Position numbers and translations under genes: made by a program. Below the pieces are notes generated by a model that had not been told where the DNA came from, did no database searches, and saw only the letters and a program-made list of their open reading frames with translations. Below are positions 1 to 64,000 of a stretch of 64,000 nt of DNA, piece by piece (position 1 is the stretch's first letter; every line of letters starts with the position of its first letter). The stretch is from a virus. The stretch lies in the IMG/VR virus record IMGVR_UViG_3300028815_000061, positions 1 through 64,000 of that record; one strand, written 5' to 3'.

Positions 1-75
1 CGTGATGTAACGGAAAAGTACTTGGAGCTAACCGGCCAGTTTTTTAAGCAGTACACATTGGAGGATTACCTATGA
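1..75 (+). CDS. 3' end of an unidentified gene (partial)
   Basis: An open frame runs from the first base to a TGA at 73-75, giving 24 residues ending in LEDYL. Its stop overlaps the ATG of the next gene (ATGA), the usual spacing in this block. Too little is visible to assign a function. Confidence 0.6.
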   Translation, partial: RDVTEKYLELTGQFFKQYTLEDYL

Positions 76-329
76 CCAAGATCATGATGTCGGACGGGTG
101 GAACAAACCCGTACCAATCGAGATGGTCAAGACATCGACGAAGTATCTGGAAGATCAAATCGCTCGTGTTGGAGAACTGTACAACTTTGCGATGGAGCAC
201 GGCCAACCAAAAGGCGAGTACCTGAATACATCAGAGCAGCAGGACATAGACGCTCTGATCCACTGGCTCACCGAGATTCACGAGAAGGCCAAGCTAGATG
301 ACACGGTCATACTGGAGGTTGTCGAGTGA
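72..329 (+). CDS. Hypothetical protein, 85 aa
   Basis: ATG start with a strong GGAGGA site seven bases upstream and an ATGA overlap with the gene before. The protein is mixed-charge and soluble, with a helical look (TSTKYLEDQIARVGELYNF). No family recognised. It opens the first run of small co-directional early genes. The stop overlaps the GTG start of the next gene, suggesting coupled translation. Confidence 0.8.
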   Translation: MTKIMMSDGWNKPVPIEMVKTSTKYLEDQIARVGELYNFAMEHGQPKGEYLNTSEQQDIDALIHWLTEIHEKAKLDDTVILEVVE

Positions 330-550
330 GCCAAGAGCAACGCGGCATGTTCTGCCATACCAAGGTAGTCGTACGAATCGAACACGTGCAGTTCGCAGAT
401 GATCCGATTGACTGGGTGGATGTGGCTGATTTTATCCGGGCCATGCTATACAAGGGCCTTGGCAAAAGGCGAGATATCAAGCGCAGGTACATTCATGATA
501 TCCATATAAGCGATTACGAGGAGAGCAATGATAGTACCGGCACCACCTAA
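326..550 (+). CDS. Hypothetical protein, 74 aa
   Basis: GTG start overlapping the upstream stop (GTGA), with a GGAGG site six bases before it. The middle holds a beta-alpha pattern (KVVVRIEHVQFADD) and a basic stretch (KGLGKRRDIKRR), so nucleic-acid contact is possible but unproven. It overlaps the next gene by 23 bases. Function unknown. Confidence 0.75.
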   Translation: MSQEQRGMFCHTKVVVRIEHVQFADDPIDWVDVADFIRAMLYKGLGKRRDIKRRYIHDIHISDYEESNDSTGTT

Positions 551-806
551 GAAATACCTACAGGTAGAGGACCTGGTAGCAGGAGAGAAGTACTGGATTG
601 ACTCTGGTCTTGGCGGTGTGCATACCGTCATCTACGAGGGCAAGCCGGACGCCTGGCACAACTTCAAGAACACCAACCCGGAATGGCCAGACTTTTCGTT
701 GGCACCAGAACGGGTGCCAACTTCCATACACGTATGCTACGACAAGATAGACACCATAGAAGAATGGCTTGAGCTAGGAGGTAGCTGGCATGTCAACAGC
801 AGATAG
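528..806 (+). CDS. Hypothetical protein, 92 aa
   Basis: ATG start with a GAGGAGA site. Soluble, aromatic-rich protein with a C-terminal DTIEEWLELGGSW segment. No known domain recognised. It overlaps both neighbours by about 17-23 bases, so it is part of a translationally coupled early operon. Confidence 0.8.
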   Translation: MIVPAPPKKYLQVEDLVAGEKYWIDSGLGGVHTVIYEGKPDAWHNFKNTNPEWPDFSLAPERVPTSIHVCYDKIDTIEEWLELGGSWHVNSR

Positions 807-1080
807 CAACAAGGGGTGGACATTTACATTTAGGGTAGAGGATCAAGAAGATCCAGCGCGTGTCGTCGTGCTGGGCGAGGTAGGAAACGTCGAGGAGAAC
901 ACGTGGATGGATGAGGATGCCCTGTTCTACATGGACGATGACCATGCCATGCAGATAGCAAAGGATGCGCTCTTGGATCATCTCGACGAAGAGCTTGAGG
1001 CCTGGTGGATCGAGACCAGGGACTTTCACCCTGATGACCTGGTTGGTCTCAACGAATACGACATAGGAGTATGGCTATGA
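790..1080 (+). CDS. Acidic hypothetical protein, 96 aa
   Basis: ATG start behind a TAGGAGGT site. Strongly acidic (DEDALFYMDDDHAM, DHLDEELEAWW). Small acidic early phage proteins are sometimes DNA mimics or inhibitors of host enzymes, but nothing here proves that. The stop overlaps the next start. Confidence 0.8.
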   Translation: MSTADSNKGWTFTFRVEDQEDPARVVVLGEVGNVEENTWMDEDALFYMDDDHAMQIAKDALLDHLDEELEAWWIETRDFHPDDLVGLNEYDIGVWL

Positions 1081-1409
1081 GCCACTTGCAACCGCTAGTT
1101 AACGGGGAAATTGTGCGTATCAAGAGCGGCGGGATCGTGGCCGTTGGCCCGGTCATGTCTTGGTATGGCGAGTTCGTGCTCGATCAGGACGGCAGGATCA
1201 TTGGCGAGGAAGTGGCGGGGATAGAGATGTGGGATATCTTGCCCGGCCGGGAACGTGTCGAGTACCGGTACTGGAAAAGCATCGATCGCAAGCCGCACGA
1301 GGTAGAGAAATGGATACCTGAATGGCCAGGCAGATGGGAGCAGATATATCCACATACGCTGGAGGGCATGACAAGTGAACAGAGAAGAATTAAATCTGAA
1401 GGTGTTTGA
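1077..1409 (+). CDS. Hypothetical protein, 110 aa
   Basis: Of two nearby ATGs, the one at 1077 is chosen because it sits seven bases behind AGGAG and forms an ATGA overlap with the upstream stop; the one at 1071 is too close. The first half (NGEIVRIKSGGIVAVGPV) looks like a small beta-barrel, the second half is rich in Trp and Pro. No family recognised. Confidence 0.78.
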   Translation: MSHLQPLVNGEIVRIKSGGIVAVGPVMSWYGEFVLDQDGRIIGEEVAGIEMWDILPGRERVEYRYWKSIDRKPHEVEKWIPEWPGRWEQIYPHTLEGMTSEQRRIKSEGV

Positions 1410-1638
1410 GCGCTACTTCGGCCGTGAACCTGGCAAGGGCTCATGGTCAGAGGAGCATGACCAGAAGCAACTTAACCACATTGGCAAACTGGTCGACGTC
1501 TGGGAGGAGAGCCAGCCAAGGGATTCAGGCGAGGCCCTGGATCACGCGCGCGATATGAACCTGCTGACTGACCGGTACTATGTCTATGATGTGTACTGGT
1601 GCTACCAGGAAGTGGGTTGTGACCCAGTTCAGGCGTGA
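1375..1638 (+). CDS. Hypothetical protein, 87 aa
   Basis: GTG start with a GGAGGG site upstream; overlaps the preceding gene by 35 bases in another frame. Mainly helical, with a Tyr-rich C-terminal part (DRYYVYDVYWCYQEVG). Function unknown. Confidence 0.75.
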   Translation: MNREELNLKVFERYFGREPGKGSWSEEHDQKQLNHIGKLVDVWEESQPRDSGEALDHARDMNLLTDRYYVYDVYWCYQEVGCDPVQA

Positions 1639-1640
1639 CG

Positions 1641-1877
1641 ATGGCAATACACAGATATAGGAATCACCACATCGTCATCAAGCGAAACATGAGCGACGGG
1701 CTGCACTCTGTCCGGTACTGGCCCATTGATGGTAACGAGGAAGAGGACAGTGTCAGAGCAGGCGGATATGTGTCATATGAGTTCTGCCTAAACCTGGCAA
1801 AGGACAGAATAGACGAGTTCTATGACGACCTCGATATGCTAAGGAGTCAACAAGATGAAGAAATGTTTAACTTGTAA
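1641..1877 (+). CDS. Hypothetical protein, 78 aa
   Basis: ATG at 1641 is preferred over the in-frame GTG at 1635 because of AGG spacing. Reads as a short beta-sheet domain (HRYRNHHIVIKRN) followed by an acidic helical tail. No known domain. It overlaps the next gene by 23 bases. Confidence 0.72.
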   Translation: MAIHRYRNHHIVIKRNMSDGLHSVRYWPIDGNEEEDSVRAGGYVSYEFCLNLAKDRIDEFYDDLDMLRSQQDEEMFNL

Positions 1878-2091
1878 CAACATGGTCCCGGACGGTCGAG
1901 TACTTAGCAAGTGCGATGGATGCCTGGCCCTGTATTACTATGGCCGTGCGCTAGATCAAATTGTGGAAACGATTGACGAGGAATACCCTAACTTTACGCG
2001 CGTCAGCTTTGCGCGTATTCGTAAAATGGCAACAAGCGCAATCCAAGCAGTGCCAAGGCGCAAGGAGGAACAAGATGAAGCACAGGGTTAG
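1855..2091 (+). CDS. Small zinc-ribbon-like protein, 78 aa
   Basis: The N-terminus carries CLTC and, 12 residues on, CDGC, a CxxC...CxxC pair that probably binds zinc. The rest is helical with a basic C-terminal part (VPRRKEEQ). ATG start behind AAGGAG. Small zinc ribbons of this kind often bind nucleic acid or protein partners; the target here is unknown. Confidence 0.78.
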   Translation: MKKCLTCNNMVPDGRVLSKCDGCLALYYYGRALDQIVETIDEEYPNFTRVSFARIRKMATSAIQAVPRRKEEQDEAQG

Positions 2092-2710
2092 CGACAAATA
2101 CTATTGGGAGTTTAACGGTATTCCGATCGAGGGTATCGTCGAGTACGTAGGAGCACACGGCATAATCGCCAGTCGCTACGCACATCGGCGATGCAAGGAA
2201 ATACGGCAGGGGGACTGGGTCGATCTGAGCGAGTGGAGAGCCGCAAACGGATATCATGGTGAAGGCTACACATACTACAAGGACTTTGGCAGGGTTAACT
2301 CAAACTATGGACATCCAGAAGATTTGATTCATGTCTGCATGAACGCCGGATCTTGTTATCTTGGCCCGAGCGCAGACATGAAAAGGGCATACGTCAGCAT
2401 GAGCGGCGGTCCATTCGAGACGTTCTGGCCAGAGGATCTAGAACCAACAATGGAGTTACGAGAGGGAAGATACTGGAACTTCAGAATGGGCTGGGCAGAG
2501 GGAAATAATAGCGAGCATTACCTGATCAAAAGGCCGGTGTTCAAATTGAATCCAGATGCACGCTGCTTTTGGAAAGAGATCGATGCAATGGAAAGAGAAT
2601 TCGGAGATAGTTGGTATGACTTCTCCGTAGAAGATCGGCACCGCATGATGAACGAAAGGTTTAGCGTGCGAGATGTACAAGTTTCATGGGGTGAAAATGT
2701 TACCGAATAA
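2075..2710 (+). CDS. Hypothetical protein, 211 aa
   Basis: The ATG at 2075 follows AAGGAGG at ideal distance; the frame is open further upstream but without a ribosome site. Rich in Trp, Tyr and Gly, with no transmembrane segment or recognised motif. It overlaps its neighbours slightly at both ends. Function unknown. Confidence 0.78.
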   Translation: MKHRVSDKYYWEFNGIPIEGIVEYVGAHGIIASRYAHRRCKEIRQGDWVDLSEWRAANGYHGEGYTYYKDFGRVNSNYGHPEDLIHVCMNAGSCYLGPSADMKRAYVSMSGGPFETFWPEDLEPTMELREGRYWNFRMGWAEGNNSEHYLIKRPVFKLNPDARCFWKEIDAMEREFGDSWYDFSVEDRHRMMNERFSVRDVQVSWGENVTE

Positions 2711-2933
2711 AGTTACGGAGAAAATGCTCAAGACAATCTTGCGACGCACGGCTACCATGCTTGGTATTGAGCTAGAACTCCGGCACAACATGTATCGGAG
2801 ATTGGCAGTGTTCAAAGTAAATGGGCCTATGCTTACGCCAGGATACCTGAGCAACCGGGAGTTGTACACCTGGCTCAATGGTGTCTGGCTACAATCAGAC
2901 AAGAAGGAGTTATTCAATGGTAAAAGTGATTGA
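2697..2933 (+). CDS. Basic hypothetical protein, 78 aa
   Basis: ATG chosen for the GGGGTGAAA site directly upstream. Basic and helical at the N-terminus (TEKMLKTILRRTATM). No family recognised. The next gene starts inside its 3' end. Confidence 0.7.
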   Translation: MLPNKVTEKMLKTILRRTATMLGIELELRHNMYRRLAVFKVNGPMLTPGYLSNRELYTWLNGVWLQSDKKELFNGKSD

Positions 2934-3411
2934 TCGTCAGGACCTCATGCTAATCGAGTTTGAGGAAGTGGGTGACGGCACCAGGTACTACGTGGCAGTA
3001 GGTCGTTGGCCGATGAGCACTGATGTCTACGTAGCATTAGGTGGACGCTATGCACCGTACACAGGTGGTTTCTTCCCGGAAGGCGTGCTCATTCAGTTCA
3101 ATAAGCTCATCAACGACTGGGCAGCAGAGCAGGCCGGACCAGATTTCTACCATGCGCTGACCGATAGCGGTCCACGCTCAGGTTTTTACTGGTATATGGA
3201 CGGCAAGCAACGAGTGGAGCGGGACAAGGTTAACAAGTGGGACCTAACCGTGGCCTTTATCATTGCCTGGCTATACTGGCTGCACCCATCGCTAGTACAA
3301 AGCGAGCCAGCACTGAAAATTATCGGTGCAACATACCAAAGACATCACAAAGAGGCACGAGAAATACTGGTAGAGATTTACGAAGCTGTCGAACTAAGCC
3401 GACTGAAATAG
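2917..3411 (+). CDS. Hypothetical protein, 164 aa; last gene of the first early operon
   Basis: ATG at 2917 with an AAGGAG site. The middle holds a hydrophobic aromatic stretch (LTVAFIIAWLYWLH) that could be one membrane segment or a buried helix. It is followed at once by the terminator at 3427, so it closes this operon. Function unknown. Confidence 0.78.
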   Translation: MVKVIDRQDLMLIEFEEVGDGTRYYVAVGRWPMSTDVYVALGGRYAPYTGGFFPEGVLIQFNKLINDWAAEQAGPDFYHALTDSGPRSGFYWYMDGKQRVERDKVNKWDLTVAFIIAWLYWLHPSLVQSEPALKIIGATYQRHHKEAREILVEIYEAVELSRLK

Positions 3412-3426
3412 TACCAAGGTAATGTG

Positions 3427-3456
3427 AGGTGAGGCTTGCATGCCTCACCTTTTTCT
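3427..3456 (+). terminator. Rho-independent terminator
   Basis: Nine-base-pair perfect stem (AGGTGAGGC / GCCTCACCT) with a six-base loop TTGCAT, then TTTTTCTT. It lies 15 bases past the last stop of the first early operon. The loop doubles as the -35 box of the next promoter. Confidence 0.9.
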
Positions 3457-3464
3457 TATATAAT
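3436..3464 (+). promoter_or_regulatory. Sigma70-type promoter overlapping the terminator
   Basis: TTGCAT at 3436-3441 (exactly the terminator loop), 17-base spacer, consensus TATAAT at 3459-3464. The predicted start of transcription is near 3471. It would drive the second early operon beginning at 3502. Confidence 0.75.
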
Positions 3465-3469
3465 AAGTA

Positions 3470-3485
3470 TGGTACACCTGTACCA
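3470..3485 (+). promoter_or_regulatory. Operator-like palindrome at the transcription start
   Basis: TGGTACACCTGTACCA: two perfect seven-base arms around CC, centred just past the predicted +1 of the promoter. A dimeric repressor bound here would block initiation. The LexA-like protein encoded at 6169 is one candidate ligand, but this is inference. Confidence 0.6.
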
Positions 3486-3501
3486 CTGGAGTGTGTGAGT
3501 T

Positions 3502-3780
3502 ATGGCCAATCCAAAAAGCCCCATCGAGTGGCTTCACGACCGTATCGCCTACTGCGAGAACATTGAGGATCTCCGCAGCCATACCCTGGCCCTACTACTA
3601 ATGGTAGACAACGACCAGGTCCAGGACGTATACCAGGAAGAGATGGATCAAGATGGTTTCTTCGACGACTACGCAGATGAGCCATATGACGATGGCTCAG
3701 ACTCGATAGACGACAAGGAAACGTGGGATACAGCGATCGAGTACCATCTAAAAACAGTGCGGAGGAAACTGGGCCGATGA
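3502..3780 (+). CDS. Acidic hypothetical protein, 92 aa; first gene of the second early operon
   Basis: ATG start; GGAG lies ten bases upstream in a GGAGTGTGTGAGTT leader, similar to the leader of the primase gene at 9419. Very acidic central segment (DGFFDDYADEPYDDGSD). As first gene after the regulated promoter it should be strongly expressed. Function unknown. Confidence 0.8.
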   Translation: MANPKSPIEWLHDRIAYCENIEDLRSHTLALLLMVDNDQVQDVYQEEMDQDGFFDDYADEPYDDGSDSIDDKETWDTAIEYHLKTVRRKLGR

Positions 3781-4124
3781 CATGGCAAGTAAGCACAATC
3801 GTCGAGGGATATAGCAGCGATGGTATTGGGGAGATCGAGGTCCACGGGACGGTCATCTCCCCTGGTAAGGATGACCCAAGCATACATAGCCTGGACATCA
3901 AGGAGGCAGCGAGCTACATCAATTACTTGGAAGAGATAATGAGCAGAGTACTTGAAGCCCATATCCAAGTGTGCGGTAACGTTTTTCCGAATGACGAGGA
4001 TGACGAGAAATTCGAGAGCGCAATACAGGATATGGCAGAGGCATTATCGAGTGATGCGTGGACCCTGTTGAGGGCACATCAAGATAAGGAGACAAATAGC
4101 AATGGCGCAACTTCCAAAGTTTAA
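3777..4124 (+). CDS. Hypothetical protein, 115 aa
   Basis: ATG overlaps the upstream stop (ATGA), with a GGAGG site upstream. N-terminal beta-strands (TWQVSTIVEGYSSDGIGEIEVHG) then helices. No recognised family. It overlaps the next gene by 23 bases. Confidence 0.78.
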   Translation: MTWQVSTIVEGYSSDGIGEIEVHGTVISPGKDDPSIHSLDIKEAASYINYLEEIMSRVLEAHIQVCGNVFPNDEDDEKFESAIQDMAEALSSDAWTLLRAHQDKETNSNGATSKV

Positions 4125-5340
4125 GCCACAGGAAACACCGTTAGCGAATTACCAGCAAGGCGCAGTCAACTGGTCATTCATTGTTCTTAAATATGGCAAG
4201 CCACTGGGACCAGAGCAGAAACAATACGGTCCCTATTATACCTACAGCATTGATGTGTACTTGAATAACGAGTACATTCCCCATCGTTGGTACCCAAGTG
4301 TGGATGAACACAGAATCATACAGCTTGCTGGCGCTGCAAATGGGGCAAAGATGGCCGTCACCTATGTTGTGGACGGCCGATCCAAGGGATTGGTTGCATT
4401 GCACCAGGGTGGAGCGAAGATTGAGCGCGGCGAAGATGAAGTGGATACGTTGATCAATCAGGAGATTCAGGCGTTACAGAATCCAGCAGCGCAACAAGGA
4501 CCTATATCGAACGTGATCTTACCGCCCGAGCCTCCGCAGTTTCCGGCACCTGCTACGGCCCCTGCCCCACCAACCCCGCCGCAACCACAACAAGCGCAAC
4601 CACCAGTGGCGGTACCTCCTACACCACCACCGCAAAAGCAAGAACAAAAACCACCACAGCCACCACCCAAAAATGGCGGCAGTAATGGCAATAGGGAAGG
4701 GTGGGAACCGCCAACGCAAAGGGTGTACTATCCGCTAAAAGAGAATGCGGAGTACAACGACTTGATGGATGCTGTTCTTGCAGATTCGGAACACCTTCGC
4801 AAGAAAGCGCTTGAATCTGCAATGGAGTCTCTGAAAGAATACTTCCCGGCCAAGCCGACTAACCCACAAAAGCTGGAAATGTTGCGCCTGGCCATTGATT
4901 ACTCTGCCCCCTTAAACATGCACTTGCGTGACAAGACGTGGCACATGTGGTTAAAGCCGGGAGAACAATGGGTTCTTGGAAAGAAACCCTTATTGCCTGA
5001 CACCAAAGACAACGCTTTAGAGCTTATCAGGCAACTACACCCAGACGACTTCAGAGTTCCGACAGGCCTAATCAAGAAATGGCTAGAGTATGTCGCTGGA
5101 CCCATTGAGGATATCAAGGCCTGGCAACATGCCGGGAATATAGCCAAGTTACTTGGTGTCGACCGTGAAGTCATAATCAACGAGTTCGATGTCGAGCACC
5201 TGGTCACCCTGACCAAGGCTATTTGGATGTACGAAGAGGCAAAGGTCGAACTCGACAGTCGCAATGAGGCACTAAAGATAGTTGCGAAAGAGTACGGTCT
5301 GCCCGAAGAACTGATGGAGTTTGAGCCAGAGGATGAGTAA
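4102..5340 (+). CDS. Two-domain protein with proline-rich linker, 412 aa
   Basis: ATG with an AAGGAG site ten bases upstream. Residues about 1-125 form a beta-rich domain (YYTYSIDVYLNNEYIPHRWYPS), about 140-205 are a Pro/Gln/Ala-rich linker (PPTPPPQKQEQKPPQPPP), and about 210-412 are helical. The N-terminal domain could be an OB-fold of single-stranded-DNA-binding type given its place before replication genes, but I see no diagnostic motif. The linker is coded by repetitive C/A-rich DNA. Confidence 0.8.
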   Translation: MAQLPKFKPQETPLANYQQGAVNWSFIVLKYGKPLGPEQKQYGPYYTYSIDVYLNNEYIPHRWYPSVDEHRIIQLAGAANGAKMAVTYVVDGRSKGLVALHQGGAKIERGEDEVDTLINQEIQALQNPAAQQGPISNVILPPEPPQFPAPATAPAPPTPPQPQQAQPPVAVPPTPPPQKQEQKPPQPPPKNGGSNGNREGWEPPTQRVYYPLKENAEYNDLMDAVLADSEHLRKKALESAMESLKEYFPAKPTNPQKLEMLRLAIDYSAPLNMHLRDKTWHMWLKPGEQWVLGKKPLLPDTKDNALELIRQLHPDDFRVPTGLIKKWLEYVAGPIEDIKAWQHAGNIAKLLGVDREVIINEFDVEHLVTLTKAIWMYEEAKVELDSRNEALKIVAKEYGLPEELMEFEPEDE

Positions 5341-5974
5341 TAGTGATAGGGCGATCATCGTACCAGAGGTGATCGCCCTACACCAATCTGGTGCAAGGAT
5401 AACAAGCATCGGCCTACAGGTGGACGCCGATAAGCCATTGAGCTTCGAGGAGTGGGCCGACATTGGACCTGGTATAGGCAAAGGACAACGGGCCTATTCG
5501 TGGGCAGCAGGTGACTGGATAAACTACGGTATAGATAAGTACCCGGACATGTACACACAAGCAATGGATGCAACTGGCCTATCGCTAGGCAGGTTACGGA
5601 ATCTCAAATCGCTATGCGATCGTGTCCCTCATGGTGTTCGTAATCCGAACCTGACCATCAGTCATCATGAATCAGTTTCCCCGTTTCCAATACACTATCA
5701 AAAGCAACTGCTTGACCTGGCCGAAAAGTTCAGCATAGACCGTGATACATTCCGGGAACTGGTCAATGACATCAAGGACACGTTAGACCTGGAAAAACTA
5801 GAGGCAAGTAATGGCCAACTAGCTATCCAGAAAAAGAAAGTAACGACAGATGTCATCGTCGATAGGGCCAAGCATGTAGCCTCCGCCTGGCGCAAGGGCC
5901 AGGGGCAAATGAACATGACATTGCACCAGGCACTTGAGGACCTGGCGAATGTACTAGGAGTTGAAGATGAATAA
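5333..5974 (+). CDS. Hypothetical protein, 213 aa
   Basis: Best start is ATG at 5333, eight bases inside the previous gene. Contains a segment EWADIGPGIGKGQRAYSWAAGDWINYG and a helical C-terminal half. Phage proteins of this look are sometimes DNA-binding and linked to replication or partition; no motif is firm enough to assign it here. Confidence 0.75.
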   Translation: MSNSDRAIIVPEVIALHQSGARITSIGLQVDADKPLSFEEWADIGPGIGKGQRAYSWAAGDWINYGIDKYPDMYTQAMDATGLSLGRLRNLKSLCDRVPHGVRNPNLTISHHESVSPFPIHYQKQLLDLAEKFSIDRDTFRELVNDIKDTLDLEKLEASNGQLAIQKKKVTTDVIVDRAKHVASAWRKGQGQMNMTLHQALEDLANVLGVEDE

Positions 5975-6194
5975 GCCCATATACGGTAAGCCAATGGAGT
6001 TAAGGGGTGCCATAAGAAACCTACAAGATGCCGATAGATTGCAACGAGTAGCGTACATTCTACGAGACTGGGTTGAGTTAACCGACTGGTTGACAGAACA
6101 AGATGTCCCCGACAAGCACGAGGATGATGTCTGGATGTCAACGGTTGAAAGGGTCAAATGGCTAATAGATGTCAAGAAAATTAACACACAATGA
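5967..6194 (+). CDS. Hypothetical protein, 75 aa
   Basis: ATG at 5967 lies seven bases behind AGGAG and overlaps the preceding stop. Helical and charged (NLQDADRLQRVAYILRDWVELTDW). It overlaps the LexA-like gene by 26 bases, so the two are probably made together. Function unknown. Confidence 0.75.
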   Translation: MNKPIYGKPMELRGAIRNLQDADRLQRVAYILRDWVELTDWLTEQDVPDKHEDDVWMSTVERVKWLIDVKKINTQ

Positions 6195-6474
6195 CGATAT
6201 AGCTTTACTGAATTTTATACACACCTTCAGGAAAGTGAACCAGTACTCTCCTACTGTTCGCGAGATAAGAGATGAGTACTTGCTGTCCAGCAACAGTCCG
6301 GTAGTAAACAGGATAAACCGACTAATAGAACTAGGTTACCTTGAGCGTGTAAAAGGTATCATGCGAGGGATATTTATTACCACAAAAGGATACCGGGCGC
6401 TGAAAGAGCATGAAAGAAAGGTCGAGGAATCAACTGACAAATCAAAAAACTATTCCAATGTATGGGAGACATAG
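6169..6474 (+). CDS. LexA-type winged helix DNA-binding protein, 101 aa
   Basis: Residues about 10-70 match the LexA N-terminal winged helix: a first helix (LLNFIHTFRKVNQYSPTVRE), a recognition helix (SSNSPVVNRINRLIELGYL) and the wing (KGIMRGIFITTKGYRAL). There is no LexA peptidase domain; the tail is short and charged. Likely a small phage transcription regulator that binds an inverted repeat, possibly the operator at 3470. No strong ribosome site, so it may be translated by coupling. Confidence 0.8.
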   Translation: MSRKLTHNDDIALLNFIHTFRKVNQYSPTVREIRDEYLLSSNSPVVNRINRLIELGYLERVKGIMRGIFITTKGYRALKEHERKVEESTDKSKNYSNVWET

Positions 6475-7925
6475 TGGAAGAATACGGGTACGAATTCTCA
6501 CCATATAGAAACTGGTTCGTTGTCCGTGGAAAGGACAGGTGCACGACAAGGGTGAGATACGATATGGAAAACTTTTGTTGGTATATCCAGTTCGATTCTG
6601 TGGGATGGCATACGAGACACCCAGTTTCAAGCCATGTAAGAGAAGTGAGCGAGGTAGTGTATCCATACGACACCTACAATCTCACGAGGCTCATCGCTGA
6701 TGCGCTAATGCACAACTGGCAACCCAACAGGAAGAGATATAACGAGGATGGCACTCGAAACACAAAATACTGGTATGGGGTTAGAGACTGGGCGAAAGAG
6801 CAGACAGCCAAGGCAATATATACCAGGGTCAGAGAGCAATGGGAGAGAATATTTAATGACTTGTATGAGCCAAGGTATCTTCTCGCGCTAAAGTCAGTGT
6901 ATGTAAACACTAATAGGCACCTGCATCCTGTCATGTCGGGAGTGCTGCATTCATCTTCCCCAGTGTTGTGGGAGGATGTCATCAAGTATCGTGCAGCAGC
7001 ACATGCTATGTCGTTCTGGGAAGATTCGTGGACTAGACCTAATCAAAGTAACTGGACGTCAACAGCATATGCCACACGTGTTGGAGGGCTTGGCCGGTCC
7101 AAAAGAAGGACTATCATGAATTTGCCATATCCGATGTCAAATACTCTGGTCAGCAACTTGAGATGGATTCATCTCGACCGGCCAATATTCGATCGCATCG
7201 AGCTATCCTGGGCATGCGCCTTGTTCAGATCATTCGTGCGAGAATTTCCAGTAGACTTTAGCGATGTCGATCATCTAAAGCATGCCACGAGAGAAGATAT
7301 CTCCAGGGCAGTGGACAAGTTGTCGAAGTACTACGATGCCGAACTTGGATACAGGCCAACAAGATCGAAAACTTTGATAGATATGGCAGACTTTATACGC
7401 GATGGGGCCAGATACGACATGCGTGTCATTACTGGATCTGATACGGTCAATTCGGCCATGAAGAAATCGGTTGACATTCACAGGGGAATGGCCAGGCAGG
7501 ATGACATATATCGCATGCTAAACGCATACAAAGCTCAACAAATCGATCCAAGCACCGAAACAAAGAAGCCACCGATCGATTTACTGGACGATGACTGCAT
7601 TAGGTTCTTGTCCACGGTAGAGGAGGTGTGGGCGGAAGGTGCGCTAATGAATCACTGCATAGACTCCTACGCAGACAGTGCGGTACGTGGTTTCTACTAC
7701 ATCTTTCACATTGATTACCAAGGAGAGAGTGCGACAGCAGCGGTAGAGAATAGCGGCCGATATGTCCAGTGCCTTGGGCCATACAATCGAGTAAACAAGG
7801 CGTCTGAGTATGGCCAGGCAGTGCTAAGTAGATGGATGAAGGGGTTCGCTCACCCACCTAGCTCTGTCAACTTTAACACACACTGGGTAGAGGATGCGGC
7901 TCTAGCATTACCACAAGGAGTGTAA
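6462..7925 (+). CDS. PcfJ-like protein, 487 aa
   Basis: The C-terminal part (about residues 380-460) has the pattern of PcfJ-like proteins: VEEVWAEGALMNHCIDSYAD, then FYYIFHID, then ATAAVEN and YVQCLGPYNRVNKAS. PcfJ is known from conjugative plasmid pCF10 and occurs in phages and mobile elements; its biochemical role is not settled. The N-terminal 380 residues are rich in Trp, Arg and Tyr and match nothing I know. It starts 13 bases inside the LexA-like gene. Confidence 0.75.
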   Translation: MGDIVEEYGYEFSPYRNWFVVRGKDRCTTRVRYDMENFCWYIQFDSVGWHTRHPVSSHVREVSEVVYPYDTYNLTRLIADALMHNWQPNRKRYNEDGTRNTKYWYGVRDWAKEQTAKAIYTRVREQWERIFNDLYEPRYLLALKSVYVNTNRHLHPVMSGVLHSSSPVLWEDVIKYRAAAHAMSFWEDSWTRPNQSNWTSTAYATRVGGLGRSKRRTIMNLPYPMSNTLVSNLRWIHLDRPIFDRIELSWACALFRSFVREFPVDFSDVDHLKHATREDISRAVDKLSKYYDAELGYRPTRSKTLIDMADFIRDGARYDMRVITGSDTVNSAMKKSVDIHRGMARQDDIYRMLNAYKAQQIDPSTETKKPPIDLLDDDCIRFLSTVEEVWAEGALMNHCIDSYADSAVRGFYYIFHIDYQGESATAAVENSGRYVQCLGPYNRVNKASEYGQAVLSRWMKGFAHPPSSVNFNTHWVEDAALALPQGV

Positions 7926-7931
7926 CATTAC

Positions 7932-8192
7932 ATGGAAAAGATAAAGACATTGAGCAATAGCCAGAGAGCGGCACTTAATACACGTAAGTTTAAGTACCAA
8001 TGCAAGGACGATGGTAGCAATTGGGAATGGTACGACATTAGTAATCCTGATGGATTGGTCAGGATGTACAACCGTTTGTATGCCGCATACATAAAACCAA
8101 ATGACATCGTCCAGGCTATGAAGAAGGGCTTGGAAGCAAGGACACCATTCGCACGGTTCCGGGCAGTTCCTATTGACGGAGAAAAAAGCTAG
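7932..8192 (+). CDS. Hypothetical protein, 86 aa
   Basis: ATG start; AAGGAG lies upstream at a long spacing. Basic N-terminus (NSQRAALNTRKFKYQ). It lies directly before the replication initiator and may serve the same operon. No family recognised. Confidence 0.75.
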   Translation: MEKIKTLSNSQRAALNTRKFKYQCKDDGSNWEWYDISNPDGLVRMYNRLYAAYIKPNDIVQAMKKGLEARTPFARFRAVPIDGEKS

Positions 8193-8232
8193 TGCTAGTA
8201 TCTTTGATGGGCACGGCGTAAAGGAGAATAGT

Positions 8233-9108
8233 GTGAGTCAACTTCTGGAGTTTCCTGGATGGGATGCTCCGTCCCAAAATTGGTCAAAGCTACCGCATGC
8301 TTTCATCGATCTAATATCGAGGATGAAAGAGAGCGAGCTAAAGGTAACCCTGTATATCCTCCGTCACACATGGGGATATGGTAATTACGGGGACTATCAA
8401 TTCATGACAACGGATGAGATCATGAACGGCCGGTTCATGAAGGGTGGGAGTCGAATTGATTCTGGTACAGGCCTATCTAAGAACTCTGTTATCTCGGGAA
8501 TTAGAGCAGGTATTGAACGTAAAACCCTGGAAGAGGTAGTAATAGATAAGGATCAATCAAGAATCCGTAAGGGTTATAGATTAAAAGCAAAACCAGAACA
8601 GGACCCGGGGTTCAAAATTTGCACCTCTGGGGTTCAAAATTTGAACATCGATCACAATAAAGATACCTATAAAGAAAAAGAAGATCCTCAGCCTTCGGCT
8701 GATGAGGGAGAGCAGAAACCAAAGAAAGATAGCAAGCCCAGTATCCTTGCTGTTTACAATTCCAGGATGGAGGACAAGTTTCATGAACTGACTAACTTGC
8801 CACTTCCAAAACGTATTACGGCTGCGGATCGCAAGGCGGCAGGAGCACGATGGAACAGGCCCTTATGGGAAATCTATGACATGTTCCGCCCGGATGAGGA
8901 GAGGTTAAACATTGAAGTCAAACGTGTATACGAGGAAGAGACTCTTGACAATGCACTTGCCCTAATCGAGCTTGCCGTGAGCAGAATGAGGAACGAGAAA
9001 CTAACAATGGATTCACCGGCAAGTATTATCAAAGTCGCTCGATCTATCTATGCAAACGAATTCGTCAATGCAGCAACGTCCAGCGACTTTTGGGAAAAGC
9101 ATCTATGA
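8233..9108 (+). CDS. Replication initiator, phage O-like, 291 aa
   Basis: GTG at 8233 is chosen for AAGGAG six bases upstream; the frame is open earlier without a good site. The N-terminal domain has the phage replication-protein winged-helix pattern: WSKLPHAFIDLI, then SELKVTLYILRHTWGY, MTTDEI, GLSKNSVISGI. A flexible charged middle (about 125-180) separates it from a helical C-terminal domain that should load the helicase. Two copies of a 15-base repeat lie inside the middle of the gene, as in lambda O. Primase and helicase genes follow within 3 kb. Confidence 0.82.
   Translation: MSQLLEFPGWDAPSQNWSKLPHAFIDLISRMKESELKVTLYILRHTWGYGNYGDYQFMTTDEIMNGRFMKGGSRIDSGTGLSKNSVISGIRAGIERKTLEEVVIDKDQSRIRKGYRLKAKPEQDPGFKICTSGVQNLNIDHNKDTYKEKEDPQPSADEGEQKPKKDSKPSILAVYNSRMEDKFHELTNLPLPKRITAADRKAAGARWNRPLWEIYDMFRPDEERLNIEVKRVYEEETLDNALALIELAVSRMRNEKLTMDSPASIIKVARSIYANEFVNAATSSDFWEKHL
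8607..8707 (+). other. Putative replication origin inside the initiator gene
   Basis: Two direct repeats GGGGTTCAAAATTTG at 8607-8621 and 8629-8643, 22 bp apart (two helical turns), each holding an imperfect palindrome TTCAAAATTTGAA. They are followed by an A/T- and purine-rich stretch at about 8650-8685 that could be the unwinding element, then a hairpin (TCAGCC TTC GGCTGA) at about 8687-8707. Lambda carries its origin in the O gene in this way. Confidence 0.6.
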
Positions 9109-9404
9109 GTGGACTAAGTAGCAGGTTTATCATGTACAAGGAAATGGAGGGCGAGGACACAACCAATCGACCAACCATCTACGAAGGAAGAAAGTATCAC
9201 GATCTCATCGAAGAAATGCTGTCCGATGAAGATTTTGTCAGGGAGAGATTACCTGATGCCGTGGTCCAGGCAATGATTGTGGCGCGGGACACATTGTGCT
9301 GGACATTAGGACATGACAGCAATGAGAGCTTTCCAATAAATCTTAACAAGTGGGCGAATGACTTTACCGACTTCAGGGGTTTAGAGGATATATACGATAA
9401 CTAG
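9105..9404 (+). CDS. Hypothetical protein, 99 aa
   Basis: ATG at 9105 overlaps the initiator stop (ATGA). Mixed-charge helical protein with no recognised motif, between initiator and primase genes. It could be a replication accessory factor by position only. Confidence 0.72.
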   Translation: MSGLSSRFIMYKEMEGEDTTNRPTIYEGRKYHDLIEEMLSDEDFVRERLPDAVVQAMIVARDTLCWTLGHDSNESFPINLNKWANDFTDFRGLEDIYDN

Positions 9405-9418
9405 CAGGAGTGTGAGTC

Positions 9419-10462
9419 ATGAGAGACAGGCCTTTACCATCGGAGTTAGCTGCGGTATGGGGACATAATGCCGACCTTGCATACCGTGGTAATGATGAGT
9501 GGTCATCGGCTTGCCCACGCTGCAACCCGGCCGGGCGGGGAGGGAACGATCCGTCCGACCGGTTTCGCATGTTCAATCGCGACGGTCCACCTAGAGGCTG
9601 GTGCCGCTCATGTGATATCAAGCTGTTTGCCAACGCAGATCCCAGAAGGAAATACAGCGACGGGGAAATTGAACAGGCCAGGGCAAGCCATTACAAGTGG
9701 TTACAGGAAGAGAACAAGCGACTACGTTCCAAGATACGCTGGCTGAAAGAGCAAGACTTCTGGCGTCGATGGCATGAGGACATGGGCGAAGAAGCTAGGG
9801 AAATCTGGCACAAGGCCGGGATAAGTGACACGCTAATCGAAGTTCACAAACTTGGTTACACGATCGATAGGTACGCGGCAAATGGTGGGGCCTTGTCTAT
9901 TCCCTATATCCATTACGTGGATGGCTCGCTCGATCTGCAGACCATCCAGTTTAGATTACTGGTACCTCCAGACAAAGGAGACAAGTACAGGTTCTTCAAA
10001 GGCACAAAGGCCAACTGGTTTTACCCATGGCCACACGACACCATTAAAGATGTCGTCCTCGTTACAGAGGGTGCTAAGAAATCCATGGTGCTCTGGCAAA
10101 CAATTGCCAATCTAAGCAAGTTTACCTATCGTGGGGTTGACATCACGGTCGTAGCCTCGCCAAGTAAATATGTGCCAGGTAGCATGCTAGAAGAGTTGGG
10201 CCAGGCGGAGCTAGTCATCTGGATGCTGGACCCGGACGCCTACGATAGGCCGCAACCAGGCAAGGAAACGGTTATCGAGCGCAATGCCAGTATTGTCGGG
10301 GAAGAGAAATGTAGACACGTTAAAACAATGGGCAAGATCGACGACATGATCTTGAATAGTTCATATGGCATTGATGGACACTGGATACAAAGCGTCGTCG
10401 AACAGGCCGAGCCGGTCATACCTTATAACCCGAATCGTCGGCCGACAACCAGGTACTTGTAG
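9419..10462 (+). CDS. DnaG-like primase, zinc finger plus TOPRIM, 347 aa
   Basis: Cys32, Cys35 (CPRC) and Cys62, Cys65 (CRSC) form a CHC2-like zinc-binding N-terminus. A TOPRIM core follows: the acidic VTEGAKK motif with Glu217 and the DxD motif LDPD with Asp271 and Asp273, preceded by IPYIHYVDG typical of phage primases. No helicase domain is fused; the helicase is encoded separately downstream. Product: RNA primers for lagging-strand synthesis. ATG start in a GGAGTGTGAGTC leader. Confidence 0.85.
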   Translation: MRDRPLPSELAAVWGHNADLAYRGNDEWSSACPRCNPAGRGGNDPSDRFRMFNRDGPPRGWCRSCDIKLFANADPRRKYSDGEIEQARASHYKWLQEENKRLRSKIRWLKEQDFWRRWHEDMGEEAREIWHKAGISDTLIEVHKLGYTIDRYAANGGALSIPYIHYVDGSLDLQTIQFRLLVPPDKGDKYRFFKGTKANWFYPWPHDTIKDVVLVTEGAKKSMVLWQTIANLSKFTYRGVDITVVASPSKYVPGSMLEELGQAELVIWMLDPDAYDRPQPGKETVIERNASIVGEEKCRHVKTMGKIDDMILNSSYGIDGHWIQSVVEQAEPVIPYNPNRRPTTRYL

Positions 10463-10470
10463 GAGGTACA

Positions 10471-10833
10471 ATGAAACTACATTTCACTAATCATGAGGCT
10501 GTCGACATTGCATACGAGGCCCTTGAAAAAGCGACGATAGCGTACGTTGATGCACAGGTTAATTTGTTTGGGGCACAATCGGCGCTTGATGCTTCGGAAA
10601 AGAACTACATTGCCCTTGACAAGGTCAAAGGCAACAACGCAGAGCAACGTAAAGCCAATCTATATACGCAATTGTCGCACCATCACGGCAGGGTATATGC
10701 CGCACAAAAGGGACTCTTGAAAGCACAGCTAGACTACGACCTGGCCAAGCTGCAGATTGCTAAGATCAAATTACATCTACAGCTACAGGGCCAGATGATC
10801 GAGGTCGAGAATATGTTGTCGCACGTGTCCTGA
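10471..10833 (+). CDS. Coiled-coil protein, 120 aa
   Basis: ATG behind TAGGAGG. Almost wholly helical with heptad spacing (ALEKATIAYVDAQVNLFGAQSAL, YAAQKGLLKAQLDYDLAKLQIAK). Set between primase and helicase genes, it could bridge replication proteins, but no family was recognised. Confidence 0.78.
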   Translation: MKLHFTNHEAVDIAYEALEKATIAYVDAQVNLFGAQSALDASEKNYIALDKVKGNNAEQRKANLYTQLSHHHGRVYAAQKGLLKAQLDYDLAKLQIAKIKLHLQLQGQMIEVENMLSHVS

Positions 10834-10857
10834 CAAGGGCATGTTTATCTCCTTGAT

Positions 10858-10884
10858 GAGGGGTTGTTGTGTAGGCAACCCCTC
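10858..10884 (+). promoter_or_regulatory. Strong hairpin before the helicase gene
   Basis: GAGGGGTTG pairs perfectly with CAACCCCTC over nine bases, loop of nine. No U-run follows, so it is not a classical terminator. It ends ten bases before the ATG at 10894, which has no Shine-Dalgarno site of its own, while the only purine-rich block (GAGGGG) is buried in the stem. It may control translation of the helicase. Confidence 0.6.
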
Positions 10885-10893
10885 CATATTCCT

Positions 10894-11907
10894 ATGGCTA
10901 ATATAAATACGATCAAGTTAGACGACACAGAGGAAATAGCGCTAGAGAAGTTTGTCCACACCCCATATCAATCTGGCCAGGCGCTAATCAAATTGGCAGA
11001 GCAATTGTACGGTACTGAAGGTATCTCCTTGGGCACTCCATTGCTTGATTACTTTATCCCACCGACCAGGCCGCACTGGACCAGGGTAATGATCGCCAGG
11101 CCCGGCGAACTCAAGTCAACCTGGCTGCGCATCATGGCAAAGATCGAGGCACAAAAGAACAATGACAATGGGTGGAACGATAAGTGTGTGGTTATCGTGA
11201 CCTACGAGGCAGGGATAGATACACAAGAACTGTACTTCACTGACCTGGATAAGGAAAAATTCTGGAAGGGCATGCTTGAGCCAGAGACAGTACAGGTTTC
11301 TGTCAACAGGCGTCAGGAATTAAAAATCTTTTGGATTGGCGAATCGTCACTAAAGACATCCGTCACTGACGCACGTATGTCACCCAATATGGTGATGGCA
11401 GGTATCAGCGCAATCAAGAAAGCGTACGGCATGGCACCAAGCCTCGTGCTTTGGGATTACATTCAAGAGACTCAGGTAGATCGTGCCTCACTGGACAGGA
11501 AGCAAAAGATCATAGACGCGATGGGTGATGTTATCCGCATGTGCGACTTGCTTGCTATCCCATTCGAGGTAGCAAGCCAAGCCAAACAAACTAGCTTAGA
11601 ACGCTTGCCGTGGCCAATACCAGAAAAAGGCGATAGCGAGTACAGCTTCTATCCAGAGCAGAAGGGTAGCACGGCCGTTGGATCGTGGCGTGTATGGGAA
11701 ACCCACCGTGACAATGAGAATGTTCAGAGGAACGGGATTAAATTACAGGGGTGGAAAGAACCATTCGAGATGCACCCGAACCTGACCATACTCAGGTCGA
11801 GTAAGGCCAGATACGGGAAGCAACGCATGGCAGTCCCCGCCCTGGTGGATCCGGTAGCGATGACTGTGAGTGATTTACCGAAGGCCAGATGGCAACTTGA
11901 GAGGTGA
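10894..11907 (+). CDS. DnaB-like replicative helicase / RecA-fold ATPase, 337 aa
   Basis: RecA-fold core: a P-loop at RVMIARPGELKSTW, Walker B plus following motif at LVLWDYIQE (DnaB proteins have a similar hydrophobic-D-Y-Q), then a conserved ASQAKQ segment and a terminal strand with ILRSSKARYG. The P-loop has Leu where DnaB has Gly before the Lys. The N-terminal DnaB domain is short or absent. ATG at 10894 gives a natural start; TTGs at 10864/10867 are alternatives. It follows the primase gene, fitting a primosome. Confidence 0.75.
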   Translation: MANINTIKLDDTEEIALEKFVHTPYQSGQALIKLAEQLYGTEGISLGTPLLDYFIPPTRPHWTRVMIARPGELKSTWLRIMAKIEAQKNNDNGWNDKCVVIVTYEAGIDTQELYFTDLDKEKFWKGMLEPETVQVSVNRRQELKIFWIGESSLKTSVTDARMSPNMVMAGISAIKKAYGMAPSLVLWDYIQETQVDRASLDRKQKIIDAMGDVIRMCDLLAIPFEVASQAKQTSLERLPWPIPEKGDSEYSFYPEQKGSTAVGSWRVWETHRDNENVQRNGIKLQGWKEPFEMHPNLTILRSSKARYGKQRMAVPALVDPVAMTVSDLPKARWQLER

Positions 11908-11911
11908 TAGT

Positions 11912-12415
11912 ATGTATCATTACGACGATTACGACGATTACTACGACGACAGTGATTATGACATGCGCACGTACAACCAGAAGGTGCGTGACGACAACAC
12001 CTGGCAAAAAGACAATGGATTACTAGAATTCGACGGCGAACCTTTTTTGCAATGGTGCGAAGAATGCAAGCGTGTAGTAACGGTTCGCGAGGTCGAGGGT
12101 AGCACAGTATTTGATAGGTATAGCTACATTTACTGTAACTTCTGTGGAGTGGGAGAGGATCAACTTAGAGCCCCAACTAACGAGGAGTTAGAATCTTATG
12201 ATCCAAATACACCCCCGGACAACTGTATGGATTGCAAAATCAAAGCAAAGGATGTGCCTGATCCAAGAAACTTTAGACTTTATCGAATACCTAGACTCGA
12301 TATGTGGGTATGCTTCGAGTGTTTTTTACGAGTCGAGAACATCCAGACATCTGGCCCCATATCCCCGGAAGAGGAACTTAAACGAGCAGCATTAGATCAT
12401 AGTGGCAGACCATAA
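11912..12415 (+). CDS. Zinc-finger protein with Asp/Tyr-rich N-terminus, 167 aa
   Basis: ATG at 11912 with GAGAGGTGA upstream. It opens with a repetitive Asp-Tyr run (HYDDYDDYYDDSDYD). Then three Cys pairs: CEEC, CNFC, CMDC, and later CFEC, enough for two zinc sites. Function unknown; the acidic N-terminus is reminiscent of proteins that bind basic partners. Confidence 0.78.
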   Translation: MYHYDDYDDYYDDSDYDMRTYNQKVRDDNTWQKDNGLLEFDGEPFLQWCEECKRVVTVREVEGSTVFDRYSYIYCNFCGVGEDQLRAPTNEELESYDPNTPPDNCMDCKIKAKDVPDPRNFRLYRIPRLDMWVCFECFLRVENIQTSGPISPEEELKRAALDHSGRP

Positions 12416-12426
12416 TAGGAGATACA

Positions 12427-13005
12427 GTGAACAAGATAATTTTCTTTTTAGTACTAGCGATTTTGCTATTGGCAATTGGCGCTCCAATTCAAGCACAGGA
12501 ACAAACACCAGAAGTCAAGCCAGGTATGGTGTACTACGGCCAGATCGATCCTGATCCTGGACCAGTGCCACTGTACGCGCCGGACAGCCCAAATTGGGAG
12601 CCAGGGCAACCAATCCCTTATTCCTGGTCTAACATAGCATTGTACCTGTGGTGGCCAAACTCATTCACCGCAAGGGCGAAAGATTGGAAGTGTTTAGCAA
12701 AGGCACGGAACCTTGAGGATTTGAAATCATACACACTGGAGTTTCAAGACTCATCTATCCCGACAAGTCTTGAGCACAGATATATGTTGGCCATATTTAA
12801 CTTCACCTACTTGCCAAGGGATACGTCCAGGTGGACCCTCTACGACGGTTCGTGTTTCGTTCTTAACCGGAGCGGCAGTGTCATGTACACGGCCGAGATC
12901 GGGTTTCTGCCGTGGACTGTTACGCTGGAAAAAGGACATGAGGTTTTCCTTCCAAGTTTGAAGGGAGGATTCCATTACGTGATTGCTGGCAATGAACAAG
13001 AATAA
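12427..13005 (+). CDS. Secreted protein with signal peptide, 192 aa
   Basis: GTG start behind AGGAGATACA. The N-terminus MNKIIFFLVLAILLLAIG followed by APIQAQEQ is a textbook Sec signal peptide with cleavage after AQA. The mature part is Pro/Trp-rich with two Cys and beta-strand character. An exported product in the replication block could act on the cell envelope, for instance in superinfection exclusion, or help exit; no family recognised. Confidence 0.82.
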   Translation: MNKIIFFLVLAILLLAIGAPIQAQEQTPEVKPGMVYYGQIDPDPGPVPLYAPDSPNWEPGQPIPYSWSNIALYLWWPNSFTARAKDWKCLAKARNLEDLKSYTLEFQDSSIPTSLEHRYMLAIFNFTYLPRDTSRWTLYDGSCFVLNRSGSVMYTAEIGFLPWTVTLEKGHEVFLPSLKGGFHYVIAGNEQE

Positions 13006-13198
13006 CCAACTACCTCTTGGAACGAAAGTGTACCTGAAGAACGGCCACGTGTGGCGAGGAAAAAAGGCAGAGATTATCGGGTACTCTGACAGTAGGCTTG
13101 GCCCATACTATGTGCTATGGGTAGAGGTTACCGATACGAAACGCAAGGCCGGAGGCCTATTCGTCAACGATACAGATAAGTACGAGGTGGTAGAGTAA
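12992..13198 (+). CDS. Small beta-barrel-like protein, 68 aa
   Basis: ATG at 12992, overlapping the end of the secreted-protein gene. LGTKVYLKNGHVWRGKKAEIIGYSD resembles a KOW/SH3-type barrel. Ribosome site weak; translation may be coupled. Function unknown. Confidence 0.72.
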   Translation: MNKNNQLPLGTKVYLKNGHVWRGKKAEIIGYSDSRLGPYYVLWVEVTDTKRKAGGLFVNDTDKYEVVE

Positions 13199-13200
13199 CA

Positions 13201-13623
13201 ATGCCTCAAGTAGATACAATCTTAGAATACAAGGGTTATCCGTCACACAGATTCATGAGCAAGTGCCGCATACGTATTTGGATATACGGCCGTGTGGAAT
13301 TGTCTGCACTTGTTATTATGAGTGACATGGCAGAACCAGGCTCATGGAACCTATCGGTTACAAATGGCAGTGATAGAATCGCGACCACGGTCGTCGAGAC
13401 AATCCTTATGCCAAAGTACAAGATAGAACCAGGCCGCGTGATATGGGTAGAGCACTACGAACATGATGGCGAAAATGCTCGCGATCCGATTAGGCGCACC
13501 TCGTACGATACCGTGACCTACAAGTGGCAACAGGTAAACGGCCACAACTACCAGGCAACAGGCCCATCGTGGCAAAGAGTGACCAGACAATGGATCGAAG
13601 AGTTGATCAAGGAGACGATATGA
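13201..13623 (+). CDS. Hypothetical protein, 140 aa
   Basis: ATG two bases after the previous stop. Beta-rich (CRIRIWIYGRVELSALVIM), no Cys pairs, no membrane segment. The C-terminal SWQRVTRQWIEELIKE is helical. No family recognised. Confidence 0.77.
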   Translation: MPQVDTILEYKGYPSHRFMSKCRIRIWIYGRVELSALVIMSDMAEPGSWNLSVTNGSDRIATTVVETILMPKYKIEPGRVIWVEHYEHDGENARDPIRRTSYDTVTYKWQQVNGHNYQATGPSWQRVTRQWIEELIKETI

Positions 13624-13883
13624 GTGTAGCAGAAAACGAGATAGTCCAGTACGTGACGATAGCCGCAGATGACTTCGTCGAGCTTGAAAATCTAGCTGTA
13701 GATGCGCGTATCCTTAAACCGCTATTCAAGCGCCTTCAGGAACTCGTGCAAAATAATCAGGCGTTCTTCGGCGACCCGCCTGCAGGCGTCCATGCTGCAG
13801 TAATTGCGGTAAACAAGCTGGAGGACCTGGTTGAATTCTACAACTACAAACACGAAATGGACACAGAGCGGCCCAAGGCCTAA
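13620..13883 (+). CDS. Hypothetical protein, 87 aa
   Basis: ATG overlaps the previous stop (ATGA) and follows AAGGAG. Helical, soluble, mixed charge. The upstream open frame has no ribosome site. Function unknown. Confidence 0.77.
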   Translation: MSVAENEIVQYVTIAADDFVELENLAVDARILKPLFKRLQELVQNNQAFFGDPPAGVHAAVIAVNKLEDLVEFYNYKHEMDTERPKA

Positions 13884-13895
13884 GATAACGCGGGC

Positions 13896-14150
13896 GTGAT
13901 GTTTGTTCGTATGCTACCAGTCAATCGCTGCCCCATATGCCCCGTATGTGGAGTGCTCGTGAGAGAGTTTGCGATTGTCGGTAGTGATGCACCTGGTCAC
14001 CCAGAATCCCCGGCTTTTTGGCCACCGGGTGACCGGGTGCTTGTACATCAGAGGGGTGCATGGTGCCATTTCAGAATAGGCCCTATGCACAAATTGGCCT
14101 ACCTAACTAAATTGGCCGTTGTTCCTGGCTTGACCAGAAACGGAGGGTAA
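13896..14150 (+). CDS. Small Cys-rich protein, 84 aa
   Basis: Starts GTG ATG at 13896-13901. Contains CPICPVC near the N-terminus, likely a zinc knuckle, and a later single Cys-His (WCHF). No good ribosome site, so confidence is lower. Function unknown. Confidence 0.6.
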   Translation: MMFVRMLPVNRCPICPVCGVLVREFAIVGSDAPGHPESPAFWPPGDRVLVHQRGAWCHFRIGPMHKLAYLTKLAVVPGLTRNGG

Positions 14151-14171
14151 CATGCTGTTACGGAGTTTTAT

Positions 14172-14519
14172 ATGGATTGCCAGTACAAATCATTCAAGAC
14201 GGCCCTTGAACACTTGCGCAAGGCATATTTTGGGCGCAAGCTAAGTTATAGGGAAATGGCAGAGTTACTCACGGCATATAGCGGTAGAGAAATAAATAAG
14301 TCCCACGTTTGGAATGCCAGGTATAGATCCAAGCGTTGCCCAAAGGATATCAGGGCGGGCCTTGAAAACATAGGCCTGCTACAATGCAGGCCAAAGCGTT
14401 GGCGATTTTTCTTTGAAGTTGACGAGGAGGAATATTCAGTGATAGAGCAATGGTTACAGGTGAAGAACATCACTTTCACCCAGTATATGAAAGAGAGAGG
14501 TGGTCCATGGGTGGTGTAA
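14172..14519 (+). CDS. Probable HTH protein, 115 aa
   Basis: ATG behind CGGAG. LSYREMAELLTAYSGREINKSHVWNARY reads as a helix-turn-helix: a YREMAELL helix, a turn, and a recognition helix. The C-terminal part is FEVDEEEYSVIEQWL. Likely DNA binding; it could regulate the nuclease gene that overlaps its end by 13 bases. Confidence 0.7.
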   Translation: MDCQYKSFKTALEHLRKAYFGRKLSYREMAELLTAYSGREINKSHVWNARYRSKRCPKDIRAGLENIGLLQCRPKRWRFFFEVDEEEYSVIEQWLQVKNITFTQYMKERGGPWVV

Positions 14520-15019
14520 GGTGGACAGAAGATGAGTTAGCAAGGTACCTTCAAAGGCACCCTGACGCTGCAGACGTGCAGACTGCCAGGTTTATCAATG
14601 CAGTCAACTCGGGTATGAGCCTTGCACAAGCAGTCGATAACTTCAGTAAGGCAATGGAACCGCACGCTAGGATATTGGCCATTGAGGACGGAGATGAGCC
14701 AGGACCAGACTTCAAGTCAAAGACTGAGGAGCGCGCCTGGCAGGAGTGGGTACCTACGACAAATTGCGTAGGAGCATACTATGAGCCTTTCAGGGTGTAT
14801 CTGAATAGCGGATCTTATCGGCCGGACATCGTGCTCCGCATGCCTGACCGGGAGCTATGGCTAATCGAGGTCAAGGGATCTTGGAATGCCTACCAGTCCG
14901 GCCGGTCGAGTAAGAAGTCGTTGCTTGAAGCGGCGAAAATGTATTGGTGGTTAGGACGTTGGTTCTCCCTCCTCCCAGAGAAGAAGGGTGGGGGGTGGAA
15001 CCTGGAGGAAATAAAGTGA
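14507..15019 (+). CDS. PD-(D/E)XK endonuclease, DUF1064-like, 170 aa
   Basis: ATG at 14507 with a GAGAGGTGG site. The motif set of small phage nucleases is present: a Glu in SKTEERAW, the Asp of YRPDIVL and the ExK pair in LIEVKGSW, with a following helix rich in Lys/Ser. Families like this act as resolvase-like or structure-specific nucleases on replication or packaging intermediates. The N-terminal 70 residues are an extra helical region (WTEDELARYLQRHP). Confidence 0.8.
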   Translation: MGGVRWTEDELARYLQRHPDAADVQTARFINAVNSGMSLAQAVDNFSKAMEPHARILAIEDGDEPGPDFKSKTEERAWQEWVPTTNCVGAYYEPFRVYLNSGSYRPDIVLRMPDRELWLIEVKGSWNAYQSGRSSKKSLLEAAKMYWWLGRWFSLLPEKKGGGWNLEEIK

Positions 15020-15023
15020 CACG

Positions 15024-15239
15024 TTGGTTAAGTCTCCGTTTACTGACGACTGGTCCCCCGGCAAACTGTACAGGGTATCGCTCAATGGTGATCACATAGG
15101 CGCTGCCTCTTACGGTTTCCGGGGGAGTAGTCGATCACAAGAAAGATACTTCAAGGATCAGGAAGCGATAGACGCATACATTGGAGAGTTGTGGCTTAAT
15201 GGCCTCGACGATATAACAATTGAGGAAATGAAAGAATGA
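15024..15239 (+). CDS. Hypothetical protein, 71 aa
   Basis: TTG is the only plausible start; GGAGGA lies about 15 bases upstream, so initiation may be weak or coupled. LYRVSLNGDHIGAASYGFRG suggests a short beta domain. Function unknown. Confidence 0.65.
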   Translation: MVKSPFTDDWSPGKLYRVSLNGDHIGAASYGFRGSSRSQERYFKDQEAIDAYIGELWLNGLDDITIEEMKE

Positions 15240-15547
15240 GACCCTTAGATTTTCCAGAAGCAAATATAACATTAAAAGCACCAGACGTGGACAATATTGA
15301 AATACTCGATCTTAGGGTATGGTCCGACAGTCACCAGTGCGTTTCGTTGTGGAAGCCGACGCTCAGGGAAAGGTTGTCGATCCTATTGTTCGGTCGTGTA
15401 TGGCTCGCGCTACTGAGCGGATCATCACAACCGCCAGCGTACATCTCGGGGCATAGAACTTATTTTATCCCTCGTGAAGAGATGGTCCGACAGTCACCAG
15501 TGCGTTTCGTTGTGGAAGATGACGCTCTAGGAGACCAGAAACAATGA
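15236..15547 (+). CDS. Hypothetical protein, 103 aa, with an internal frame-shifted duplication
   Basis: ATG overlaps the previous stop (ATGA). A 37-base sequence at 15319-15355 recurs exactly at 15482-15518, 163 bases on, so the second copy is read in another frame (first WSDSHQCVSLW, second MVRQSPVRFVVE). The C-terminus of this protein may therefore be a recent replacement. A hydrophobic stretch LFGRVWLALLSG lies in the middle. Function unknown. Confidence 0.72.
   Translation: MRPLDFPEANITLKAPDVDNIEILDLRVWSDSHQCVSLWKPTLRERLSILLFGRVWLALLSGSSQPPAYISGHRTYFIPREEMVRQSPVRFVVEDDALGDQKQ
15319..15518 (+). repeat. 37-bp perfect direct repeat (two copies)
   Basis: Copies at 15319-15355 and 15482-15518 are identical, and the similarity continues imperfectly about 14 bases further (GACGCTC in both). 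The offset is 163 bases, which is not a multiple of three. It looks like a recent local duplication or recombination scar inside one gene. Confidence 0.92.
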
Positions 15548-15798
15548 AAGTTCACATTGAAACTACCATAATCAAGCAAAGCGTAGAGGACTACAAAGCT
15601 GGCCTGGGACCTGTTGGCCCAGCAGTCGAGGCTGACGTGATATTGACATATGCTGTTGGTGGATATTGCCGGATAATCGTGCTAACGCATGGAGACAGGA
15701 TGCCAGCCATGGTTTTCGACGTGGACGCAGGCGAGATTGCATCCGCCGCTAACGCAATCCTAGACATTGCCAAGCACAGTGGGCACTTCAATGGATAA
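15544..15798 (+). CDS. Hypothetical protein, 84 aa
   Basis: ATG with AGGAG upstream. Beta-rich first half, then VFDVDAGEIASAANAILDIAKH helix. No recognised family. It overlaps the DnaJ-type zinc-finger gene by eight bases. Confidence 0.75.
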   Translation: MKVHIETTIIKQSVEDYKAGLGPVGPAVEADVILTYAVGGYCRIIVLTHGDRMPAMVFDVDAGEIASAANAILDIAKHSGHFNG

Positions 15799-16063
15799 TG
15801 CACGTGTGATACCTGATTGCCCAGAATGCGATGGCGAAGGCGATGTCATGGTCGGCATATGGCCTCATCCTAATCCATATGACTACAGCAGTTATGATGA
15901 AGTGTGGGAACCATGCCCGGTTTGCGCTGGTAAAATTGGCTATGCTTATTACTCGCAAGTTTCGTGGGAACGGTGTGTGCACTGCGGTAGAGTTTGTTAC
16001 GGTATTTGCGACTGTAGGTCTGAGATAGTAAGGGTAGAGCGAATAACCTCATACTTAATCTAA
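15791..16063 (+). CDS. DnaJ-type zinc-finger protein, 90 aa
   Basis: Two CxxCxG-type motifs: CPECDGEGD near residue 10 and CPVCAGKIGY near 43, then CVHCG and CYGICDC. These are the DnaJ zinc-finger repeats without a J domain, a form often carried by phages. Likely a zinc-stabilised adaptor; substrate unknown. Confidence 0.78.
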   Translation: MDNARVIPDCPECDGEGDVMVGIWPHPNPYDYSSYDEVWEPCPVCAGKIGYAYYSQVSWERCVHCGRVCYGICDCRSEIVRVERITSYLI

Positions 16064-16085
16064 TAAGGATTAGCTAAAGTAAACT

Positions 16086-16301
16086 ATGAAGTGGATTGTA
16101 AGGCAAGAAACTAAATATCTGGAGCTCGATCACGATGCGTTCGCGATACCTGGTGCTATCACGTTCTTTTCTCCGGCAAGCCCGGAAGAGGGATTCTACG
16201 ACGATCGCGAGCTTAGGCCAGAAGAAGTAGCAGAGATACTGACAAGACTGGATGAAGTGTACACAATGATAAAGAGGTGGAATAATGCAAGAGCCGAATG
16301 A
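16086..16301 (+). CDS. Hypothetical protein, 71 aa
   Basis: ATG with only a distant AAGGA. Helical C-terminal half (PEEVAEILTRLDEVYTMIKRW). The next gene starts inside its end behind GAGGTGG. Function unknown. Confidence 0.75.
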   Translation: MKWIVRQETKYLELDHDAFAIPGAITFFSPASPEEGFYDDRELRPEEVAEILTRLDEVYTMIKRWNNARAE

Positions 16302-16611
16302 GATAATAAAAGAATCTCCCCCGAAAGTAATCTATCTACAATGGAACGTGCCACCTGACCCTGAGTTTGGCGTGACATGGTGCCGGGATAAACTCAACGA
16401 TAATGACGTTGAGTATGTGCCAACCGCCAACGCCAAACGGCTAGAAGCGGCGCTGAAACAATCCTTAGATGCTATGATATGGTCAACAGGTAGCGGGGAT
16501 TTTACGCCAGAAGGCCTAGCATATCAGGGATATTTGAAAGTTCTGGAACCCGCAATAGAAGCCGCAAAGCAAGCATTGTTTGAGTGCACGATTATGAAAG
16601 GACTTGGATAA
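16285..16611 (+). CDS. Hypothetical protein, 108 aa
   Basis: ATG behind AGAGGTGG. N-terminal VIYLQWNVPPD strand, central helix (AKRLEAALKQSLDAMIW), C-terminal helix. The stop shares one base with the next ATG (TAATG). No family recognised. Confidence 0.78.
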   Translation: MQEPNEIIKESPPKVIYLQWNVPPDPEFGVTWCRDKLNDNDVEYVPTANAKRLEAALKQSLDAMIWSTGSGDFTPEGLAYQGYLKVLEPAIEAAKQALFECTIMKGLG

Positions 16612-17078
16612 TGCCAACGATACAATTTTACGAACTAGAGGATATGATCCCTGAGTTAAGCGCAGTCGACCCGATCCGCATGACCAGGATAGTTAACCCG
16701 CTCGGATTCAAGACAAGGGATATCGCGATTAGCCAGGTATTAGTGATCGTGCGCCAGCATCAACACATGAGTGGTAACACCTTATCCTGGATGATGTCTA
16801 CTGGCGAATACGAAACGATCAACGGACAGCCCGTCGAAGTAGTAGATGACGAAATCCGGGTCATGGCATGGGAAGAGGCAGAGTACGTCATCGACTTTAT
16901 CTACAGTAGACTCCTGGCTCAGGACAATGGCTACGAGATCAAGCAGGGCCTTATATCAATCAACGACACCCCGTTACTTGGTTCGTGGTCATATCTCGAT
17001 GTCGAGAATGTGGACGCGCACGAACTGTTAGAAAAGCACGTTCCTGACCAGGACATTGACGAGGAGCCTGCCTTCTAG
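16611..17078 (+). CDS. Hypothetical protein, 155 aa; last rightward gene
   Basis: ATG at 16611 (TAATG overlap). Soluble, acidic, mixed alpha/beta (DIAISQVLVIVRQHQHMSG). It closes the rightward block and faces the metallophosphoesterase gene across a 49-base gap holding only a weak possible hairpin. Function unknown. Confidence 0.78.
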   Translation: MPTIQFYELEDMIPELSAVDPIRMTRIVNPLGFKTRDIAISQVLVIVRQHQHMSGNTLSWMMSTGEYETINGQPVEVVDDEIRVMAWEEAEYVIDFIYSRLLAQDNGYEIKQGLISINDTPLLGSWSYLDVENVDAHELLEKHVPDQDIDEEPAF

Positions 17079-17127
17079 TATCCTTACCATAATAGCAAGG
17101 GTATTAGTCGGAGGGTAAGTGACAAAC

Positions 17128-18189
17128 CTAGTGATACATAGCCTTCATGTACATGGAAGCGGCGTCCAGGTTATTAGTGCCAAACACCGAACCATCATCA
17201 TTAACAATTAGGGCGACCGCTGCGGCCTCGTTAGGTTCTGGGTATCCCATCTTTACGGCATACTCATCGTAGAACTTATACGAGCCACAAACTACGGCGT
17301 GTCCTGTCCTGCCACCATTATTAAACTGACGGTACAGGCCAGATACGTGTGTGTGGGCGGCGATGCCGACGTCGAAGTGCCTACCTTCCGCGTGGTCAAA
17401 CTTCGCCGCCCACTCCACTCCATGAGTGGGGTTGTATTGAGAATACCCTTTCCACTTATGGCGCGCCCGCAAGATGAACCTCTCTTCACCCACTTGCAAC
17501 GATACCTGGTTATCATACTTTGCATACAAAATGTCCGGGTTCATGCGCGCGTGAACTTCTTCCAGGTAATCAACCCCGGTCAACGCAAAGGTCCACAAGT
17601 CATGATTACCAGCCACGCTAAGTACCAACTTGGGTGCTAGTGCCTTGAGCACGCGCTTTACCATCACCCATTCCTCAGATATCGAGAACTCAGAACCAAG
17701 ACGTAGATCCTTCAATCTGCCAACGATGTAATTGTTGAGCATATCGCCGATCGCGCATACATACATGCCAGGTGTACCGACGATTGTCTCGATATCCTCA
17801 TCAAGGCGCTCGTAGTCGACATGTACATCGCCCACGTGTAAGTCAGCAAGAAAGACCAAGCATACAGGCCCATGAGAGAACTCTATTGATTGCTTATTGC
17901 CCTGATCCTTTTGAAACTTCTTGCGCCTACTCTTTACGATTGCCTGTTGCCAGACCTCATCCTCATCATACTCGCTGTACACCGGTTTCACACCATGTAC
18001 CTGGAGAGATGGTTGAGTTCTGGCCTGTGCACCTTCTTGCTTCAGGCGTTCTCTATAAAAGATTTTCCTTACTTGATTCTTGGGGATACTCGGGAACTCA
18101 TCGTAAATTTGCGCCCACTCTTTCACACCTTGTAATTCTAACTGCTTCCGTATTGCATAGATCCGGTGTCGCTCGCTTGCAGTTGGCAA
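17128..18189 (-). CDS. Calcineurin-like metallophosphoesterase, 353 aa
   Basis: All five metal motifs are visible: DLHVGD, GDML, GNHD, a lone His in RARHKWKG and HTHVSG. An N-terminal 60-residue part (RHRIYAIRKQLELQG...IPKNQVRKIFYR) looks like a helix-turn-helix, so the enzyme may be targeted to DNA. The start is set at TTG 18189, because AAAGGAG lies seven bases upstream inside the codons that an ATG at 18207 would use. Possible roles: nuclease or nucleotide phosphatase. Confidence 0.85.
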   Translation of the reverse strand: MPTASERHRIYAIRKQLELQGVKEWAQIYDEFPSIPKNQVRKIFYRERLKQEGAQARTQPSLQVHGVKPVYSEYDEDEVWQQAIVKSRRKKFQKDQGNKQSIEFSHGPVCLVFLADLHVGDVHVDYERLDEDIETIVGTPGMYVCAIGDMLNNYIVGRLKDLRLGSEFSISEEWVMVKRVLKALAPKLVLSVAGNHDLWTFALTGVDYLEEVHARMNPDILYAKYDNQVSLQVGEERFILRARHKWKGYSQYNPTHGVEWAAKFDHAEGRHFDVGIAAHTHVSGLYRQFNNGGRTGHAVVCGSYKFYDEYAVKMGYPEPNEAAAVALIVNDDGSVFGTNNLDAASMYMKAMYH

Positions 18190-18223
18190 GGTTCTTCTCC
18201 TTTCCATAGCCGCAGAACATTAC

Positions 18224-20578
18224 TTACAAACACCGAATGACCTCACGTACATTGTCTGGACGGGAGCCAGGTTGATGGATCTCACTAATAGCTGCGCGCC
18301 TATCACGGCCCTCCCAAGCAACCAGGCCATAGCCTATAGCATAATAGTACCTTTCAATTGGGTTGTGGTCCATGTCTGTCCAAACAAATCTTATGACATT
18401 CTTCAGGGTTATTCCCGTGTAGAACGTCATCTCTTTCATTATGTCCTCTAACACCAACAGAGAAAGCTGACGGCCGTCTGATACAAGCGAGCAATCTCCC
18501 TTGTTGTAGAACCGTACGTACGGATACCTTTGATATGATTGTCCCTTATACATATATCTCGGGCACCACACCGACCAGGATGCACTCAACGTGTCACGTA
18601 ATTCGTAGTACTTATCATCGCCCGGACTGGTGTCCACGCCACGATAGCAGTACTGCAAGTCAAACATGATCTGCTCCCACTCTGCGTGCTTTGCCTCGCC
18701 GTCTCCTCCCTTAGTATGGTAGACGATACCGTCATCGAAGTGTGTTTGGTGCCTTTGTTGTGGGCCTGGTGCCCACGCATTGCCATTGTCGACGGCGATC
18801 TCCGTACGAACCTCGTATAAAACACCCCTCTGTTCTTGATCAGTGAAGTATGGCATGATGTCGATCTTGGCCGGGGTTGGCGGAGGTGGTTGAGTTTTCG
18901 ACGGATAATAGAACAAGGCCTCTAGCACATCATCACCAGTAATTGGGTAGGCCTCAGACAGCAAGCCGACTTTGCCCGTCCATGGATCTGCAATAGTGAA
19001 ATCGCTATCTGAATATCCGATAATTAGAACCCAGTGTTGTTCCCATGCCTCTGTCGCTGGCTTGAAGTCGACACGGGCAGGCACCGGCCAACCACTGTCT
19101 ATGTACCTATGAATCATGGGAATCATAGCCTCGTTATCACGGCTTTTATATCCCTCGTAAATCACTTCATATGGGTATGCTTTCTTGAATGCTCCGTTAA
19201 CAAGGTACTGCCCACTGAAACCGCCAGAATCAACCATGAAATCGTTGAACTCATCGGGCAGCATGGTAGTGAACTTATAATACCTGGCAATCATGTTGTA
19301 AGCGGTTAGCAGACATCCCCAGTTACCAATCGTTTTGTCGTGACCGGTATCCTGGCCAAGTGTTTGACTCGCCCATCTAGCATCGCGCTGGGATAGAGGC
19401 TCGACGTCGAGTTGATCGGGCTTGAGATAGTGAGCCTCCCATGAATAACCATTTGCATCTAACAAAGCGATTGATTCTTTCTGACTAGGCTCATCCGGCT
19501 CAAACACCTTGGTGTACGATTCATCATTACCGGCTCTCATTATTGCCAGCATGGTGTGATGACTGGCAGTCATGTCATGCCTGAAATCATATGAGTAGTC
19601 AGCTATCTTCCCCCACTCTTCCCTTGTCACTTCTTGCGGTGCCTTGACTACAATGGCCTTATAATCGCCTGGATCTGGATTAGGCGGCACATAGTCTATT
19701 GGTTTCCATTTTTCAGATGGATTAGCAGCAAGATACGCGGCCAAGTCCTCTGACATTATCTCTAGGTTTACACCACCACCCACACCGTCCCAGTCGCCAT
19801 AAGTCCACCATGCTGCACCTACAATATACGCCTCGTAAGCCTTCATCAGAGAATCGTACTTGGCCATTTGGTCCAGGACAACGACTTTGTCTGGTTGATA
19901 TTCACCACCATGCAAGCCACACTCAGTTAGCGCCACGCCAAGTGGTATGCCCTGCTCTATGAGCCATTCAATTTCTCTAAACGGCCGATCTGAGTTGTGG
20001 TCCAGTGGCACAAGCATTGGATACCCATAGACATGACGGCCGTAAATGTGACCACCCTCGTAACCACGAGCAAGCAATGGGCCATACAGGTTTTTCCAAT
20101 GTTCCATCCCACCAGTAGGTGGGTTGCCAGCAACGGAACCATCGTCTGGTGTGCCGGAAAATAGATTACAGAGGCAGAGTTTATAGCCTTCTTGCTCCGC
20201 CAATTCCATCATGCGCCATTCGTAGTTAATGTAATTTGGGATAACGGTTATGTCGTTGGCACCGGACTCATTGATGACGGAGTAAAAATCCGCTGGGTTA
20301 AGCTCCCATTGTTCTTCAAGCAACGGGAAGAACATGTCGGCTATGCCATAAGCCTCCTCTTTCGTAAGGCCTGGATCATTTAATCCCATGCCTTCAGGGT
20401 GATTGTTGTAGTACTTGATGTCACGAAAGACTCCCCACGTGTATCCCTGACTCTCCATCTTTGCCTCGGGGACCGCACCTCCCTCCCCTGTCGAAAAGGC
20501 TATGGCCGGTTTAGCCTTGCATACCAGACCATAGCCACCTCTGGGTCCGGTCTTGACGTGTACTCCAATTCGAGACAT
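18224..20578 (-). CDS. Modular lysin: glycoside-hydrolase-like plus C39-like peptidase, 784 aa
   Basis: Residues about 1-290 look like a TIM-barrel glycosidase with candidate acid/base and nucleophile in FYSVINESG and VALTECGLHGG. Residues about 385-555 form a C39-like cysteine peptidase: Cys in GNWGCLLTAYN, His in EQHWVLIIGY, Asp in IADPW. A Pro-rich linker (TQPPPPTPAK) leads to about 200 C-terminal residues I do not recognise. ATG behind AGGAGA. It sits next to holin-like genes, so peptidoglycan cutting at lysis is likely; a virion-borne lysin is the alternative. Confidence 0.75.
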   Translation of the reverse strand: MSRIGVHVKTGPRGGYGLVCKAKPAIAFSTGEGGAVPEAKMESQGYTWGVFRDIKYYNNHPEGMGLNDPGLTKEEAYGIADMFFPLLEEQWELNPADFYSVINESGANDITVIPNYINYEWRMMELAEQEGYKLCLCNLFSGTPDDGSVAGNPPTGGMEHWKNLYGPLLARGYEGGHIYGRHVYGYPMLVPLDHNSDRPFREIEWLIEQGIPLGVALTECGLHGGEYQPDKVVVLDQMAKYDSLMKAYEAYIVGAAWWTYGDWDGVGGGVNLEIMSEDLAAYLAANPSEKWKPIDYVPPNPDPGDYKAIVVKAPQEVTREEWGKIADYSYDFRHDMTASHHTMLAIMRAGNDESYTKVFEPDEPSQKESIALLDANGYSWEAHYLKPDQLDVEPLSQRDARWASQTLGQDTGHDKTIGNWGCLLTAYNMIARYYKFTTMLPDEFNDFMVDSGGFSGQYLVNGAFKKAYPYEVIYEGYKSRDNEAMIPMIHRYIDSGWPVPARVDFKPATEAWEQHWVLIIGYSDSDFTIADPWTGKVGLLSEAYPITGDDVLEALFYYPSKTQPPPPTPAKIDIMPYFTDQEQRGVLYEVRTEIAVDNGNAWAPGPQQRHQTHFDDGIVYHTKGGDGEAKHAEWEQIMFDLQYCYRGVDTSPGDDKYYELRDTLSASWSVWCPRYMYKGQSYQRYPYVRFYNKGDCSLVSDGRQLSLLVLEDIMKEMTFYTGITLKNVIRFVWTDMDHNPIERYYYAIGYGLVAWEGRDRRAAISEIHQPGSRPDNVREVIRCL

Positions 20579-20620
20579 ATGTTCTCCTAGTAAGATAATT
20601 GGCAGGGACAGGGACCGATA

Positions 20621-20917
20621 TTATTTTGGTACTAGACCGGTGTCCAGGATGAGAGTTTTTGCCTGATCCCCAAGTCCCCATCCAGCTAGATAAGCGCCGA
20701 ACGGAGGCATTAGGTTGATTGCCTCAATGTTAGGTGTCAGTATCGGGACAACCAACACGACGATAGCAAAAGCAACTAACTGCGGCCAAAAATAGCGCCA
20801 GTTCCATTTTGAGTCCGGGGCATCTGGATCGCGGTATCTTTTTAGGAGCCAGGGTAAAATGAGTTTTGCGAATGCGCCCAGGCCGAAAGCACCTACAGCT
20901 AACCAATTTATGTCCAT
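20621..20917 (-). CDS. Holin-like membrane protein, 98 aa
   Basis: The ATG at 20917 (MDINWLAVG) is preferred: AAGGAG lies at correct distance, while the ATG two codons earlier touches it. Two clear membrane segments (WLAVGAFGLGAFAKLILPWLL, FWPQLVAFAIVVLVVPIL) and a weaker third (FGAYLAGWGLG). Size, topology and place before the lysin gene suggest a holin, though no holin family is recognised. Confidence 0.65.
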   Translation of the reverse strand: MDINWLAVGAFGLGAFAKLILPWLLKRYRDPDAPDSKWNWRYFWPQLVAFAIVVLVVPILTPNIEAINLMPPFGAYLAGWGLGDQAKTLILDTGLVPK

Positions 20918-21030
20918 AATCATTCTCCTTGTTAGCAACTTCCTAGCGGGCAACTGCTAAACCCTGCCCCTGCCAAACCAATAAACAAGAATACAAGGTT
21001 ATTTTAAGAATTTCAAGTACATTGCTATTT

Positions 21031-21333
21031 TTAACGGTCGTTGAAATAGCCCTTACAGAGAGCAAACTGAACAAACGCTACCAAAAACAACAGTATCCAA
21101 ATGGCAATGTTTGCCGGGTAATGTGGCGGGATAAGCAATCTTAAAAAGTACCAGGTAGATCGAAGATACAACGCCAAGACTATTAGTATCATCAGCGCAT
21201 CTATCAAAAAAAGCGCGTGGGCCGCACCAGATTCTTTAACGCGCCATCCTCTATACCACGTTCTTATTCCAATCACTAGAAGAATTAGTGTTGGCAAACT
21301 AAGAAGGGTTGTCAGAATCAACGCCAGCGGCAT
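21031..21333 (-). CDS. Membrane protein with three segments, 100 aa
   Basis: ATG at 21333 chosen for AAGGA seven to eight bases upstream. Membrane segments: LALILTTLLSLPTLILLVIGI, ALFLIDALMILIVLALYL and IAIWILLFLVAFVQFALC. Part of the lysis-type cassette; it could be a second holin or antiholin. Confidence 0.7.
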   Translation of the reverse strand: MPLALILTTLLSLPTLILLVIGIRTWYRGWRVKESGAAHALFLIDALMILIVLALYLRSTWYFLRLLIPPHYPANIAIWILLFLVAFVQFALCKGYFNDR

Positions 21334-21490
21334 TATTTGCTTCCTTGACAATGTTCCTCATCGCCCTTGTATCCTGTTCCATGAACGAACTAATCCTGAT
21401 AATTCTTTTCCTATCTATGCGTATACACCGCAACACATCGTCAAGTTCACTTGATGCTTTTCGCCCATTAGTAGGCTTGCTTACTATCAT
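21299..21490 (-). CDS. Small charged protein, 63 aa
   Basis: ATG at 21490 with AAAGG upstream; an in-frame ATG at 21538 overlapping the previous gene is the alternative. No membrane segment; basic core (RCIRIDRKRIIRIS) and a helical tail. It overlaps the next gene by 35 bases. Function unknown. Confidence 0.6.
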   Translation of the reverse strand: MIVSKPTNGRKASSELDDVLRCIRIDRKRIIRISSFMEQDTRAMRNIVKEANNAAGVDSDNPS

Positions 21491-21521
21491 GCTATAGTGC
21501 CTTTGTAACCAAGAACCAAAT

Positions 21522-21824
21522 CTATTTTTTATCTGCATTCACGATATCATTACGCAGTTTTTCAAAGTCCTGTCTTAGAGAACTTTGCTCACGCAATGCC
21601 TCCATTGCGTCGGCCAGACCTCTTATAGCCGCGCTGTTGTCATTAAGCGCTTCCAGAGTTTTCTCTCGCCACTCGATATCTTTCCTCGTTGATTCCTCGT
21701 ATTCCTTTCGAGATTGACGATAGAGATATGCTACCGCACTAGCCAGTGCCAGAATCACGATCCACTGCAGCGCCATTACATCAGTCGGTTGTGGGGGCGA
21801 TACTTGTAAAAATCCTAATAACAT
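21522..21824 (-). CDS. Membrane-anchored coiled-coil protein, 100 aa
   Basis: One membrane segment (ALQWIVILALASAVAYLY) near residue 20, followed by a 60-residue charged coiled coil (RKEYEESTRKDIEWREKTLEALNDN). The layout resembles XhlA-type or spanin-like lysis helpers. No clear ribosome site. First gene of the lysis cassette. Confidence 0.7.
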   Translation of the reverse strand: MLLGFLQVSPPQPTDVMALQWIVILALASAVAYLYRQSRKEYEESTRKDIEWREKTLEALNDNSAAIRGLADAMEALREQSSLRQDFEKLRNDIVNADKK

Positions 21825-21833
21825 TGCCTACTT

Positions 21834-21863
21834 ATTTAAGGTGCCCCTTGCACCATGTATCAA
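21834..21863 (-). promoter_or_regulatory. Weak promoter candidate before the lysis cassette
   Basis: On the minus strand TTGATA, 18-base spacer, TTAAAT, predicting a start about three bases before the first lysis gene ATG. The -10 is only a 4/6 match, so this is tentative. Confidence 0.25.
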
Positions 21864-21907
21864 CTTTTCTTTTCGTTACTCTGTAAAAGTGAACATCTTC
21901 TCCCTCC

Positions 21908-21939
21908 AGGCCCGGTCACCTTCTAAGGTAGCCGGGCCT
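21908..21939 (-). terminator. Long hairpin after the tail fibre gene
   Basis: AGGCCCGG pairs perfectly with CCGGGCCT, and an inner ACCT/AGGT extends the stem. It lies five bases past the tail fibre stop on the minus strand. There is no U-run, so it may be a weak terminator or an RNA-stabilising structure. Confidence 0.5.
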
Positions 21940-21944
21940 TAAAT

Positions 21945-23300
21945 TTAGTTGTACCTCATCTGTGTGATCTTCATGTGCGCTATCCATCGAATGCTGTAGT
22001 TGCTTCCACCATTACGGCGTACCTGAATCTTTAGCGCATCATTCGTATCGTCGGCCACGACCTGAGCTTCATAAGCGGCGTCGGATTCGGCATTCGCAGT
22101 TACCGTACCTGAACTGAGTAATGTCGTCGTCCCTCCGTCATTTATGATGCTCACCCCTTCTATCGAGTAATCCCACCTCTGTGGCGCTCCAGAGGTAAGA
22201 CCAAGTATCCTGATGTCAACCCCCCACAATGCGTTACCAGGAATGACCGGAAGTTCTGAACTCCCGTCAACGTACAAATCAAACCATGTTGTATCCGTAT
22301 GTGTAGCGATGCTCCTTATGCAGAACACCATTGAACCCTGGCAATCTCCTGTGGTCCCGTACCCTACACCACCAAAGGCAAGTTCACCAGTAAGTGTAGT
22401 CCACACTCTCTCACCACAAATGATCGCCGAATTGTATCCATCACAATCGTTCTGGTTTCCGCCAAGAATAACCGCATTAAGGGCAGCAGAGTCTATCTGG
22501 TTATCCCATCCAGCAAATATGCCAGAATAATAAGCAGCGGGCACATGGGTTGCTGCGCTTCGTTCTAGCTGCAAGTCAACAGAACTGCCTCCCCTGGCAT
22601 TACCGGCCGCAACACCTGGAGCAACATCATTAGCAGTCAGTACAAATGCCTCAGCCAATGAGCCATCACCCATGATTGCAACAGTAAACACGGCGTCCTT
22701 GTTCGTCGGGTCTGCCCACTCTGCAATGAACTCTGAGGCTATTTGCTCTGTGTCGGAAGCATCCTCTAGTATAAGGGCAACTCTCAGCCCAAAACCAGCA
22801 GCAACAGTAGAAGAGCATCTCTTTACAAAATCCCATATACTAGTAGCGACACTGGTTAGGGCACTGGTCACAGTGACGATTGTGAAACCATCGTCTCCAA
22901 CTTCAATGGTGCTATCCTGAATGTTGGATGTGCCATTCCACCTAACCAGGTTGTTATCTGCACCAGATCCAGTAGGCCCACCGGCCGGAGCGTCAATAAA
23001 TTCCAGTCCATCCGGCGTTGAGTTCACGGCCACCAACTTACCGGCCTGGCCCGAATAGCTAGATGGATCTACATCCGAAAGATTGAGAAACGAGGTGACA
23101 GCACCCGTGCTGGTTATCTCTGCCCATGTTGGCGTAGTGGCAGTCAATACCCAAAAGGAATTGTTATCCTCTTGCCTGGCAATCTTACCTATATCAGCAG
23201 CTACAAACCCACTTGCCCCAGTCCTTGCTGAAGCATTGGCATAAGACCATTGATAGACAATGTGGATTTCACCCGCTGGTATGTTTGCATGTTCTGTCAT
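21945..23300 (-). CDS. Tail fibre / virion protein, 451 aa
   Basis: Contains the segment FLNLSDVDPSSYSGQAGKLVAVNSTPDGLEF, a pattern very common in phage tail fibre proteins, followed by NLVRWNGTSNIQDSTI, also typical of fibre tips. The remainder is Gly/Thr/Ala-rich beta structure ending in a compact C-terminal domain. ATG start, last structural gene before the lysis cassette; likely host recognition. Confidence 0.72.
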   Translation of the reverse strand: MTEHANIPAGEIHIVYQWSYANASARTGASGFVAADIGKIARQEDNNSFWVLTATTPTWAEITSTGAVTSFLNLSDVDPSSYSGQAGKLVAVNSTPDGLEFIDAPAGGPTGSGADNNLVRWNGTSNIQDSTIEVGDDGFTIVTVTSALTSVATSIWDFVKRCSSTVAAGFGLRVALILEDASDTEQIASEFIAEWADPTNKDAVFTVAIMGDGSLAEAFVLTANDVAPGVAAGNARGGSSVDLQLERSAATHVPAAYYSGIFAGWDNQIDSAALNAVILGGNQNDCDGYNSAIICGERVWTTLTGELAFGGVGYGTTGDCQGSMVFCIRSIATHTDTTWFDLYVDGSSELPVIPGNALWGVDIRILGLTSGAPQRWDYSIEGVSIINDGGTTTLLSSGTVTANAESDAAYEAQVVADDTNDALKIQVRRNGGSNYSIRWIAHMKITQMRYN

Positions 23301-23312
23301 GTTATCTACCTG

Positions 23313-25751
23313 TTATCTAAATACTATCAAACCAGTAACCCCTCTGTCCACTCTATGGTTTAAGGTAACATCTGTCCACGAGGTCCACGGGGGTGCAGCA
23401 ATGGCCACGATATTCACGTCAGCCGATCCAGCGGCGACGGCAAAGGTATTGTCTAACGTATCCACGTCCATAACATTACCATAGTTAGCATCATCTAAAG
23501 GTAAATCTGATACATAGACCATGTTCGCGCCATCGTCAGCCATGGTAGCTTTGGCCTCATACAGCTTCAGCACGGTCGCAGATTGAGCTACGGCATACAA
23601 TCTACCGCCAATATCGACGATTGCCCTACATGGATCAACAAAACCATTCACTCCCCAAATGTAAAACTCTCCCTGCGCAGCCGAATAACCGTATATCTGG
23701 TCTGGCCATGTCGGGAAGTTAACCCCATAGGGCAGGCCAAAGAACAGAACACCATCTGGTGCTTCATCAACCCACGGCATAACACCAACATACGTGTCAC
23801 CGGCCAGGTACTCCGCCTTAGTAAATGAATAGTCCCAGTCTGACCAGTAGTAAAGTGTGTAATCGTCAAGGTAATCTACCCTGCCAGTCTGACCATTTGG
23901 TTCTCTGTACAAGATATCGACGACATGAGCCATCCCGTCAACCCCATCAGAATAGGACGGCAAGCAAATAAAAACCCGGTTCCCATCAGGCTGATAGCAG
24001 ATGGATGGATTGTGGCCAAACCTTGAAAATATATCGTCTGGTGGTTTATCTGGTATTGTGACAATGGAAGCATCAAGCAAATAATTTGGACTGGAGAAGC
24101 TCTCTACTACCCTGATGTACCTGGACAGATCCCCGAAACCGCACTTGATATTGGTGATAGCGGGGTCAGTTATCTGTACGGATTTCTCTGGGAATAACGA
24201 GTCATCAGACCAGTGCATGTGATCACCGACGAAACCCAGAATGCTGGCCGGATCCTCCCTGATACACCGCGCTGATGCTCCACTTGCTGAGTCCCCATTA
24301 TCTGCAGAGACAGTGTACGGTATTCTGTCCAACGTATTGTTGACAGAGTCATACGAGAACATGTAGGCAGTGGCACCCTGTGACCTGGTATGGTAAAAGC
24401 ACCAGCGATTGTCTGACCATAGCTTTGATGCGCCAACTATCTGGAACCATCCTAACGTCTCATCTTCCTCATCTAGCCATTGCGTTTTGTCTAGTTGTGT
24501 CCAGGTACCAATCTCCATAATGAAGGTGTAACCGAAGTAATCGTCCTGGAGACGGTTGGTCCAGTTGAGATTTTCAATGTAGTTAAAGGCGCACTTATTC
24601 CCGCCATCTATGGCGTTGCATGACACGTCTATTCCCCAGGGTATACCACCACCAGCAGTGCCGTCCAGGAACTTGTACGGTGTCGAGTAGTTGTTAGTCA
24701 GGATGTCAAAGTAAAACCAATGCCACATTCTGACATCATTGCTGTATGGCGGCCCTCCGCCACTATCATAGTTGTAATAGATAAATGCGAATCTGCCTGA
24801 TGGAGTAAGGTAGAATGCGTATCCACTTCCAAAGTGCGTGGTCGTGTTGTAATCTGGCAACCACGAACTTGTGTATCTGGCCGTGCGCGATGGTGTGGTA
24901 CCAGAGCAATCCCACTTATCTACTTCAGCAAAGTACCTTCTCTTTCCGCCATCATCCTCATTGTTAATCCGGCCAATATAGACGTTGCCATTTGAGTCTG
25001 CCCACAGGTTGCCCCATACGCCACCCGACTGGGATGCTGTATTGTGCTTAGTAAGTGTGCCCACACTCTCGGACATCATCGTACAATACACTGTGGTACC
25101 TAATCTATAGAACACAGCATACAGATTCGTGTCAGTCTTGATAGCATCGTGGCCACTCGGGTTAGTCGTATTTGTGTACACATTTGTGGCGGAGCTAGAT
25201 TGTGGGGCACCCTTGCCACGATCGACGTTCATGATTACTTGTTGCCAATCATGCGTTGCCCAGTCATTAAACGTCGATAGCACCCATGCGACACTGAGTT
25301 CATTATTGTAGTTGGCCTGATCGAGGTAGCCAGCGGAGTTTGCTGCGGTATAGGTTACAAGCACACAGTGCTCGCCTGACCTGGTCTTGCTACTGGTGTA
25401 GCCATGATAAGTCAATGCAGAAGCAACCGGTGCCGGGATCTCGTTGTTGTAAGAAGGCTCGCCATTTGCCGGTCTAGGCAGTGGCTCGTAAGGATCATGA
25501 ACACTAGTCCACATGGCCCCGGACACAAACCATGGCGGGTTTGTACTTGGAAGTATGCTACTCCAGTTAACACCACCATCCGTCGAGCGCTCTAGGAATC
25601 CCTGCCCTCCCCTATATAGAATGGCATCCATTGGGCTTGAGCTACCAGTCTTTGTTTTCCAGAACGGGTCCAATGTCATAAACAGGATGTTCGGTTTAGC
25701 ACTGGTCTCAAACCACTGGTTTTCGCCTTCTGGCAGTATCTCTATCGGCAT
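23313..25751 (-). CDS. Large beta-propeller-like tail protein, 812 aa
   Basis: An Asp-box (RSTDGGVNW) lies near residue 55, and the long Trp/Tyr/Gly-rich sequence with repeated blade-like strands suggests one or more beta-propellers. No catalytic motif recognised. It overlaps the upstream stop by one base (TAATG). Likely tail tip or fibre, perhaps glycan binding. Confidence 0.68.
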   Translation of the reverse strand: MPIEILPEGENQWFETSAKPNILFMTLDPFWKTKTGSSSPMDAILYRGGQGFLERSTDGGVNWSSILPSTNPPWFVSGAMWTSVHDPYEPLPRPANGEPSYNNEIPAPVASALTYHGYTSSKTRSGEHCVLVTYTAANSAGYLDQANYNNELSVAWVLSTFNDWATHDWQQVIMNVDRGKGAPQSSSATNVYTNTTNPSGHDAIKTDTNLYAVFYRLGTTVYCTMMSESVGTLTKHNTASQSGGVWGNLWADSNGNVYIGRINNEDDGGKRRYFAEVDKWDCSGTTPSRTARYTSSWLPDYNTTTHFGSGYAFYLTPSGRFAFIYYNYDSGGGPPYSNDVRMWHWFYFDILTNNYSTPYKFLDGTAGGGIPWGIDVSCNAIDGGNKCAFNYIENLNWTNRLQDDYFGYTFIMEIGTWTQLDKTQWLDEEDETLGWFQIVGASKLWSDNRWCFYHTRSQGATAYMFSYDSVNNTLDRIPYTVSADNGDSASGASARCIREDPASILGFVGDHMHWSDDSLFPEKSVQITDPAITNIKCGFGDLSRYIRVVESFSSPNYLLDASIVTIPDKPPDDIFSRFGHNPSICYQPDGNRVFICLPSYSDGVDGMAHVVDILYREPNGQTGRVDYLDDYTLYYWSDWDYSFTKAEYLAGDTYVGVMPWVDEAPDGVLFFGLPYGVNFPTWPDQIYGYSAAQGEFYIWGVNGFVDPCRAIVDIGGRLYAVAQSATVLKLYEAKATMADDGANMVYVSDLPLDDANYGNVMDVDTLDNTFAVAAGSADVNIVAIAAPPWTSWTDVTLNHRVDRGVTGLIVFR

Positions 25752-26692
25752 TAGCTAGGACTCCATACAACATCACCGCCAGACACAACGACGTCGCCAC
25801 CAGATGTGACTATCTTGCCTACTGTCCACTGCAGTGAAGAATTAGCAAACAACATCTCTCCCTCGTTACTTGGTAATGGGAGCGTGCCTCCCCCACCACC
25901 AGATAACCACGGCCTACCATCCTTGTAATCGTCAATCATACTCAGTGTCGTATACGTATCTTCTAGGTAAAAGAAGGATGACGGAATACCACCATACGGA
26001 ACGTCTGGATAGGCCGGACTACCAGGTATAGTCACCTCCGCACTGCTTGCTACACCTAATACGCCAGACGACGTGTCCAAGTAAATCAACACCCTTACCG
26101 CATTACCGGCACTGGGTAGGTACGACGTTAAATCTATCACGTCTGCACCAGAGCTTGCCGGAAACCACTTACGCTGCGTGCCATAGTAGTAAGTAAGTGG
26201 ACCCACTGTAACTGTAAGGTCGGTTTCAGTGGCCACTGATTTGAATATCTGAATAGCAGAATGCCACACGAGAACCGGATCTGGACCTACCGTAGCCTCT
26301 GTCGGATACCAGTGATTAACACCATGTGGTGGACTTTGAGCACGGCGAATGTCAGTCACCGTATGATCCTCTAACGCGCGTGGGTACGGGCTGATATGCG
26401 CTTTGATGATCTCAAGTTCGTATGGATTCTTTGGGTTGCGAATCATGATGACGCCAGCGCCATCCCATACATTCATCCATGGAGGTAGATAGGCCTGAGC
26501 CTGGCTCGCGAGGGCACCCCACTCATGCACCCATACATAATTACCGGCCCGGTCTGCGAAAATGCTACCGCCGATTGAGAAAACAACTCCATGAACATAG
26601 TCCTGAACTGGCTCAAGAGTCAGCAGTTGCCTATTCCTCCTGTCCTGGAGTCTTACTCTTCGATTGAAATATCTACTGTCGTCTATACTCAT
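25751..26692 (-). CDS. Tail tip / baseplate-type protein, 313 aa
   Basis: The N-terminus is basic and compact (SRYFNRRVRLQDRRNRQ). The middle is beta-rich, and the C-terminus ends in LPLPSNEGEMLFANSSLQWTVG, a pattern found where fibre proteins attach. It sits between the hub-like protein and the propeller protein, so it is probably an adaptor for fibres. Confidence 0.68.
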   Translation of the reverse strand: MSIDDSRYFNRRVRLQDRRNRQLLTLEPVQDYVHGVVFSIGGSIFADRAGNYVWVHEWGALASQAQAYLPPWMNVWDGAGVIMIRNPKNPYELEIIKAHISPYPRALEDHTVTDIRRAQSPPHGVNHWYPTEATVGPDPVLVWHSAIQIFKSVATETDLTVTVGPLTYYYGTQRKWFPASSGADVIDLTSYLPSAGNAVRVLIYLDTSSGVLGVASSAEVTIPGSPAYPDVPYGGIPSSFFYLEDTYTTLSMIDDYKDGRPWLSGGGGGTLPLPSNEGEMLFANSSLQWTVGKIVTSGGDVVVSGGDVVWSPS

Positions 26693-26700
26693 ATCATGTC

Positions 26701-29118
26701 CTAGGATGACGTGATGATCGACCCTGGCAATAGCGTCGGTATTTCAGACCAGTCAATTGGGGGCAATCCACCAAGAGTTAGATGTAACTCGGGGCAAACG
26801 GCCGTAACACCATCGAGGCCAAGGGCCTCCGGTTCCCACACGGTATTTAATGTCATGCTTCCAAGATGGACTTCTATAGTGCACTCTATACTGCGTAAGA
26901 TCAGGGGTTGGTTAACAAAAATAAGAGCCTTCGGGTTATCTTCTGGCTCGATATTGATCGACCAGAACTCCTCAAAGTGCATGTTTAGAATGCCAAGGTA
27001 ATCCCCACGCCAGGCGTGGCCTATGGTTGGAAATTGATTGTTCAGCTTTGCATACACTCGACCAGTTAGCTCATTCATGTGAGCCTGGCTACGAACTGTT
27101 TGGCGCTCGAAGTTGGATGTACCTTGCCCACCTCCCCAGTGCGGTACATACCATGGTGCCAAAGAGCAATAAGCCTCGACCTCATCATCTCCGACATCGC
27201 CATCGCCATCAAAGGTTCCATGCCAATAAATCCCGCTGCCATACACAAGAGCAATGTTTGGTTCTGGGCGCTCTTTGATTGATAACTCGCCACTCCTATC
27301 CTGAATATATACCTGACTGGCAGTTGGTAGAGAATCACGCTCTGAATCTGTAAGTAACTGTACGTCATACACCATGTGTAATCGGCCGTTACGGTCACAC
27401 TTGAAGTGCGCCCTGATCCCCTCGTTTCTGACTATACCATCAATCATGGCGTATAGATTCTGACCTTGGAATTCGCCATATGGTCTAAGGTCAGTGTCCT
27501 TGTCCAGGCCAACGACTGGTATCGTTTCCATGGCAGTCGAATGAAAGTCCAACACGAACATCGCTGCCTTAGCTGTGGTCATCTGGCTATGATAATGGTG
27601 CCATTTTGTTGGACTTTGCTTGGCGTCAATCGGAATGGAGAACATGTAGTTGTTCTTTAGAATAGCATCAGCGCTAGACAGCTCATACGAATGAGTTCCC
27701 ACACGCTTGGTAGTATCTTGGTCAACATCGTTTTCCCGAAGATAACCAACCAACATGTTAAACGGGTACGATAAAAAGCTGGATGGATAAATACTGCTAG
27801 AGCTTGACACCTTGCCAGGATAAACCGTAGTCGAGGCAAGCGTTACACCGTTGTACCTCCACTCCAGTACACCGCCATTGCAATCGACCAATGCAGAGTT
27901 AATTGTGGGCGATGTGGCCTGCAGTATCCCGCTTGTCACTGTCCCCGTAACAGGAGTCGGAGTACCGGCATTGATGACCACGTCGAGATCCACAGTTGTG
28001 CCATTAGACGGCACAGCATCTTGTATCCTTAATCCAGCGGCAAAGGTAGTTACTACATCGCACGTGGTACTACTGGTCACACGAACTCCGACATCTGGTG
28101 CCACAAATAGGTGATCGCCTGAGCGAACCGTGGGAGTCCAGCGATGTTCGGTAAATTGACTACCCATCACGGTCTCTTTCCAAAGCACGGCGAAGGCCGT
28201 GTCAATCATATCTTCGCCAGATCGATCGCCAGTAAATATCTCGTCTAGCCTACGATTCATGTCGATACGTGCAGTTAGCCCGCCATTTTCAAAGTCATCT
28301 GAGAATTGACCGGACTCGAAACCCTTGATCGGATAGTTGCCGTTGGCACTAACTGGATCATGGGACATCACGCACGCATGATGCACACGACTATTGGCGT
28401 TGCTATCAGTAACAGTCATCTTCAGCCAGTAGTACTGTATGGTGGTATCGGTAACCACGACATAACCCTTTCCAGTCGAGGTGTTGAAAGTTACAGTGAC
28501 GCCAGTAGTTGGATAGACGCTTAATGCGTATGAAGAGATCGAGGCACCAGGTGCCATGGCGTAGCTAGGTGTCAGGTCTACCCAGAATGTTTGCTCCCCA
28601 TTACGTATAAACCCAGCGCGATGCGAGATGATATAGTCTACGACTGGCCTGATTTCATCAGCTTCAGTCTGGTTAACGTACGTGTCAAATACGTCCTTGT
28701 AGAACACCTCATCTGTGCCCATAAGCCCTGTCTGACCAAGCCACGGGTACTTAGCAGCAATCGGATAGTCATGAACAAATGTAAGAAAAGCGCCAGGCCC
28801 AAAGGCATAACCATGCCAGGCAACGTCGACCGTGCCTGTTACTCCCCCGTCCCCGGATGTGATACTCCTAATCCTAAGTACGCCAAGATCCTTTTTGCCA
28901 CTGTTGGCACTGACCCAGACAACTTGACCGGCCTCAATAGCAGAAAAGTCAAGGCCACTACCAGTGTCGAAGCTAATTGACGTAATTCCCCTAGCTGCAG
29001 ACGATGTGACCTTGGCCGTCCACAGCGTTCTGAACTTTGCGACGGATAGATAGAACGTATGTCTTGTGAAACCGGAGCGGATATTAACATAGTCGCCTGA
29101 AGCAATTGAAGTGGTCAT
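26701..29118 (-). CDS. Tail hub / receptor-binding platform protein, 805 aa
   Basis: Third gene after the tape measure, the usual place of the tail-associated hub (Tal-like). Beta-rich N-terminal half and a segment about 600-790 (DRSGELSIKERPEPNIALVY, KLNNQFPTIGHAWRGDYLGI) typical of hub C-terminal regions. ATG overlaps the upstream stop (ATGA). No peptidase or lysozyme motif seen. Confidence 0.68.
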   Translation of the reverse strand: MTTSIASGDYVNIRSGFTRHTFYLSVAKFRTLWTAKVTSSAARGITSISFDTGSGLDFSAIEAGQVVWVSANSGKKDLGVLRIRSITSGDGGVTGTVDVAWHGYAFGPGAFLTFVHDYPIAAKYPWLGQTGLMGTDEVFYKDVFDTYVNQTEADEIRPVVDYIISHRAGFIRNGEQTFWVDLTPSYAMAPGASISSYALSVYPTTGVTVTFNTSTGKGYVVVTDTTIQYYWLKMTVTDSNANSRVHHACVMSHDPVSANGNYPIKGFESGQFSDDFENGGLTARIDMNRRLDEIFTGDRSGEDMIDTAFAVLWKETVMGSQFTEHRWTPTVRSGDHLFVAPDVGVRVTSSTTCDVVTTFAAGLRIQDAVPSNGTTVDLDVVINAGTPTPVTGTVTSGILQATSPTINSALVDCNGGVLEWRYNGVTLASTTVYPGKVSSSSSIYPSSFLSYPFNMLVGYLRENDVDQDTTKRVGTHSYELSSADAILKNNYMFSIPIDAKQSPTKWHHYHSQMTTAKAAMFVLDFHSTAMETIPVVGLDKDTDLRPYGEFQGQNLYAMIDGIVRNEGIRAHFKCDRNGRLHMVYDVQLLTDSERDSLPTASQVYIQDRSGELSIKERPEPNIALVYGSGIYWHGTFDGDGDVGDDEVEAYCSLAPWYVPHWGGGQGTSNFERQTVRSQAHMNELTGRVYAKLNNQFPTIGHAWRGDYLGILNMHFEEFWSINIEPEDNPKALIFVNQPLILRSIECTIEVHLGSMTLNTVWEPEALGLDGVTAVCPELHLTLGGLPPIDWSEIPTLLPGSIITSS

Positions 29119-29555
29119 AGATAAACGGCCGGATCATTAACTAAAACAACGTTATTAAGTTTAAGGGAGACAGTCGAGAATACCTGGATACCATAGGCGA
29201 ACGCCGGAACATTTGGTGTCGGATCGGTAACGTCTGGCTTACCCATCAGGTCAACCCACCTGACTACCGGGTTATTGGTATCCCACCATCTGCCCGTGAA
29301 GTACATATCCGATCCAATAGTAGCGGCAAAGATTCTCTGGAATACGGCAAGTTGCTGTACATCCACTCTGGTCCACAGAACCTCATATGTCATGAATCCC
29401 TCGCGACTGATTCCACCCTCAGCGTCATTTGTCTTTTCTGAATAATCGCGCGGAAAGAACTGGACGACCGGGGGCAAGCCAATCACAGGAAGCGCGCCAC
29501 GTTGCAAGCCAGCCAGCGTACTAGACATTCTCCAGTTATATAATAATGACGTCAT
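29115..29555 (-). CDS. Distal tail protein candidate, 146 aa
   Basis: Directly downstream of the tape measure gene, the place of the distal tail or minor tail protein in siphoviruses. Beta-rich with VVQFFPRDYSEKT and VLWTRVDVQQLAVFQRI. ATG at 29555, with a second in-frame ATG at 29528 as alternative start. Assignment rests on position. Confidence 0.65.
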   Translation of the reverse strand: MTSLLYNWRMSSTLAGLQRGALPVIGLPPVVQFFPRDYSEKTNDAEGGISREGFMTYEVLWTRVDVQQLAVFQRIFAATIGSDMYFTGRWWDTNNPVVRWVDLMGKPDVTDPTPNVPAFAYGIQVFSTVSLKLNNVVLVNDPAVYL

Positions 29556-29557
29556 CT

Positions 29558-32500
29558 CTAAGCACCGTAGCTAAGTAACTCCTCAGTAACAATATGTCTC
29601 ATCAAGGTTCTCTGGATAGGATTCATTTGTGTTGGATCACTCGCGTAAATATCCGCGTTAATTGTTTTGCTGTTGTCTATGCTTGATATCCCACCGTTCA
29701 ACAATGGAGATGATAGGTAAGCCTCCCTAGATGCAATGATACCGGCACGTGTAGCGTAGAATGGTTCTGCCCCACGCTCGTTAATGCCGTAAATATTTCC
29801 GCTTGTTACAAACCCGCCATGCTGCCTGTAGGTTAGACCATGGCTACCAGTAGTATAGCCTTGTGAAGCAACGTAGTCGGCATAATCACGACTGTATGGG
29901 TTATCCACTCTTTCGTTTATATTAGTGCGATCGCCAAGCCCGCCACTCCCGTAACCGCTTTGAGTAAGAGACACGCCATTAGCACCAAATCCGAAATTGC
30001 TCTGGACCATGCTCCTGAACAGGCTACCTTCCCTGCGCCATATCTCATATTGCTGCTTGATGATATTTGTTTGCTCTTTCAGCTTAAGGGCCATGTAATC
30101 CGTTTCAGCATCCTTCCATTCTTTGACGATGTCGTACTCATCAGACAAGCTGTCATCGAGTTCCTCTCTTCTTTTCTGGAAGTTGTTATCTAAATCGTCC
30201 AGTGCACGAGACTCATTCCTCTCGATTGCCTCGCGCTGCCTGCGATATTGTTCGTCGATCTGGTTGTACTCAAAGTTATACTGGTCAATCAGTTCCTTGC
30301 GCCTTTGTTCGTCAGCCGCCCTGATATCATCTATCTTACGTTGCTCGGCAAGGTCGCTATCCCTGACTGCCCTATCAAGCCAGATTTTAGCCTCTTCCCT
30401 TCTATTCTCGGCCGAATCCTCGGCCTCCTCATCCTGGCGCTTGCGCTGCTCTTTGGCCTGGTCGAGTTCAAGCTGCATTCGTCTACGAATCCTGAGCAAG
30501 GCAACCGCATCATTCCGACGAATAGCCTCTTCAGCATCTAGGTCGAACTTAGCCCGAATATCTTTTAGGCGCTCCCTGAATTTCTTCTCGATATCTAATT
30601 TCTTATCGTTGGTATCACGCTCGATATCGAGTAGCTTGTCATTGTACTTGGTTAAGTTGTCAATTTCCTTGCGATCAAAATTCAGTTCGTTTTGTGCAAG
30701 GTCAAAGTTCAGCTTATCAGTAAGCTGGAGCATACGCTGCATATGCTTTTTGAAGAGATCCTCGCGCTGTTCAGAGCGCTTTATCTCCGCATCAATTTCC
30801 TGGCGGTCAAACCTGGTACGTAATTGCCCCTCTTGATGAGCCCGATCCCTGGCAAACTTACGCTCTGCCTCATCTATCTTTTCCTGAGCTTCAGTAGCCT
30901 TAATCTGTAATTGCTCGTATTCCCTTGCCTGGGCAACAAGTTGCTGGCGCTCATCAATTAGCTCGCGAGTTGCATCGGAACTTTCATCCATGGATTGCCC
31001 GGCCCGCTCCTCTGCCTCCGCCAGTCTATCAGCGGCGTCTGCAGCGTCATCAGTGGATTCGTGCAACTCATCCATATAGGCGATAAGAGCACCAATACCT
31101 GGTGCTGCCTCAGATGCTTCTTGCAAGCTCTCCAGGAATTCAGACCTGGTCAACCCCTCCTCTGATCTCAACTTGCCTACCATCGTTATTAAATCACCAA
31201 TAGCTCCGATAGGCCCGGTGGTTTGTGCTTGCGTGGCTCTTGTCGCAGCCTCGCTGAACTGCCCAAGATCGACATCAGTACCAGGAATCTTGATAGCCGC
31301 AATGTCTGCGCCTATGCTTGTGATACCGTCAAGTATTTGAAGGACTTCCCCCAGTTTTTCAGCCAGGTCACCGACAGCAGCGGTTAAATCGACCATCACG
31401 TCAACAACCGATCTGTCATCTGAACTTAGTAAGTTGCCTACCTGCTCAAGGGCATCGCCAATTCTCTCGCCAAGTGTTTCAAACTCTATACTGAGTTCCT
31501 GTATATCTGTATCCGTCACATCGCCGACAATACCTTCTAAAATCGTTCCGATTTCGTCGACGACGTTTGCCACAGTTGTGCCAAGACTCTCGAAGAATGA
31601 TGTTATTGCCTCGCGCCTGTCCTCGAATATATCGAATAGCTTACCAAGCGATTCACCAAGTGCATCAGCAACCGGCTCACCAAACGTGATTTTGACTTGC
31701 TCTTTAATAACCTCGAATCTACCTTGTAGTAATTGAAGAGAATTCGATAGCGTATCTATGCTTAGGCCCCTAAACTCTAGTGCTTCCCCTAAACCTTTTA
31801 AGACACCAGTAAACTCGCCATACGTTTCCTGGTATGCCTGTATTTTACTAATCTCGAATTCCGTTAAACCAAATCGCTCAATTAGTGGTCTGAAATGCCC
31901 GCCAGCAGCTTGTTTAATTGCATTGGCTATAGCATCCTCTGTCTCCTGGAAAGCATGGGCCAAGGTACCAGCGATTTCAGCAGCAGTCTCGACCTCTTCT
32001 ACATCCTTTGCCAGTGGAACGATTACCCTTGCAAAGTCTTTGGTTAGATTCAGCCCAACTTGTTCGGATAAACCGAACAGAAGATTCCGATAGCCTTCGC
32101 CAAGGTCTGGGGTACGTAGGAAACTACCTAACTGAATATCAGTTACTTCAACCGCCCTAGCTGATTCAACAGAACTCTTGGTAAACTGCGCGAATGCACT
32201 AGCTGCTTTCTTGGCAAGCTCTGCTAAGGTTTGTATCAACTTAACTACTGCGGCGGTAACAGCAGCAATCGCCACAACGCCAGCAATAGCAGCGGGCGGG
32301 ATACCACGAAAGGCATCGGCGATCCTGATTGCTCCGCCTACACCTCGCACGCCAACACGGTCAACGGCATTACCCAGCTTCCATATGGATACCTGTGCCC
32401 TATCCGCATTGGATGGGATATCCTGGCCGTACAGGTCGGCCACTCTCCTGGTCGAGTCTTTTAGTTTATCCTGGGCATCCTTGAATTCTAGCGCGGAGGT

Positions 32501-34126
32501 CTCACCTCTATCGTAAGCGTCTTTTGCCTCAGTTCCAAGGCGCTTGAGTTCTGATGCAATGGCCCTGACTTCTGCATTGTTACTCTTTAGCAAGGCATCA
32601 GCGTCTTTCGTGTTCGATTTAAGTGTTTCGTACGCTTGTTTGGCATCGAGTTTTTTGTCGATACTCTCAATAGCTGATACTTGCTTAGAAGTTTGCTCGA
32701 CGCTTTCTGTAACCTCTTCCGCAGCTTTGGCCTGGTCTTGATAGGCTTTAACCTGTAACCTTGACTTAGCGAGCGCATCATTTGCAATTTGTAGCGCCTC
32801 CTTCTCTGTCTTGGTTGCGGTCTCTTTATTCTTTGCCGCATCTATCGCGGCCTGTGCCCGTTTCTCCTCTGCCTCAATATTCTTTTGCGTTGTTTCATCA
32901 AGTTCACCGGCCGTCGCCGCTTGTATAGCACGTATCTGCTCTAACTTTGCCTCAGCAGCCTTTAGATTGCTGAGGCCTTCGCTTGTAAAAATCTCTGGCT
33001 CTTTAATTCTCTCGAACTTGGCAACTTCCGCCCTGAGTTTTTCAAACTCTGCTAGGATCTCTGGCTCTTCGCCAGGCACATCAAAAAGAGAATCAAGTCT
33101 TGCCCTTATGTTACGGCCAGCCTCGGCAACAATGTCATCGACACTATTCATCAAGCGTTGTGTTCGCTCCCGAAGTTCTGGCTCGCCAGCCTCGGCAAGC
33201 AATGCCTGGTTTCGGCGAACCAAGGCCTGTCTAGGACCACCTACACCAGGTTGGCCCATTGCGCCAACAAACTGCACTTGTTGCTGGTGCGTTGCTTTCT
33301 TGACAAGGTTATCCATCTCCACGCCAAGCTGCTTTAGTTCCTCCTCTAGCTGATCAACCGGCGTTAAGTTGTCGGTCATGGCTTGCCTAAGCTGCTCTCT
33401 TAGTACGAGAGCACGCGCACTTACCTCACCAAGGCCACGTTCAGCCAATCGCGTGAGCCTATCCTCAAGTGCTTTAGCATCGCCCTGCCAATCAGAAAAC
33501 CTGCGTTGTCCAGCCGGTTCCATACGCTGTGCCTGCGCAGCAGCAATAGCACGCTCCTCGACCTGCCTCCAGCTATCGGCTAGTTTCGCAATCTCTTTCC
33601 TGAGTTCGTCACCACTTATTGAGCGGTCATTAAGCAAGGCAATTAGATCGGCACGTATTTCTGCAGCACGCGCGGCAACTTCTCCCCTGCCCCGTTGCAT
33701 CATGTCAGCTAATTTCTTTTTCAGGGTTTCAGCGTCTATCTGAGCAATATCGCGATCTATGATGTCGCGTAAAACGTTTCTCGGTACGTTTACTTTTACA
33801 TCGCCATAGTCTATCCTGATGTCCTCGATATCCCTCAGTTCTTTTTCGAGCACGTCTAGCGACTTCGCGGTTTCGAGTATAGTCTCCTTGAACTTGTCGT
33901 AACTCTTGCGCATCTCAGGTGTCATCTGAGATTCACTCATGCTTTCCAGGGACTCGATTAACTCCTTGCCAGTTCTGATAATCTCATCGAAAGATTCGCC
34001 CATCTTCTTTATGCGATCGTCAGACGCCTTTACCATTTGTTCCGTGCGAACAACGATGCGCTGTAAGGCATTCTCGACTTCACTGATATCTAATGTTGCA
34101 CTTAGTGTAAGTTCTTCACCGGCCAT
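29558..34126 (-). CDS. Tape measure protein, 1522 aa
   Basis: By far the longest gene. Long charged coiled coils at both ends (residues about 20-590 and 1130-1420), a hydrophobic Ala/Val/Ile patch near residue 630 (AAIAGVVAIAAVTAAVVKLI) as in proteins that enter the host membrane, and a Gly/Tyr-rich tail. At roughly 1.5 angstrom per residue it predicts a tail near 230 nm. No lysozyme or peptidase motif recognised. Confidence 0.9.
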   Translation of the reverse strand: MAGEELTLSATLDISEVENALQRIVVRTEQMVKASDDRIKKMGESFDEIIRTGKELIESLESMSESQMTPEMRKSYDKFKETILETAKSLDVLEKELRDIEDIRIDYGDVKVNVPRNVLRDIIDRDIAQIDAETLKKKLADMMQRGRGEVAARAAEIRADLIALLNDRSISGDELRKEIAKLADSWRQVEERAIAAAQAQRMEPAGQRRFSDWQGDAKALEDRLTRLAERGLGEVSARALVLREQLRQAMTDNLTPVDQLEEELKQLGVEMDNLVKKATHQQQVQFVGAMGQPGVGGPRQALVRRNQALLAEAGEPELRERTQRLMNSVDDIVAEAGRNIRARLDSLFDVPGEEPEILAEFEKLRAEVAKFERIKEPEIFTSEGLSNLKAAEAKLEQIRAIQAATAGELDETTQKNIEAEEKRAQAAIDAAKNKETATKTEKEALQIANDALAKSRLQVKAYQDQAKAAEEVTESVEQTSKQVSAIESIDKKLDAKQAYETLKSNTKDADALLKSNNAEVRAIASELKRLGTEAKDAYDRGETSALEFKDAQDKLKDSTRRVADLYGQDIPSNADRAQVSIWKLGNAVDRVGVRGVGGAIRIADAFRGIPPAAIAGVVAIAAVTAAVVKLIQTLAELAKKAASAFAQFTKSSVESARAVEVTDIQLGSFLRTPDLGEGYRNLLFGLSEQVGLNLTKDFARVIVPLAKDVEEVETAAEIAGTLAHAFQETEDAIANAIKQAAGGHFRPLIERFGLTEFEISKIQAYQETYGEFTGVLKGLGEALEFRGLSIDTLSNSLQLLQGRFEVIKEQVKITFGEPVADALGESLGKLFDIFEDRREAITSFFESLGTTVANVVDEIGTILEGIVGDVTDTDIQELSIEFETLGERIGDALEQVGNLLSSDDRSVVDVMVDLTAAVGDLAEKLGEVLQILDGITSIGADIAAIKIPGTDVDLGQFSEAATRATQAQTTGPIGAIGDLITMVGKLRSEEGLTRSEFLESLQEASEAAPGIGALIAYMDELHESTDDAADAADRLAEAEERAGQSMDESSDATRELIDERQQLVAQAREYEQLQIKATEAQEKIDEAERKFARDRAHQEGQLRTRFDRQEIDAEIKRSEQREDLFKKHMQRMLQLTDKLNFDLAQNELNFDRKEIDNLTKYNDKLLDIERDTNDKKLDIEKKFRERLKDIRAKFDLDAEEAIRRNDAVALLRIRRRMQLELDQAKEQRKRQDEEAEDSAENRREEAKIWLDRAVRDSDLAEQRKIDDIRAADEQRRKELIDQYNFEYNQIDEQYRRQREAIERNESRALDDLDNNFQKRREELDDSLSDEYDIVKEWKDAETDYMALKLKEQTNIIKQQYEIWRREGSLFRSMVQSNFGFGANGVSLTQSGYGSGGLGDRTNINERVDNPYSRDYADYVASQGYTTGSHGLTYRQHGGFVTSGNIYGINERGAEPFYATRAGIIASREAYLSSPLLNGGISSIDNSKTINADIYASDPTQMNPIQRTLMRHIVTEELLSYGA

Positions 34127-34496
34127 CGACTAAATACCCCATAAGTGTATCCGCAGCTTCCATCTGCTCTTGTAGATAATTTATTTCTTTAACTAGCGGT
34201 TGTGTGGCACCGTACTCTCTTACATACGAAACCAACGATTCCATTTCTTTTGCGCTAGACTTAACCACCTCTTGGAGTCCAATGATATGCGAGCCAGCGT
34301 CAATTGGGCCAAACCCCCCGGCAACCCACATCAAGAAGTTAACCAGTTCGCGAACCTCTGGTGGATCTATCTTTGTTTTTAGTATACCCTGAGCACGAAC
34401 GTCAAAAGACCAGCGATGATATCTTATAAGGCATTTTGCAAGATAGATTTCGCTTGGCCTTAAATCACTGTTCTCAACTTTTGGGAGCTTGTTCAT
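34116..34496 (-). CDS. Hypothetical tail-module protein, 126 aa
   Basis: Lies between the 292-residue tail-module protein and the tape measure gene, overlapping both. Helical (RPSEIYLAKCLIRYHRWSFD). This slot normally holds a tail assembly chaperone, so that role is possible; no slippery sequence was noticed. Confidence 0.7.
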   Translation of the reverse strand: MNKLPKVENSDLRPSEIYLAKCLIRYHRWSFDVRAQGILKTKIDPPEVRELVNFLMWVAGGFGPIDAGSHIIGLQEVVKSSAKEMESLVSYVREYGATQPLVKEINYLQEQMEAADTLMGYLVDGR

Positions 34497-35352
34497 AGTA
34501 TTTTGTCCCTCGACGCCAGCCAGACCTCACCCATGAACGAAACGTACGTACACCAGGCCAGATTTTCCCCATGCCAAAGGTGTCACTTCCCGTAGCCATC
34601 ATTGCAAGCAAACCTGTGGTAAAGTTCCTGGCCTCGATATCGCCCAGGGTTACCTGGTACATGTACGGGATTGCCTTCCACTCTGCCCCACCAGGAACCT
34701 TCTCGGCAGGGAAGTATGTGCCAGGGCCAGTGATCATCCCACCCTTGCCAGTACGTGGGTTATATACACGCATTGGCATGCGCTTATCCCTCTCGAATTT
34801 TTGTATCGCCTGTCCACGTGGGCTAATTTCCGTAGTGTATTTCGCTATTATGCCCTTGACGTATTTATTGTACTCCTTCATAAATTCGTCATATTCGCCC
34901 TTAGACATGGTACCAATTGGCTTGGACCCGATCTCCTCCGCATAAGCACGCTTTCCTTTTTGCGCACCCTGTGGAATTGGGAGAGGTCTCTTGAGAACAG
35001 GATACTTGATTCCTTTAATGCCGACCTTGCTTGGGGTGATATTTCCCTCGACATCGGCTTTTCCACTTCTCCTGGCACCAAAGTCAATGGCATTAAACCT
35101 TGCAATCAAGTCATCATCGCCGATGATCTGTACCCTGACAAAGAAACGTTTCGTGCTGGGATAGTAACGCACACGACCGGCAAAGCGCGGAGCGTTTTCC
35201 CAGGATGCAACGATCGCGTTGTATCCACGCTCCCAGATACCGACCAACTTTGTCATCTCCTCCTCTTCTCCGCGAAGGAAACTTTCATTGAACCGCTTCA
35301 TGTTTCTTCTAAAAGCTGTTCGCTTCCACTTTATCTGGGTCTTTACCGTCAT
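34474..35352 (-). CDS. Basic tail-module protein, 292 aa
   Basis: ATG overlaps the upstream stop (ATGA). Very basic N-terminus (QIKWKRTAFRRNMKRFNESF). A central SPRGQAIQKFERDKRMPMR region and conserved-looking aromatic patches follow. It might be a head-tail or tail-completion protein; no family recognised. Confidence 0.65.
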   Translation of the reverse strand: MTVKTQIKWKRTAFRRNMKRFNESFLRGEEEEMTKLVGIWERGYNAIVASWENAPRFAGRVRYYPSTKRFFVRVQIIGDDDLIARFNAIDFGARRSGKADVEGNITPSKVGIKGIKYPVLKRPLPIPQGAQKGKRAYAEEIGSKPIGTMSKGEYDEFMKEYNKYVKGIIAKYTTEISPRGQAIQKFERDKRMPMRVYNPRTGKGGMITGPGTYFPAEKVPGGAEWKAIPYMYQVTLGDIEARNFTTGLLAMMATGSDTFGMGKIWPGVRTFRSWVRSGWRRGTKYYEQAPKS

Positions 35353-36083
35353 CTACCGGCCTTGGCCTTTGCCTCTTCTACTTGTGCATTAGTCTCTAGT
35401 GCTTCTAGCATTTTTGGCAAAGCAACGCTTGCTACCTTGCGCAAGCGTTCGTCGAGTGGTAAATCGCCCCACTCATCCTCGGTTCTGTAGCTATACCTAG
35501 CCATCGCATCATGTTCCCACTGGCGCAAGAGATCGGCTTTACCATAACCTTTGCTCAAACTATCGACTGCGTCGAATATCTCCTGGTCCTTAAACGATGC
35601 ACTGAAGTGATCGCGAAACACTTGGGCCAAAAGTTCTTTACTTATTTGCGGAATACAGGCAGCGTGATATATCTTTGCCCAGTCCTCCTCCGTCGAGATA
35701 CGATCTATGTCCTCTGGATCTATGCAGTTTTCAGCAATGAACCGGGAGCGTTCCCGGATGAACTCGATCGTAGTCGGGAGACGGGCAATCACCTCGTAAC
35801 CTACCGCAGCTTTGTAGGTCTCGAACTCCAGGAGATCCCACCACTCTGGCGATTCAGGTTCTATCTCGCTCTTCGGTACACCAGGATGCTTGGGCGGAGT
35901 TGACCTGGCAGATGTGTCATACGTATCCTCGACCATCTGCGCGTGTGGACCGCCAGAACCTATCTCGTACGAATAGCGAAAGGGGCCGGGCAACACCGGC
36001 CCCACACCATCTAACCCAAAAACACTAAGCCTGCGTACCTTACAAGGTTTGCCATCAGATAGCGTAACCTCGCTATAAGGCAT
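35349..36083 (-). CDS. Tail assembly chaperone candidate, 244 aa
   Basis: Follows the tail tube gene by three bases. N-terminal part PYSEVTLSDGKPCKVRRLSVFGLDG resembles proteins encoded just after the tube gene; the helical C-terminal half (DEWGDLPLDERLRKVASVALPKMLEALE) fits a chaperone. Assignment mainly by position. Confidence 0.6.
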   Translation of the reverse strand: MPYSEVTLSDGKPCKVRRLSVFGLDGVGPVLPGPFRYSYEIGSGGPHAQMVEDTYDTSARSTPPKHPGVPKSEIEPESPEWWDLLEFETYKAAVGYEVIARLPTTIEFIRERSRFIAENCIDPEDIDRISTEEDWAKIYHAACIPQISKELLAQVFRDHFSASFKDQEIFDAVDSLSKGYGKADLLRQWEHDAMARYSYRTEDEWGDLPLDERLRKVASVALPKMLEALETNAQVEEAKAKAGR

Positions 36084-36086
36084 GGT

Positions 36087-37652
36087 TTAGCAGCCGACTG
36101 ATGTTGGGGAGGCCCGGTGAATTTGGCCGTAGCCACCGCTGGCATCGCCGACCATGTAGTACAGGTTATCATCCTCATCCGACTTGTAGCCACGGTTGAA
36201 CCCGGCATTTGCCGGAGCAGCCGAAACCACGCGCCAAGAATTACCAGCGTCGTTTGAGTGATAGAGATATCCAGTACCAGGCGCAGTGTCGTCGGTAACC
36301 ACGTAAATGTGATTGCTGTCACCTTCTGGCATGAAGATGTCAACCACCTTCGCCGTTGCAGCAATGCTGGTGAAGTCTTTCAGCAATGTCCATCCACCTG
36401 CGGTTGCACCCTTATCCGTTGAAACGTATAGGTCAGTACCATTTGCGGCATACAGATTGCCCTCGTTGTCGATAGCAAGTGCGCTGAAGTCACCACCACC
36501 GCTCGGGCCATTCAGTAGCTCGAAAGTACCAGACCGACCACGATCAACCATGATTAAGTTAGTCTCGCCAGCAATGTAGACGTCCTCGCAATCCTGGCCG
36601 AAACCCTTGGCAATCGCGGTAATCGCATCACCAGACCCGGTGACTAACTGTGTCCAGGTCTCGCCTTGGTCAGTGGATATATAAAGGTCATCAGCAGTGG
36701 CACCGCCAGAAACATACAGGCCATCGTACCACAGCCAGGCAACACGCCCGACAATGTCAGAGGCAGTCGCGTTAATGGCTACCGTGGTCCACGTTGTTGC
36801 GGCCTCATTACCGAACTGGACATCACCGTAGGCGATCTCCAGGCCAGCGGTTCCAACACCGTTGCCCCAAATGACGCGCGGGTTTGATCCAGCAAGCATC
36901 AGGACAGCGCCATCAGCGATGTGCTCATCGTTACCAAATGGCTTATTGGTGAAAACCGTCCAGCTACCTCCACCATTTCGGCTAAAGTGAATTTCGGCCG
37001 GAACACCGGTATCTGCGGCAGAACCAATGAACAGGTGCTCATCAGGCCCAAGATAACCAGGCGCACAGCCAGGTACTATAGGCTCTTTAATACCGAAGAT
37101 GGTATTGATGTTCTGAGTGTTGGTTGCAATTTGTGGCGTAACTGATGCAATTGCCAGTGGTCGTAAAGCAATGTCGTATTCCCAGGTCACGTCAGCCGAA
37201 GCAACAACAGTCGTGGCCGTACCATCCCTGGCCGGAGCATCACCACCATTGAAACCATTCACCGACATTTGCCCGTGGAAGTCTAATCGCCCACCCTCTA
37301 ACCAGGAATAGGGATTGTCTCGACGACCACATGGAGATGACATTTCCCATACACCGAAGCGTTGCTGGTCCTTGCGTCGCTTTTCCAAAAAGTCGATATC
37401 AACCTGCTTGTCGAATTCGATGGTCGCTGTCTGCAAACCACCAGGTGGTTCCTGGAAGGTATTCTTGACTCGGATACGGCCATACACATCGTAGCCATAA
37501 TCCTGGCCACGGCCTGGGATTGTAGCATCCGACTTACCTGTCATTGAGTGTTTGTCAACCGACAGGGGACTTAGGCCAGTTCCTTTGCCGTCCACCCTCC
37601 CATTCCTCATGACAAAGAGGTTTACTTTGTTCATGAAAATGGTTTGTGCCAT
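36087..37652 (-). CDS. Tail tube protein fused to an Asp-box beta-propeller, 521 aa
   Basis: Residues about 1-185 look like a major tail protein and the gene is in the expected place. From about 195 on the sequence turns into a propeller with Asp-box motifs: FSRNGGGSWTVF, ISTDQGETWTQL, VSTDKGATAGGW and HSNDAGNSWRVV, spaced 50-110 residues apart. If right, every tube subunit displays a propeller, which could bind glycans. It could instead be a separate tail decoration protein. Confidence 0.68.
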   Translation of the reverse strand: MAQTIFMNKVNLFVMRNGRVDGKGTGLSPLSVDKHSMTGKSDATIPGRGQDYGYDVYGRIRVKNTFQEPPGGLQTATIEFDKQVDIDFLEKRRKDQQRFGVWEMSSPCGRRDNPYSWLEGGRLDFHGQMSVNGFNGGDAPARDGTATTVVASADVTWEYDIALRPLAIASVTPQIATNTQNINTIFGIKEPIVPGCAPGYLGPDEHLFIGSAADTGVPAEIHFSRNGGGSWTVFTNKPFGNDEHIADGAVLMLAGSNPRVIWGNGVGTAGLEIAYGDVQFGNEAATTWTTVAINATASDIVGRVAWLWYDGLYVSGGATADDLYISTDQGETWTQLVTGSGDAITAIAKGFGQDCEDVYIAGETNLIMVDRGRSGTFELLNGPSGGGDFSALAIDNEGNLYAANGTDLYVSTDKGATAGGWTLLKDFTSIAATAKVVDIFMPEGDSNHIYVVTDDTAPGTGYLYHSNDAGNSWRVVSAAPANAGFNRGYKSDEDDNLYYMVGDASGGYGQIHRASPTSVGC

Positions 37653-37960
37653 TATTCATCACTCCTTTCTTCAATTTCTTCCTCTACCTCTTCCGGTTCC
37701 GGTTCCGGTTCCGGTTCAGGTACAGGGACTTTGATTTCTTCAGGTTCCCCGTATAAGACAACATCAATGGCGGCCTCGCGTATGTAGCGTACCAACTGAA
37801 GTGAGCTATAGCCAAGCGTATTTAAGCCAAGTGCTTTCGGGGAATTGTCCAGATCATTTAGCGTCTTGATACCAAGATTGTTGAACACTTCCTCTATTTC
37901 ATTGGCGTGCTCTTCATACTTGGAACCTGACAGCAGTTTACTTATTGAGCCTAGTTCCAT
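37652..37960 (-). CDS. Helix-hairpin-helix protein with Pro-Glu tail, 102 aa
   Basis: ATG behind AGGAGG. Residues about 15-65 hold NNLGIKTLNDLDNSPKALGLNTLGYSSL, a helix-hairpin-helix-like domain similar to the C-terminus of the 205-residue protein encoded at 48973-49590. The tail is a PEPEPEPEPEE run coded by tandem GGTTCC units, then acidic. It precedes the tail tube gene; possibly a small connector or tube chaperone. Confidence 0.72.
   Translation of the reverse strand: MELGSISKLLSGSKYEEHANEIEEVFNNLGIKTLNDLDNSPKALGLNTLGYSSLQLVRYIREAAIDVVLYGEPEEIKVPVPEPEPEPEPEEVEEEIEERSDE
37695..37722 (-). repeat. Hexanucleotide tandem repeat
   Basis: About four to five GGTTCC-type units encode the Pro-Glu run near the C-terminus of the preceding gene. 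Such runs change length readily by slippage while keeping frame. Confidence 0.75.
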
Positions 37961-37968
37961 ATTGCCTC

Positions 37969-39303
37969 CTAAAAGACTCCTACATCGGGGGATATGTCGC
38001 CGTCCTTAATGCGATTTTTTACGATGTTCCACGCATCCACCTCACCAAGCCGTGTGCCAAACGGATTACGCAAAATGTTAACAGTCACAAACCGAACATC
38101 GCCGGTTGTGCCGTCTACACTGTACGCGAGATCCGTTCTCAATCTTTTCTCCTTTGCCTTGATATTCTCGCATGACGTGCAAAGTGGGCGCGACAGCCTG
38201 GCCGTCGCCATCCATGCAATTGCCTGTGCCAAGTCGTGTGGTACGATGCGCATGCCACGTCGGAAGTCCTCGTAGTAATCACCGCCTTGATAAGCAAGCT
38301 CGACGTAATCAGGTTCTCGGGGAACAGTGAATTGCTCGACCGTGAATTCTTCTGTGCCAGAATCATAGGACGCTGGCGTTACTGAAACATCGCTTACCGT
38401 ACGATGTACCACTACGCCCTCAACCGCTGCTAATTGTGTGGTATGCGTTGTGTCGTCGACAAGTTGATTAGATTCATTCCAGTGAAACAGATTCCCTTGT
38501 GAAGGATCGGCCGTCTCGTAATAGACGTCCACTGCCTCGACCAGATTGTTGACATTACTTGGATCGATGTCCGTAAATCCATCTTCGCCAGGAAGCGCGG
38601 CTAACAGTTCGGGCTTGAACAGTAACCAGACCGGTACCCGCATCTCCAAATAACCACCTGAAACACTTTTCGTCGTAGCTGGGCGAAGCTCCCACTCTTC
38701 ACCGCCATCCATGCCTGAGTAATATAGCTTGTGCTCATATGGCGATGTGTAGGTCGTCGACACCGTAATAACACAGGTCTCATCAAACCCATCACCATCG
38801 TCATCGGTCAAAACCATAGAACCCGCAGCAAATGAAGCGGAGTTTACGTAGGTAGCTGAACGCAAGCCAGCAACAAAGAGCTTGCCGTGCTTCAGTTTCA
38901 CGCTCTTATAGCGCCCGTTCACCTGTCTACCTTGGACGGTAGTCCAGGCTCGCTTGTAGTATTTTGGATAGCTTATGAGCTGTCCATCGTACCAAGTCAG
39001 GCCAGGCATGTAGCCAAGAGCAGCAGCAATGTCTAACTCAGCTTGCCTGATTTCTCTCGCAAGCTCATCACGACTGGTCTTGTCCTCATCCTGCCAGGCA
39101 TACTGCCTCCAGCGATCGGTACAACCGGTGCTGGGGAAGTACCCGGCCGAATTGCCGGACATGAATTGAACGGGGTTAATGCCCATAATTTCCGCGTACT
39201 CAAGTAATGAAAGCGCAGTTACCTCTGGTGGTATGAAGTTTGGCGTTACAGCAAGTGAAGGGGAACCAGGAACAATGGGCACCATCTGGCCAGTGTTGCT
39301 CAT
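37969..39303 (-). CDS. Head-tail connector-type or virion protein, 444 aa
   Basis: ATG overlaps the upstream stop (ATGA). N-terminal half is helical with DELAREIRQAELDIAAALGY, the look of head-completion proteins; the middle is beta-rich; the C-terminal third has CTSCENIKAKEKRL. Placed between fibre genes and the tail tube gene. Role inferred from position. Confidence 0.62.
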   Translation of the reverse strand: MSNTGQMVPIVPGSPSLAVTPNFIPPEVTALSLLEYAEIMGINPVQFMSGNSAGYFPSTGCTDRWRQYAWQDEDKTSRDELAREIRQAELDIAAALGYMPGLTWYDGQLISYPKYYKRAWTTVQGRQVNGRYKSVKLKHGKLFVAGLRSATYVNSASFAAGSMVLTDDDGDGFDETCVITVSTTYTSPYEHKLYYSGMDGGEEWELRPATTKSVSGGYLEMRVPVWLLFKPELLAALPGEDGFTDIDPSNVNNLVEAVDVYYETADPSQGNLFHWNESNQLVDDTTHTTQLAAVEGVVVHRTVSDVSVTPASYDSGTEEFTVEQFTVPREPDYVELAYQGGDYYEDFRRGMRIVPHDLAQAIAWMATARLSRPLCTSCENIKAKEKRLRTDLAYSVDGTTGDVRFVTVNILRNPFGTRLGEVDAWNIVKNRIKDGDISPDVGVF

Positions 39304-39836
39304 ATCACGACCTCCAGATCAGGATTATCTACATCTTGCCAGCCAGGTTTAGCTTTCCAGAAATAGACGTTCCCTAATGGCACAAGCGGGTTTCTGCCTT
39401 TCGTGTCCTTGGCGTACCCGTTTGAGTCGGTATAGCCTTCCCATACAGTTAGCGAATTCTCGGCGCTCGCAAGAGTTACCCAGACATACGCACCAGGCAC
39501 AGGATTGCCCGCACCACCAGGCTGATCGGTGACCCGGTATTCCCAGAACTTCCAACCAGGTGTACGCTGCTCACATACATATTCGAGGTTTTGCTGAACG
39601 GCACCAGAAGCGGTAGCGATTACGGAGATGGGGCCTACTACGGCCTCCGCTGCGGTGCACGTGTAAGAGTACCAGCCATTGCTGATCTCCAGTATCGTGC
39701 CTGCCACAGCTTGGAATGACTGCCCGGTCACCCGAATTTGCATAGACAAAGTCAACCCGGAGAGTTCATCACCGTTATCATCTGTCATGACGAAACTTAC
39801 TTCGTTCGGGACACCTGCCAACCATTCCCCACTCAT
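39300..39836 (-). CDS. Ig-like virion protein, 178 aa
   Basis: GGAGTG precedes the ATG. Two beta-sandwich-like halves: VSFVMTDDNGDELSGLTLSMQI and PVPGAYVWVTLASAENSLTVWEGYTDSNGYA, the second like a carboxypeptidase-regulatory (CarbopepD-like) fold used in phage decoration domains. Probably a surface protein of head or tail. Confidence 0.65.
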   Translation of the reverse strand: MSGEWLAGVPNEVSFVMTDDNGDELSGLTLSMQIRVTGQSFQAVAGTILEISNGWYSYTCTAAEAVVGPISVIATASGAVQQNLEYVCEQRTPGWKFWEYRVTDQPGGAGNPVPGAYVWVTLASAENSLTVWEGYTDSNGYAKDTKGRNPLVPLGNVYFWKAKPGWQDVDNPDLEVVI

Positions 39837-39841
39837 AGTCG

Positions 39842-40459
39842 CTACACTCCTAGCATCTCGTGGTTAACGAAAACTTTAAGCGTGTCGCTCGCCGTCTTGT
39901 CGAAGGATGCGGCAAACAGGAAGTGAGTGAGCGCTGCAGTTGGTGTGGCCCGGTCGTCGACGATTGCCCCTTCTTGTATCCCGGTGATGTTTGCTTCAGC
40001 AGTCGTGTAGCTAACTCGCCAGGTTACAATATCCACGCCCGCTCCAGTATTATCACCATCTGGATCGTCTGTTCGTGGATAGGTTGCATCCGTCGCCTTT
40101 CGGCCAGCACTATCCTCTGTCGTCACATCAGTATCCGACTTCGTTGGCGCAGTGTTATCGGTACCTAAACGAAAACCGGCACCGGCCGCATCAAAGTCAT
40201 CTGTAGGCGTCTCCGCCACGGACGACTGAGCGTAATACACATCGCCGTCATTGGTTACGATGTTCAGACCAGGTATAACCAACTCGCGCTCTAGCTCAGG
40301 GTTGCGAAGAATAGCCACGATCTTTCCCGTCAGCACAATGCGGTCATCGAGCGCTGCCTGTTGTTTTTCAACAAGGCGATCGAGCCAGTACTGGCCAACG
40401 GAGGCCATGGTTCTACTTTTACGCTGCTCAAACTCTGAGATCAAGCGTAGAAAGTTCAT
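39842..40459 (-). CDS. Virion beta-protein, 205 aa
   Basis: AGGAGG is well placed before the ATG. After a helical N-terminus (EFEQRKSRTMASVGQYWLDR) comes a beta-rich region with LNIVTNDGDVYYAQSS and SDTLKVFVNHEML. I read this as a tail or appendage protein; no known domain is certain. Confidence 0.65.
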   Translation of the reverse strand: MNFLRLISEFEQRKSRTMASVGQYWLDRLVEKQQAALDDRIVLTGKIVAILRNPELERELVIPGLNIVTNDGDVYYAQSSVAETPTDDFDAAGAGFRLGTDNTAPTKSDTDVTTEDSAGRKATDATYPRTDDPDGDNTGAGVDIVTWRVSYTTAEANITGIQEGAIVDDRATPTAALTHFLFAASFDKTASDTLKVFVNHEMLGV

Positions 40460-40461
40460 GA

Positions 40462-40653
40462 TTAACCTCCTATGAACTTCTTTTCATTATCAGTAATGAG
40501 AATCGCGATGACTTGTTCCCCCGTATTTACTGGATCGTTCGCACCTCTTAACTTGGCACGCACGGTCGCTCGGAATCCGGGGCTGAAGAGAAACAGTAGC
40601 GCTCCGATTGCTAGGTAAAATGGAAATTTCACTATATCACGGATAAGCGTCAT
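40462..40653 (-). CDS. Small single-span membrane protein, 63 aa
   Basis: ATGA overlap with the repeat-fibre gene. One hydrophobic stretch (KFPFYLAIGALLFLFSPGF) then basic residues and a soluble tail. It sits among virion genes; function unknown. Confidence 0.68.
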   Translation of the reverse strand: MTLIRDIVKFPFYLAIGALLFLFSPGFRATVRAKLRGANDPVNTGEQVIAILITDNEKKFIGG

Positions 40654-43600
40654 CGCTGCATCCTCTTTTTCATATACCGGTACATACCCTTGAAGGTTGG
40701 ACCCAGGAATTTTCTCGCGGGAATACCGATAGTATGCAATATTGACTCAACGAGGTTCACACCTTCGTTGATGATTTTAACCAGGCCGGTGATAGCATCG
40801 GCCGATTCAACAATAGATAATTGCTCGTTTATAATCCTGGCGAGGCCCCTTACGCGGAGCGTCAGTTCCGTAACATTAACGGCCTCGACAATTATTCTGA
40901 CCATACTTCTCGCGCGAAGTACGGTCTCGCTGATGTTAATTGTTTCCGCAACCACCCTGGTCAAGGCTACGGTCCTGATCGCTACCTCATTTATACCAAC
41001 TGAATCAGCCACTTGTCTACTCATTGCCATAAGACGTGTGATGACCTCATCAATATTGACTGTTTCGGTAATGATTTTTATAAGGCCAACGATATTTGCG
41101 GCGGTCTCATCGACGTTAACTGTCTCGTTGATAATCCTAATATAGTCATTGGCAATCGCGGTTAGCTTCCTGACAATGTCCTCGACAATGTTCACGGTCT
41201 CATTGACGACCCTTGTCATGGACTTGAGACGCGCGATGCTTTCGTCTATGTTTACCGTTTCTGCCAGGACCCTTACCAGAACACGGGGGTTAACGATTGT
41301 TTCCTGGATATTGATTGACTCAACTATCGCCCGAACCATCACGCGCGCGTTAACGATTGTTTCGTTGATGTTTACAGTCTCATTAGCTTGGCGCAAGAGG
41401 CCCCGTAAATAGCTGTTACTTTCGTCTATGTTGATTGTTTCACCAATCACACGCACGAAACCAAGCAAACGCAAAATCGTTTCGTCGATGTTCACGGTTT
41501 CGCTAATCAACTTAACAATCGCTTTGAGCCTAGTCGCATTTTCATCAATGTTTACCGTTTCTGAAACTATCCTGGCAATAGCCATGAGTCTGACAATAGC
41601 CTCATCAACATTGACAGTTTCAGCAATCAGCCTGACCATGGCCTTTGACCTGACAATGGCCTCATCGACGTTAATAGTTTCATCAATGACCTTGATAATC
41701 TGTGCACCAACATTTACCAGGTGCCTGACAATATCTTCGACGATGTTAATGGTCTCGCTAACTACGCGCGTCATTGACATTCGCCTAACAATGCTTTCAT
41801 CTAGGTTGACCGTCTCGGCAATCAGTCTGATAAGCACACGAGGATTCAGGATTGATTCATCGACGTTGATTGTTTCTGCTACCGCCCTGACCATGGCCAT
41901 TCTACGGGAGATGACTTCGTCCACATTCACCGTCTCGCCAACTACCTGGACCTTACCAAGCAGCCTGGCCACAGCCTCATCAATGTTTATGGTCTCATTT
42001 ACCGTACGTACCATGGCCTTTAGACGATTGACCGTTTCTCCAATATTGACCGTCTCTGCAATTTGGCGTACAAGCGTCCTTGCCCGAACAACGGTCTCAT
42101 CTATATTCACAGTTTCGTCAATCGACTTGACCATGGACATCAAACGTGTGATTACTTCGTCGATATTCACAGTTTCGTTAACGGTGCGGGTTAACGACAT
42201 AAACCTAGTAATGACCTCATCGACATCGACAGTCTCATCTATCACGCGCACAAAACCACGTGCAGTGACGACAGCTTCGTCTATGTTCACGGTCTCCGCA
42301 ATTGCCCGCACCATGGCCTTTAGCCTGGCAACTGCCTCATCTACGTTAACTGTCTCGCTAATGACTCTTAGCATAGACAAGCGACGGATAACGCTTTCGT
42401 CGATATTGATTGTCTCGCCCACTACCCTGGCCAGTATGCGTGGATTGAGAATTGTTTCGTCGACATTCACAGTCTCATTTATTACCCTGAGAATGTTTTT
42501 AAGCCTGACGATAACTTCGTCGACATTTACCGTTTCGCTAATGATGCGCAGCAGGCCTGCGTACTTTTGGATATCCTCATCGACATTAACGGTTTCATTT
42601 CGTACACGAACCATCGCCATAAGCCTGGCGATAACTTCGTCTATATTCACGGCTTCACTAATGACCTTGATCATTGTCAACAAACGCGCGATGCTTTCAT
42701 CAATGTTGACAGTCTCGCCGATTATCCTGGCCAGCACACGCGGGTTAAGAATGGATTCGTCGATGTTTACGGTTTCGCTAATCCATTTGACGATCATCAA
42801 TGCCCTGACAATAACTTCATCGACATTGACGGTCTCGGATATAACGCGCATCAAGCCACGGTATCTTTGAATATCCTCATCAATATTGACTGTTTCGTTT
42901 CGCACGCGGGTCATTGTCATGAGTCTGGTAATGACCTCGTCAACGTTAACAGTCTCGTTAATGGCCCTGGTCATAGCCATTAGCCTGACGATGACCTCGT
43001 CAATATTGACGTCCTCGTCAATCACCCTGGTCATAGATAGCAGGCGCACGATAGTCTCATCGACATTAACGGCCTCGTCGATTATCTTGTTGATCGGGTT
43101 TGCCCCGGTCCCAGCCGTAACCGTCATGGCCTGCGGGCTCAGTACCAGGGTAACGGGATCGATAGTCTCTATGCTGGTCGGAGTGTATGTCGGAATATCT
43201 GGAGAGGGATTCCAGAGACCACGATAATACGGCCACAGCTCAAAGTCACCCGCTCGCATCGAGTCCATGAAGTTAATCGGATGATCGTTGTCATACCAGA
43301 ATTCAAAGCTAGGATCGAACAGTCTTTGAACACTCATATCTTGCGGAGTAAGAGTGAGTGTTACAGCGTTCATAGTTGCCGTGTCAGCGGGGAACTGCAA
43401 GAAATCATAATAAACCGTAGGGCCTGTAGAGATACTGTATATGTAGTCGATCCCGCCGCCCTCGTTTAAGTTGTAGTAGGTCCACCCGGTACGAATCCCC
43501 CATCCGTCGCTGGCAAGATCGTTCAGTATCCCCCCATCCGTCCAGCCAGATCCGCTGTTGTAGATGTACCTGACATCTCTACCGGTATTGTCTATGTAAA

Positions 43601-44447
43601 ATATGTAGCGTATTGGCGTAGCGCCATACAAATGAATCTGCGCTGTTTTTCTGAAATCAACAACACTCCACGTATCGTATGACGTGTCGGACAGGCCACC
43701 TAAACTCGTGCCCTCTGAGATGTCTCCTGGTGCAGCATTATCGACACCAATGATATACGGTGTTGTACCAAAGGCGGCGATATCCATTTGACCACCAGTG
43801 CCGCGATCGGACTCTGTGCCCCATGAACCGCTGGTTCTCTTTCTGTAATGGTCTGCCCCATCAATGCCATAAAGAACATGAACGTCATTAGCGGAATCAA
43901 CCGTAATAGCCTTCGCTCCAGAATTGACATTAGGTTCATTCGATACTAGCTCAGGCGTTATCCACCCAGAACTGTTGTTTGTGTAGTAAACCTGGTCATA
44001 TATTGTGCCTTTCTCTTTGACGGCATCAGTCCAGAGCACATGAACAACATCCGAACTATCAATTGTGCATTGGGTGTATGCTCTCGTTATTCCTGCTTCT
44101 GCATAAGCGGATACGATTGTCGCCCACGTACCCCAGGCAGGAGTGGCATCAGGATCGGAGATCGTGTTGTAGGCCAAAATTCGAGTAGCACCCCCGGTGC
44201 CTTGTGCGACGACATGAATCACGTCATCGCTGCCTATACAGGCACCAAACATCTCTAGCGTACCACCTGTGCCAAAAATCGTTGCTCCAGTTTGTGCGCT
44301 ACCAATCAAACTCGGAGAGGTACTGGCATTATTGTAAGCAGTAATAGAACCAGAATTGTTATCAATTATGGCTACCTTCGTACCACCGGTAGTGGTAAGA
44401 ATTGCACCACCAATATTCAGATTACCGGTCCCTATTGATACGGCCAT
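40650..44447 (-). CDS. Giant repeat fibre: beta-propeller-like head plus 39 twenty-residue repeats, 1265 aa
   Basis: Residues about 1-330 are a propeller-like beta domain (blades with ATP-grasp-free SSDVVHVLWTD and NDVHVLYG strands). From residue about 453 to 1245 the protein is a tandem array with consensus VISETVNVDEVIVRLMAMVR, about 39 units, two of them lengthened by five residues. Similar ETVNxDE repeats are known from large surface proteins. The C-terminus is basic (YRYMKKRMQR). Likely a long extended adhesin or appendage. It shares one base with the next gene (TAATG). Confidence 0.75.
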   Translation of the reverse strand: MAVSIGTGNLNIGGAILTTTGGTKVAIIDNNSGSITAYNNASTSPSLIGSAQTGATIFGTGGTLEMFGACIGSDDVIHVVAQGTGGATRILAYNTISDPDATPAWGTWATIVSAYAEAGITRAYTQCTIDSSDVVHVLWTDAVKEKGTIYDQVYYTNNSSGWITPELVSNEPNVNSGAKAITVDSANDVHVLYGIDGADHYRKRTSGSWGTESDRGTGGQMDIAAFGTTPYIIGVDNAAPGDISEGTSLGGLSDTSYDTWSVVDFRKTAQIHLYGATPIRYIFYIDNTGRDVRYIYNSGSGWTDGGILNDLASDGWGIRTGWTYYNLNEGGGIDYIYSISTGPTVYYDFLQFPADTATMNAVTLTLTPQDMSVQRLFDPSFEFWYDNDHPINFMDSMRAGDFELWPYYRGLWNPSPDIPTYTPTSIETIDPVTLVLSPQAMTVTAGTGANPINKIIDEAVNVDETIVRLLSMTRVIDEDVNIDEVIVRLMAMTRAINETVNVDEVITRLMTMTRVRNETVNIDEDIQRYRGLMRVISETVNVDEVIVRALMIVKWISETVNIDESILNPRVLARIIGETVNIDESIARLLTMIKVISEAVNIDEVIARLMAMVRVRNETVNVDEDIQKYAGLLRIISETVNVDEVIVRLKNILRVINETVNVDETILNPRILARVVGETINIDESVIRRLSMLRVISETVNVDEAVARLKAMVRAIAETVNIDEAVVTARGFVRVIDETVDVDEVITRFMSLTRTVNETVNIDEVITRLMSMVKSIDETVNIDETVVRARTLVRQIAETVNIGETVNRLKAMVRTVNETINIDEAVARLLGKVQVVGETVNVDEVISRRMAMVRAVAETINVDESILNPRVLIRLIAETVNLDESIVRRMSMTRVVSETINIVEDIVRHLVNVGAQIIKVIDETINVDEAIVRSKAMVRLIAETVNVDEAIVRLMAIARIVSETVNIDENATRLKAIVKLISETVNIDETILRLLGFVRVIGETINIDESNSYLRGLLRQANETVNINETIVNARVMVRAIVESINIQETIVNPRVLVRVLAETVNIDESIARLKSMTRVVNETVNIVEDIVRKLTAIANDYIRIINETVNVDETAANIVGLIKIITETVNIDEVITRLMAMSRQVADSVGINEVAIRTVALTRVVAETINISETVLRARSMVRIIVEAVNVTELTLRVRGLARIINEQLSIVESADAITGLVKIINEGVNLVESILHTIGIPARKFLGPTFKGMYRYMKKRMQR
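40712..43093 (-). repeat. Array of about 39 sixty-base coding repeats
   Basis: Each unit encodes about 20 residues built on xxxETVNxDExIxRLxxMxR. Units are diverged at DNA level but the protein pattern is firm. Blocks of units are themselves duplicated: units 4-8 match 9-13, and units 21-23 match 30-32. Confidence 0.9.
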
Positions 44448-44926
44448 TATTCTTTCACGTATTCAAACGAACATCTTGGGTGGTTTTCAAACCACTCGTT
44501 TACCTGTTTTTCCGTGAACTCATCTGGTGGAAATGGCTTGCACGTGATCATCCATACGTGCTCGTGCTCGGTTCCAACTAATGCACACGGCCTTGTTTCA
44601 TCACCCGGATCTGGCATAAGGAACGGGCACTCGATATTGTTCTCTACCTTGCATACCGCATGCCCTGGCACCCAGACCCATGGATATTCCTTGTCACCTA
44701 TTCTAGTTGCGCCACTTCGCTCGAATAAGAAAACATTCCCAGTGTTCGGGTTAGGGATAATTCCAAAGAACTTGGCCAGTGGCCATCTCCCGGCAAAATT
44801 ATCGTACTTCCATGTCCTGACCGACTCCGGCCAACTACCATTCCATGGATTGGCCTGGTTTGGACTGCCCTCTGCACCACAGCATTGCCCACATAAATTG
44901 CACTCGCCGATCCTCTTGAACATCAT
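44447..44926 (-). CDS. CxxCxxCC metal-binding protein, YkgJ-like, 159 aa
   Basis: The N-terminus has CNLCGQCC, the hallmark of the YkgJ family of putative zinc- or iron-binding proteins; further Cys at about 93, 100, 113, 129 and 151 could complete the site. Middle segment WVWVPGHAVCKVENNIECPFL. Its presence among fibre genes is odd; it might be a modification enzyme or a metal-stabilised virion part. Confidence 0.68.
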   Translation of the reverse strand: MMFKRIGECNLCGQCCGAEGSPNQANPWNGSWPESVRTWKYDNFAGRWPLAKFFGIIPNPNTGNVFLFERSGATRIGDKEYPWVWVPGHAVCKVENNIECPFLMPDPGDETRPCALVGTEHEHVWMITCKPFPPDEFTEKQVNEWFENHPRCSFEYVKE

Positions 44927-46332
44927 AGTGGCGTCTGGCTCACTGCTATATCTGAAAAGCGTACGTAGCGCGCCTTTCTCTTAGTATTGTTGTTTCTAAA
45001 CTCAATCGTGATGTACGGATAAGTCGGTGTGATATTGCCGTTTATGGCATTCCACGAATTCACTGCCCCACTATCGGTGACTACAACATCGGAGACGCCC
45101 GGCGACTTCAGCACCATTTGCGGGTTTGTGCCAGCGTAGCCAGACTCGCGTTTGACATCGCAAGACACAGTCACCTGACTGTTGGGTGCACAAGCAATAC
45201 GAATTGAATCGGCCGACGCATCAGGTAGCTCTATACTCGTACTACTACCTACGGGCGCATCAGATGTATTTCGACCAACTTGCCTGAACTGGACTGCGCC
45301 GATTGTTTTCTTGTACTGAGGCTGAACGTTAAAACCCCAGATATCCTCGCCTGGATCAGCGCCGACAGCCCCGCCATAAGCGCCTTGGAAGTATGACTCT
45401 GGTATACCAGCAATCCACGGATACCGAATCCCCTCGTACAAAATAGGCATAATCATATGAGCCGGAGCTACCCTTTGATTAGGACCAACGGTAACTGTGC
45501 CAGTCACATTGTTGTATGGGTAACTATAGTTGTTATCCGCGTACACAGTTGCGCTTCCACTCTGGTGGTTAAGTCCTTCGCCAGATGTGTGAGTCCATAG
45601 TATTAAGTTGTTATACACATAAATTGTTCCACCAGATGGTGTTGTGTCTAGGTGTAGCCAGGCCCCATTGTGAGCAAATATTGTATTGTTCCTAAAATAG
45701 CAATCTGCGATATCGTAGAAAATCACAGCTTCTTCATTGGCATATGGGAATAAATAGCAATTCTCGACAACAACCGTCACGCCAGTTGTCGAGTGACCCG
45801 TGGTACCAAATACTAGACAGCTTTTACTGCCGTTAACCAGGAAAGCGCACCTACGAAACGTAATGGTATTACTGACTTCAGATAGGTTGACGTTTCCCTC
45901 CGTCCCATTATCTCCATTCAGAAAGACACAGGCCTCTACCGTTAAGTTGCTGAAGATAGCATCCGTAGCCTGGTTGTAGATAAATGGATTGGTCGATTGG
46001 CCATGAAAAACAAACCCCTTGAATATGCGATAGTCCACCGTTGTGGCAGTCTGCGGGGTTAAGCCATAGGTACTATTAGACTTGTAAATAACCGGACCCC
46101 CTATTCCATCGGTTTTCTCGCCAGTAACATCACCAATCCACTGTATCTCACTACCAGAAGATCCACTCTTAGTTAAAACAAGGCCATTTTCCGTATACGT
46201 TCCTGGACCAAAGTACATGATGTCCCCAGCAGAGCCAATGCTTTCGGCCTCGCCAAGCGTCAGCTTTCTATTACCCCAGGTAAGACCATCGTTGACGTCA
46301 GCCCCACCAGGTCCAAAGTAATAAGTTGTCAT
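44923..46332 (-). CDS. Parallel beta-helix fibre protein, 469 aa
   Basis: Starts YYFGPGGADVNDGLTWGNRKLTLGEA and shows short hydrophobic strands with asparagine ladders (FRRCAFLV, VVENCYLFP, YFRNNTIFAH, YVYNNLILWT), typical of a right-handed beta-helix of pectate-lyase type. A beta-sandwich carbohydrate-binding-like module follows from about 350. Close paralogue of the next gene upstream; probable glycan-binding or -cutting appendage. Confidence 0.78.
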   Translation of the reverse strand: MTTYYFGPGGADVNDGLTWGNRKLTLGEAESIGSAGDIMYFGPGTYTENGLVLTKSGSSGSEIQWIGDVTGEKTDGIGGPVIYKSNSTYGLTPQTATTVDYRIFKGFVFHGQSTNPFIYNQATDAIFSNLTVEACVFLNGDNGTEGNVNLSEVSNTITFRRCAFLVNGSKSCLVFGTTGHSTTGVTVVVENCYLFPYANEEAVIFYDIADCYFRNNTIFAHNGAWLHLDTTPSGGTIYVYNNLILWTHTSGEGLNHQSGSATVYADNNYSYPYNNVTGTVTVGPNQRVAPAHMIMPILYEGIRYPWIAGIPESYFQGAYGGAVGADPGEDIWGFNVQPQYKKTIGAVQFRQVGRNTSDAPVGSSTSIELPDASADSIRIACAPNSQVTVSCDVKRESGYAGTNPQMVLKSPGVSDVVVTDSGAVNSWNAINGNITPTYPYITIEFRNNNTKRKARYVRFSDIAVSQTPL

Positions 46333-47744
46333 TACGCAACTCTCAAGTTATCGAATCGAACAGTAGAGTCATTGTTAGTACCATTCTCTAGTTCGATGAC
46401 AATGTATGGTGGAGTAGCAGACGGTGTAAGAGTGCGGCTCAGTACATTCCATTGATTCGCCGCATTTGTATCCACATCTAGTAATGTTGACTGACCAGGT
46501 TGCTTGATTCGCATTCTTGGATTGTTGCCAGCAAAAGCGCTCTCGCGCCATACGCTAATCGAGACCGTTATTTCCGTACCGTCGACGGGCCAGATAAATT
46601 GTTCTATGCCAGCACTAGCAAACTCAAGCGTGTATGTACCAAATGCAGGATTGGTTGTACCTTGTGCTGGCCATGACTCATCATTCGGTTGCCCAAAGCA
46701 ACCACGAACCATCTCGGTGTTATTGCCAACACGATCAATGCCAAATATATCTTGCGTGGGGAGATCCGTTGCGGAACAACTATGCACGCTTACATCAGTC
46801 AATCTGCTAGGAGAACCTGGATACCATGGGCCTATCCAGTGGCCGTCATCCCTGATCAGCGGAAATGCGGGATAGAACGCGCTCGTAGTGAATGAGCCAG
46901 TATAGTCACTGCCGCTTCCGCCATTTGCCGTACAGCTATCAATCGCAAACTCGCCAGCGGAACTGGAAAATGATATGCACCAATTAGTGGTATTCAGAAA
47001 AACGGAATTGACAATGTCTATATCAACCCACCCGGTCTGAGTGTCGAGTGATACAACCGCATTGTCTATATCAAGAAATGTGCAATTTTTTACCTTCCAT
47101 CCCCTGTGGCAATAATCGGTAAGAATAATCGCGCGACTGTTTGGGGAGTTGTGTCCAGGACCAACAAAGTAGCAATTTTCTATAAGTGCTGCAGTCGTTG
47201 GCCCGGTTGTGCCCCCGGCCCTTATAACGATCCCGTAGTCACACTGCCAAAAAATACACCTTCTAACGGTGAACGGTGAATTGTTTATCCTGTAAAAGTA
47301 AATTGCCCCTTTAGTGGGCGCGGAGTATGAGAATACGCAGTCCTCAACAATTGTGTTGTGACCCCAGTCCAGAAACATGATGTAGTCAGTGGTGCACATG
47401 TCCATGTGCAGGCCTCTAAATACCCTCCAATCACCGTCGCCATTGGCACCGTAGACACAGTTTAATCTAGTGGCCGTGATATCGTTGTCTGAACCAGTTA
47501 TCCTGACTGGTCCCCCTATCCCGTCAGTTTGAGCGCCAGTAACATCGCCGATCCACGTTATGGGATTGCCACTTGTCCCACCATTAAGCAATACTACTCG
47601 CTCGCGATATATGCCAGGCCCAATGATCAGGGTGTCATTTGCTGATAGTAAGTTCTCGCCTGCCTGAACTGTTAGCTTTCTCAATGCCCAGGTCGAACCA
47701 TCATTACTGTCACTTCCACCCTTACCTACGTAGTAAGTGGTCAT
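46332..47744 (-). CDS. Parallel beta-helix fibre protein, paralogue, 470 aa
   Basis: ATG at 47744 overlaps the upstream stop (ATGA); it begins TTYYVGKGGSDSNDGSTWALRKL, like its neighbour. Beta-helix rungs are visible (VEDCVFSYS, VRRCIFWQC, IENCYFVGP, VKNCTFLDI). A C-terminal beta-sandwich module (FGTYTLEFASAGIEQF) matches the neighbour's. Tandem paralogues suggest duplication and divergence of a host-range protein. Confidence 0.78.
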   Translation of the reverse strand: MTTYYVGKGGSDSNDGSTWALRKLTVQAGENLLSANDTLIIGPGIYRERVVLLNGGTSGNPITWIGDVTGAQTDGIGGPVRITGSDNDITATRLNCVYGANGDGDWRVFRGLHMDMCTTDYIMFLDWGHNTIVEDCVFSYSAPTKGAIYFYRINNSPFTVRRCIFWQCDYGIVIRAGGTTGPTTAALIENCYFVGPGHNSPNSRAIILTDYCHRGWKVKNCTFLDIDNAVVSLDTQTGWVDIDIVNSVFLNTTNWCISFSSSAGEFAIDSCTANGGSGSDYTGSFTTSAFYPAFPLIRDDGHWIGPWYPGSPSRLTDVSVHSCSATDLPTQDIFGIDRVGNNTEMVRGCFGQPNDESWPAQGTTNPAFGTYTLEFASAGIEQFIWPVDGTEITVSISVWRESAFAGNNPRMRIKQPGQSTLLDVDTNAANQWNVLSRTLTPSATPPYIVIELENGTNNDSTVRFDNLRVA

Positions 47745-48190
47745 GTCAGTAAGAAGATCCCGGCCGTGGCCCACTCAATAGCGTAGTTGCCCCCAGTTGT
47801 AGCAGTCGAGCCAATCTCCCAGTAGGCCATGAGCGGATCGGCCGGACTGCTCGGGGTGTTATCGTACATGATACAGTGACTAGGCGTAGCTGGAGACAAT
47901 GTTCCCAATGCAGCCCAGACGACATCCTCTGCATCGAACACTCCACGATCATTCGTATTGTCCTGTACGGTCGACTTTCCTGTTAATGATTGCCCACCGG
48001 CCGTGTAGCCACTGCCAGTGCTATACTCACTAGCAGATACGTGTGAGTACAAAGTGTGGGTATCAATATTGGGTGTATAACTGCTTACAAGAATTAACTT
48101 TACGTCGTTACCACCGCTATCAATATCGTGAACCCCATCCATGAGGTTCTTTTTGAAGCAGTTGTATGCAACGCCATCACCTTCGGCCAT
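47741..48190 (-). CDS. Conserved phage virion-type protein, 149 aa
   Basis: Strong AAGGAG site. The sequence has a pattern I have often seen in phage structural proteins: YNCFKKNLMDGVHDID, YTAGGQSLTG, DNTNDRGVFDAEDVVWAALG, YWEIGSTATTGGNYAIEWATAGI. Likely a small decoration or fibre-base protein; exact role unknown. Confidence 0.72.
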   Translation of the reverse strand: MAEGDGVAYNCFKKNLMDGVHDIDSGGNDVKLILVSSYTPNIDTHTLYSHVSASEYSTGSGYTAGGQSLTGKSTVQDNTNDRGVFDAEDVVWAALGTLSPATPSHCIMYDNTPSSPADPLMAYWEIGSTATTGGNYAIEWATAGIFLLT

Positions 48191-48193
48191 AGC

Positions 48194-48529
48194 CTACTCC
48201 TTTCCTGGTGCCCTAGAAAAGATCCGAATTGGCTTCATCTTCACCACAACATCCTTATCGGTCGGAACTATTGCGGGCGGTCGCCATGCAGCCACTTCGT
48301 CCAAGCCCATGTTTCGCCTGGCTACCTCTTCTTCCACATACCTTTTGCCTTCAGACCAGTGCGCTCGCCTTTCGTCAACACGCTCCTGGGGATAATTACC
48401 CTCTTTTTCTATCTGGTCTATTTGGGCCAGGCTAAACCTAATGTAAAAGTACTTTGAACATAATTGCTGTTCCGTGAGTTCTTCTAGCTCTTTTCTAAAG
48501 GCCTCGAAACTAAAATGTCTATTACTCAT
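48194..48529 (-). CDS. Hypothetical protein, 111 aa
   Basis: ATGA overlap with the gene before. Helical and charged (SFEAFRKELEELTEQQLCSKY), ending in a basic strand (VVVKMKPIRIFSRAPGKE). No recognised family. Confidence 0.72.
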   Translation of the reverse strand: MSNRHFSFEAFRKELEELTEQQLCSKYFYIRFSLAQIDQIEKEGNYPQERVDERRAHWSEGKRYVEEEVARRNMGLDEVAAWRPPAIVPTDKDVVVKMKPIRIFSRAPGKE

Positions 48530-48876
48530 CTACTCATCACCTTTTGAAAAAACGAGATGGTCGCGGCTAATGCGAATGGCATGGCCAAGATAATCAATAC
48601 GTCCCTGTACTCCATTGGAACAGCAAACCAAATAATGGTCGCTGCCAAGCCATACCAGATTGACATGCAGTAAGGGCAGTTGTGCATCGAGGCAAGTTCC
48701 CGCTTCCAGACCGGCTTGGCCACAACAGCACGTCGACTGCGCTCATCGTACCTGATACCAATTGCGTACCTGAGCTTGTGAAGTAGATCGAATGGACCTG
48801 CCCACTTATCGTCGTAGATATAATTGACAATGCGCCATGTTGCCAGGCCAATCACGACAAAATCAAAGAAATCCAT
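48526..48876 (-). CDS. DUF1360-like membrane protein, 116 aa
   Basis: ATG at 48876 chosen over TTG at 48891 because GGAG lies five bases before it. The pattern DFVVIGLATWRIVNYIYDDKWAGPFDLLHKLR plus NCPYCMSIWYGLAATIIW is that of DUF1360 proteins found widely in phages. Two membrane segments. It lies immediately behind an attenuator-type terminator. Function of the family is unknown. Confidence 0.82.
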   Translation of the reverse strand: MDFFDFVVIGLATWRIVNYIYDDKWAGPFDLLHKLRYAIGIRYDERSRRAVVAKPVWKRELASMHNCPYCMSIWYGLAATIIWFAVPMEYRDVLIILAMPFALAATISFFQKVMSR

Positions 48877-48889
48877 AACGTCTCCAAAC

Positions 48890-48917
48890 AAAAAGGGCCT
48901 AGAAAAATCTAGGCCCT
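48890..48917 (-). terminator. Attenuator-type terminator (module A)
   Basis: On the minus strand: AGGGCCTAG, loop ATTTTT, CTAGGCCCT, then TTTTG. Nine-base-pair perfect stem. It lies only about 20 bases downstream of its own promoter's start and 14 bases before the DUF1360-like gene. Confidence 0.88.
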
Positions 48918-48926
48918 GTCAGAGCG

Positions 48927-48940
48927 ATGCGTGCACGCAT
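48927..48940 (-). promoter_or_regulatory. Perfect 14-bp palindrome at promoter A start site
   Basis: ATGCGTGCACGCAT is fully self-complementary and covers the predicted start of transcription of promoter A, a good position for a repressor. Confidence 0.6.
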
Positions 48941-48968
48941 TATAGCATGGCTAAATGCGCGGATTCAA
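48939..48968 (-). promoter_or_regulatory. Extended -10 promoter (module A)
   Basis: Minus strand TTGAAT, 18-base spacer ending in TGC, then consensus TATAAT. The TGn directly before the -10 makes it an extended -10. Predicted start about 48932, so the transcript meets the terminator after roughly 15-40 bases. Confidence 0.75.
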
Positions 48969-48972
48969 AAAA

Positions 48973-49590
48973 TCACAAATCGTATTTGCTCTTCATGCTA
49001 TACAAGCTACGAACAGTAGCCGGACCAACGCCGCTAATACGCAGCAAGTCAGCCTGACTCGTGTTGTCGAGATCGGATAATTTATTTATCCCGTTGTCCT
49101 TTAGTAGCTTGATATGCCCGGCATTTACCTTGGTCTTTGACCAATCCAATTCCTCAATCGGCCACTCCATTTTATTATCCGGCATTTTCTTGAGCACATG
49201 TACGACACTTTCGCCGTGCTTGACTTCATCTCGATCAATTGCCTCTGGCGGAGGAGGTGGTGGGGGTGCCGGTACCGCGCCAGGTGGCTTGCCTTGTCTT
49301 TCCTCTATGATCCTGGCAACACGTTGCTGCCTATCAGCGCGATCGCTACGCATCGCGACAACTCGTTTCGGCTGCACTATCGGGTTGACTGGTCGAAAGA
49401 GATCGGGCCTTACTCGCATATCGGCCTCGTACACCTCGAATCTGTCACCACCCTTTCTGTAGCCGTAAGATTGCTTTGTCGCAGAACCGGTAACCATATG
49501 CTTGCCAGCGTTACGGGTGTTGTAAATGATTAAAACCTTTTTGCCTGTTGCTTGCTCCACTGTGTACTCCTGTTGACAATTACATGGCAT
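48973..49590 (-). CDS. Protein with proline linker and C-terminal helix-hairpin-helix, 205 aa
   Basis: ATG at 49590 with AAGAGG upstream. An N-terminal beta domain (KKVLIIYNTRNAGKHMV, SYGYRKGGDRFEVYEADMRVRPD), a proline run (PAPPPPPPP) and a C-terminal HhH domain (NGINKLSDLDNTSQADLLRISGVGPATV) similar to the protein at 37652. The first domain resembles small barrel proteins from head-tail junctions. Overlaps the glycosyltransferase end by 11 bases. Confidence 0.7.
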   Translation of the reverse strand: MPCNCQQEYTVEQATGKKVLIIYNTRNAGKHMVTGSATKQSYGYRKGGDRFEVYEADMRVRPDLFRPVNPIVQPKRVVAMRSDRADRQQRVARIIEERQGKPPGAVPAPPPPPPPEAIDRDEVKHGESVVHVLKKMPDNKMEWPIEELDWSKTKVNAGHIKLLKDNGINKLSDLDNTSQADLLRISGVGPATVRSLYSMKSKYDL

Positions 49591-52129
49591 AGGATATAGC
49601 CTCTTGCTCGGGTTGATGCACAGCATCGTACTCGTTTTGAAGATAGGCCATTAACTCTGCCTCATGTCCTACGCTTTTATCTCTCCTGGCCCCGTCAGTA
49701 AAGCTATATACCCATAATGGCATATCAACCCTGTGAAACGGGTATCCCTGCCATGCCAGGCGATACAGGTATAAGCAATCCTCCCATGTCTTTATCTCCT
49801 CATCAAATCCGCCAATAGCCTCATGCCACATCTTCGGTAGCAGGATATTAACTCCTGACCACACATATGGCCGATCCCCATCTGGTCTGAGCATGGCACG
49901 TTCCCGGTCGAATGGACGGAAACTATAATCCACGATAACGTGATCGCCTTCTTCCTTGACAACGTGTCCTTGCAGACGAGGTAGCATATTCTTACTCATC
50001 TTTGAGTAGTACTTGCTGTACACGATTGACTTTGTTTGCTTGCTTATTTCTGGATTCACGTAGGTTAAGAACTCTGGTCCATAACAGTCGTCTGCATCAA
50101 GGAATGTGACAAAATCGGCGCTGGCCATGCGCACACCAATGTTTCTTGCGTGGCCCGGTCCACCAGGCACTAGCTCGCCAGTCCAGTAGCTATGTGCGTA
50201 TGCTTCAGCGTACCGCACAAATGGAAAGGCGTTTTGGTAATAGTCCATGATATCGTAATCAAAGTTGTAATCCCAAACAACAATCGCCTCCCAATTCCTG
50301 TACTCCTGTGCTTCAATGCTATGCAAGGCAGTTGCAAGGACAATCTCGTGACCCTTGCCGACTGGGATAATGATAGAGACCTTTGGTTCGTACGAGCGTA
50401 CTGGATGCGACAGGTTCTTCGGTGTAGCAACAGCAGCAAACGGGAATCTGTAATCCCGCGTATATGGTTGCCACGCTCGCCAATTAACTTCGGTGAAATC
50501 GCTTGCACCAGATACATGGCCTAATCCATGAGTATGTACCCACAAGTTATTTGGCGTTGGCTTCACCATCTGTGGTTTCCATCCATGCGCCAGCAATCTC
50601 AGATACAGGTTTGCATCTTCAGTGCCAGCACCTCTCGGAGCGTAGCGAGCCATATACCCACCCGCCTCTATCAAGGCCTTGCGCCTGAACATCACGCACG
50701 CGGGAAACTGGTTGGCCAAACCCTCGATAAATTGCTTGTTAACATCCATTGTTGGCCATGGCTTATGGGCTCGTAAACCCATTTCTTTTGCCAGACCAGG
50801 TGGTGCAAGATGCTCGCCGCCCTTCTGGTAATCAATAACCTCGCTGCCAGAATAAGAAAAGCCAATCGTCTTATCACCCACGAGTGGTTTAAGGCAATCC
50901 TTCACAAAGTCAGGCTTGATCTGGTCGTCTCCATCAAGAACAACGACAAAGTTGCAATCCGTACGGTATATTCCGGCATTCCTGGCAAGAGCAACGTTTT
51001 GTAGGTCAACCCGCAAATATTCAATGCTCGATATTGTCTTGGTGTACTTCTCGACAACGTCTTTCGTATTGTCGGTTGAGGAGTCATCAACAACGATAAT
51101 GTGGTCGGGCATCCTTGTTTGAGCTAGTACACTGTCGATAGCCTTTCCCACTACGTCGCCATAATTATGCGATGTTATAACCACGGCCACCGTGTCCAAT
51201 TTGCCAGCCTGGTACAATTTATCCTTGTAGACCACTTCATCGTACACGTTATGAATGATCGTGGCCAGCATGCTGATGCTGTATTTCCAGTCAAGTTCCT
51301 TCTTGGCCACCCACCTGGCGTTTTGCCCAAGGATGCTGCCATGCTTCAGGCAATACTTTATACCCTGTATCGCATCGTTTAGGTTGTGATCTCTGTAGAT
51401 ATAACCCGTTCGCCCGTGTTCCACGAAATCCTTAACCGCTCCAGCACTCGTGCTACATACAGGAACACCAGAGGCCAGGGCCTCAGCCGCAGCTATGCCC
51501 CAGGTCTCGCGATCGGGCATAAAGATCACACCCGCTTCCTGGATATGGCGCTTCATCTCTTCAAATGGAACCGTGCCTCCATACGTAACGACGTTTGGCG
51601 GCGAATCCCTAGTCGCAAATGTAGTATAAAACGTCGTGTGTGGCATGGCCCTGGCAACATCGTTAATCTGTCCAGGATCTAGGCCATCAGATGTACGATT
51701 CTTTGTGTATAGCACATAATCGCCACGCCTGTAATTGTGCTCCCACTCATTTGGGTTTATGCCATGCCCGACCACGTGCACATGCTTGTGTAAGTCGCGA
51801 CGGTAAACATCGGCAACCCATCGCGACGGCGCGATTATAGTGTGAGCATTCACTGCAGCTTTAGCAAGATTCGCATTAACCCCATAAGCGTACTTGCCAA
51901 GTTTAATTTCCTCTGTCCACAGCAAGCCATGTGTGACATGTATATCTGCATCCAAGTTGGACACTATATGCCCTATCGAAAGATCGGCCGGTTCACCTGG
52001 AGCGACTAGGTCAATCCCATATTTTGGCAAATGTTTAGACCAATTGATGACTACCTGAGCAATGCCAGAGTGCTCCTTCCCTCGCATATCATCAGCGTGT
52101 GGTGTCATTGATACTTTGACTCGACTCAT
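49580..52129 (-). CDS. Three-domain glycosyltransferase (GT4 + GT2 + GT2), 849 aa
   Basis: Residues about 1-300 are GT4-like (GHGINPNEW; the EX7E-type DRETWGIAAAEALASGVPV). About 312-545 are a GT2 domain (VAVVITSHNYGD, VVDDSSTDNT, VVLDGDDQIKPDF). About 600-830 are a second GT2 domain (VSIIIPVGKGHE, FLDADDCYGPEF, ETWED-like EEIKTWEDCLYL). Fused enzymes of this kind build glycans with several different linkages. Probable role: virion or cell-surface glycan synthesis. GGAG precedes the ATG. Confidence 0.88.
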   Translation of the reverse strand: MSRVKVSMTPHADDMRGKEHSGIAQVVINWSKHLPKYGIDLVAPGEPADLSIGHIVSNLDADIHVTHGLLWTEEIKLGKYAYGVNANLAKAAVNAHTIIAPSRWVADVYRRDLHKHVHVVGHGINPNEWEHNYRRGDYVLYTKNRTSDGLDPGQINDVARAMPHTTFYTTFATRDSPPNVVTYGGTVPFEEMKRHIQEAGVIFMPDRETWGIAAAEALASGVPVCSTSAGAVKDFVEHGRTGYIYRDHNLNDAIQGIKYCLKHGSILGQNARWVAKKELDWKYSISMLATIIHNVYDEVVYKDKLYQAGKLDTVAVVITSHNYGDVVGKAIDSVLAQTRMPDHIIVVDDSSTDNTKDVVEKYTKTISSIEYLRVDLQNVALARNAGIYRTDCNFVVVLDGDDQIKPDFVKDCLKPLVGDKTIGFSYSGSEVIDYQKGGEHLAPPGLAKEMGLRAHKPWPTMDVNKQFIEGLANQFPACVMFRRKALIEAGGYMARYAPRGAGTEDANLYLRLLAHGWKPQMVKPTPNNLWVHTHGLGHVSGASDFTEVNWRAWQPYTRDYRFPFAAVATPKNLSHPVRSYEPKVSIIIPVGKGHEIVLATALHSIEAQEYRNWEAIVVWDYNFDYDIMDYYQNAFPFVRYAEAYAHSYWTGELVPGGPGHARNIGVRMASADFVTFLDADDCYGPEFLTYVNPEISKQTKSIVYSKYYSKMSKNMLPRLQGHVVKEEGDHVIVDYSFRPFDRERAMLRPDGDRPYVWSGVNILLPKMWHEAIGGFDEEIKTWEDCLYLYRLAWQGYPFHRVDMPLWVYSFTDGARRDKSVGHEAELMAYLQNEYDAVHQPEQEAISYAM

Positions 52130-52275
52130 TTATTTCTCCAACGTTTATTACGTTTTGCTGGTTTCCACCTGGGAGGCCATCTACCCTCCTCCTTGGCCTT
52201 CATAATGCGCCATGCCCACCAAGCGTCCAGTTCCAACATTTCATTCTTGGTAAATCTAGGTCGACCAAATGACAC
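52126..52275 (-). CDS. Very small Trp-rich basic protein, 49 aa
   Basis: GTG start with AGAGGTGG six bases upstream, stop overlapping the glycosyltransferase ATG (ATGA). Starts VSFGRPRFTKNEMLELDAWW; carries six Trp and many Lys/Arg in the rest. Coding is supported by the tight coupling on both sides. Could be a DNA- or membrane-binding peptide. Function unknown. Confidence 0.7.
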   Translation of the reverse strand: MSFGRPRFTKNEMLELDAWWAWRIMKAKEEGRWPPRWKPAKRNKRWRNK

Positions 52276-52277
52276 GA

Positions 52278-52445
52278 TTAACCACCTCTTACCTTGGCCA
52301 GCCTGCTATAAAAGTCCTGGTCAAGGTCCTGTATCTTGTCAGCTAATTTCTTCTCAGTCCACTTCTCGCCAGCGCACTTCTCGTAGATGTCGCTTTTCTT
52401 TTGAGCGTACCAGTCGTAGATGTCGTCTAATTGCTGGCTTTTCAT
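52278..52445 (-). CDS. Small helical protein, 55 aa
   Basis: ATG overlaps the upstream stop (ATGA). Helical and charged throughout (SQQLDDIYDWYAQKKSDIYE). It lies two bases from the 49-residue gene. Function unknown. Confidence 0.68.
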   Translation of the reverse strand: MKSQQLDDIYDWYAQKKSDIYEKCAGEKWTEKKLADKIQDLDQDFYSRLAKVRGG

Positions 52446-53005
52446 ATAGCACCTAGTAGTTTGAGTGCGCACAAAACAATTGCCGGACCAACTATCATCA
52501 ACCAGATAATTCGCCTTCTTTGCTTCGGCATGACCACGACCTTCCCAGCGTTGTCGATTGCACTATCGACAAAGTCAAGATATGCCTCAAATATAGGCAT
52601 GAACGGATCCCCGATCTGATAGGCGTAACTGATATTAGGCTCAGGTCGATCTGGCACCTTGCTTTCTGGGTACATGTAAGACGTGTTCAATCTATCAATT
52701 GCTTTTTCTTGGCCATATAATCTCAGCCTTTGTCTAAGTGCGTCCCGGCTCCTGGCCTGCAGCCTGTTATGCTCCTGAACAAGCATCGCGGCCTCGCTTG
52801 GATCTATGCTTCCATCACGCAGGCACGCCTGAACAAGCCTATCGAATCTCTCGGAAGCGCTTTTCGCTAGGTCTACAAATCTCCTGTCTCGCTCATCCAG
52901 AGAGTCCACAAGGTAACGACTCAGCGAAGGTATTGGCTTCTCCTCCTCAAGAACAACCTCGGAAACATCAACACGACGCCTACTATTCTTCTTCATCAAC
53001 CTCAT
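52442..53005 (-). CDS. C-tail-anchored helical protein, 187 aa
   Basis: A long soluble helical part (SLDERDRRFVDLAKSASERF, DALRQRLRLYGQEKAIDRL) ends in a single C-terminal membrane segment (IIWLMIVGPAIVLCALKLLG). Start is uncertain: ATG at 53005 or the ATG three codons later. Its membrane tail fits the cluster of membrane proteins here. Confidence 0.7.
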   Translation of the reverse strand: MRLMKKNSRRRVDVSEVVLEEEKPIPSLSRYLVDSLDERDRRFVDLAKSASERFDRLVQACLRDGSIDPSEAAMLVQEHNRLQARSRDALRQRLRLYGQEKAIDRLNTSYMYPESKVPDRPEPNISYAYQIGDPFMPIFEAYLDFVDSAIDNAGKVVVMPKQRRRIIWLMIVGPAIVLCALKLLGAI

Positions 53006-53423
53006 TACCTGAGTCGAATATTGAGGCCCCAGATATCCTCGCCTGGATCATCGCCGAACTGGTCATAATGTCCCTTAACTCATCCTCGGTATACTTGCTC
53101 ATATCAACATCTTCCTTGAGCAAGAAGATGCGATCCTTGTGAATATAGCCAACACTCGCCATTGCTTCCTCGTCAAGAACCTTGAGATCACCCCAGTTCT
53201 CGACACCAACAACAATGGTTCTGACATTAAACCTGGCAAGGATTTGGTGAGCAGCCGTATTTATGAACCTACTAAACTCCTCTTCGGGCATGTTCTTTGG
53301 TTTCCTGTATGCCACAAGTGCCCTGTCAGGCAATGACAGCGTGCGACTTTTAACCTTTGGAAACCTGCCCTCTGGTGTTTTTGGTACCGGTTGAATACCA
53401 AGTGACGGCCTAGGATCGCCCAT
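52983..53423 (-). CDS. Hypothetical protein, 146 aa
   Basis: GGAGGA eight bases upstream of the ATG. N-terminal Pro-rich stretch, then a mixed alpha/beta domain (ARFNVRTIVVGVENWGDLKVL). Acidic C-terminus (FDSGNEVDEEE). No family recognised. Overlaps the next upstream gene by 14 bases. Confidence 0.72.
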   Translation of the reverse strand: MGDPRPSLGIQPVPKTPEGRFPKVKSRTLSLPDRALVAYRKPKNMPEEEFSRFINTAAHQILARFNVRTIVVGVENWGDLKVLDEEAMASVGYIHKDRIFLLKEDVDMSKYTEDELRDIMTSSAMIQARISGASIFDSGNEVDEEE

Positions 53424-53982
53424 GCGTCATCCTCCGGTTGCCACTCGTGCGTTGAATCTGGTTACGCTGTATGCCAAGCTGACTGATAACATGTGGCCAG
53501 ATAGCCAGAAGAACGCCAACAGTAGCACTTAGAAATAGCTCTGAACCAATCGTAATAAATGTGAGCGTGTAAGCTGCGCCGATCGCGATTGCTGGCGTAA
53601 ACAAATGTGGCCCACTTCCATCCAACGGAAACATCTGTCGACCAGAGCGGTCCTGAACATCGCTTACAAAGTCGATTGTGAAGAACAAGGCAACGATTGC
53701 TAGTGCCCAGTAGTTTTTCTTTGTATCCATCATGAACAGGTACATGAAAAACACTTGGGCGACTTGCGGTATAAAGCCAATCACCCAGTAGGTAATGGGC
53801 CAGTTCCCGAACTCGACGCCAAATGCAATTTCTAGGGCCTCGAATCCATCACGAGACGACTTAGCATCCTCCATGAATAGGATTATGCCAGACAAGAAAA
53901 GAAATAGGGCAAGTCCAAACACATACATAATGTACGGGCTGTCTTGCCACTTTACCCTAATTTGCTCGAATACGTTCGTCAT
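53410..53982 (-). CDS. Polytopic membrane protein, 190 aa
   Basis: ATG behind GGAGTG. About four membrane segments (YIMYVFGLALFLFLSGIILF, ITYWVIGFIPQVAQVFFMYLF, YWALAIVALFFTIDFVS, AIAIGAAYTLTFITIGSELFL). It may anchor or transport something for the neighbouring glycan genes, but no transporter family is recognised. Confidence 0.75.
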   Translation of the reverse strand: MTNVFEQIRVKWQDSPYIMYVFGLALFLFLSGIILFMEDAKSSRDGFEALEIAFGVEFGNWPITYWVIGFIPQVAQVFFMYLFMMDTKKNYWALAIVALFFTIDFVSDVQDRSGRQMFPLDGSGPHLFTPAIAIGAAYTLTFITIGSELFLSATVGVLLAIWPHVISQLGIQRNQIQRTSGNRRMTHGRS

Positions 53983-54583
53983 ATTTCACTCCAGTGGTTT
54001 GAGTTAGAAAAGCCTTTAAGCGCTCCGTCACAGCGTACTGGCTATTTCCGATGTCATCCACCAGGTTATGTGAAACCAGGTAATCAATGATTATATCCCC
54101 GCTTGTCGAAAATCTATCCGGTATGACACCATAAGATTCTAATTGACGCTTGGATATCTTGTCCATGCCCTCCTCAATGGCGTGCGCTAGAGAAATTAGC
54201 TTCGATAGCACACTAACTTCTTCTGAAGCAGAAGGCGTCATGGGTTTGCCATCAGCGGTTACGCCAATAGGTGCGTAAGCGTTGCCCATGTCTGCGGGCA
54301 CCTCGACGATAGCTCCGCGATCTTTTATGATGCGCTTCATTTCGTCGACCGGATGTTCCTCGCCTGTCATCCAGTACGGCCGTTTCATGCGGCCGGACTC
54401 ATATAGATACTGTTCGGCAACGTAGACGACAACATAAGTAATCGCCCAAATAAAGACGCCAAGAACAATAGCACGGCCAAATTCAAGCCATGTCAAATCC
54501 CCATCAAGAAGAGAGGCAGCAAGCGCACTGGCCCATGCTGCAGCGCCTATCCTGAATGCTATTGGTGGTGCGTGCTCGGTCAT
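53957..54583 (-). CDS. Membrane protein with soluble C-terminus, 208 aa
   Basis: ATG at 54583 (AAGGG upstream) starts one base from the end of the GT2 gene. Two membrane segments near the N-terminus (FRIGAAAWASALAASLL, FGRAIVLGVFIWAITYVVVYV), then a helical cytosolic part with a SEEVSVLSKLISLAHAIEEG segment. Function unknown. Confidence 0.72.
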   Translation of the reverse strand: MTEHAPPIAFRIGAAAWASALAASLLDGDLTWLEFGRAIVLGVFIWAITYVVVYVAEQYLYESGRMKRPYWMTGEEHPVDEMKRIIKDRGAIVEVPADMGNAYAPIGVTADGKPMTPSASEEVSVLSKLISLAHAIEEGMDKISKRQLESYGVIPDRFSTSGDIIIDYLVSHNLVDDIGNSQYAVTERLKAFLTQTTGVKYDERIRAN

Positions 54584-54584
54584 T

Positions 54585-55313
54585 TTATAACCCTTTTTTC
54601 TGCCAGCTATCTCCCACGTGCATCCATTGTCCAAGATTAAGGCCAAACATAGGAATCACAACCCATGGCATAATGTTCCACTCTGGTTGTTCCCTTCTCA
54701 TGGCCTTGTAATTCGCACACCATCTTACTTCTGTTTGGCCTAATTTCACACTCTGGTCATACATGCCGTAAACCCAGTGAAACCTCATGTGCTTGATATG
54801 TGGCCTATTTGAGGCCAGGTATAGCTCAGGCCCTTCCACGTCCAGGTACCAGTATGGTCCATAGTTAGCAGCCTTGAATTTGTAGTACTTGCCCAGATTG
54901 TACGCATCTTTTTCCTCGCCCATAAATAGGCGTATCCAACCTATGTTGAGTTCCTCTGTAAACAAGTCTCGTGCATAATCGGTGATGTCGAGATGGTCGA
55001 TAAGGTGATGATCGTCGTCGAGTTGCATAACCAACGGTGTTTCAACCTTACTGAGCAACATATTGAGATTAGCGCCAAGACCCCTACCAGGACCTTTATA
55101 GATGCGGATCTCGCCACGATCGCTTAACAGATATTTTGGGTCAAAATCATCTCCGTCATTCCCAATGAATACGTGAACATCTGGTTCTCTATTACCTTGC
55201 TCGTCGAAGTACACGAGATTACTAAGCAGTAAATCAACTGTTTCGACAAGAATTTCAGGCCGATTGTACGTTGGTATGATAATTGTCAGATCCCTGCTTG
55301 TATTGCTTTGCAC
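54585..55313 (-). CDS. GT2-family glycosyltransferase, 242 aa
   Basis: GTG at 55313 is chosen: AAAGGAGG lies at ideal distance, whereas the longer frame overlaps the upstream gene by 188 bases. GT-A motifs: LTIIIPTYNRPEILVETVDLLL at the N-terminus, VHVFIGNDGDD, then the metal-binding MQLDDDHHLID. Transfers sugars from nucleotide sugars; acceptor unknown. In a row with sulfotransferase-like and methyltransferase genes. Confidence 0.83.
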   Translation of the reverse strand: MQSNTSRDLTIIIPTYNRPEILVETVDLLLSNLVYFDEQGNREPDVHVFIGNDGDDFDPKYLLSDRGEIRIYKGPGRGLGANLNMLLSKVETPLVMQLDDDHHLIDHLDITDYARDLFTEELNIGWIRLFMGEEKDAYNLGKYYKFKAANYGPYWYLDVEGPELYLASNRPHIKHMRFHWVYGMYDQSVKLGQTEVRWCANYKAMRREQPEWNIMPWVVIPMFGLNLGQWMHVGDSWQKKGL

Positions 55314-55827
55314 CAAAATGCCTCCTTTTGTCCTTTGGCACCCATAATGGATGCTCTGATAAAGACTCGTACTCAACCTCTTTCCAGTACGACAAGTAGT
55401 CACGAACGTATGTTTCCCAGTAGTCGTACTTAGCAGTAGCAACCCACACAGCAGCTTCCGTCAGTATATGGGAATCAGGCAGCAAATTAACATAGTACTG
55501 TATCTCGCGCTCTGCCCAAATGTTCCATCCAATCCTACTTTGACTGGCGATGATATCCTCTACATCACGCTTCATTAAGACAACGCAGCAATTCGGATCG
55601 CTAAAACGCAGCGCATCTTTTAAGATCCCAGGACCTTGCAAGATACAGGGTTGGCGCTCATCTGCTAAATCCCTGGCTTTTTCGCCGTCCCATACCTGCC
55701 ATAACCCCTCATCAAGATGCGTGTATCCATCAAGATCGTGCTCTATCATCCTAGAGCAGATGACAGTGCCCGAACGTTGCGGGCCAGTAACTAGGATAAT
55801 TGGCCAGGAAGATAAGTACTCAAACAC
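55255..55827 (-). CDS. Sulfotransferase-like P-loop protein, 190 aa
   Basis: GTG behind AGAGG. The N-terminal IILVTGPQRSGTVICSRMI is the 5'-phosphosulfate-binding loop of sulfotransferases, and CCVVLMKRDVEDIIASQSRIGW is the 3'-phosphate-binding Arg/Ser region. Shorter than most family members (190 against about 250-300), so it may be minimal or cut short. It could sulfate a glycan; a related kinase-type P-loop enzyme is the alternative. Confidence 0.75.
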   Translation of the reverse strand: MFEYLSSWPIILVTGPQRSGTVICSRMIEHDLDGYTHLDEGLWQVWDGEKARDLADERQPCILQGPGILKDALRFSDPNCCVVLMKRDVEDIIASQSRIGWNIWAEREIQYYVNLLPDSHILTEAAVWVATAKYDYWETYVRDYLSYWKEVEYESLSEHPLWVPKDKRRHFGAKQYKQGSDNYHTNVQSA

Positions 55828-56374
55828 AGCTCAACCTCTTGAAAATCCGCATAGTTCCCACAGATCCTTGTTCTCTCCAGCAATTGCTGAAACTGGTATA
55901 CCACTCTGATACAGCTTGGTTAACACCAGGAACCAGGTCATGCACACGAGGCTCGCCAGCACTATTGTATGGACGGTGAAAATCGTAACAATCATGGAAG
56001 ATAACATAGCCTCCAATGTCCACCAGGTGCGTGTAAGACGTATCGGCGATCACACCCTGGTACGTGTGATCTCCGTCGATAAACAAAACGTCTACAACCG
56101 GGTAAGCCCTTCCAAATAGCTCGAACAATTTTGAACTATCGCCAGTTATGAACTCAACACCTAGGCTGTCCGGTGCCTTTGAATTGTCCAGGTCCATCCC
56201 ACAGATAATGCACGTAGGGTTTCCTTCTCTGAAGCAAACGAGTGATGCGCCATGCTCTGTACCTATATTCAAAATAACTCCTAAATTCCCCGCTGACTTA
56301 GCAATATGATGAAGGAACTCACGCTCCTCCGGCCTCAGAAATCCCTTGGCCGTCCTGTAATTCAATCCCACCAT
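55820..56374 (-). CDS. SAM-dependent methyltransferase (Methyltransf_24-like), 184 aa
   Basis: Class I fold: motif I GVILNIGTEHGASLV, then CGMDLDNS, VDVLFIDGDHTYQGVIAD and GGYVIFHDCYD, typical of CmcI/sugar-O-methyltransferase relatives. ATG at 56374 follows GGAGG. It overlaps the regulator gene upstream and the sulfotransferase-like gene downstream. Likely methylates a sugar. Confidence 0.83.
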   Translation of the reverse strand: MVGLNYRTAKGFLRPEEREFLHHIAKSAGNLGVILNIGTEHGASLVCFREGNPTCIICGMDLDNSKAPDSLGVEFITGDSSKLFELFGRAYPVVDVLFIDGDHTYQGVIADTSYTHLVDIGGYVIFHDCYDFHRPYNSAGEPRVHDLVPGVNQAVSEWYTSFSNCWREQGSVGTMRIFKRLSCV

Positions 56375-56618
56375 CCTTCCTCCACTTGCTTTCAAGTTTT
56401 ATTAGCTCATCACGACTTATCTTTAGCGCAACAATCCCACCCACATTCGGATCAAAACGCGGATCAATCACAAAGTCGGCGGAGACATGCACTGTATTTA
56501 GGTACTCCTCCAAGGCATAGATAGTCAATAGGGCCATCGAGATGCCTCGCTCCTCTGCCTCTGCCTTAACGCGCGCGTGAAGTTCCTCGGGGATTCTTGC
56601 TAGTAAATTCTTTGTCAC
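56319..56618 (-). CDS. Ribbon-helix-helix regulator, Arc/CopG type, 99 aa
   Basis: Starting at GTG 56618: TKNLLARIPEELHARVKAEAEERGISM then a helix (ALLTIYALEEYL), which is the RHH fold. A second half (VSADFVIDPRFDPNVGGIVALKISRDEL) may be a ligand or oligomer part. The predicted start of transcription coincides with the GTG, and there is no Shine-Dalgarno, so the mRNA seems leaderless. It probably binds the palindromic sites in its own promoter. Confidence 0.8.
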   Translation of the reverse strand: MTKNLLARIPEELHARVKAEAEERGISMALLTIYALEEYLNTVHVSADFVIDPRFDPNVGGIVALKISRDELIKLESKWRKDGGIELQDGQGISEAGGA

Positions 56619-56624
56619 GCCAAC

Positions 56625-56653
56625 ATGATAACACATTGCAATCTGGCTTGCAA
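56625..56653 (-). promoter_or_regulatory. Leftward half of a symmetric divergent promoter
   Basis: Minus strand: TTGCAA (56648-56653), 17-base spacer, TATCAT (56625-56630). Predicted start at 56618, the first base of the RHH gene's GTG. The -35 is shared with the rightward promoter. Confidence 0.78.
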
Positions 56654-56663
56654 TATGCAATCA
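56632..56663. promoter_or_regulatory. Clustered TTGCA operator motifs
   Basis: The region holds ATTGCAAT, then TTGCAATATGCAA (palindromic on its TTGCA/TGCAA arms). These lie over the shared -35 and left spacer, and would suit a cooperative RHH dimer. Confidence 0.5.
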
Positions 56664-56676
56664 AAAGTGTTATAGT
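56648..56676 (+). promoter_or_regulatory. Rightward half of a symmetric divergent promoter
   Basis: Plus strand: the same TTGCAA (56648-56653), 17-base spacer, TATAGT (56671-56676). Predicted start near 56683, giving a leader of about 126 bases before the 78-residue gene. Confidence 0.78.
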
Positions 56677-56763
56677 ACTTTCAGGTCCCTGTGACCTCAT
56701 GACTCACACACACGGGGCAGTCGTCCCCAAACGCTCTGCCTCGTGCACTTGCGCCCAGGCCCC

Positions 56764-56784
56764 CGGCCCGTATCCGGGGGCCTT
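56764..56784 (+). promoter_or_regulatory. Strong hairpin in the leader of the 78-residue gene
   Basis: GGCCCCCGG pairs perfectly with CCGGGGGCC over nine bases, loop CCCGTAT, at about 56758-56782. It lies 25 bases before the ATG. The tail TTAGCATATAAAG is not U-rich, so a control or stability element is likelier than a terminator. Further upstream AGGTC/GACCT and GGGG/CCCC can also pair. Confidence 0.55.
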
Positions 56785-56808
56785 AGCATATAAAGTCAGG
56801 TGACACCA

Positions 56809-57045
56809 ATGATAATAGAACAATTGACGGTCGAGATAATACCTATTAAGGATGGGCCAAGCCTAGATCCAAACTATCTGAAGATCAGGGTGGGGACTCA
56901 TGCCAGCGGAATGAGGTTTTACTACGAGGATTACGTAAAGCCTAGCAGCTTCGTAAGTGAATTTGACGTCATGCTAGAGCGCGCAGCCAAGGAAATCAAA
57001 AAGATGATCCGCGAGTACAAGGGAAAAGAAAAAGACTCCCCGTAG
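56809..57045 (+). CDS. Small rightward protein within the late region, 78 aa
   Basis: ATG at 56809 behind AGGTG; a GTG nine bases earlier is in frame but sits on that site. Sequence: beta-rich first half (QLTVEIIPIKDGP, YLKIRVGTHASGMRFYYED) then a basic helical tail (ERAAKEIKKMIREYKGK). Runs against the surrounding late genes and is driven by the divergent promoter. Could be the antagonist of the RHH regulator. Family not recognised. Confidence 0.75.
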   Translation: MIIEQLTVEIIPIKDGPSLDPNYLKIRVGTHASGMRFYYEDYVKPSSFVSEFDVMLERAAKEIKKMIREYKGKEKDSP

Positions 57046-57055
57046 GGAGCCTTTC
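57022..57055. terminator. Bidirectional terminator after the capsid gene
   Basis: GACTCCC and GGGAGCC form a stem around CGTA (one mismatch). Plus strand continues TTTCT; minus strand continues TTTTTCTTTTC. It serves both the 78-residue gene (its stop is in the stem) and the capsid gene end at 57076. Confidence 0.82.
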
Positions 57056-57075
57056 TCGGAAACATTGCGTGACTC

Positions 57076-58032
57076 TTATAGCCAGGGTGCGTTCTGCACA
57101 GGAACTGCAGTCGTCCTTTCGGACACACCACCATCGACCCAGTAGTCACTCGCAGGATCAGGATCGCGGAGCGGTATATTGCGTGAATACTTAATGTCCT
57201 GGATTTTTCCAGCCAAGTGCGGCGTGCGAAGAACAACGCGCGGATCGGTCTCTGCTCGCAGCTTGAAGCAAGTATACACAGTTTTCCAACTCCACAAGAA
57301 CCGGCCAGCATCCGTATACCACGTAGCCATGCCGGGTACCAGGTTAGATTGAGGAACACCCAGTTTATGATCCAGATACTCCCAATAGAGCACTGGCAAG
57401 TTGCCAACAATGGACAATGGCAGGAAGTAAACGCTAGAAGCGAATTCGTTAACTGCCAATCCAGTGCCGGACTGATTGTTCTCTTCGACGATACCTGTGT
57501 CCAACACAACGTTGTACCTCTTTCCATTCAGGTCGAGGTAAAGGCCAGCGCGCATAGAATCGCGATCGCGCACGTTTTCACGCGCATCAAGGATGACACG
57601 ATGTTCGCTACCGGCAAGTGTTGCGTAGTCAGGCTGCGTGTTGTACTGAATCGGCCACATGGACGATATAGCACGCCACGCCATCGGACGCATAACAATC
57701 ACATGAGAAACTGGGTCTACGCCGGTATCCATGGCCAGGTTATCCAAGTAGTCTGCGACTTCTTCCATCGCTCCTACAAGGTCTGCCCCACCATCTACCG
57801 CCTGATAACCAAAGTCCCAAATGGTGCTGTCGGCCGACGGCATCGGAGCGTTATTCTCAGCATCCGTGTAGCCTGTAGCAACCTGACTATCAATACCAGG
57901 GAATTCGACATAGCCTCTACCGGCCGTGTCGTTAGCACCGGATCCGTCGCCAGCCCACAGGAGTTTGGCGAGCTTGCGCTCGAACCGAACACCCATGGTA
58001 ATCATTTCGGCCTTTGTCACCATGTCCAGCAA
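57076..58032 (-). CDS. Major capsid protein, C-terminal frame (about 318 aa)
   Basis: HK97-fold-type sequence: KAEMITMGVRFERKLAKLLW, YVEFPGIDSQVATGY, VGAMEEVADYLDN (P-domain/spine-like helix), SHVIVMRPMAWRAISS, ending LRDPDPASDYWVDGG. By itself it has only a TTG/ATG with no ribosome site. Its N-terminus continues the 138-residue frame upstream after a one-base shift near 58030. The joined protein would be about 450-460 residues. Confidence 0.85.
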   Translation of the reverse strand: MLDMVTKAEMITMGVRFERKLAKLLWAGDGSGANDTAGRGYVEFPGIDSQVATGYTDAENNAPMPSADSTIWDFGYQAVDGGADLVGAMEEVADYLDNLAMDTGVDPVSHVIVMRPMAWRAISSMWPIQYNTQPDYATLAGSEHRVILDARENVRDRDSMRAGLYLDLNGKRYNVVLDTGIVEENNQSGTGLAVNEFASSVYFLPLSIVGNLPVLYWEYLDHKLGVPQSNLVPGMATWYTDAGRFLWSWKTVYTCFKLRAETDPRVVLRTPHLAGKIQDIKYSRNIPLRDPDPASDYWVDGGVSERTTAVPVQNAPWL

Positions 58033-58433
58033 CCCGCCCTACGTATATCTTGTGAACCACGGGCCACACGACCGAACCTGGCGGTCAACGTGCCCGATTT
58101 AATATACCCACTGGGAGCGTCATCGCAGGGGTATATTGGTTCTGAACCAACATCATCGGAGAAGCCTGTCAGCAATCCATACCAGGGGTTTGTGCTTTGA
58201 CTGGGGAATGCGGGTAGCAATTGGCCCAGGCCACGAGCACGTACGTGGGTGCTGATTAAGGCTTCATCCAATCCAGGTGTATTGAAGAGTCCACCCGGAC
58301 CATGAAGCAGTGTACCAGTGTGTGTTTGAAGTGACGCTTTTTCTTTCTGGTAGTAGTTGTAAAACTGCTTCAGAACTTCCATTGGATCGCGCTCGCCTTG
58401 CTCTGCGGCCAGCGCGGGGTTAGCAATATTCAT
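58017..58433 (-). CDS. Major capsid protein, N-terminal frame (138 aa)
   Basis: ATG with GGAG upstream. PMEVLKQFYNYYQKEKASLQ looks like the N-arm, then TLLHGPGGLFNTPGLDEALIS and SGTLTARFGRVARGSQDIRRAG, after which this frame ends at TGA in 15-16 bases. Reading GGGTTTG instead of GGGTTG at about 58032-58037 would join it to AGLLDMVTKAE. Either a base is missing in the sequence or ribosomes shift by -1. Confidence 0.85.
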   Translation of the reverse strand: MNIANPALAAEQGERDPMEVLKQFYNYYQKEKASLQTHTGTLLHGPGGLFNTPGLDEALISTHVRARGLGQLLPAFPSQSTNPWYGLLTGFSDDVGSEPIYPCDDAPSGYIKSGTLTARFGRVARGSQDIRRAGCWTW

Positions 58434-58456
58434 TATCTAATCTCCTACACTTAATA

Positions 58457-59911
58457 TTATTGGCCGTCTGCTGCACTACGGACACGAACCATTCCACGGG
58501 GGTTTGATTGCTGCCTAGTGATCATCTTCGAGATCATCGGGGCAACACCAGGTACTCGTACCTCTTCAGGCTCCTCGACCTTGGTCTTGTTATACAGCGC
58601 TCGATCGTCATTCCCGTGAATACGGGTCTTTTCTTTACCGATAACTGATCCAACCTCGGTCGCCAGCCAACCAGCCATGGAAGCGATGGGAGTTTCCGCA
58701 GCTTTGCGCGCGATCCGCTCCTCATCATTACTCTTCAGTTTCGCGATTTGAGCACGCTGATCGTCTAGTTGCTTTTGCAACTCCGCTAGTTGGGCATTGT
58801 TTGCTTCCTGGATCTCAGTAACCACTTGTTTCATGGCTACTGCCATCTCTTTGGCAAACTGCTTGAAATCAGTCGGTACCTGGAATTTGACGGGGTCCAT
58901 CGCCATACCGGTATCAACCTCTTCCTCGCCCTCTTCGGAGTCGGTTTCAGCTTCAGACTCATCAACGGCCTCATCTGCAGCGTCGGACTCGTCAACTTCA
59001 GTCTCTTCGGTTTCAACCTCTTCAGTTTCTACCTCTTCGGTTTCTACCTCTTCAACTTCAGTCTCTTCGACTTGGCTATTTGCCGTTGTTTGCTCGCTCA
59101 TAGCTTGCATCTCCTTTCTAGGAATTTCTGAATCCTCAGCGAATATTTCCAACTCACTTAGCAGTGCATCGAAACGTTCCACTGTCTCTTCACCAAATAC
59201 TTCAGTCATTCTTTGTGACTTGTGCTTAGGTATGTTCATGATTGCCTCTTTCATGGTAATTGAAAATGCAGTACCCCAGTTCGCGGCCTGGTCGAAAGGC
59301 AAGGCCGTGAATTCTGTACTGAGGTACTCGTCTATAATTCGTTCATTGTCTGCGTTTAGCTTCAGGAAACTGGTTGGCATACCATGAGACATACCATGAT
59401 CTATATCTGTTTCTGCTATAGCCTTAAAAACGCTGGAATAGAATTCGCCTTCTTTTTGCTGACCCGCAGCAACCAAGTAGCCACGATCGTCGTAACCAAC
59501 AAGGTACGAATATCCGATAGATATTGGCAAATGCCAGTACCACAAGTCAGGTGTTCCACGCTTACCAATCTCCTTAAACATTTGCCCGACCTTGCCAGGC
59601 AAATCGACAAGCCAAGAGTTAAGAACCATTGGCCCATACTCGCCACTGTCTATCATCTCGACAAAGCGTTTATGAGCCTTGGCCGACACCCATTCAAGAT
59701 GTTTGTCTATCCAATTATTAGAAACGATACCAAGCCAATGCCAGATCCCGTTTTTATCCTGCTTGACAGTAAAGCCCCGAATGCCTTTTTCTACATTTGC
59801 ATTGATAGCACGCATATGGGCCAGGGCCTCCTCGTGCGTGTCGTGGCACTCAATCACCTTTCCAGAAGGCTCAACCACACACTTACCAGAATCGTCTAGT
59901 TTTACAGGCAT
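58457..59911 (-). CDS. Prohead protease-scaffold fusion candidate, 484 aa
   Basis: Residues about 1-270 carry WYWHLPISIGYSYLVGYDD and a later GMSHGMPTSFLKLN, consistent with a prohead protease having a His/Ser catalytic pair. About 285-340 is a Glu-rich run (ETEVEEVETEEVETEEVET), then a coiled coil (ANNAQLAELQKQLDDQRAQIAKL) and a basic tail, as in scaffolds. ATG at 59911 lies eight bases after the terminator of module B without its own ribosome site. Followed by the capsid gene. Confidence 0.72.
   Translation of the reverse strand: MPVKLDDSGKCVVEPSGKVIECHDTHEEALAHMRAINANVEKGIRGFTVKQDKNGIWHWLGIVSNNWIDKHLEWVSAKAHKRFVEMIDSGEYGPMVLNSWLVDLPGKVGQMFKEIGKRGTPDLWYWHLPISIGYSYLVGYDDRGYLVAAGQQKEGEFYSSVFKAIAETDIDHGMSHGMPTSFLKLNADNERIIDEYLSTEFTALPFDQAANWGTAFSITMKEAIMNIPKHKSQRMTEVFGEETVERFDALLSELEIFAEDSEIPRKEMQAMSEQTTANSQVEETEVEEVETEEVETEEVETEETEVDESDAADEAVDESEAETDSEEGEEEVDTGMAMDPVKFQVPTDFKQFAKEMAVAMKQVVTEIQEANNAQLAELQKQLDDQRAQIAKLKSNDEERIARKAAETPIASMAGWLATEVGSVIGKEKTRIHGNDDRALYNKTKVEEPEEVRVPGVAPMISKMITRQQSNPRGMVRVRSAADGQ
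58982..59078 (-). repeat. Tandem 15-base repeats coding an acidic EEVET run
   Basis: The segment coding ETEVEEVETEEVETEEVETEE consists of near-identical 15-base units (plus-strand TTCTACCTCTTCGGT/ TTTCAACCTCTTCAG type). It lies in the scaffold linker and is prone to length change. Confidence 0.7.
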
Positions 59912-59918
59912 AATAAAC

Positions 59919-59950
59919 AAAAAAGGCCCAGCGACGATTGTCACTAGGCC
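59919..59950 (-). terminator. Attenuator-type terminator (module B)
   Basis: Minus strand: GGCCTAGTGAC, loop AATC, GTCGCTGGGCC (11 pairs including two G-U), then TTTTTT. It lies eight bases before the protease/scaffold ATG and about 18 bases after the predicted start of promoter B. Confidence 0.88.
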
Positions 59951-59974
59951 CTGTCAGAGCGTCTCTAGTTAAAA

Positions 59975-60004
59975 ACTATAGCACATCAAAAAGTCAGGCG
60001 TCAA
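59975..60004 (-). promoter_or_regulatory. Extended -10 promoter (module B)
   Basis: Minus strand TTGACG, 18-base spacer ending TGC, TATAGT. Same layout as promoter A: extended -10 and 18-base spacer. Predicted start about 59968. It overlaps the stop of the 119-residue gene and would serve the protease/scaffold and capsid genes if the terminator is bypassed. Confidence 0.75.
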
Positions 60005-60360
60005 CCCTCCTCATTCATGGCCATCAATGCCGCTGCAGTGGTAGAGGTAAATTTGTAGTCTGCCACACGCTTAGGACTAAGCATCAATAGATTATACTTT
60101 GCCCGCGTAGCCTCATCTTGCTCTATCTCGACAACATCTGGAGGTGCCCAAAGGACAGGCTTGTTACGGTGCACGGAAACACTCAGGGTTAATTTTGCAA
60201 ACCCGTTATTGTTCTTGCACGCGGCCTGGAGTGCCTTTATCACTTCTATCCATTCCCAGTGTACATCCTCTGGGACCGGATCATCATGCTTCAGGAATTG
60301 TCTCTTCTGATGATTCCTGGTCTGGCCGTTCTTCTTCTGTGGGTTCTTCGTCTGACTCAT
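60001..60360 (-). CDS. Hypothetical protein after the portal, 119 aa
   Basis: Begins inside the portal gene with a 77-base overlap; the only plausible start is ATG at 60360. N-terminus is extremely basic (KNPQKKNGQTRNHQKRQF) while the portal tail from the same DNA is acidic. The rest is beta-rich (FAKLTLSVSVHRNKPVLW). Small genes here often encode head-stability or head-tail proteins; none is recognised. Confidence 0.65.
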   Translation of the reverse strand: MSQTKNPQKKNGQTRNHQKRQFLKHDDPVPEDVHWEWIEVIKALQAACKNNNGFAKLTLSVSVHRNKPVLWAPPDVVEIEQDEATRAKYNLLMLSPKRVADYKFTSTTAAALMAMNEEG

Positions 60361-61900
60361 CTTCTTGTGCTTCCATTGTCATTTTTTGATATTGGCCTCT
60401 TAGCCACTCCAGCGCTGCCAGGGCCTCGCTTGCCCGGCGCTTCTTGGCCACACTATTACTCATCATTATCCTATAACATTCGGCCATCTGACCATGAATC
60501 GCCGCAATGACTGTAGCCGGATCATTTTGCTCGTACAGAAGGGGTTCTGGTATATCGCCGAATCTCAGTAATTTGGCAATCACCTTGTCGTCTGAGTAGA
60601 ACAATGTCGCTATTGGCGATCCATCCTCCAAGAAACCGTCAGCTAATTGCTGGCGTATAAACTCCTCTCTGGAGATTTCGTTATTCTCCATCATAATCCT
60701 ACGCTGCGCGGCCGCATCAATGATCTCGTATTCAGATGTGCGAGCTACTGAGCGCGATCTGATATCACTGATGTTAGCTTGCATCATTTCTTGCTCATCG
60801 TCTTGCTCGTAAAACACAGGCTTGATAAATGGTGGGCACAACTTAAATTCCATTTGCTCTTGCAAATCGGCAATGAAGTCGGCGGGCAAGCGCCCACGTG
60901 ATTGCATGTTGCTGATCTGATCGCTGGCACGGCTCCCGGAAACCGGCCAGATATCCTGGATTTTCAATCCCCAGGCATACGCAATCGCGTACATTGCCAT
61001 CAACGTGCCTGTCTCTTCGTCGAATGGATCGAAGTTATTCAAGTCATGTGGTGTAACGCCAACCGCCTGCCCGCCTATGTAAACATTCATGCCAAAGTGT
61101 TCGAGACCAAGATTATCTTGCAAGGTGTTTGCTGCCATGAAAGCGGAGATCATTTCCTGCGCAGTAATTCCGTCGCCAACGAATAGCTTTGTGCCCGGCC
61201 GTCTACCCATCTTCTCCAGCTTATAGAGAATCTGCCCGCTTAACACTTCACCAAGCAAATGGCTCCTGGACACGCTTGATAAGCCAACACCATTTCTACG
61301 AGTAAGTCCCATGGTCATCTGAGACATGTAAATAACACGGCTAAAATGCAGTTTGTAACGCTTTCCATCATCTGGATGTATGTACCCAACGGGGAATTCC
61401 AGGACCCCTGTCCTTCTGCAGCGCATGGATTCGAGATGCCTGACACCCCACGGCATTCCCATGATCGGGCCATCCTCTGGCCCCTCGCCCATTATCTCCA
61501 TAAATCCTCCATTATCTGTCACAAGATAATCTAGGATAAAACGCTTCATAGCCGTGCGAAGGCCCTCGCCACCTTCAGATAAACCACGCACCATCATCTC
61601 AAAGGTCTCTGCGCGATCTACTTGGGAGGTGACGTTTCTGTCTCGGGCGACAAATTGTAGGGGAATGTTAGCTAGTTTCGTAAGTGCGGTATAAGCCAGG
61701 CCAGACAAATGGTTTGACCCGATCATCATCTGGTAAAGGCGCTTGTCTCTCGACGGACTCCACCAAGGCGGTAAAGAGTCTCCTGTATCTACAAGAGCAA
61801 TCTCTATTGGATTGCCAACGTCATAAAGACGTCGGCCGTTTTTACTAAAGTATTTGCTCTGTACCTTTTCCAGATTGTCCAAATATACTGCTGTAGTCAT
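60284..61900 (-). CDS. Portal protein, 538 aa
   Basis: Directly after the terminase gene, with the usual portal features: an N-terminal region, a conserved central part (LDYLVTDNGGFMEIMG, LHFSRVIYMSQM, LSSVSRSHLLGEVLSG), a crown-like ISRE segment and an acidic C-tail (SDEEPTEEERPDQESSEE). AAGGA lies nine bases before the ATG. Forms the dodecamer ring through which DNA enters the head. Confidence 0.83.
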   Translation of the reverse strand: MTTAVYLDNLEKVQSKYFSKNGRRLYDVGNPIEIALVDTGDSLPPWWSPSRDKRLYQMMIGSNHLSGLAYTALTKLANIPLQFVARDRNVTSQVDRAETFEMMVRGLSEGGEGLRTAMKRFILDYLVTDNGGFMEIMGEGPEDGPIMGMPWGVRHLESMRCRRTGVLEFPVGYIHPDDGKRYKLHFSRVIYMSQMTMGLTRRNGVGLSSVSRSHLLGEVLSGQILYKLEKMGRRPGTKLFVGDGITAQEMISAFMAANTLQDNLGLEHFGMNVYIGGQAVGVTPHDLNNFDPFDEETGTLMAMYAIAYAWGLKIQDIWPVSGSRASDQISNMQSRGRLPADFIADLQEQMEFKLCPPFIKPVFYEQDDEQEMMQANISDIRSRSVARTSEYEIIDAAAQRRIMMENNEISREEFIRQQLADGFLEDGSPIATLFYSDDKVIAKLLRFGDIPEPLLYEQNDPATVIAAIHGQMAECYRIMMSNSVAKKRRASEALAALEWLRGQYQKMTMEAQEDESDEEPTEEERPDQESSEETIPEA

Positions 61901-63326
61901 GGCCTGATTTCCTTAGAAATTCCTGTATCACCTTGTCTGATTTCGCTTGAGCTTCAGCCATGACCCTGCGTACTGTTTCCTGGATCTCCTCCATGTCCAC
62001 GCCCGGTGCCCTGATATCCACCGGTAATGGTTCACCGTCTGAGATGTATCGGGTAAGATATCGCAAACCATCGAGCCCATGATTAAACGCATCAATTGGC
62101 ACATTCGGTTTTGTAATATCGTAAACCCAGCTTCCAAATTCCCATCTCAATTGCTTGCACCTTGGATGTACAATGAGTTTGCGAACTCCATTGGTATCCG
62201 CGCCGACCCAGTTGCGGAGTTCGTCAATACCTTCCTGTATCTTGACCCGGTATGCTGTCCCATTAAAACCGAAACCTTTCAAGTAATTACCTAACGTGGG
62301 TGAAGATACATCATGTAAAACATACTCTGGCGCTGGATAACCTTTCTGATTACACATTCTAATCACCTGGAGTATGTGTGGTTGATATAGTAACTTAACG
62401 GCATAGTGCTCGTCAAAAACTGCTAGTTGACCGTTCTGTCGTTTCTGCGCCATGACGAATGCGCGGGGACTCGACTTAGCACTAAAGTATCCTGTCTTTG
62501 TATCTTGCTCGCCCGCGTAGCCATCGTCGACAACCCACACGACTGGCCCACCACCCGGAATATAATCAGCGCTCGGGGTGACATTCCCGGTCCTTGGATC
62601 AGGCGATGTAATCTTGTTATACCTGTCCTCCCAACTATCAATAACAAGACCAACACCGTCAGTCCACTGGCCATCCCACATTCTCGCGCGCGTGATACCA
62701 CGTTTCCTACTCATTCTCTGCGTGTACTTTTCCCGATCGATATGAGGATTCATGGTCCAGTCAGAGTAATAGTACGCAGCCTCACCACCAAGAATCAATC
62801 GCACGTTTATCCAGTGCATCCTAGTATCTGGATTGCATGATAATATAAATTGCTCCCAGTCAGCAGCAGTGCCTCTGATACGTGTATCAGCTAGATCGTA
62901 ATCTTCTTCCTCAAACTCCGTGGCCTCCTCGAACCATACCCCGTCTGCACTACCCTTCATGCCAATAGACTTCCAGCCCTCCCTTTCCTTCTTGCCGTGC
63001 ATACCCTTAAACAACAGCTCAGAAACCTGGCCATTAGGATGTTCGTACACCACGCGATCCGCCCTTGTATGAAACCAGCAACGAGGCTCGTGCTTGATAT
63101 GAATGACGTCATCAAGTAACAATGGTATAGTGGATTGGTCCATGTCACTGCGAACTTTACGGGCAACAACCCAGGTAGCACCCGCGTATTTCAAAAGGAA
63201 CGCATGCACCTTGTTAGCCGCCAGGTTAGACTTTCCCCCACCCGGTTTGCCAGACAACAGCATAACCGGGTTACGATCCAGGAATGGTGCCCATTGCCAA
63301 TCAGTAGCCTCAAACGGTAGAATCAT
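61845..63326 (-). CDS. terL: Large terminase subunit, 493 aa
   Basis: ATPase: Walker A GKPGGGKS at 26-33, Walker B with catalytic acid GVWFEEATEF near 133, coupling motif LSCNPD near 165. Nuclease: first acidic centre at VVWVVDDGYAG, later KIQEGIDELRNWV, and DAFNHGLDGLRYL as terminal acidic centre. Complete at 493 residues. No small terminase gene was recognised; the 93-residue gene to the right is not obviously one. It cuts concatemers and pumps DNA into heads. Confidence 0.9.
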   Translation of the reverse strand: MILPFEATDWQWAPFLDRNPVMLLSGKPGGGKSNLAANKVHAFLLKYAGATWVVARKVRSDMDQSTIPLLLDDVIHIKHEPRCWFHTRADRVVYEHPNGQVSELLFKGMHGKKEREGWKSIGMKGSADGVWFEEATEFEEEDYDLADTRIRGTAADWEQFILSCNPDTRMHWINVRLILGGEAAYYYSDWTMNPHIDREKYTQRMSRKRGITRARMWDGQWTDGVGLVIDSWEDRYNKITSPDPRTGNVTPSADYIPGGGPVVWVVDDGYAGEQDTKTGYFSAKSSPRAFVMAQKRQNGQLAVFDEHYAVKLLYQPHILQVIRMCNQKGYPAPEYVLHDVSSPTLGNYLKGFGFNGTAYRVKIQEGIDELRNWVGADTNGVRKLIVHPRCKQLRWEFGSWVYDITKPNVPIDAFNHGLDGLRYLTRYISDGEPLPVDIRAPGVDMEEIQETVRRVMAEAQAKSDKVIQEFLRKSGHDYSSIFGQSGKGTEQIL

Positions 63327-63328
63327 GG

Positions 63329-63334
63329 TATAAT
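63329..63334 (+). promoter_or_regulatory. Extended -10 promoter before the 93-residue gene
   Basis: TGG TATAAT at 63326-63334 is a full extended -10; no good -35 is visible. Predicted start about 63341, inside the palindrome below. Confidence 0.55.
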
Positions 63335-63335
63335 G

Positions 63336-63354
63336 TGATTACACAGTGTAATCA
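63336..63354. promoter_or_regulatory. Operator-like 19-bp palindrome
   Basis: TGATTACACAGTGTAATCA: two perfect nine-base arms around one A, between the divergent terminase and 93-residue genes. It covers the predicted rightward start and would also block leftward initiation; leftward TTGATT with 18-base spacing to TATACC is a weak -35/-10 pair. Confidence 0.65.
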
Positions 63355-63365
63355 AAGGAGTCATA

Positions 63366-63647
63366 ATGTCTGCACAAACATTTCGTTGTTACGTGGTATA
63401 CACCAGGGAGCACAAGTGGCGGAATCGAGACGGTAAATTCAACAAGAGCATCAGGAAACGAAAGAGTAAATATATTTGGATCACAGCCAACAACAGGGAC
63501 TCTGCTATCGACCTGGTAACTAAAGCTCATGTAAAACCTCGTGAAAATGAAGAGGTAGAAAAAATCGTGGCCACGCCCTGGAAAGAGGATCGGGCGCTCC
63601 GGGCAATGGGCGCAAAAGAGTTGCCCCTAAGATTCGACAAATCATAG
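63366..63647 (+). CDS. Basic hypothetical protein, 93 aa
   Basis: AAAGGAG precedes the ATG. Rich in Lys/Arg (REHKWRNRDGKFNKSIRKRKSKY). The WITANNRDSAIDLVTKAHV part is alpha/beta. Function unknown; alone in running rightward here, driven by the palindrome-covered promoter, it may be an early regulator. It overlaps the convergent membrane protein gene by six bases. Confidence 0.72.
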   Translation: MSAQTFRCYVVYTREHKWRNRDGKFNKSIRKRKSKYIWITANNRDSAIDLVTKAHVKPRENEEVEKIVATPWKEDRALRAMGAKELPLRFDKS

Positions 63648-63878
63648 CAGTTTCGACAACAGGAAGAGGGTGAACAGTGTCATAAAGAACATCGTAAACG
63701 CGATGATCCTGTACGAATAAACACGCTGCTTGCGCAGAAACTCTTTGTTTATCTCCTCCTGCTTTTTCAAGACTAACTCCATAACCCTCTTTTCTGAGTG
63801 CATGATCTCACTTATGAACATGTCGCGCACCTCGTTATCGAGTTCAACTGTCACTTTCATGTCCGGCATTGTCGCCAT
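63642..63878 (-). CDS. C-tail-anchored small protein, 78 aa
   Basis: AGAGGGA lies before the ATG. N-terminal soluble strand and helix, a charged helix (EKRVMELVLKKQEEINKEFLRKQ) and a C-terminal membrane segment (IIAFTMFFMTLFTLFLLSKLL). No family recognised. Confidence 0.72.
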   Translation of the reverse strand: MATMPDMKVTVELDNEVRDMFISEIMHSEKRVMELVLKKQEEINKEFLRKQRVYSYRIIAFTMFFMTLFTLFLLSKLL

Positions 63879-64000
63879 TTTGTCCCTCTTCTAAATACAA
63901 AACCTGGCCGTCAATGATCTCGACCGGCCGTCCATCCTTCATAATCCTACCATCAATCACCTGGACTGACGGGTCATCCCACATCATTGGCGAAACATTA
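63844..64000 (-). CDS. 3' end of an unidentified gene (partial)
   Basis: A frame open from the window edge to TGA at 63844-63846, about 51 residues, with two similar halves (VQVIDGRIMKDGRPVEIIDGQ). Its end overlaps the small membrane protein gene by 35 bases. No function can be seen. Confidence 0.5.
   Translation of the reverse strand, partial: NVSPMMWDDPSVQVIDGRIMKDGRPVEIIDGQVLYLEEGQNGDNAGHESDS

Follow-up and report, generated by a model that had tools for sequence, protein, structure and literature searches.

Two promoter-terminator modules sharing a conserved mark ahead of late genes in an uncultivated phage: candidates for antitermination control

Why would a phage place a terminator between a promoter and the late gene behind it, and do so twice with the same short sequence in between? 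This question arises from two loci in the window, i.e. the whole stretch of 64,000 nucleotides analysed here, which corresponds to bases 1–64000 of a 71,031-base IMG/VR virus record without end repeats. Genes point rightward up to ~17 kb; those between 17.1 kb and the right end point leftward and include the late genes. An earlier note on this DNA had described two minus-strand modules of promoter, shared element and terminator, and these could be read directly in the sequence just as described (Table 1). Copy 1 lies before the gene that opens the tail-fibre-side block, while copy 2 lies before a gene whose protein matched no named family.

Table 1. Positions of the module parts and of neighbouring genes in the window
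Feature	Position	Strand	Basis or remark
Terminase large subunit (TerL)	61845–63326	leftward set	beside the portal-like gene
Portal-like protein	60284–61900	leftward set	position beside TerL and homology to the same-place gene in relatives
Small ORF upstream of copy 2	60001–60360	−	stop codon overlaps the −35, likewise in L135 and L377
Copy 2 −35, TTGACG	59999–60004	−	overlaps the TGA stop of the upstream ORF 60001–60360
Copy 2 −10, TATAGT, extended (TGTGC just upstream), 18-nt spacer	59975–59980	−	read directly; sigma70 score
Copy 2 18-mer, CGCTCTGACAGGGCCTAG	59961–59944	−	read directly; same as copy 1
Copy 2 conserved element, CGCTCTGACAGGGC	59948–59961	−	same as copy 1; conserved in L135 and L377
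Copy 2 intrinsic terminator, GGCCTAGTGAC-AATC-GTCGCTGGGCC + TTTTTTGTT	59916–59950	−	hairpin 59950–59925, U-tract 59924–59916
Copy 2 ATG	59911–59909	−	read directly
Gene behind copy 2, 484 aa, prohead-protease/scaffold-like	58457–59911	−	position only
Copy 1 −35, TTGAAT	48963–48968	−	read directly
Copy 1 −10, TATAAT, extended (TGC just upstream), 18-nt spacer	48939–48944	−	read directly; sigma70 score
Copy 1 18-mer, CGCTCTGACAGGGCCTAG	48926–48909	−	read directly
Copy 1 conserved element, CGCTCTGACAGGGC	48913–48926	−	boxA-like 10-mer plus base of terminator stem; identical in copy 2
Copy 1 intrinsic terminator, GGGCCTAGA-TTTT-TCTAGGCCC + TTTTTGTTT	48886–48916	−	hairpin 48916–48895, U-tract 48894–48886
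Copy 1 ATG	48876–48874	−	read directly
Gene behind copy 1, 116 aa, DUF1360	48526–48876	−	PHROG 781 / PF07098 match; start codon read from sequence

A position-specific sigma70 model, applied to every site on either strand of the 71-kb record, ranked the promoters of copy 1 and copy 2 first and second, with scores of 15.2 and 13.9. As the note had claimed, a strong terminator right before the gene was predicted behind each promoter, 16 or 7 nt 5′ of the ATG. An independent hairpin-plus-U-tract scan placed these terminators (−16.8 and −19.6 kcal/mol for copy 1 and copy 2, with fold z-scores of −3.75 and −5.1) among the strongest on the minus strand, exactly behind the two best promoters. In both modules the stop signal lies within ~45 bases of the promoter, and the predicted terminated transcripts measure ~45 nt (copy 1) and ~50 nt (copy 2). 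The terminator hairpin persisted in the somewhat longer RNAs that were folded. Because a terminator only 7–16 nt from the ATG leaves no room for a second promoter, the genes behind the modules can be transcribed only by read-through. Moreover, since both promoters begin right where translation of the upstream gene stops, no ribosomes would cover RNAs coming from upstream as they enter the element and the terminator.

The 18-mer common to both modules occurred exactly twice in the window with up to 3 mismatches allowed, against 0.04 occurrences expected, and no exact copy was present in the remaining 7 kb of the record. Its identity in the two modules thus stands, but not its description as a unit apart from the hairpin, as its last 8 bases (GGGCCTAG) form the 5′ arm of the terminator stem.

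No DNA similar to positions 47000–60500 was present in 50,697 deposited phage genomes, among which the best TerL identity was only ~22–29%. An assembly of Kouleothrix aurantiaca (Chloroflexota) holds a TerL relative with 41% identity, which hints at Chloroflexota as the host phylum.

The note had staked its proposal beforehand on the element being present upstream of late genes in relatives, and it was indeed found before the homologous gene in L135 and L377. In these two independent relatives, whose portal or protease proteins are 50–72% identical to those of the window, the module is located between the portal cluster and the prohead-protease-like gene. L135, found through a portal alignment (identities of 72% for portal, 63% for TerL and 55% for the protease-like protein), carries TTGACA-18-TATAGT, followed by TGCTCTGACAGGGC, a hairpin, TTTTTG and the ATG, at the same place. 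L377 was found by protein search, and the homologues of the 484-aa protein in both relatives show 50–55% identity. A covariance model trained only on both window copies and L135 matched directly upstream of the L377 protease-like gene with 47.8 bits (E = 2e-11). For module 1, only a near-identical contig turned up; there being no second relative, the case for its conservation is the other copy in the same phage.

Only 25–40% of fourfold-degenerate codon sites are identical among these viruses, i.e. they are saturated. Across the four modules (two window copies, L135 and L377), GCTCTGACAGGGC is nevertheless identical at 13/13 positions, preceded by C or T, and CGCTCTGACAGGGC is matched at 13/14 positions in L135 and L377. 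The terminator stem was paired in all 32 of 32 cells, with 3 of its 8 pairs altered on both sides, and 1 of 500 shuffles equalled the number of cells paired; this count leans to the model, as the four-module alignment was fitted to the structure of the covariance model. A MAFFT alignment of three modules gave the same picture of compensatory change. In the four modules, the first four stem pairs are kept in sequence except for one G–U, while the remaining stem varies with compensation. The loops vary, and of the spacers only the extended −10 (TGTGC or TGC before TATA) is retained; no common −10-like hexamer was seen by eye in the four initially transcribed regions.

These data suggest that the 18-mer consists of a recognised 14-mer, YGCTCTGACAGGGC, and CTAG, four bases of replaceable stem. 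The real unit would then be YGCTCTGACA together with the GGGC base of the hairpin, the other bases of the 18-mer being ordinary stem. The proposal that the element rather than the hairpin is recognised is consequently upheld for the ten fixed bases outside the stem and the four fixed basal stem bases, but not in its dismissal of the hairpin, which is itself maintained by compensatory change.

We next asked how far the arrangement extends. The pattern TATANT-N9-18-GCTCTGACAG had at least 121 sites in the IMG/VR viral contig sample, and among the matches listed only the module sites have a terminator within 80 nt downstream. Promoter-element matches in L014 and L015 were set aside as chance, there being no terminator behind the element. 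A covariance model search of whole contigs found no exact module in TerL relatives at 29–44% identity, so that the YGCTCTGACAGGGC version is limited to a close clade and only the layout is wider. Among the farther TerL relatives covering the region, L007, L016, L018, L019, L020 and L021 have a hairpin immediately 5′ of the ATG where the first gene beyond the portal cluster begins, followed by a T-run in all of these except L016. Promoter-like sites lie upstream of this hairpin in L007 (TTGACT-17-TATGAT), L020 (TTGACA-17-TATCAT) and L019 (TAGACA-17-TACACT). In L007 and L018 a promoter is followed by a hairpin terminator within 9–16 nt, and L017 has such an arrangement before TerL. L007 was also seen to hold two promoter-terminator modules, at 5794–5883 and 15498–15690 (G001:80298 and 70591, minus strand); in the one upstream of the packaging genes the hairpin starts 16 nt after the −10, and the other module lies further downstream, at the boundary after the portal cluster.

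Promoter-terminator-ORF arrangements numbered 9 in 344 kb of the TerL group and 0 in 981 kb of other viral contigs. Counted per promoter, this is a modest excess (9/133 versus 0/79, P = 0.03); with the comparison confined to the 40 GC-matched controls, the figures were 9/133 versus 0/32 (P = 0.21). The YGCTCT core, fixed in advance from the window and L135, occurred within 120 nt of the hairpin in 3 of 6 leaders of farther relatives (0.38 expected, P = 0.005). A few other 6-mers were likewise common to 3 of the 6, and the recurrence is suggestive only.

This wider layout might in turn indicate plain attenuation without any regulator, in which the terminator ends the upstream operon, passes a fixed fraction of polymerases and thereby sets expression, the shared bases being an efficient start-and-stop arrangement. 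A compact genome in which the upstream ORF stops at the −35 would suit this explanation, as would a hairpin position that is kept in distant relatives lacking the element. However, it leaves unexplained why 13 bases, nine of them outside the stem, stayed fixed over saturated divergence, and why the element is identical in two modules with different promoters and loops. Moreover, the usual order is terminator then promoter, which is reversed here. We therefore regard unregulated attenuation as unlikely.

The best-supported reading is antitermination, and the modules are probably regulated promoter-proximal attenuators for late operons. An arrangement of this type, as raised in the earlier note, is supported by the terminator-ATG geometry and by the element upstream of the same late gene in relatives. 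In such a mechanism, host RNA polymerase with a sigma70-type factor would initiate at the strong extended −10 promoter, make a tiny RNA and stop at the intrinsic terminator. In the late phase of infection, a putative factor would recognise the 14-nt mark, roughly +6 to +24 of the transcript, and once it is bound polymerase would ignore the terminator. The capsid and protease genes behind copy 2 and the tail-side block behind copy 1 would be turned on together. This scheme presumes that promoter and terminator are active, that a factor of this kind exists and that it acts late.

How might the mark be read? In rRNA boxA the first base is a T. The C/T alternation at the first base of YGCTCTGACA is that between lambda boxA (C) and rRNA boxA (T), and CGCTCTGACA is identical to the lambda nutR boxA CGCTCTTACA at 9/10 positions (lambda read from NC_001416). 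Both likenesses favour a nut-like RNA signal read by NusB/S10. The mark also matches the GYTCT core of the gamma-proteobacterial boxA consensus GYTCTTTAANA (PMC5725501), but its departure from that consensus beyond GCTCT counts against this reading. So does the lack of a uniform GCTCTGACA or a convincing boxA of this form in Chloroflexota rRNA leaders, as seen in Kouleothrix and in ~20 genomes from its class, with the reservation that a Chloroflexota host is uncertain. As a pure boxA would not need GGGC, the fixed GGGC counts against a pure boxA. A further objection is that the distance from the mark to the U-tract is only ~20–25 nt, while lambda nut sites lie far from their terminators.

Within the attenuator model, recognition in the nascent RNA is the most likely mode, with slightly better than even chances: NusB/S10 and a putative phage protein would take the mark as a boxA-like (nut-like) signal. 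The main alternative, at slightly less than even chances, is that a Q/AlpA/GafZ-type protein recognises these bases at the DNA level, within the initially transcribed region. The most specific version of the model is put forward tentatively: a boxA-type RNA mark fused to the base of the terminator hairpin, 15–20 nt after the start, may give one ~45 nt RNA whose stop a phage factor would turn into go at both operons, in a group of uncultivated phages that may belong to Chloroflexota.

Known systems resemble the modules in different respects. Q-type late antitermination in the lambdoid phages lambda, 21 and 82 (PR′-tR′) likewise has a sigma70 late promoter, an intrinsic terminator directly downstream, late structural genes behind it and a tiny RNA when unregulated, the promoter, terminator and tiny RNA being predictions here. 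The QBE of that system lies between the −35 and −10 (PMC6606751), whereas the fixed element here is in the transcribed region, the spacers of the four modules having essentially only the extended −10 (TGTGC or TGC) in common; furthermore, there are two modules here and one there. By analogy, the closest known logic is that of AlpA of Pseudomonas aeruginosa, with two target promoters, an ABE and terminators upstream of alpB and PA0807 (PMC7969949). There one factor serves two operons, each with a promoter and then a terminator before the first gene, and here two modules have one common element. The ABE (PMC7969949) and the ZBE of GafZ from the Caulobacter GTA (PMC11150451) are located between the −35 and −10, where the present modules have no common element beyond the extended −10.

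With lambda N/nut the modules have in common the 9/10 boxA match followed by a hairpin, and an RNA mark would also serve polymerases arriving from upstream. A lambda boxB has a conserved loop and stands apart from the terminator, whereas the only stable hairpin here is the terminator, with differing loops. The nut-like site proposed earlier thus has a partial likeness to boxA and no separate boxB. The put RNA of HK022 (PMC9378689) is similarly a promoter-proximal transcribed element potentially acting in cis, but the two stable stem-loops of a put-like site are missing from the transcript before the terminator, and this suggestion of the note fell away. The rRNA boxA/Nus-SuhB system offers the Y-GCTCT core and strong extended −10 promoters (TGTGCTATA also occurs at the Kouleothrix rrn promoter). 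It differs in working mainly against Rho and in sequence beyond GCTCT, and no boxC is known here. The rRNA operon promoter of Kouleothrix aurantiaca (L303) itself reads TTGACA-17 (ending TGTGC)-TATACT, with the same extended −10 as the phage modules.

Among the PHROG/Pfam matches of the phage proteins scanned there was no N, Q or other antiterminator family. The Q families PF06530 and PF03589 had no match in the 71-kb record, which is possibly a fragment, and Q proteins are very diverse; no N family was among the matches of the scanned proteins, N proteins being short and poorly conserved. Directly upstream of module 1 lies a gene (48973–49626, minus strand) for a 217-aa protein with a C-terminal helix-hairpin-helix stretch and weak likeness to the RNA polymerase alpha C-terminal domain (PF03118, E = 0.005; HHH_5, E = 0.004), both below the cut-off. 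It is a possible transcription-related lead.

The transcripts themselves might also be the product: RNAs of 45–50 nt with a common 10-nt seed (YGCUCUGACA) and a U-tailed terminator would work in trans, either on messengers of the phage or its host or by sequestering a host factor such as NusB/S10. They resemble minimal small regulatory RNAs, and the seed was unpaired in centroid folds of copy 1 and L135, though only partly in copy 2 and L377. However, in three viruses the same late gene has the site fixed at its start codon, which speaks against the earlier idea that a pair of tiny RNAs is their purpose. In addition, seed-complementary sites in the window were no commoner than chance, the single near match (at 1751) had no extended pairing, and no Rfam family matched at its gathering score in 48800–60100. 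We consider this function very unlikely.

A DNA operator appears just as improbable. In that case a repressor or roadblock protein would bind the element in the initially transcribed region and hold the late promoters off, the terminator being incidental insulation. The position of the element, fixed just downstream of the start, would fit, and sequence alone cannot separate DNA from RNA recognition. Yet the element is non-palindromic and continuous with a terminator stem whose base pairs are kept, and a separate palindromic operator candidate exists elsewhere in the genome, near 63340. There, the promoter TATAATGTGATTACACAGTGTAATC (63329–63366, plus strand) before a 93-aa ORF (63366–63647) contains the palindrome GATTACAC-a-GTGTAATC, and a similar GTGATTACACTGTG is found at a minus-strand promoter near 66581 (in L005); the two sites are a candidate repressor-operator pair.

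The antitermination reading would offer a rule, stated in sequence terms, for how late genes are controlled in a group of phages of which hardly any relative is annotated, namely a fixed 14-nt mark between promoter and terminator. If read-through is regulated, the mark would count as a very compact signal for antitermination and could lead to a new antiterminator protein. Such an arrangement also suggests that promoter-then-terminator late control, as in lambda Q, AlpA and GafZ, extends to phages far from the studied ones.

Some further features of the leftward region were observed. A strong terminator, GGCTCCCTACGGGGAGTC, lies 3′ of the likely capsid gene (57022–57056, minus strand); it matches the antisense RNA family RF00489 weakly and below threshold, probably by composition. 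Compared with the window, the near-identical contig IMGVR_UViG_3300001855_000006 carries ~108 additional bases at about 58044, within the likely capsid gene, and its ORF there is 489 aa versus 318 aa in the window, which reflects either an assembly gap or a real indel. Periodic repeats of 60 bp (20 aa) span 40740–43095 within a 1265-aa minus-strand ORF (40650–44447), and the adjacent ORFs of 469 and 480 aa (44923–47774, minus strand) are paralogues with 30% identity over nearly their full length.
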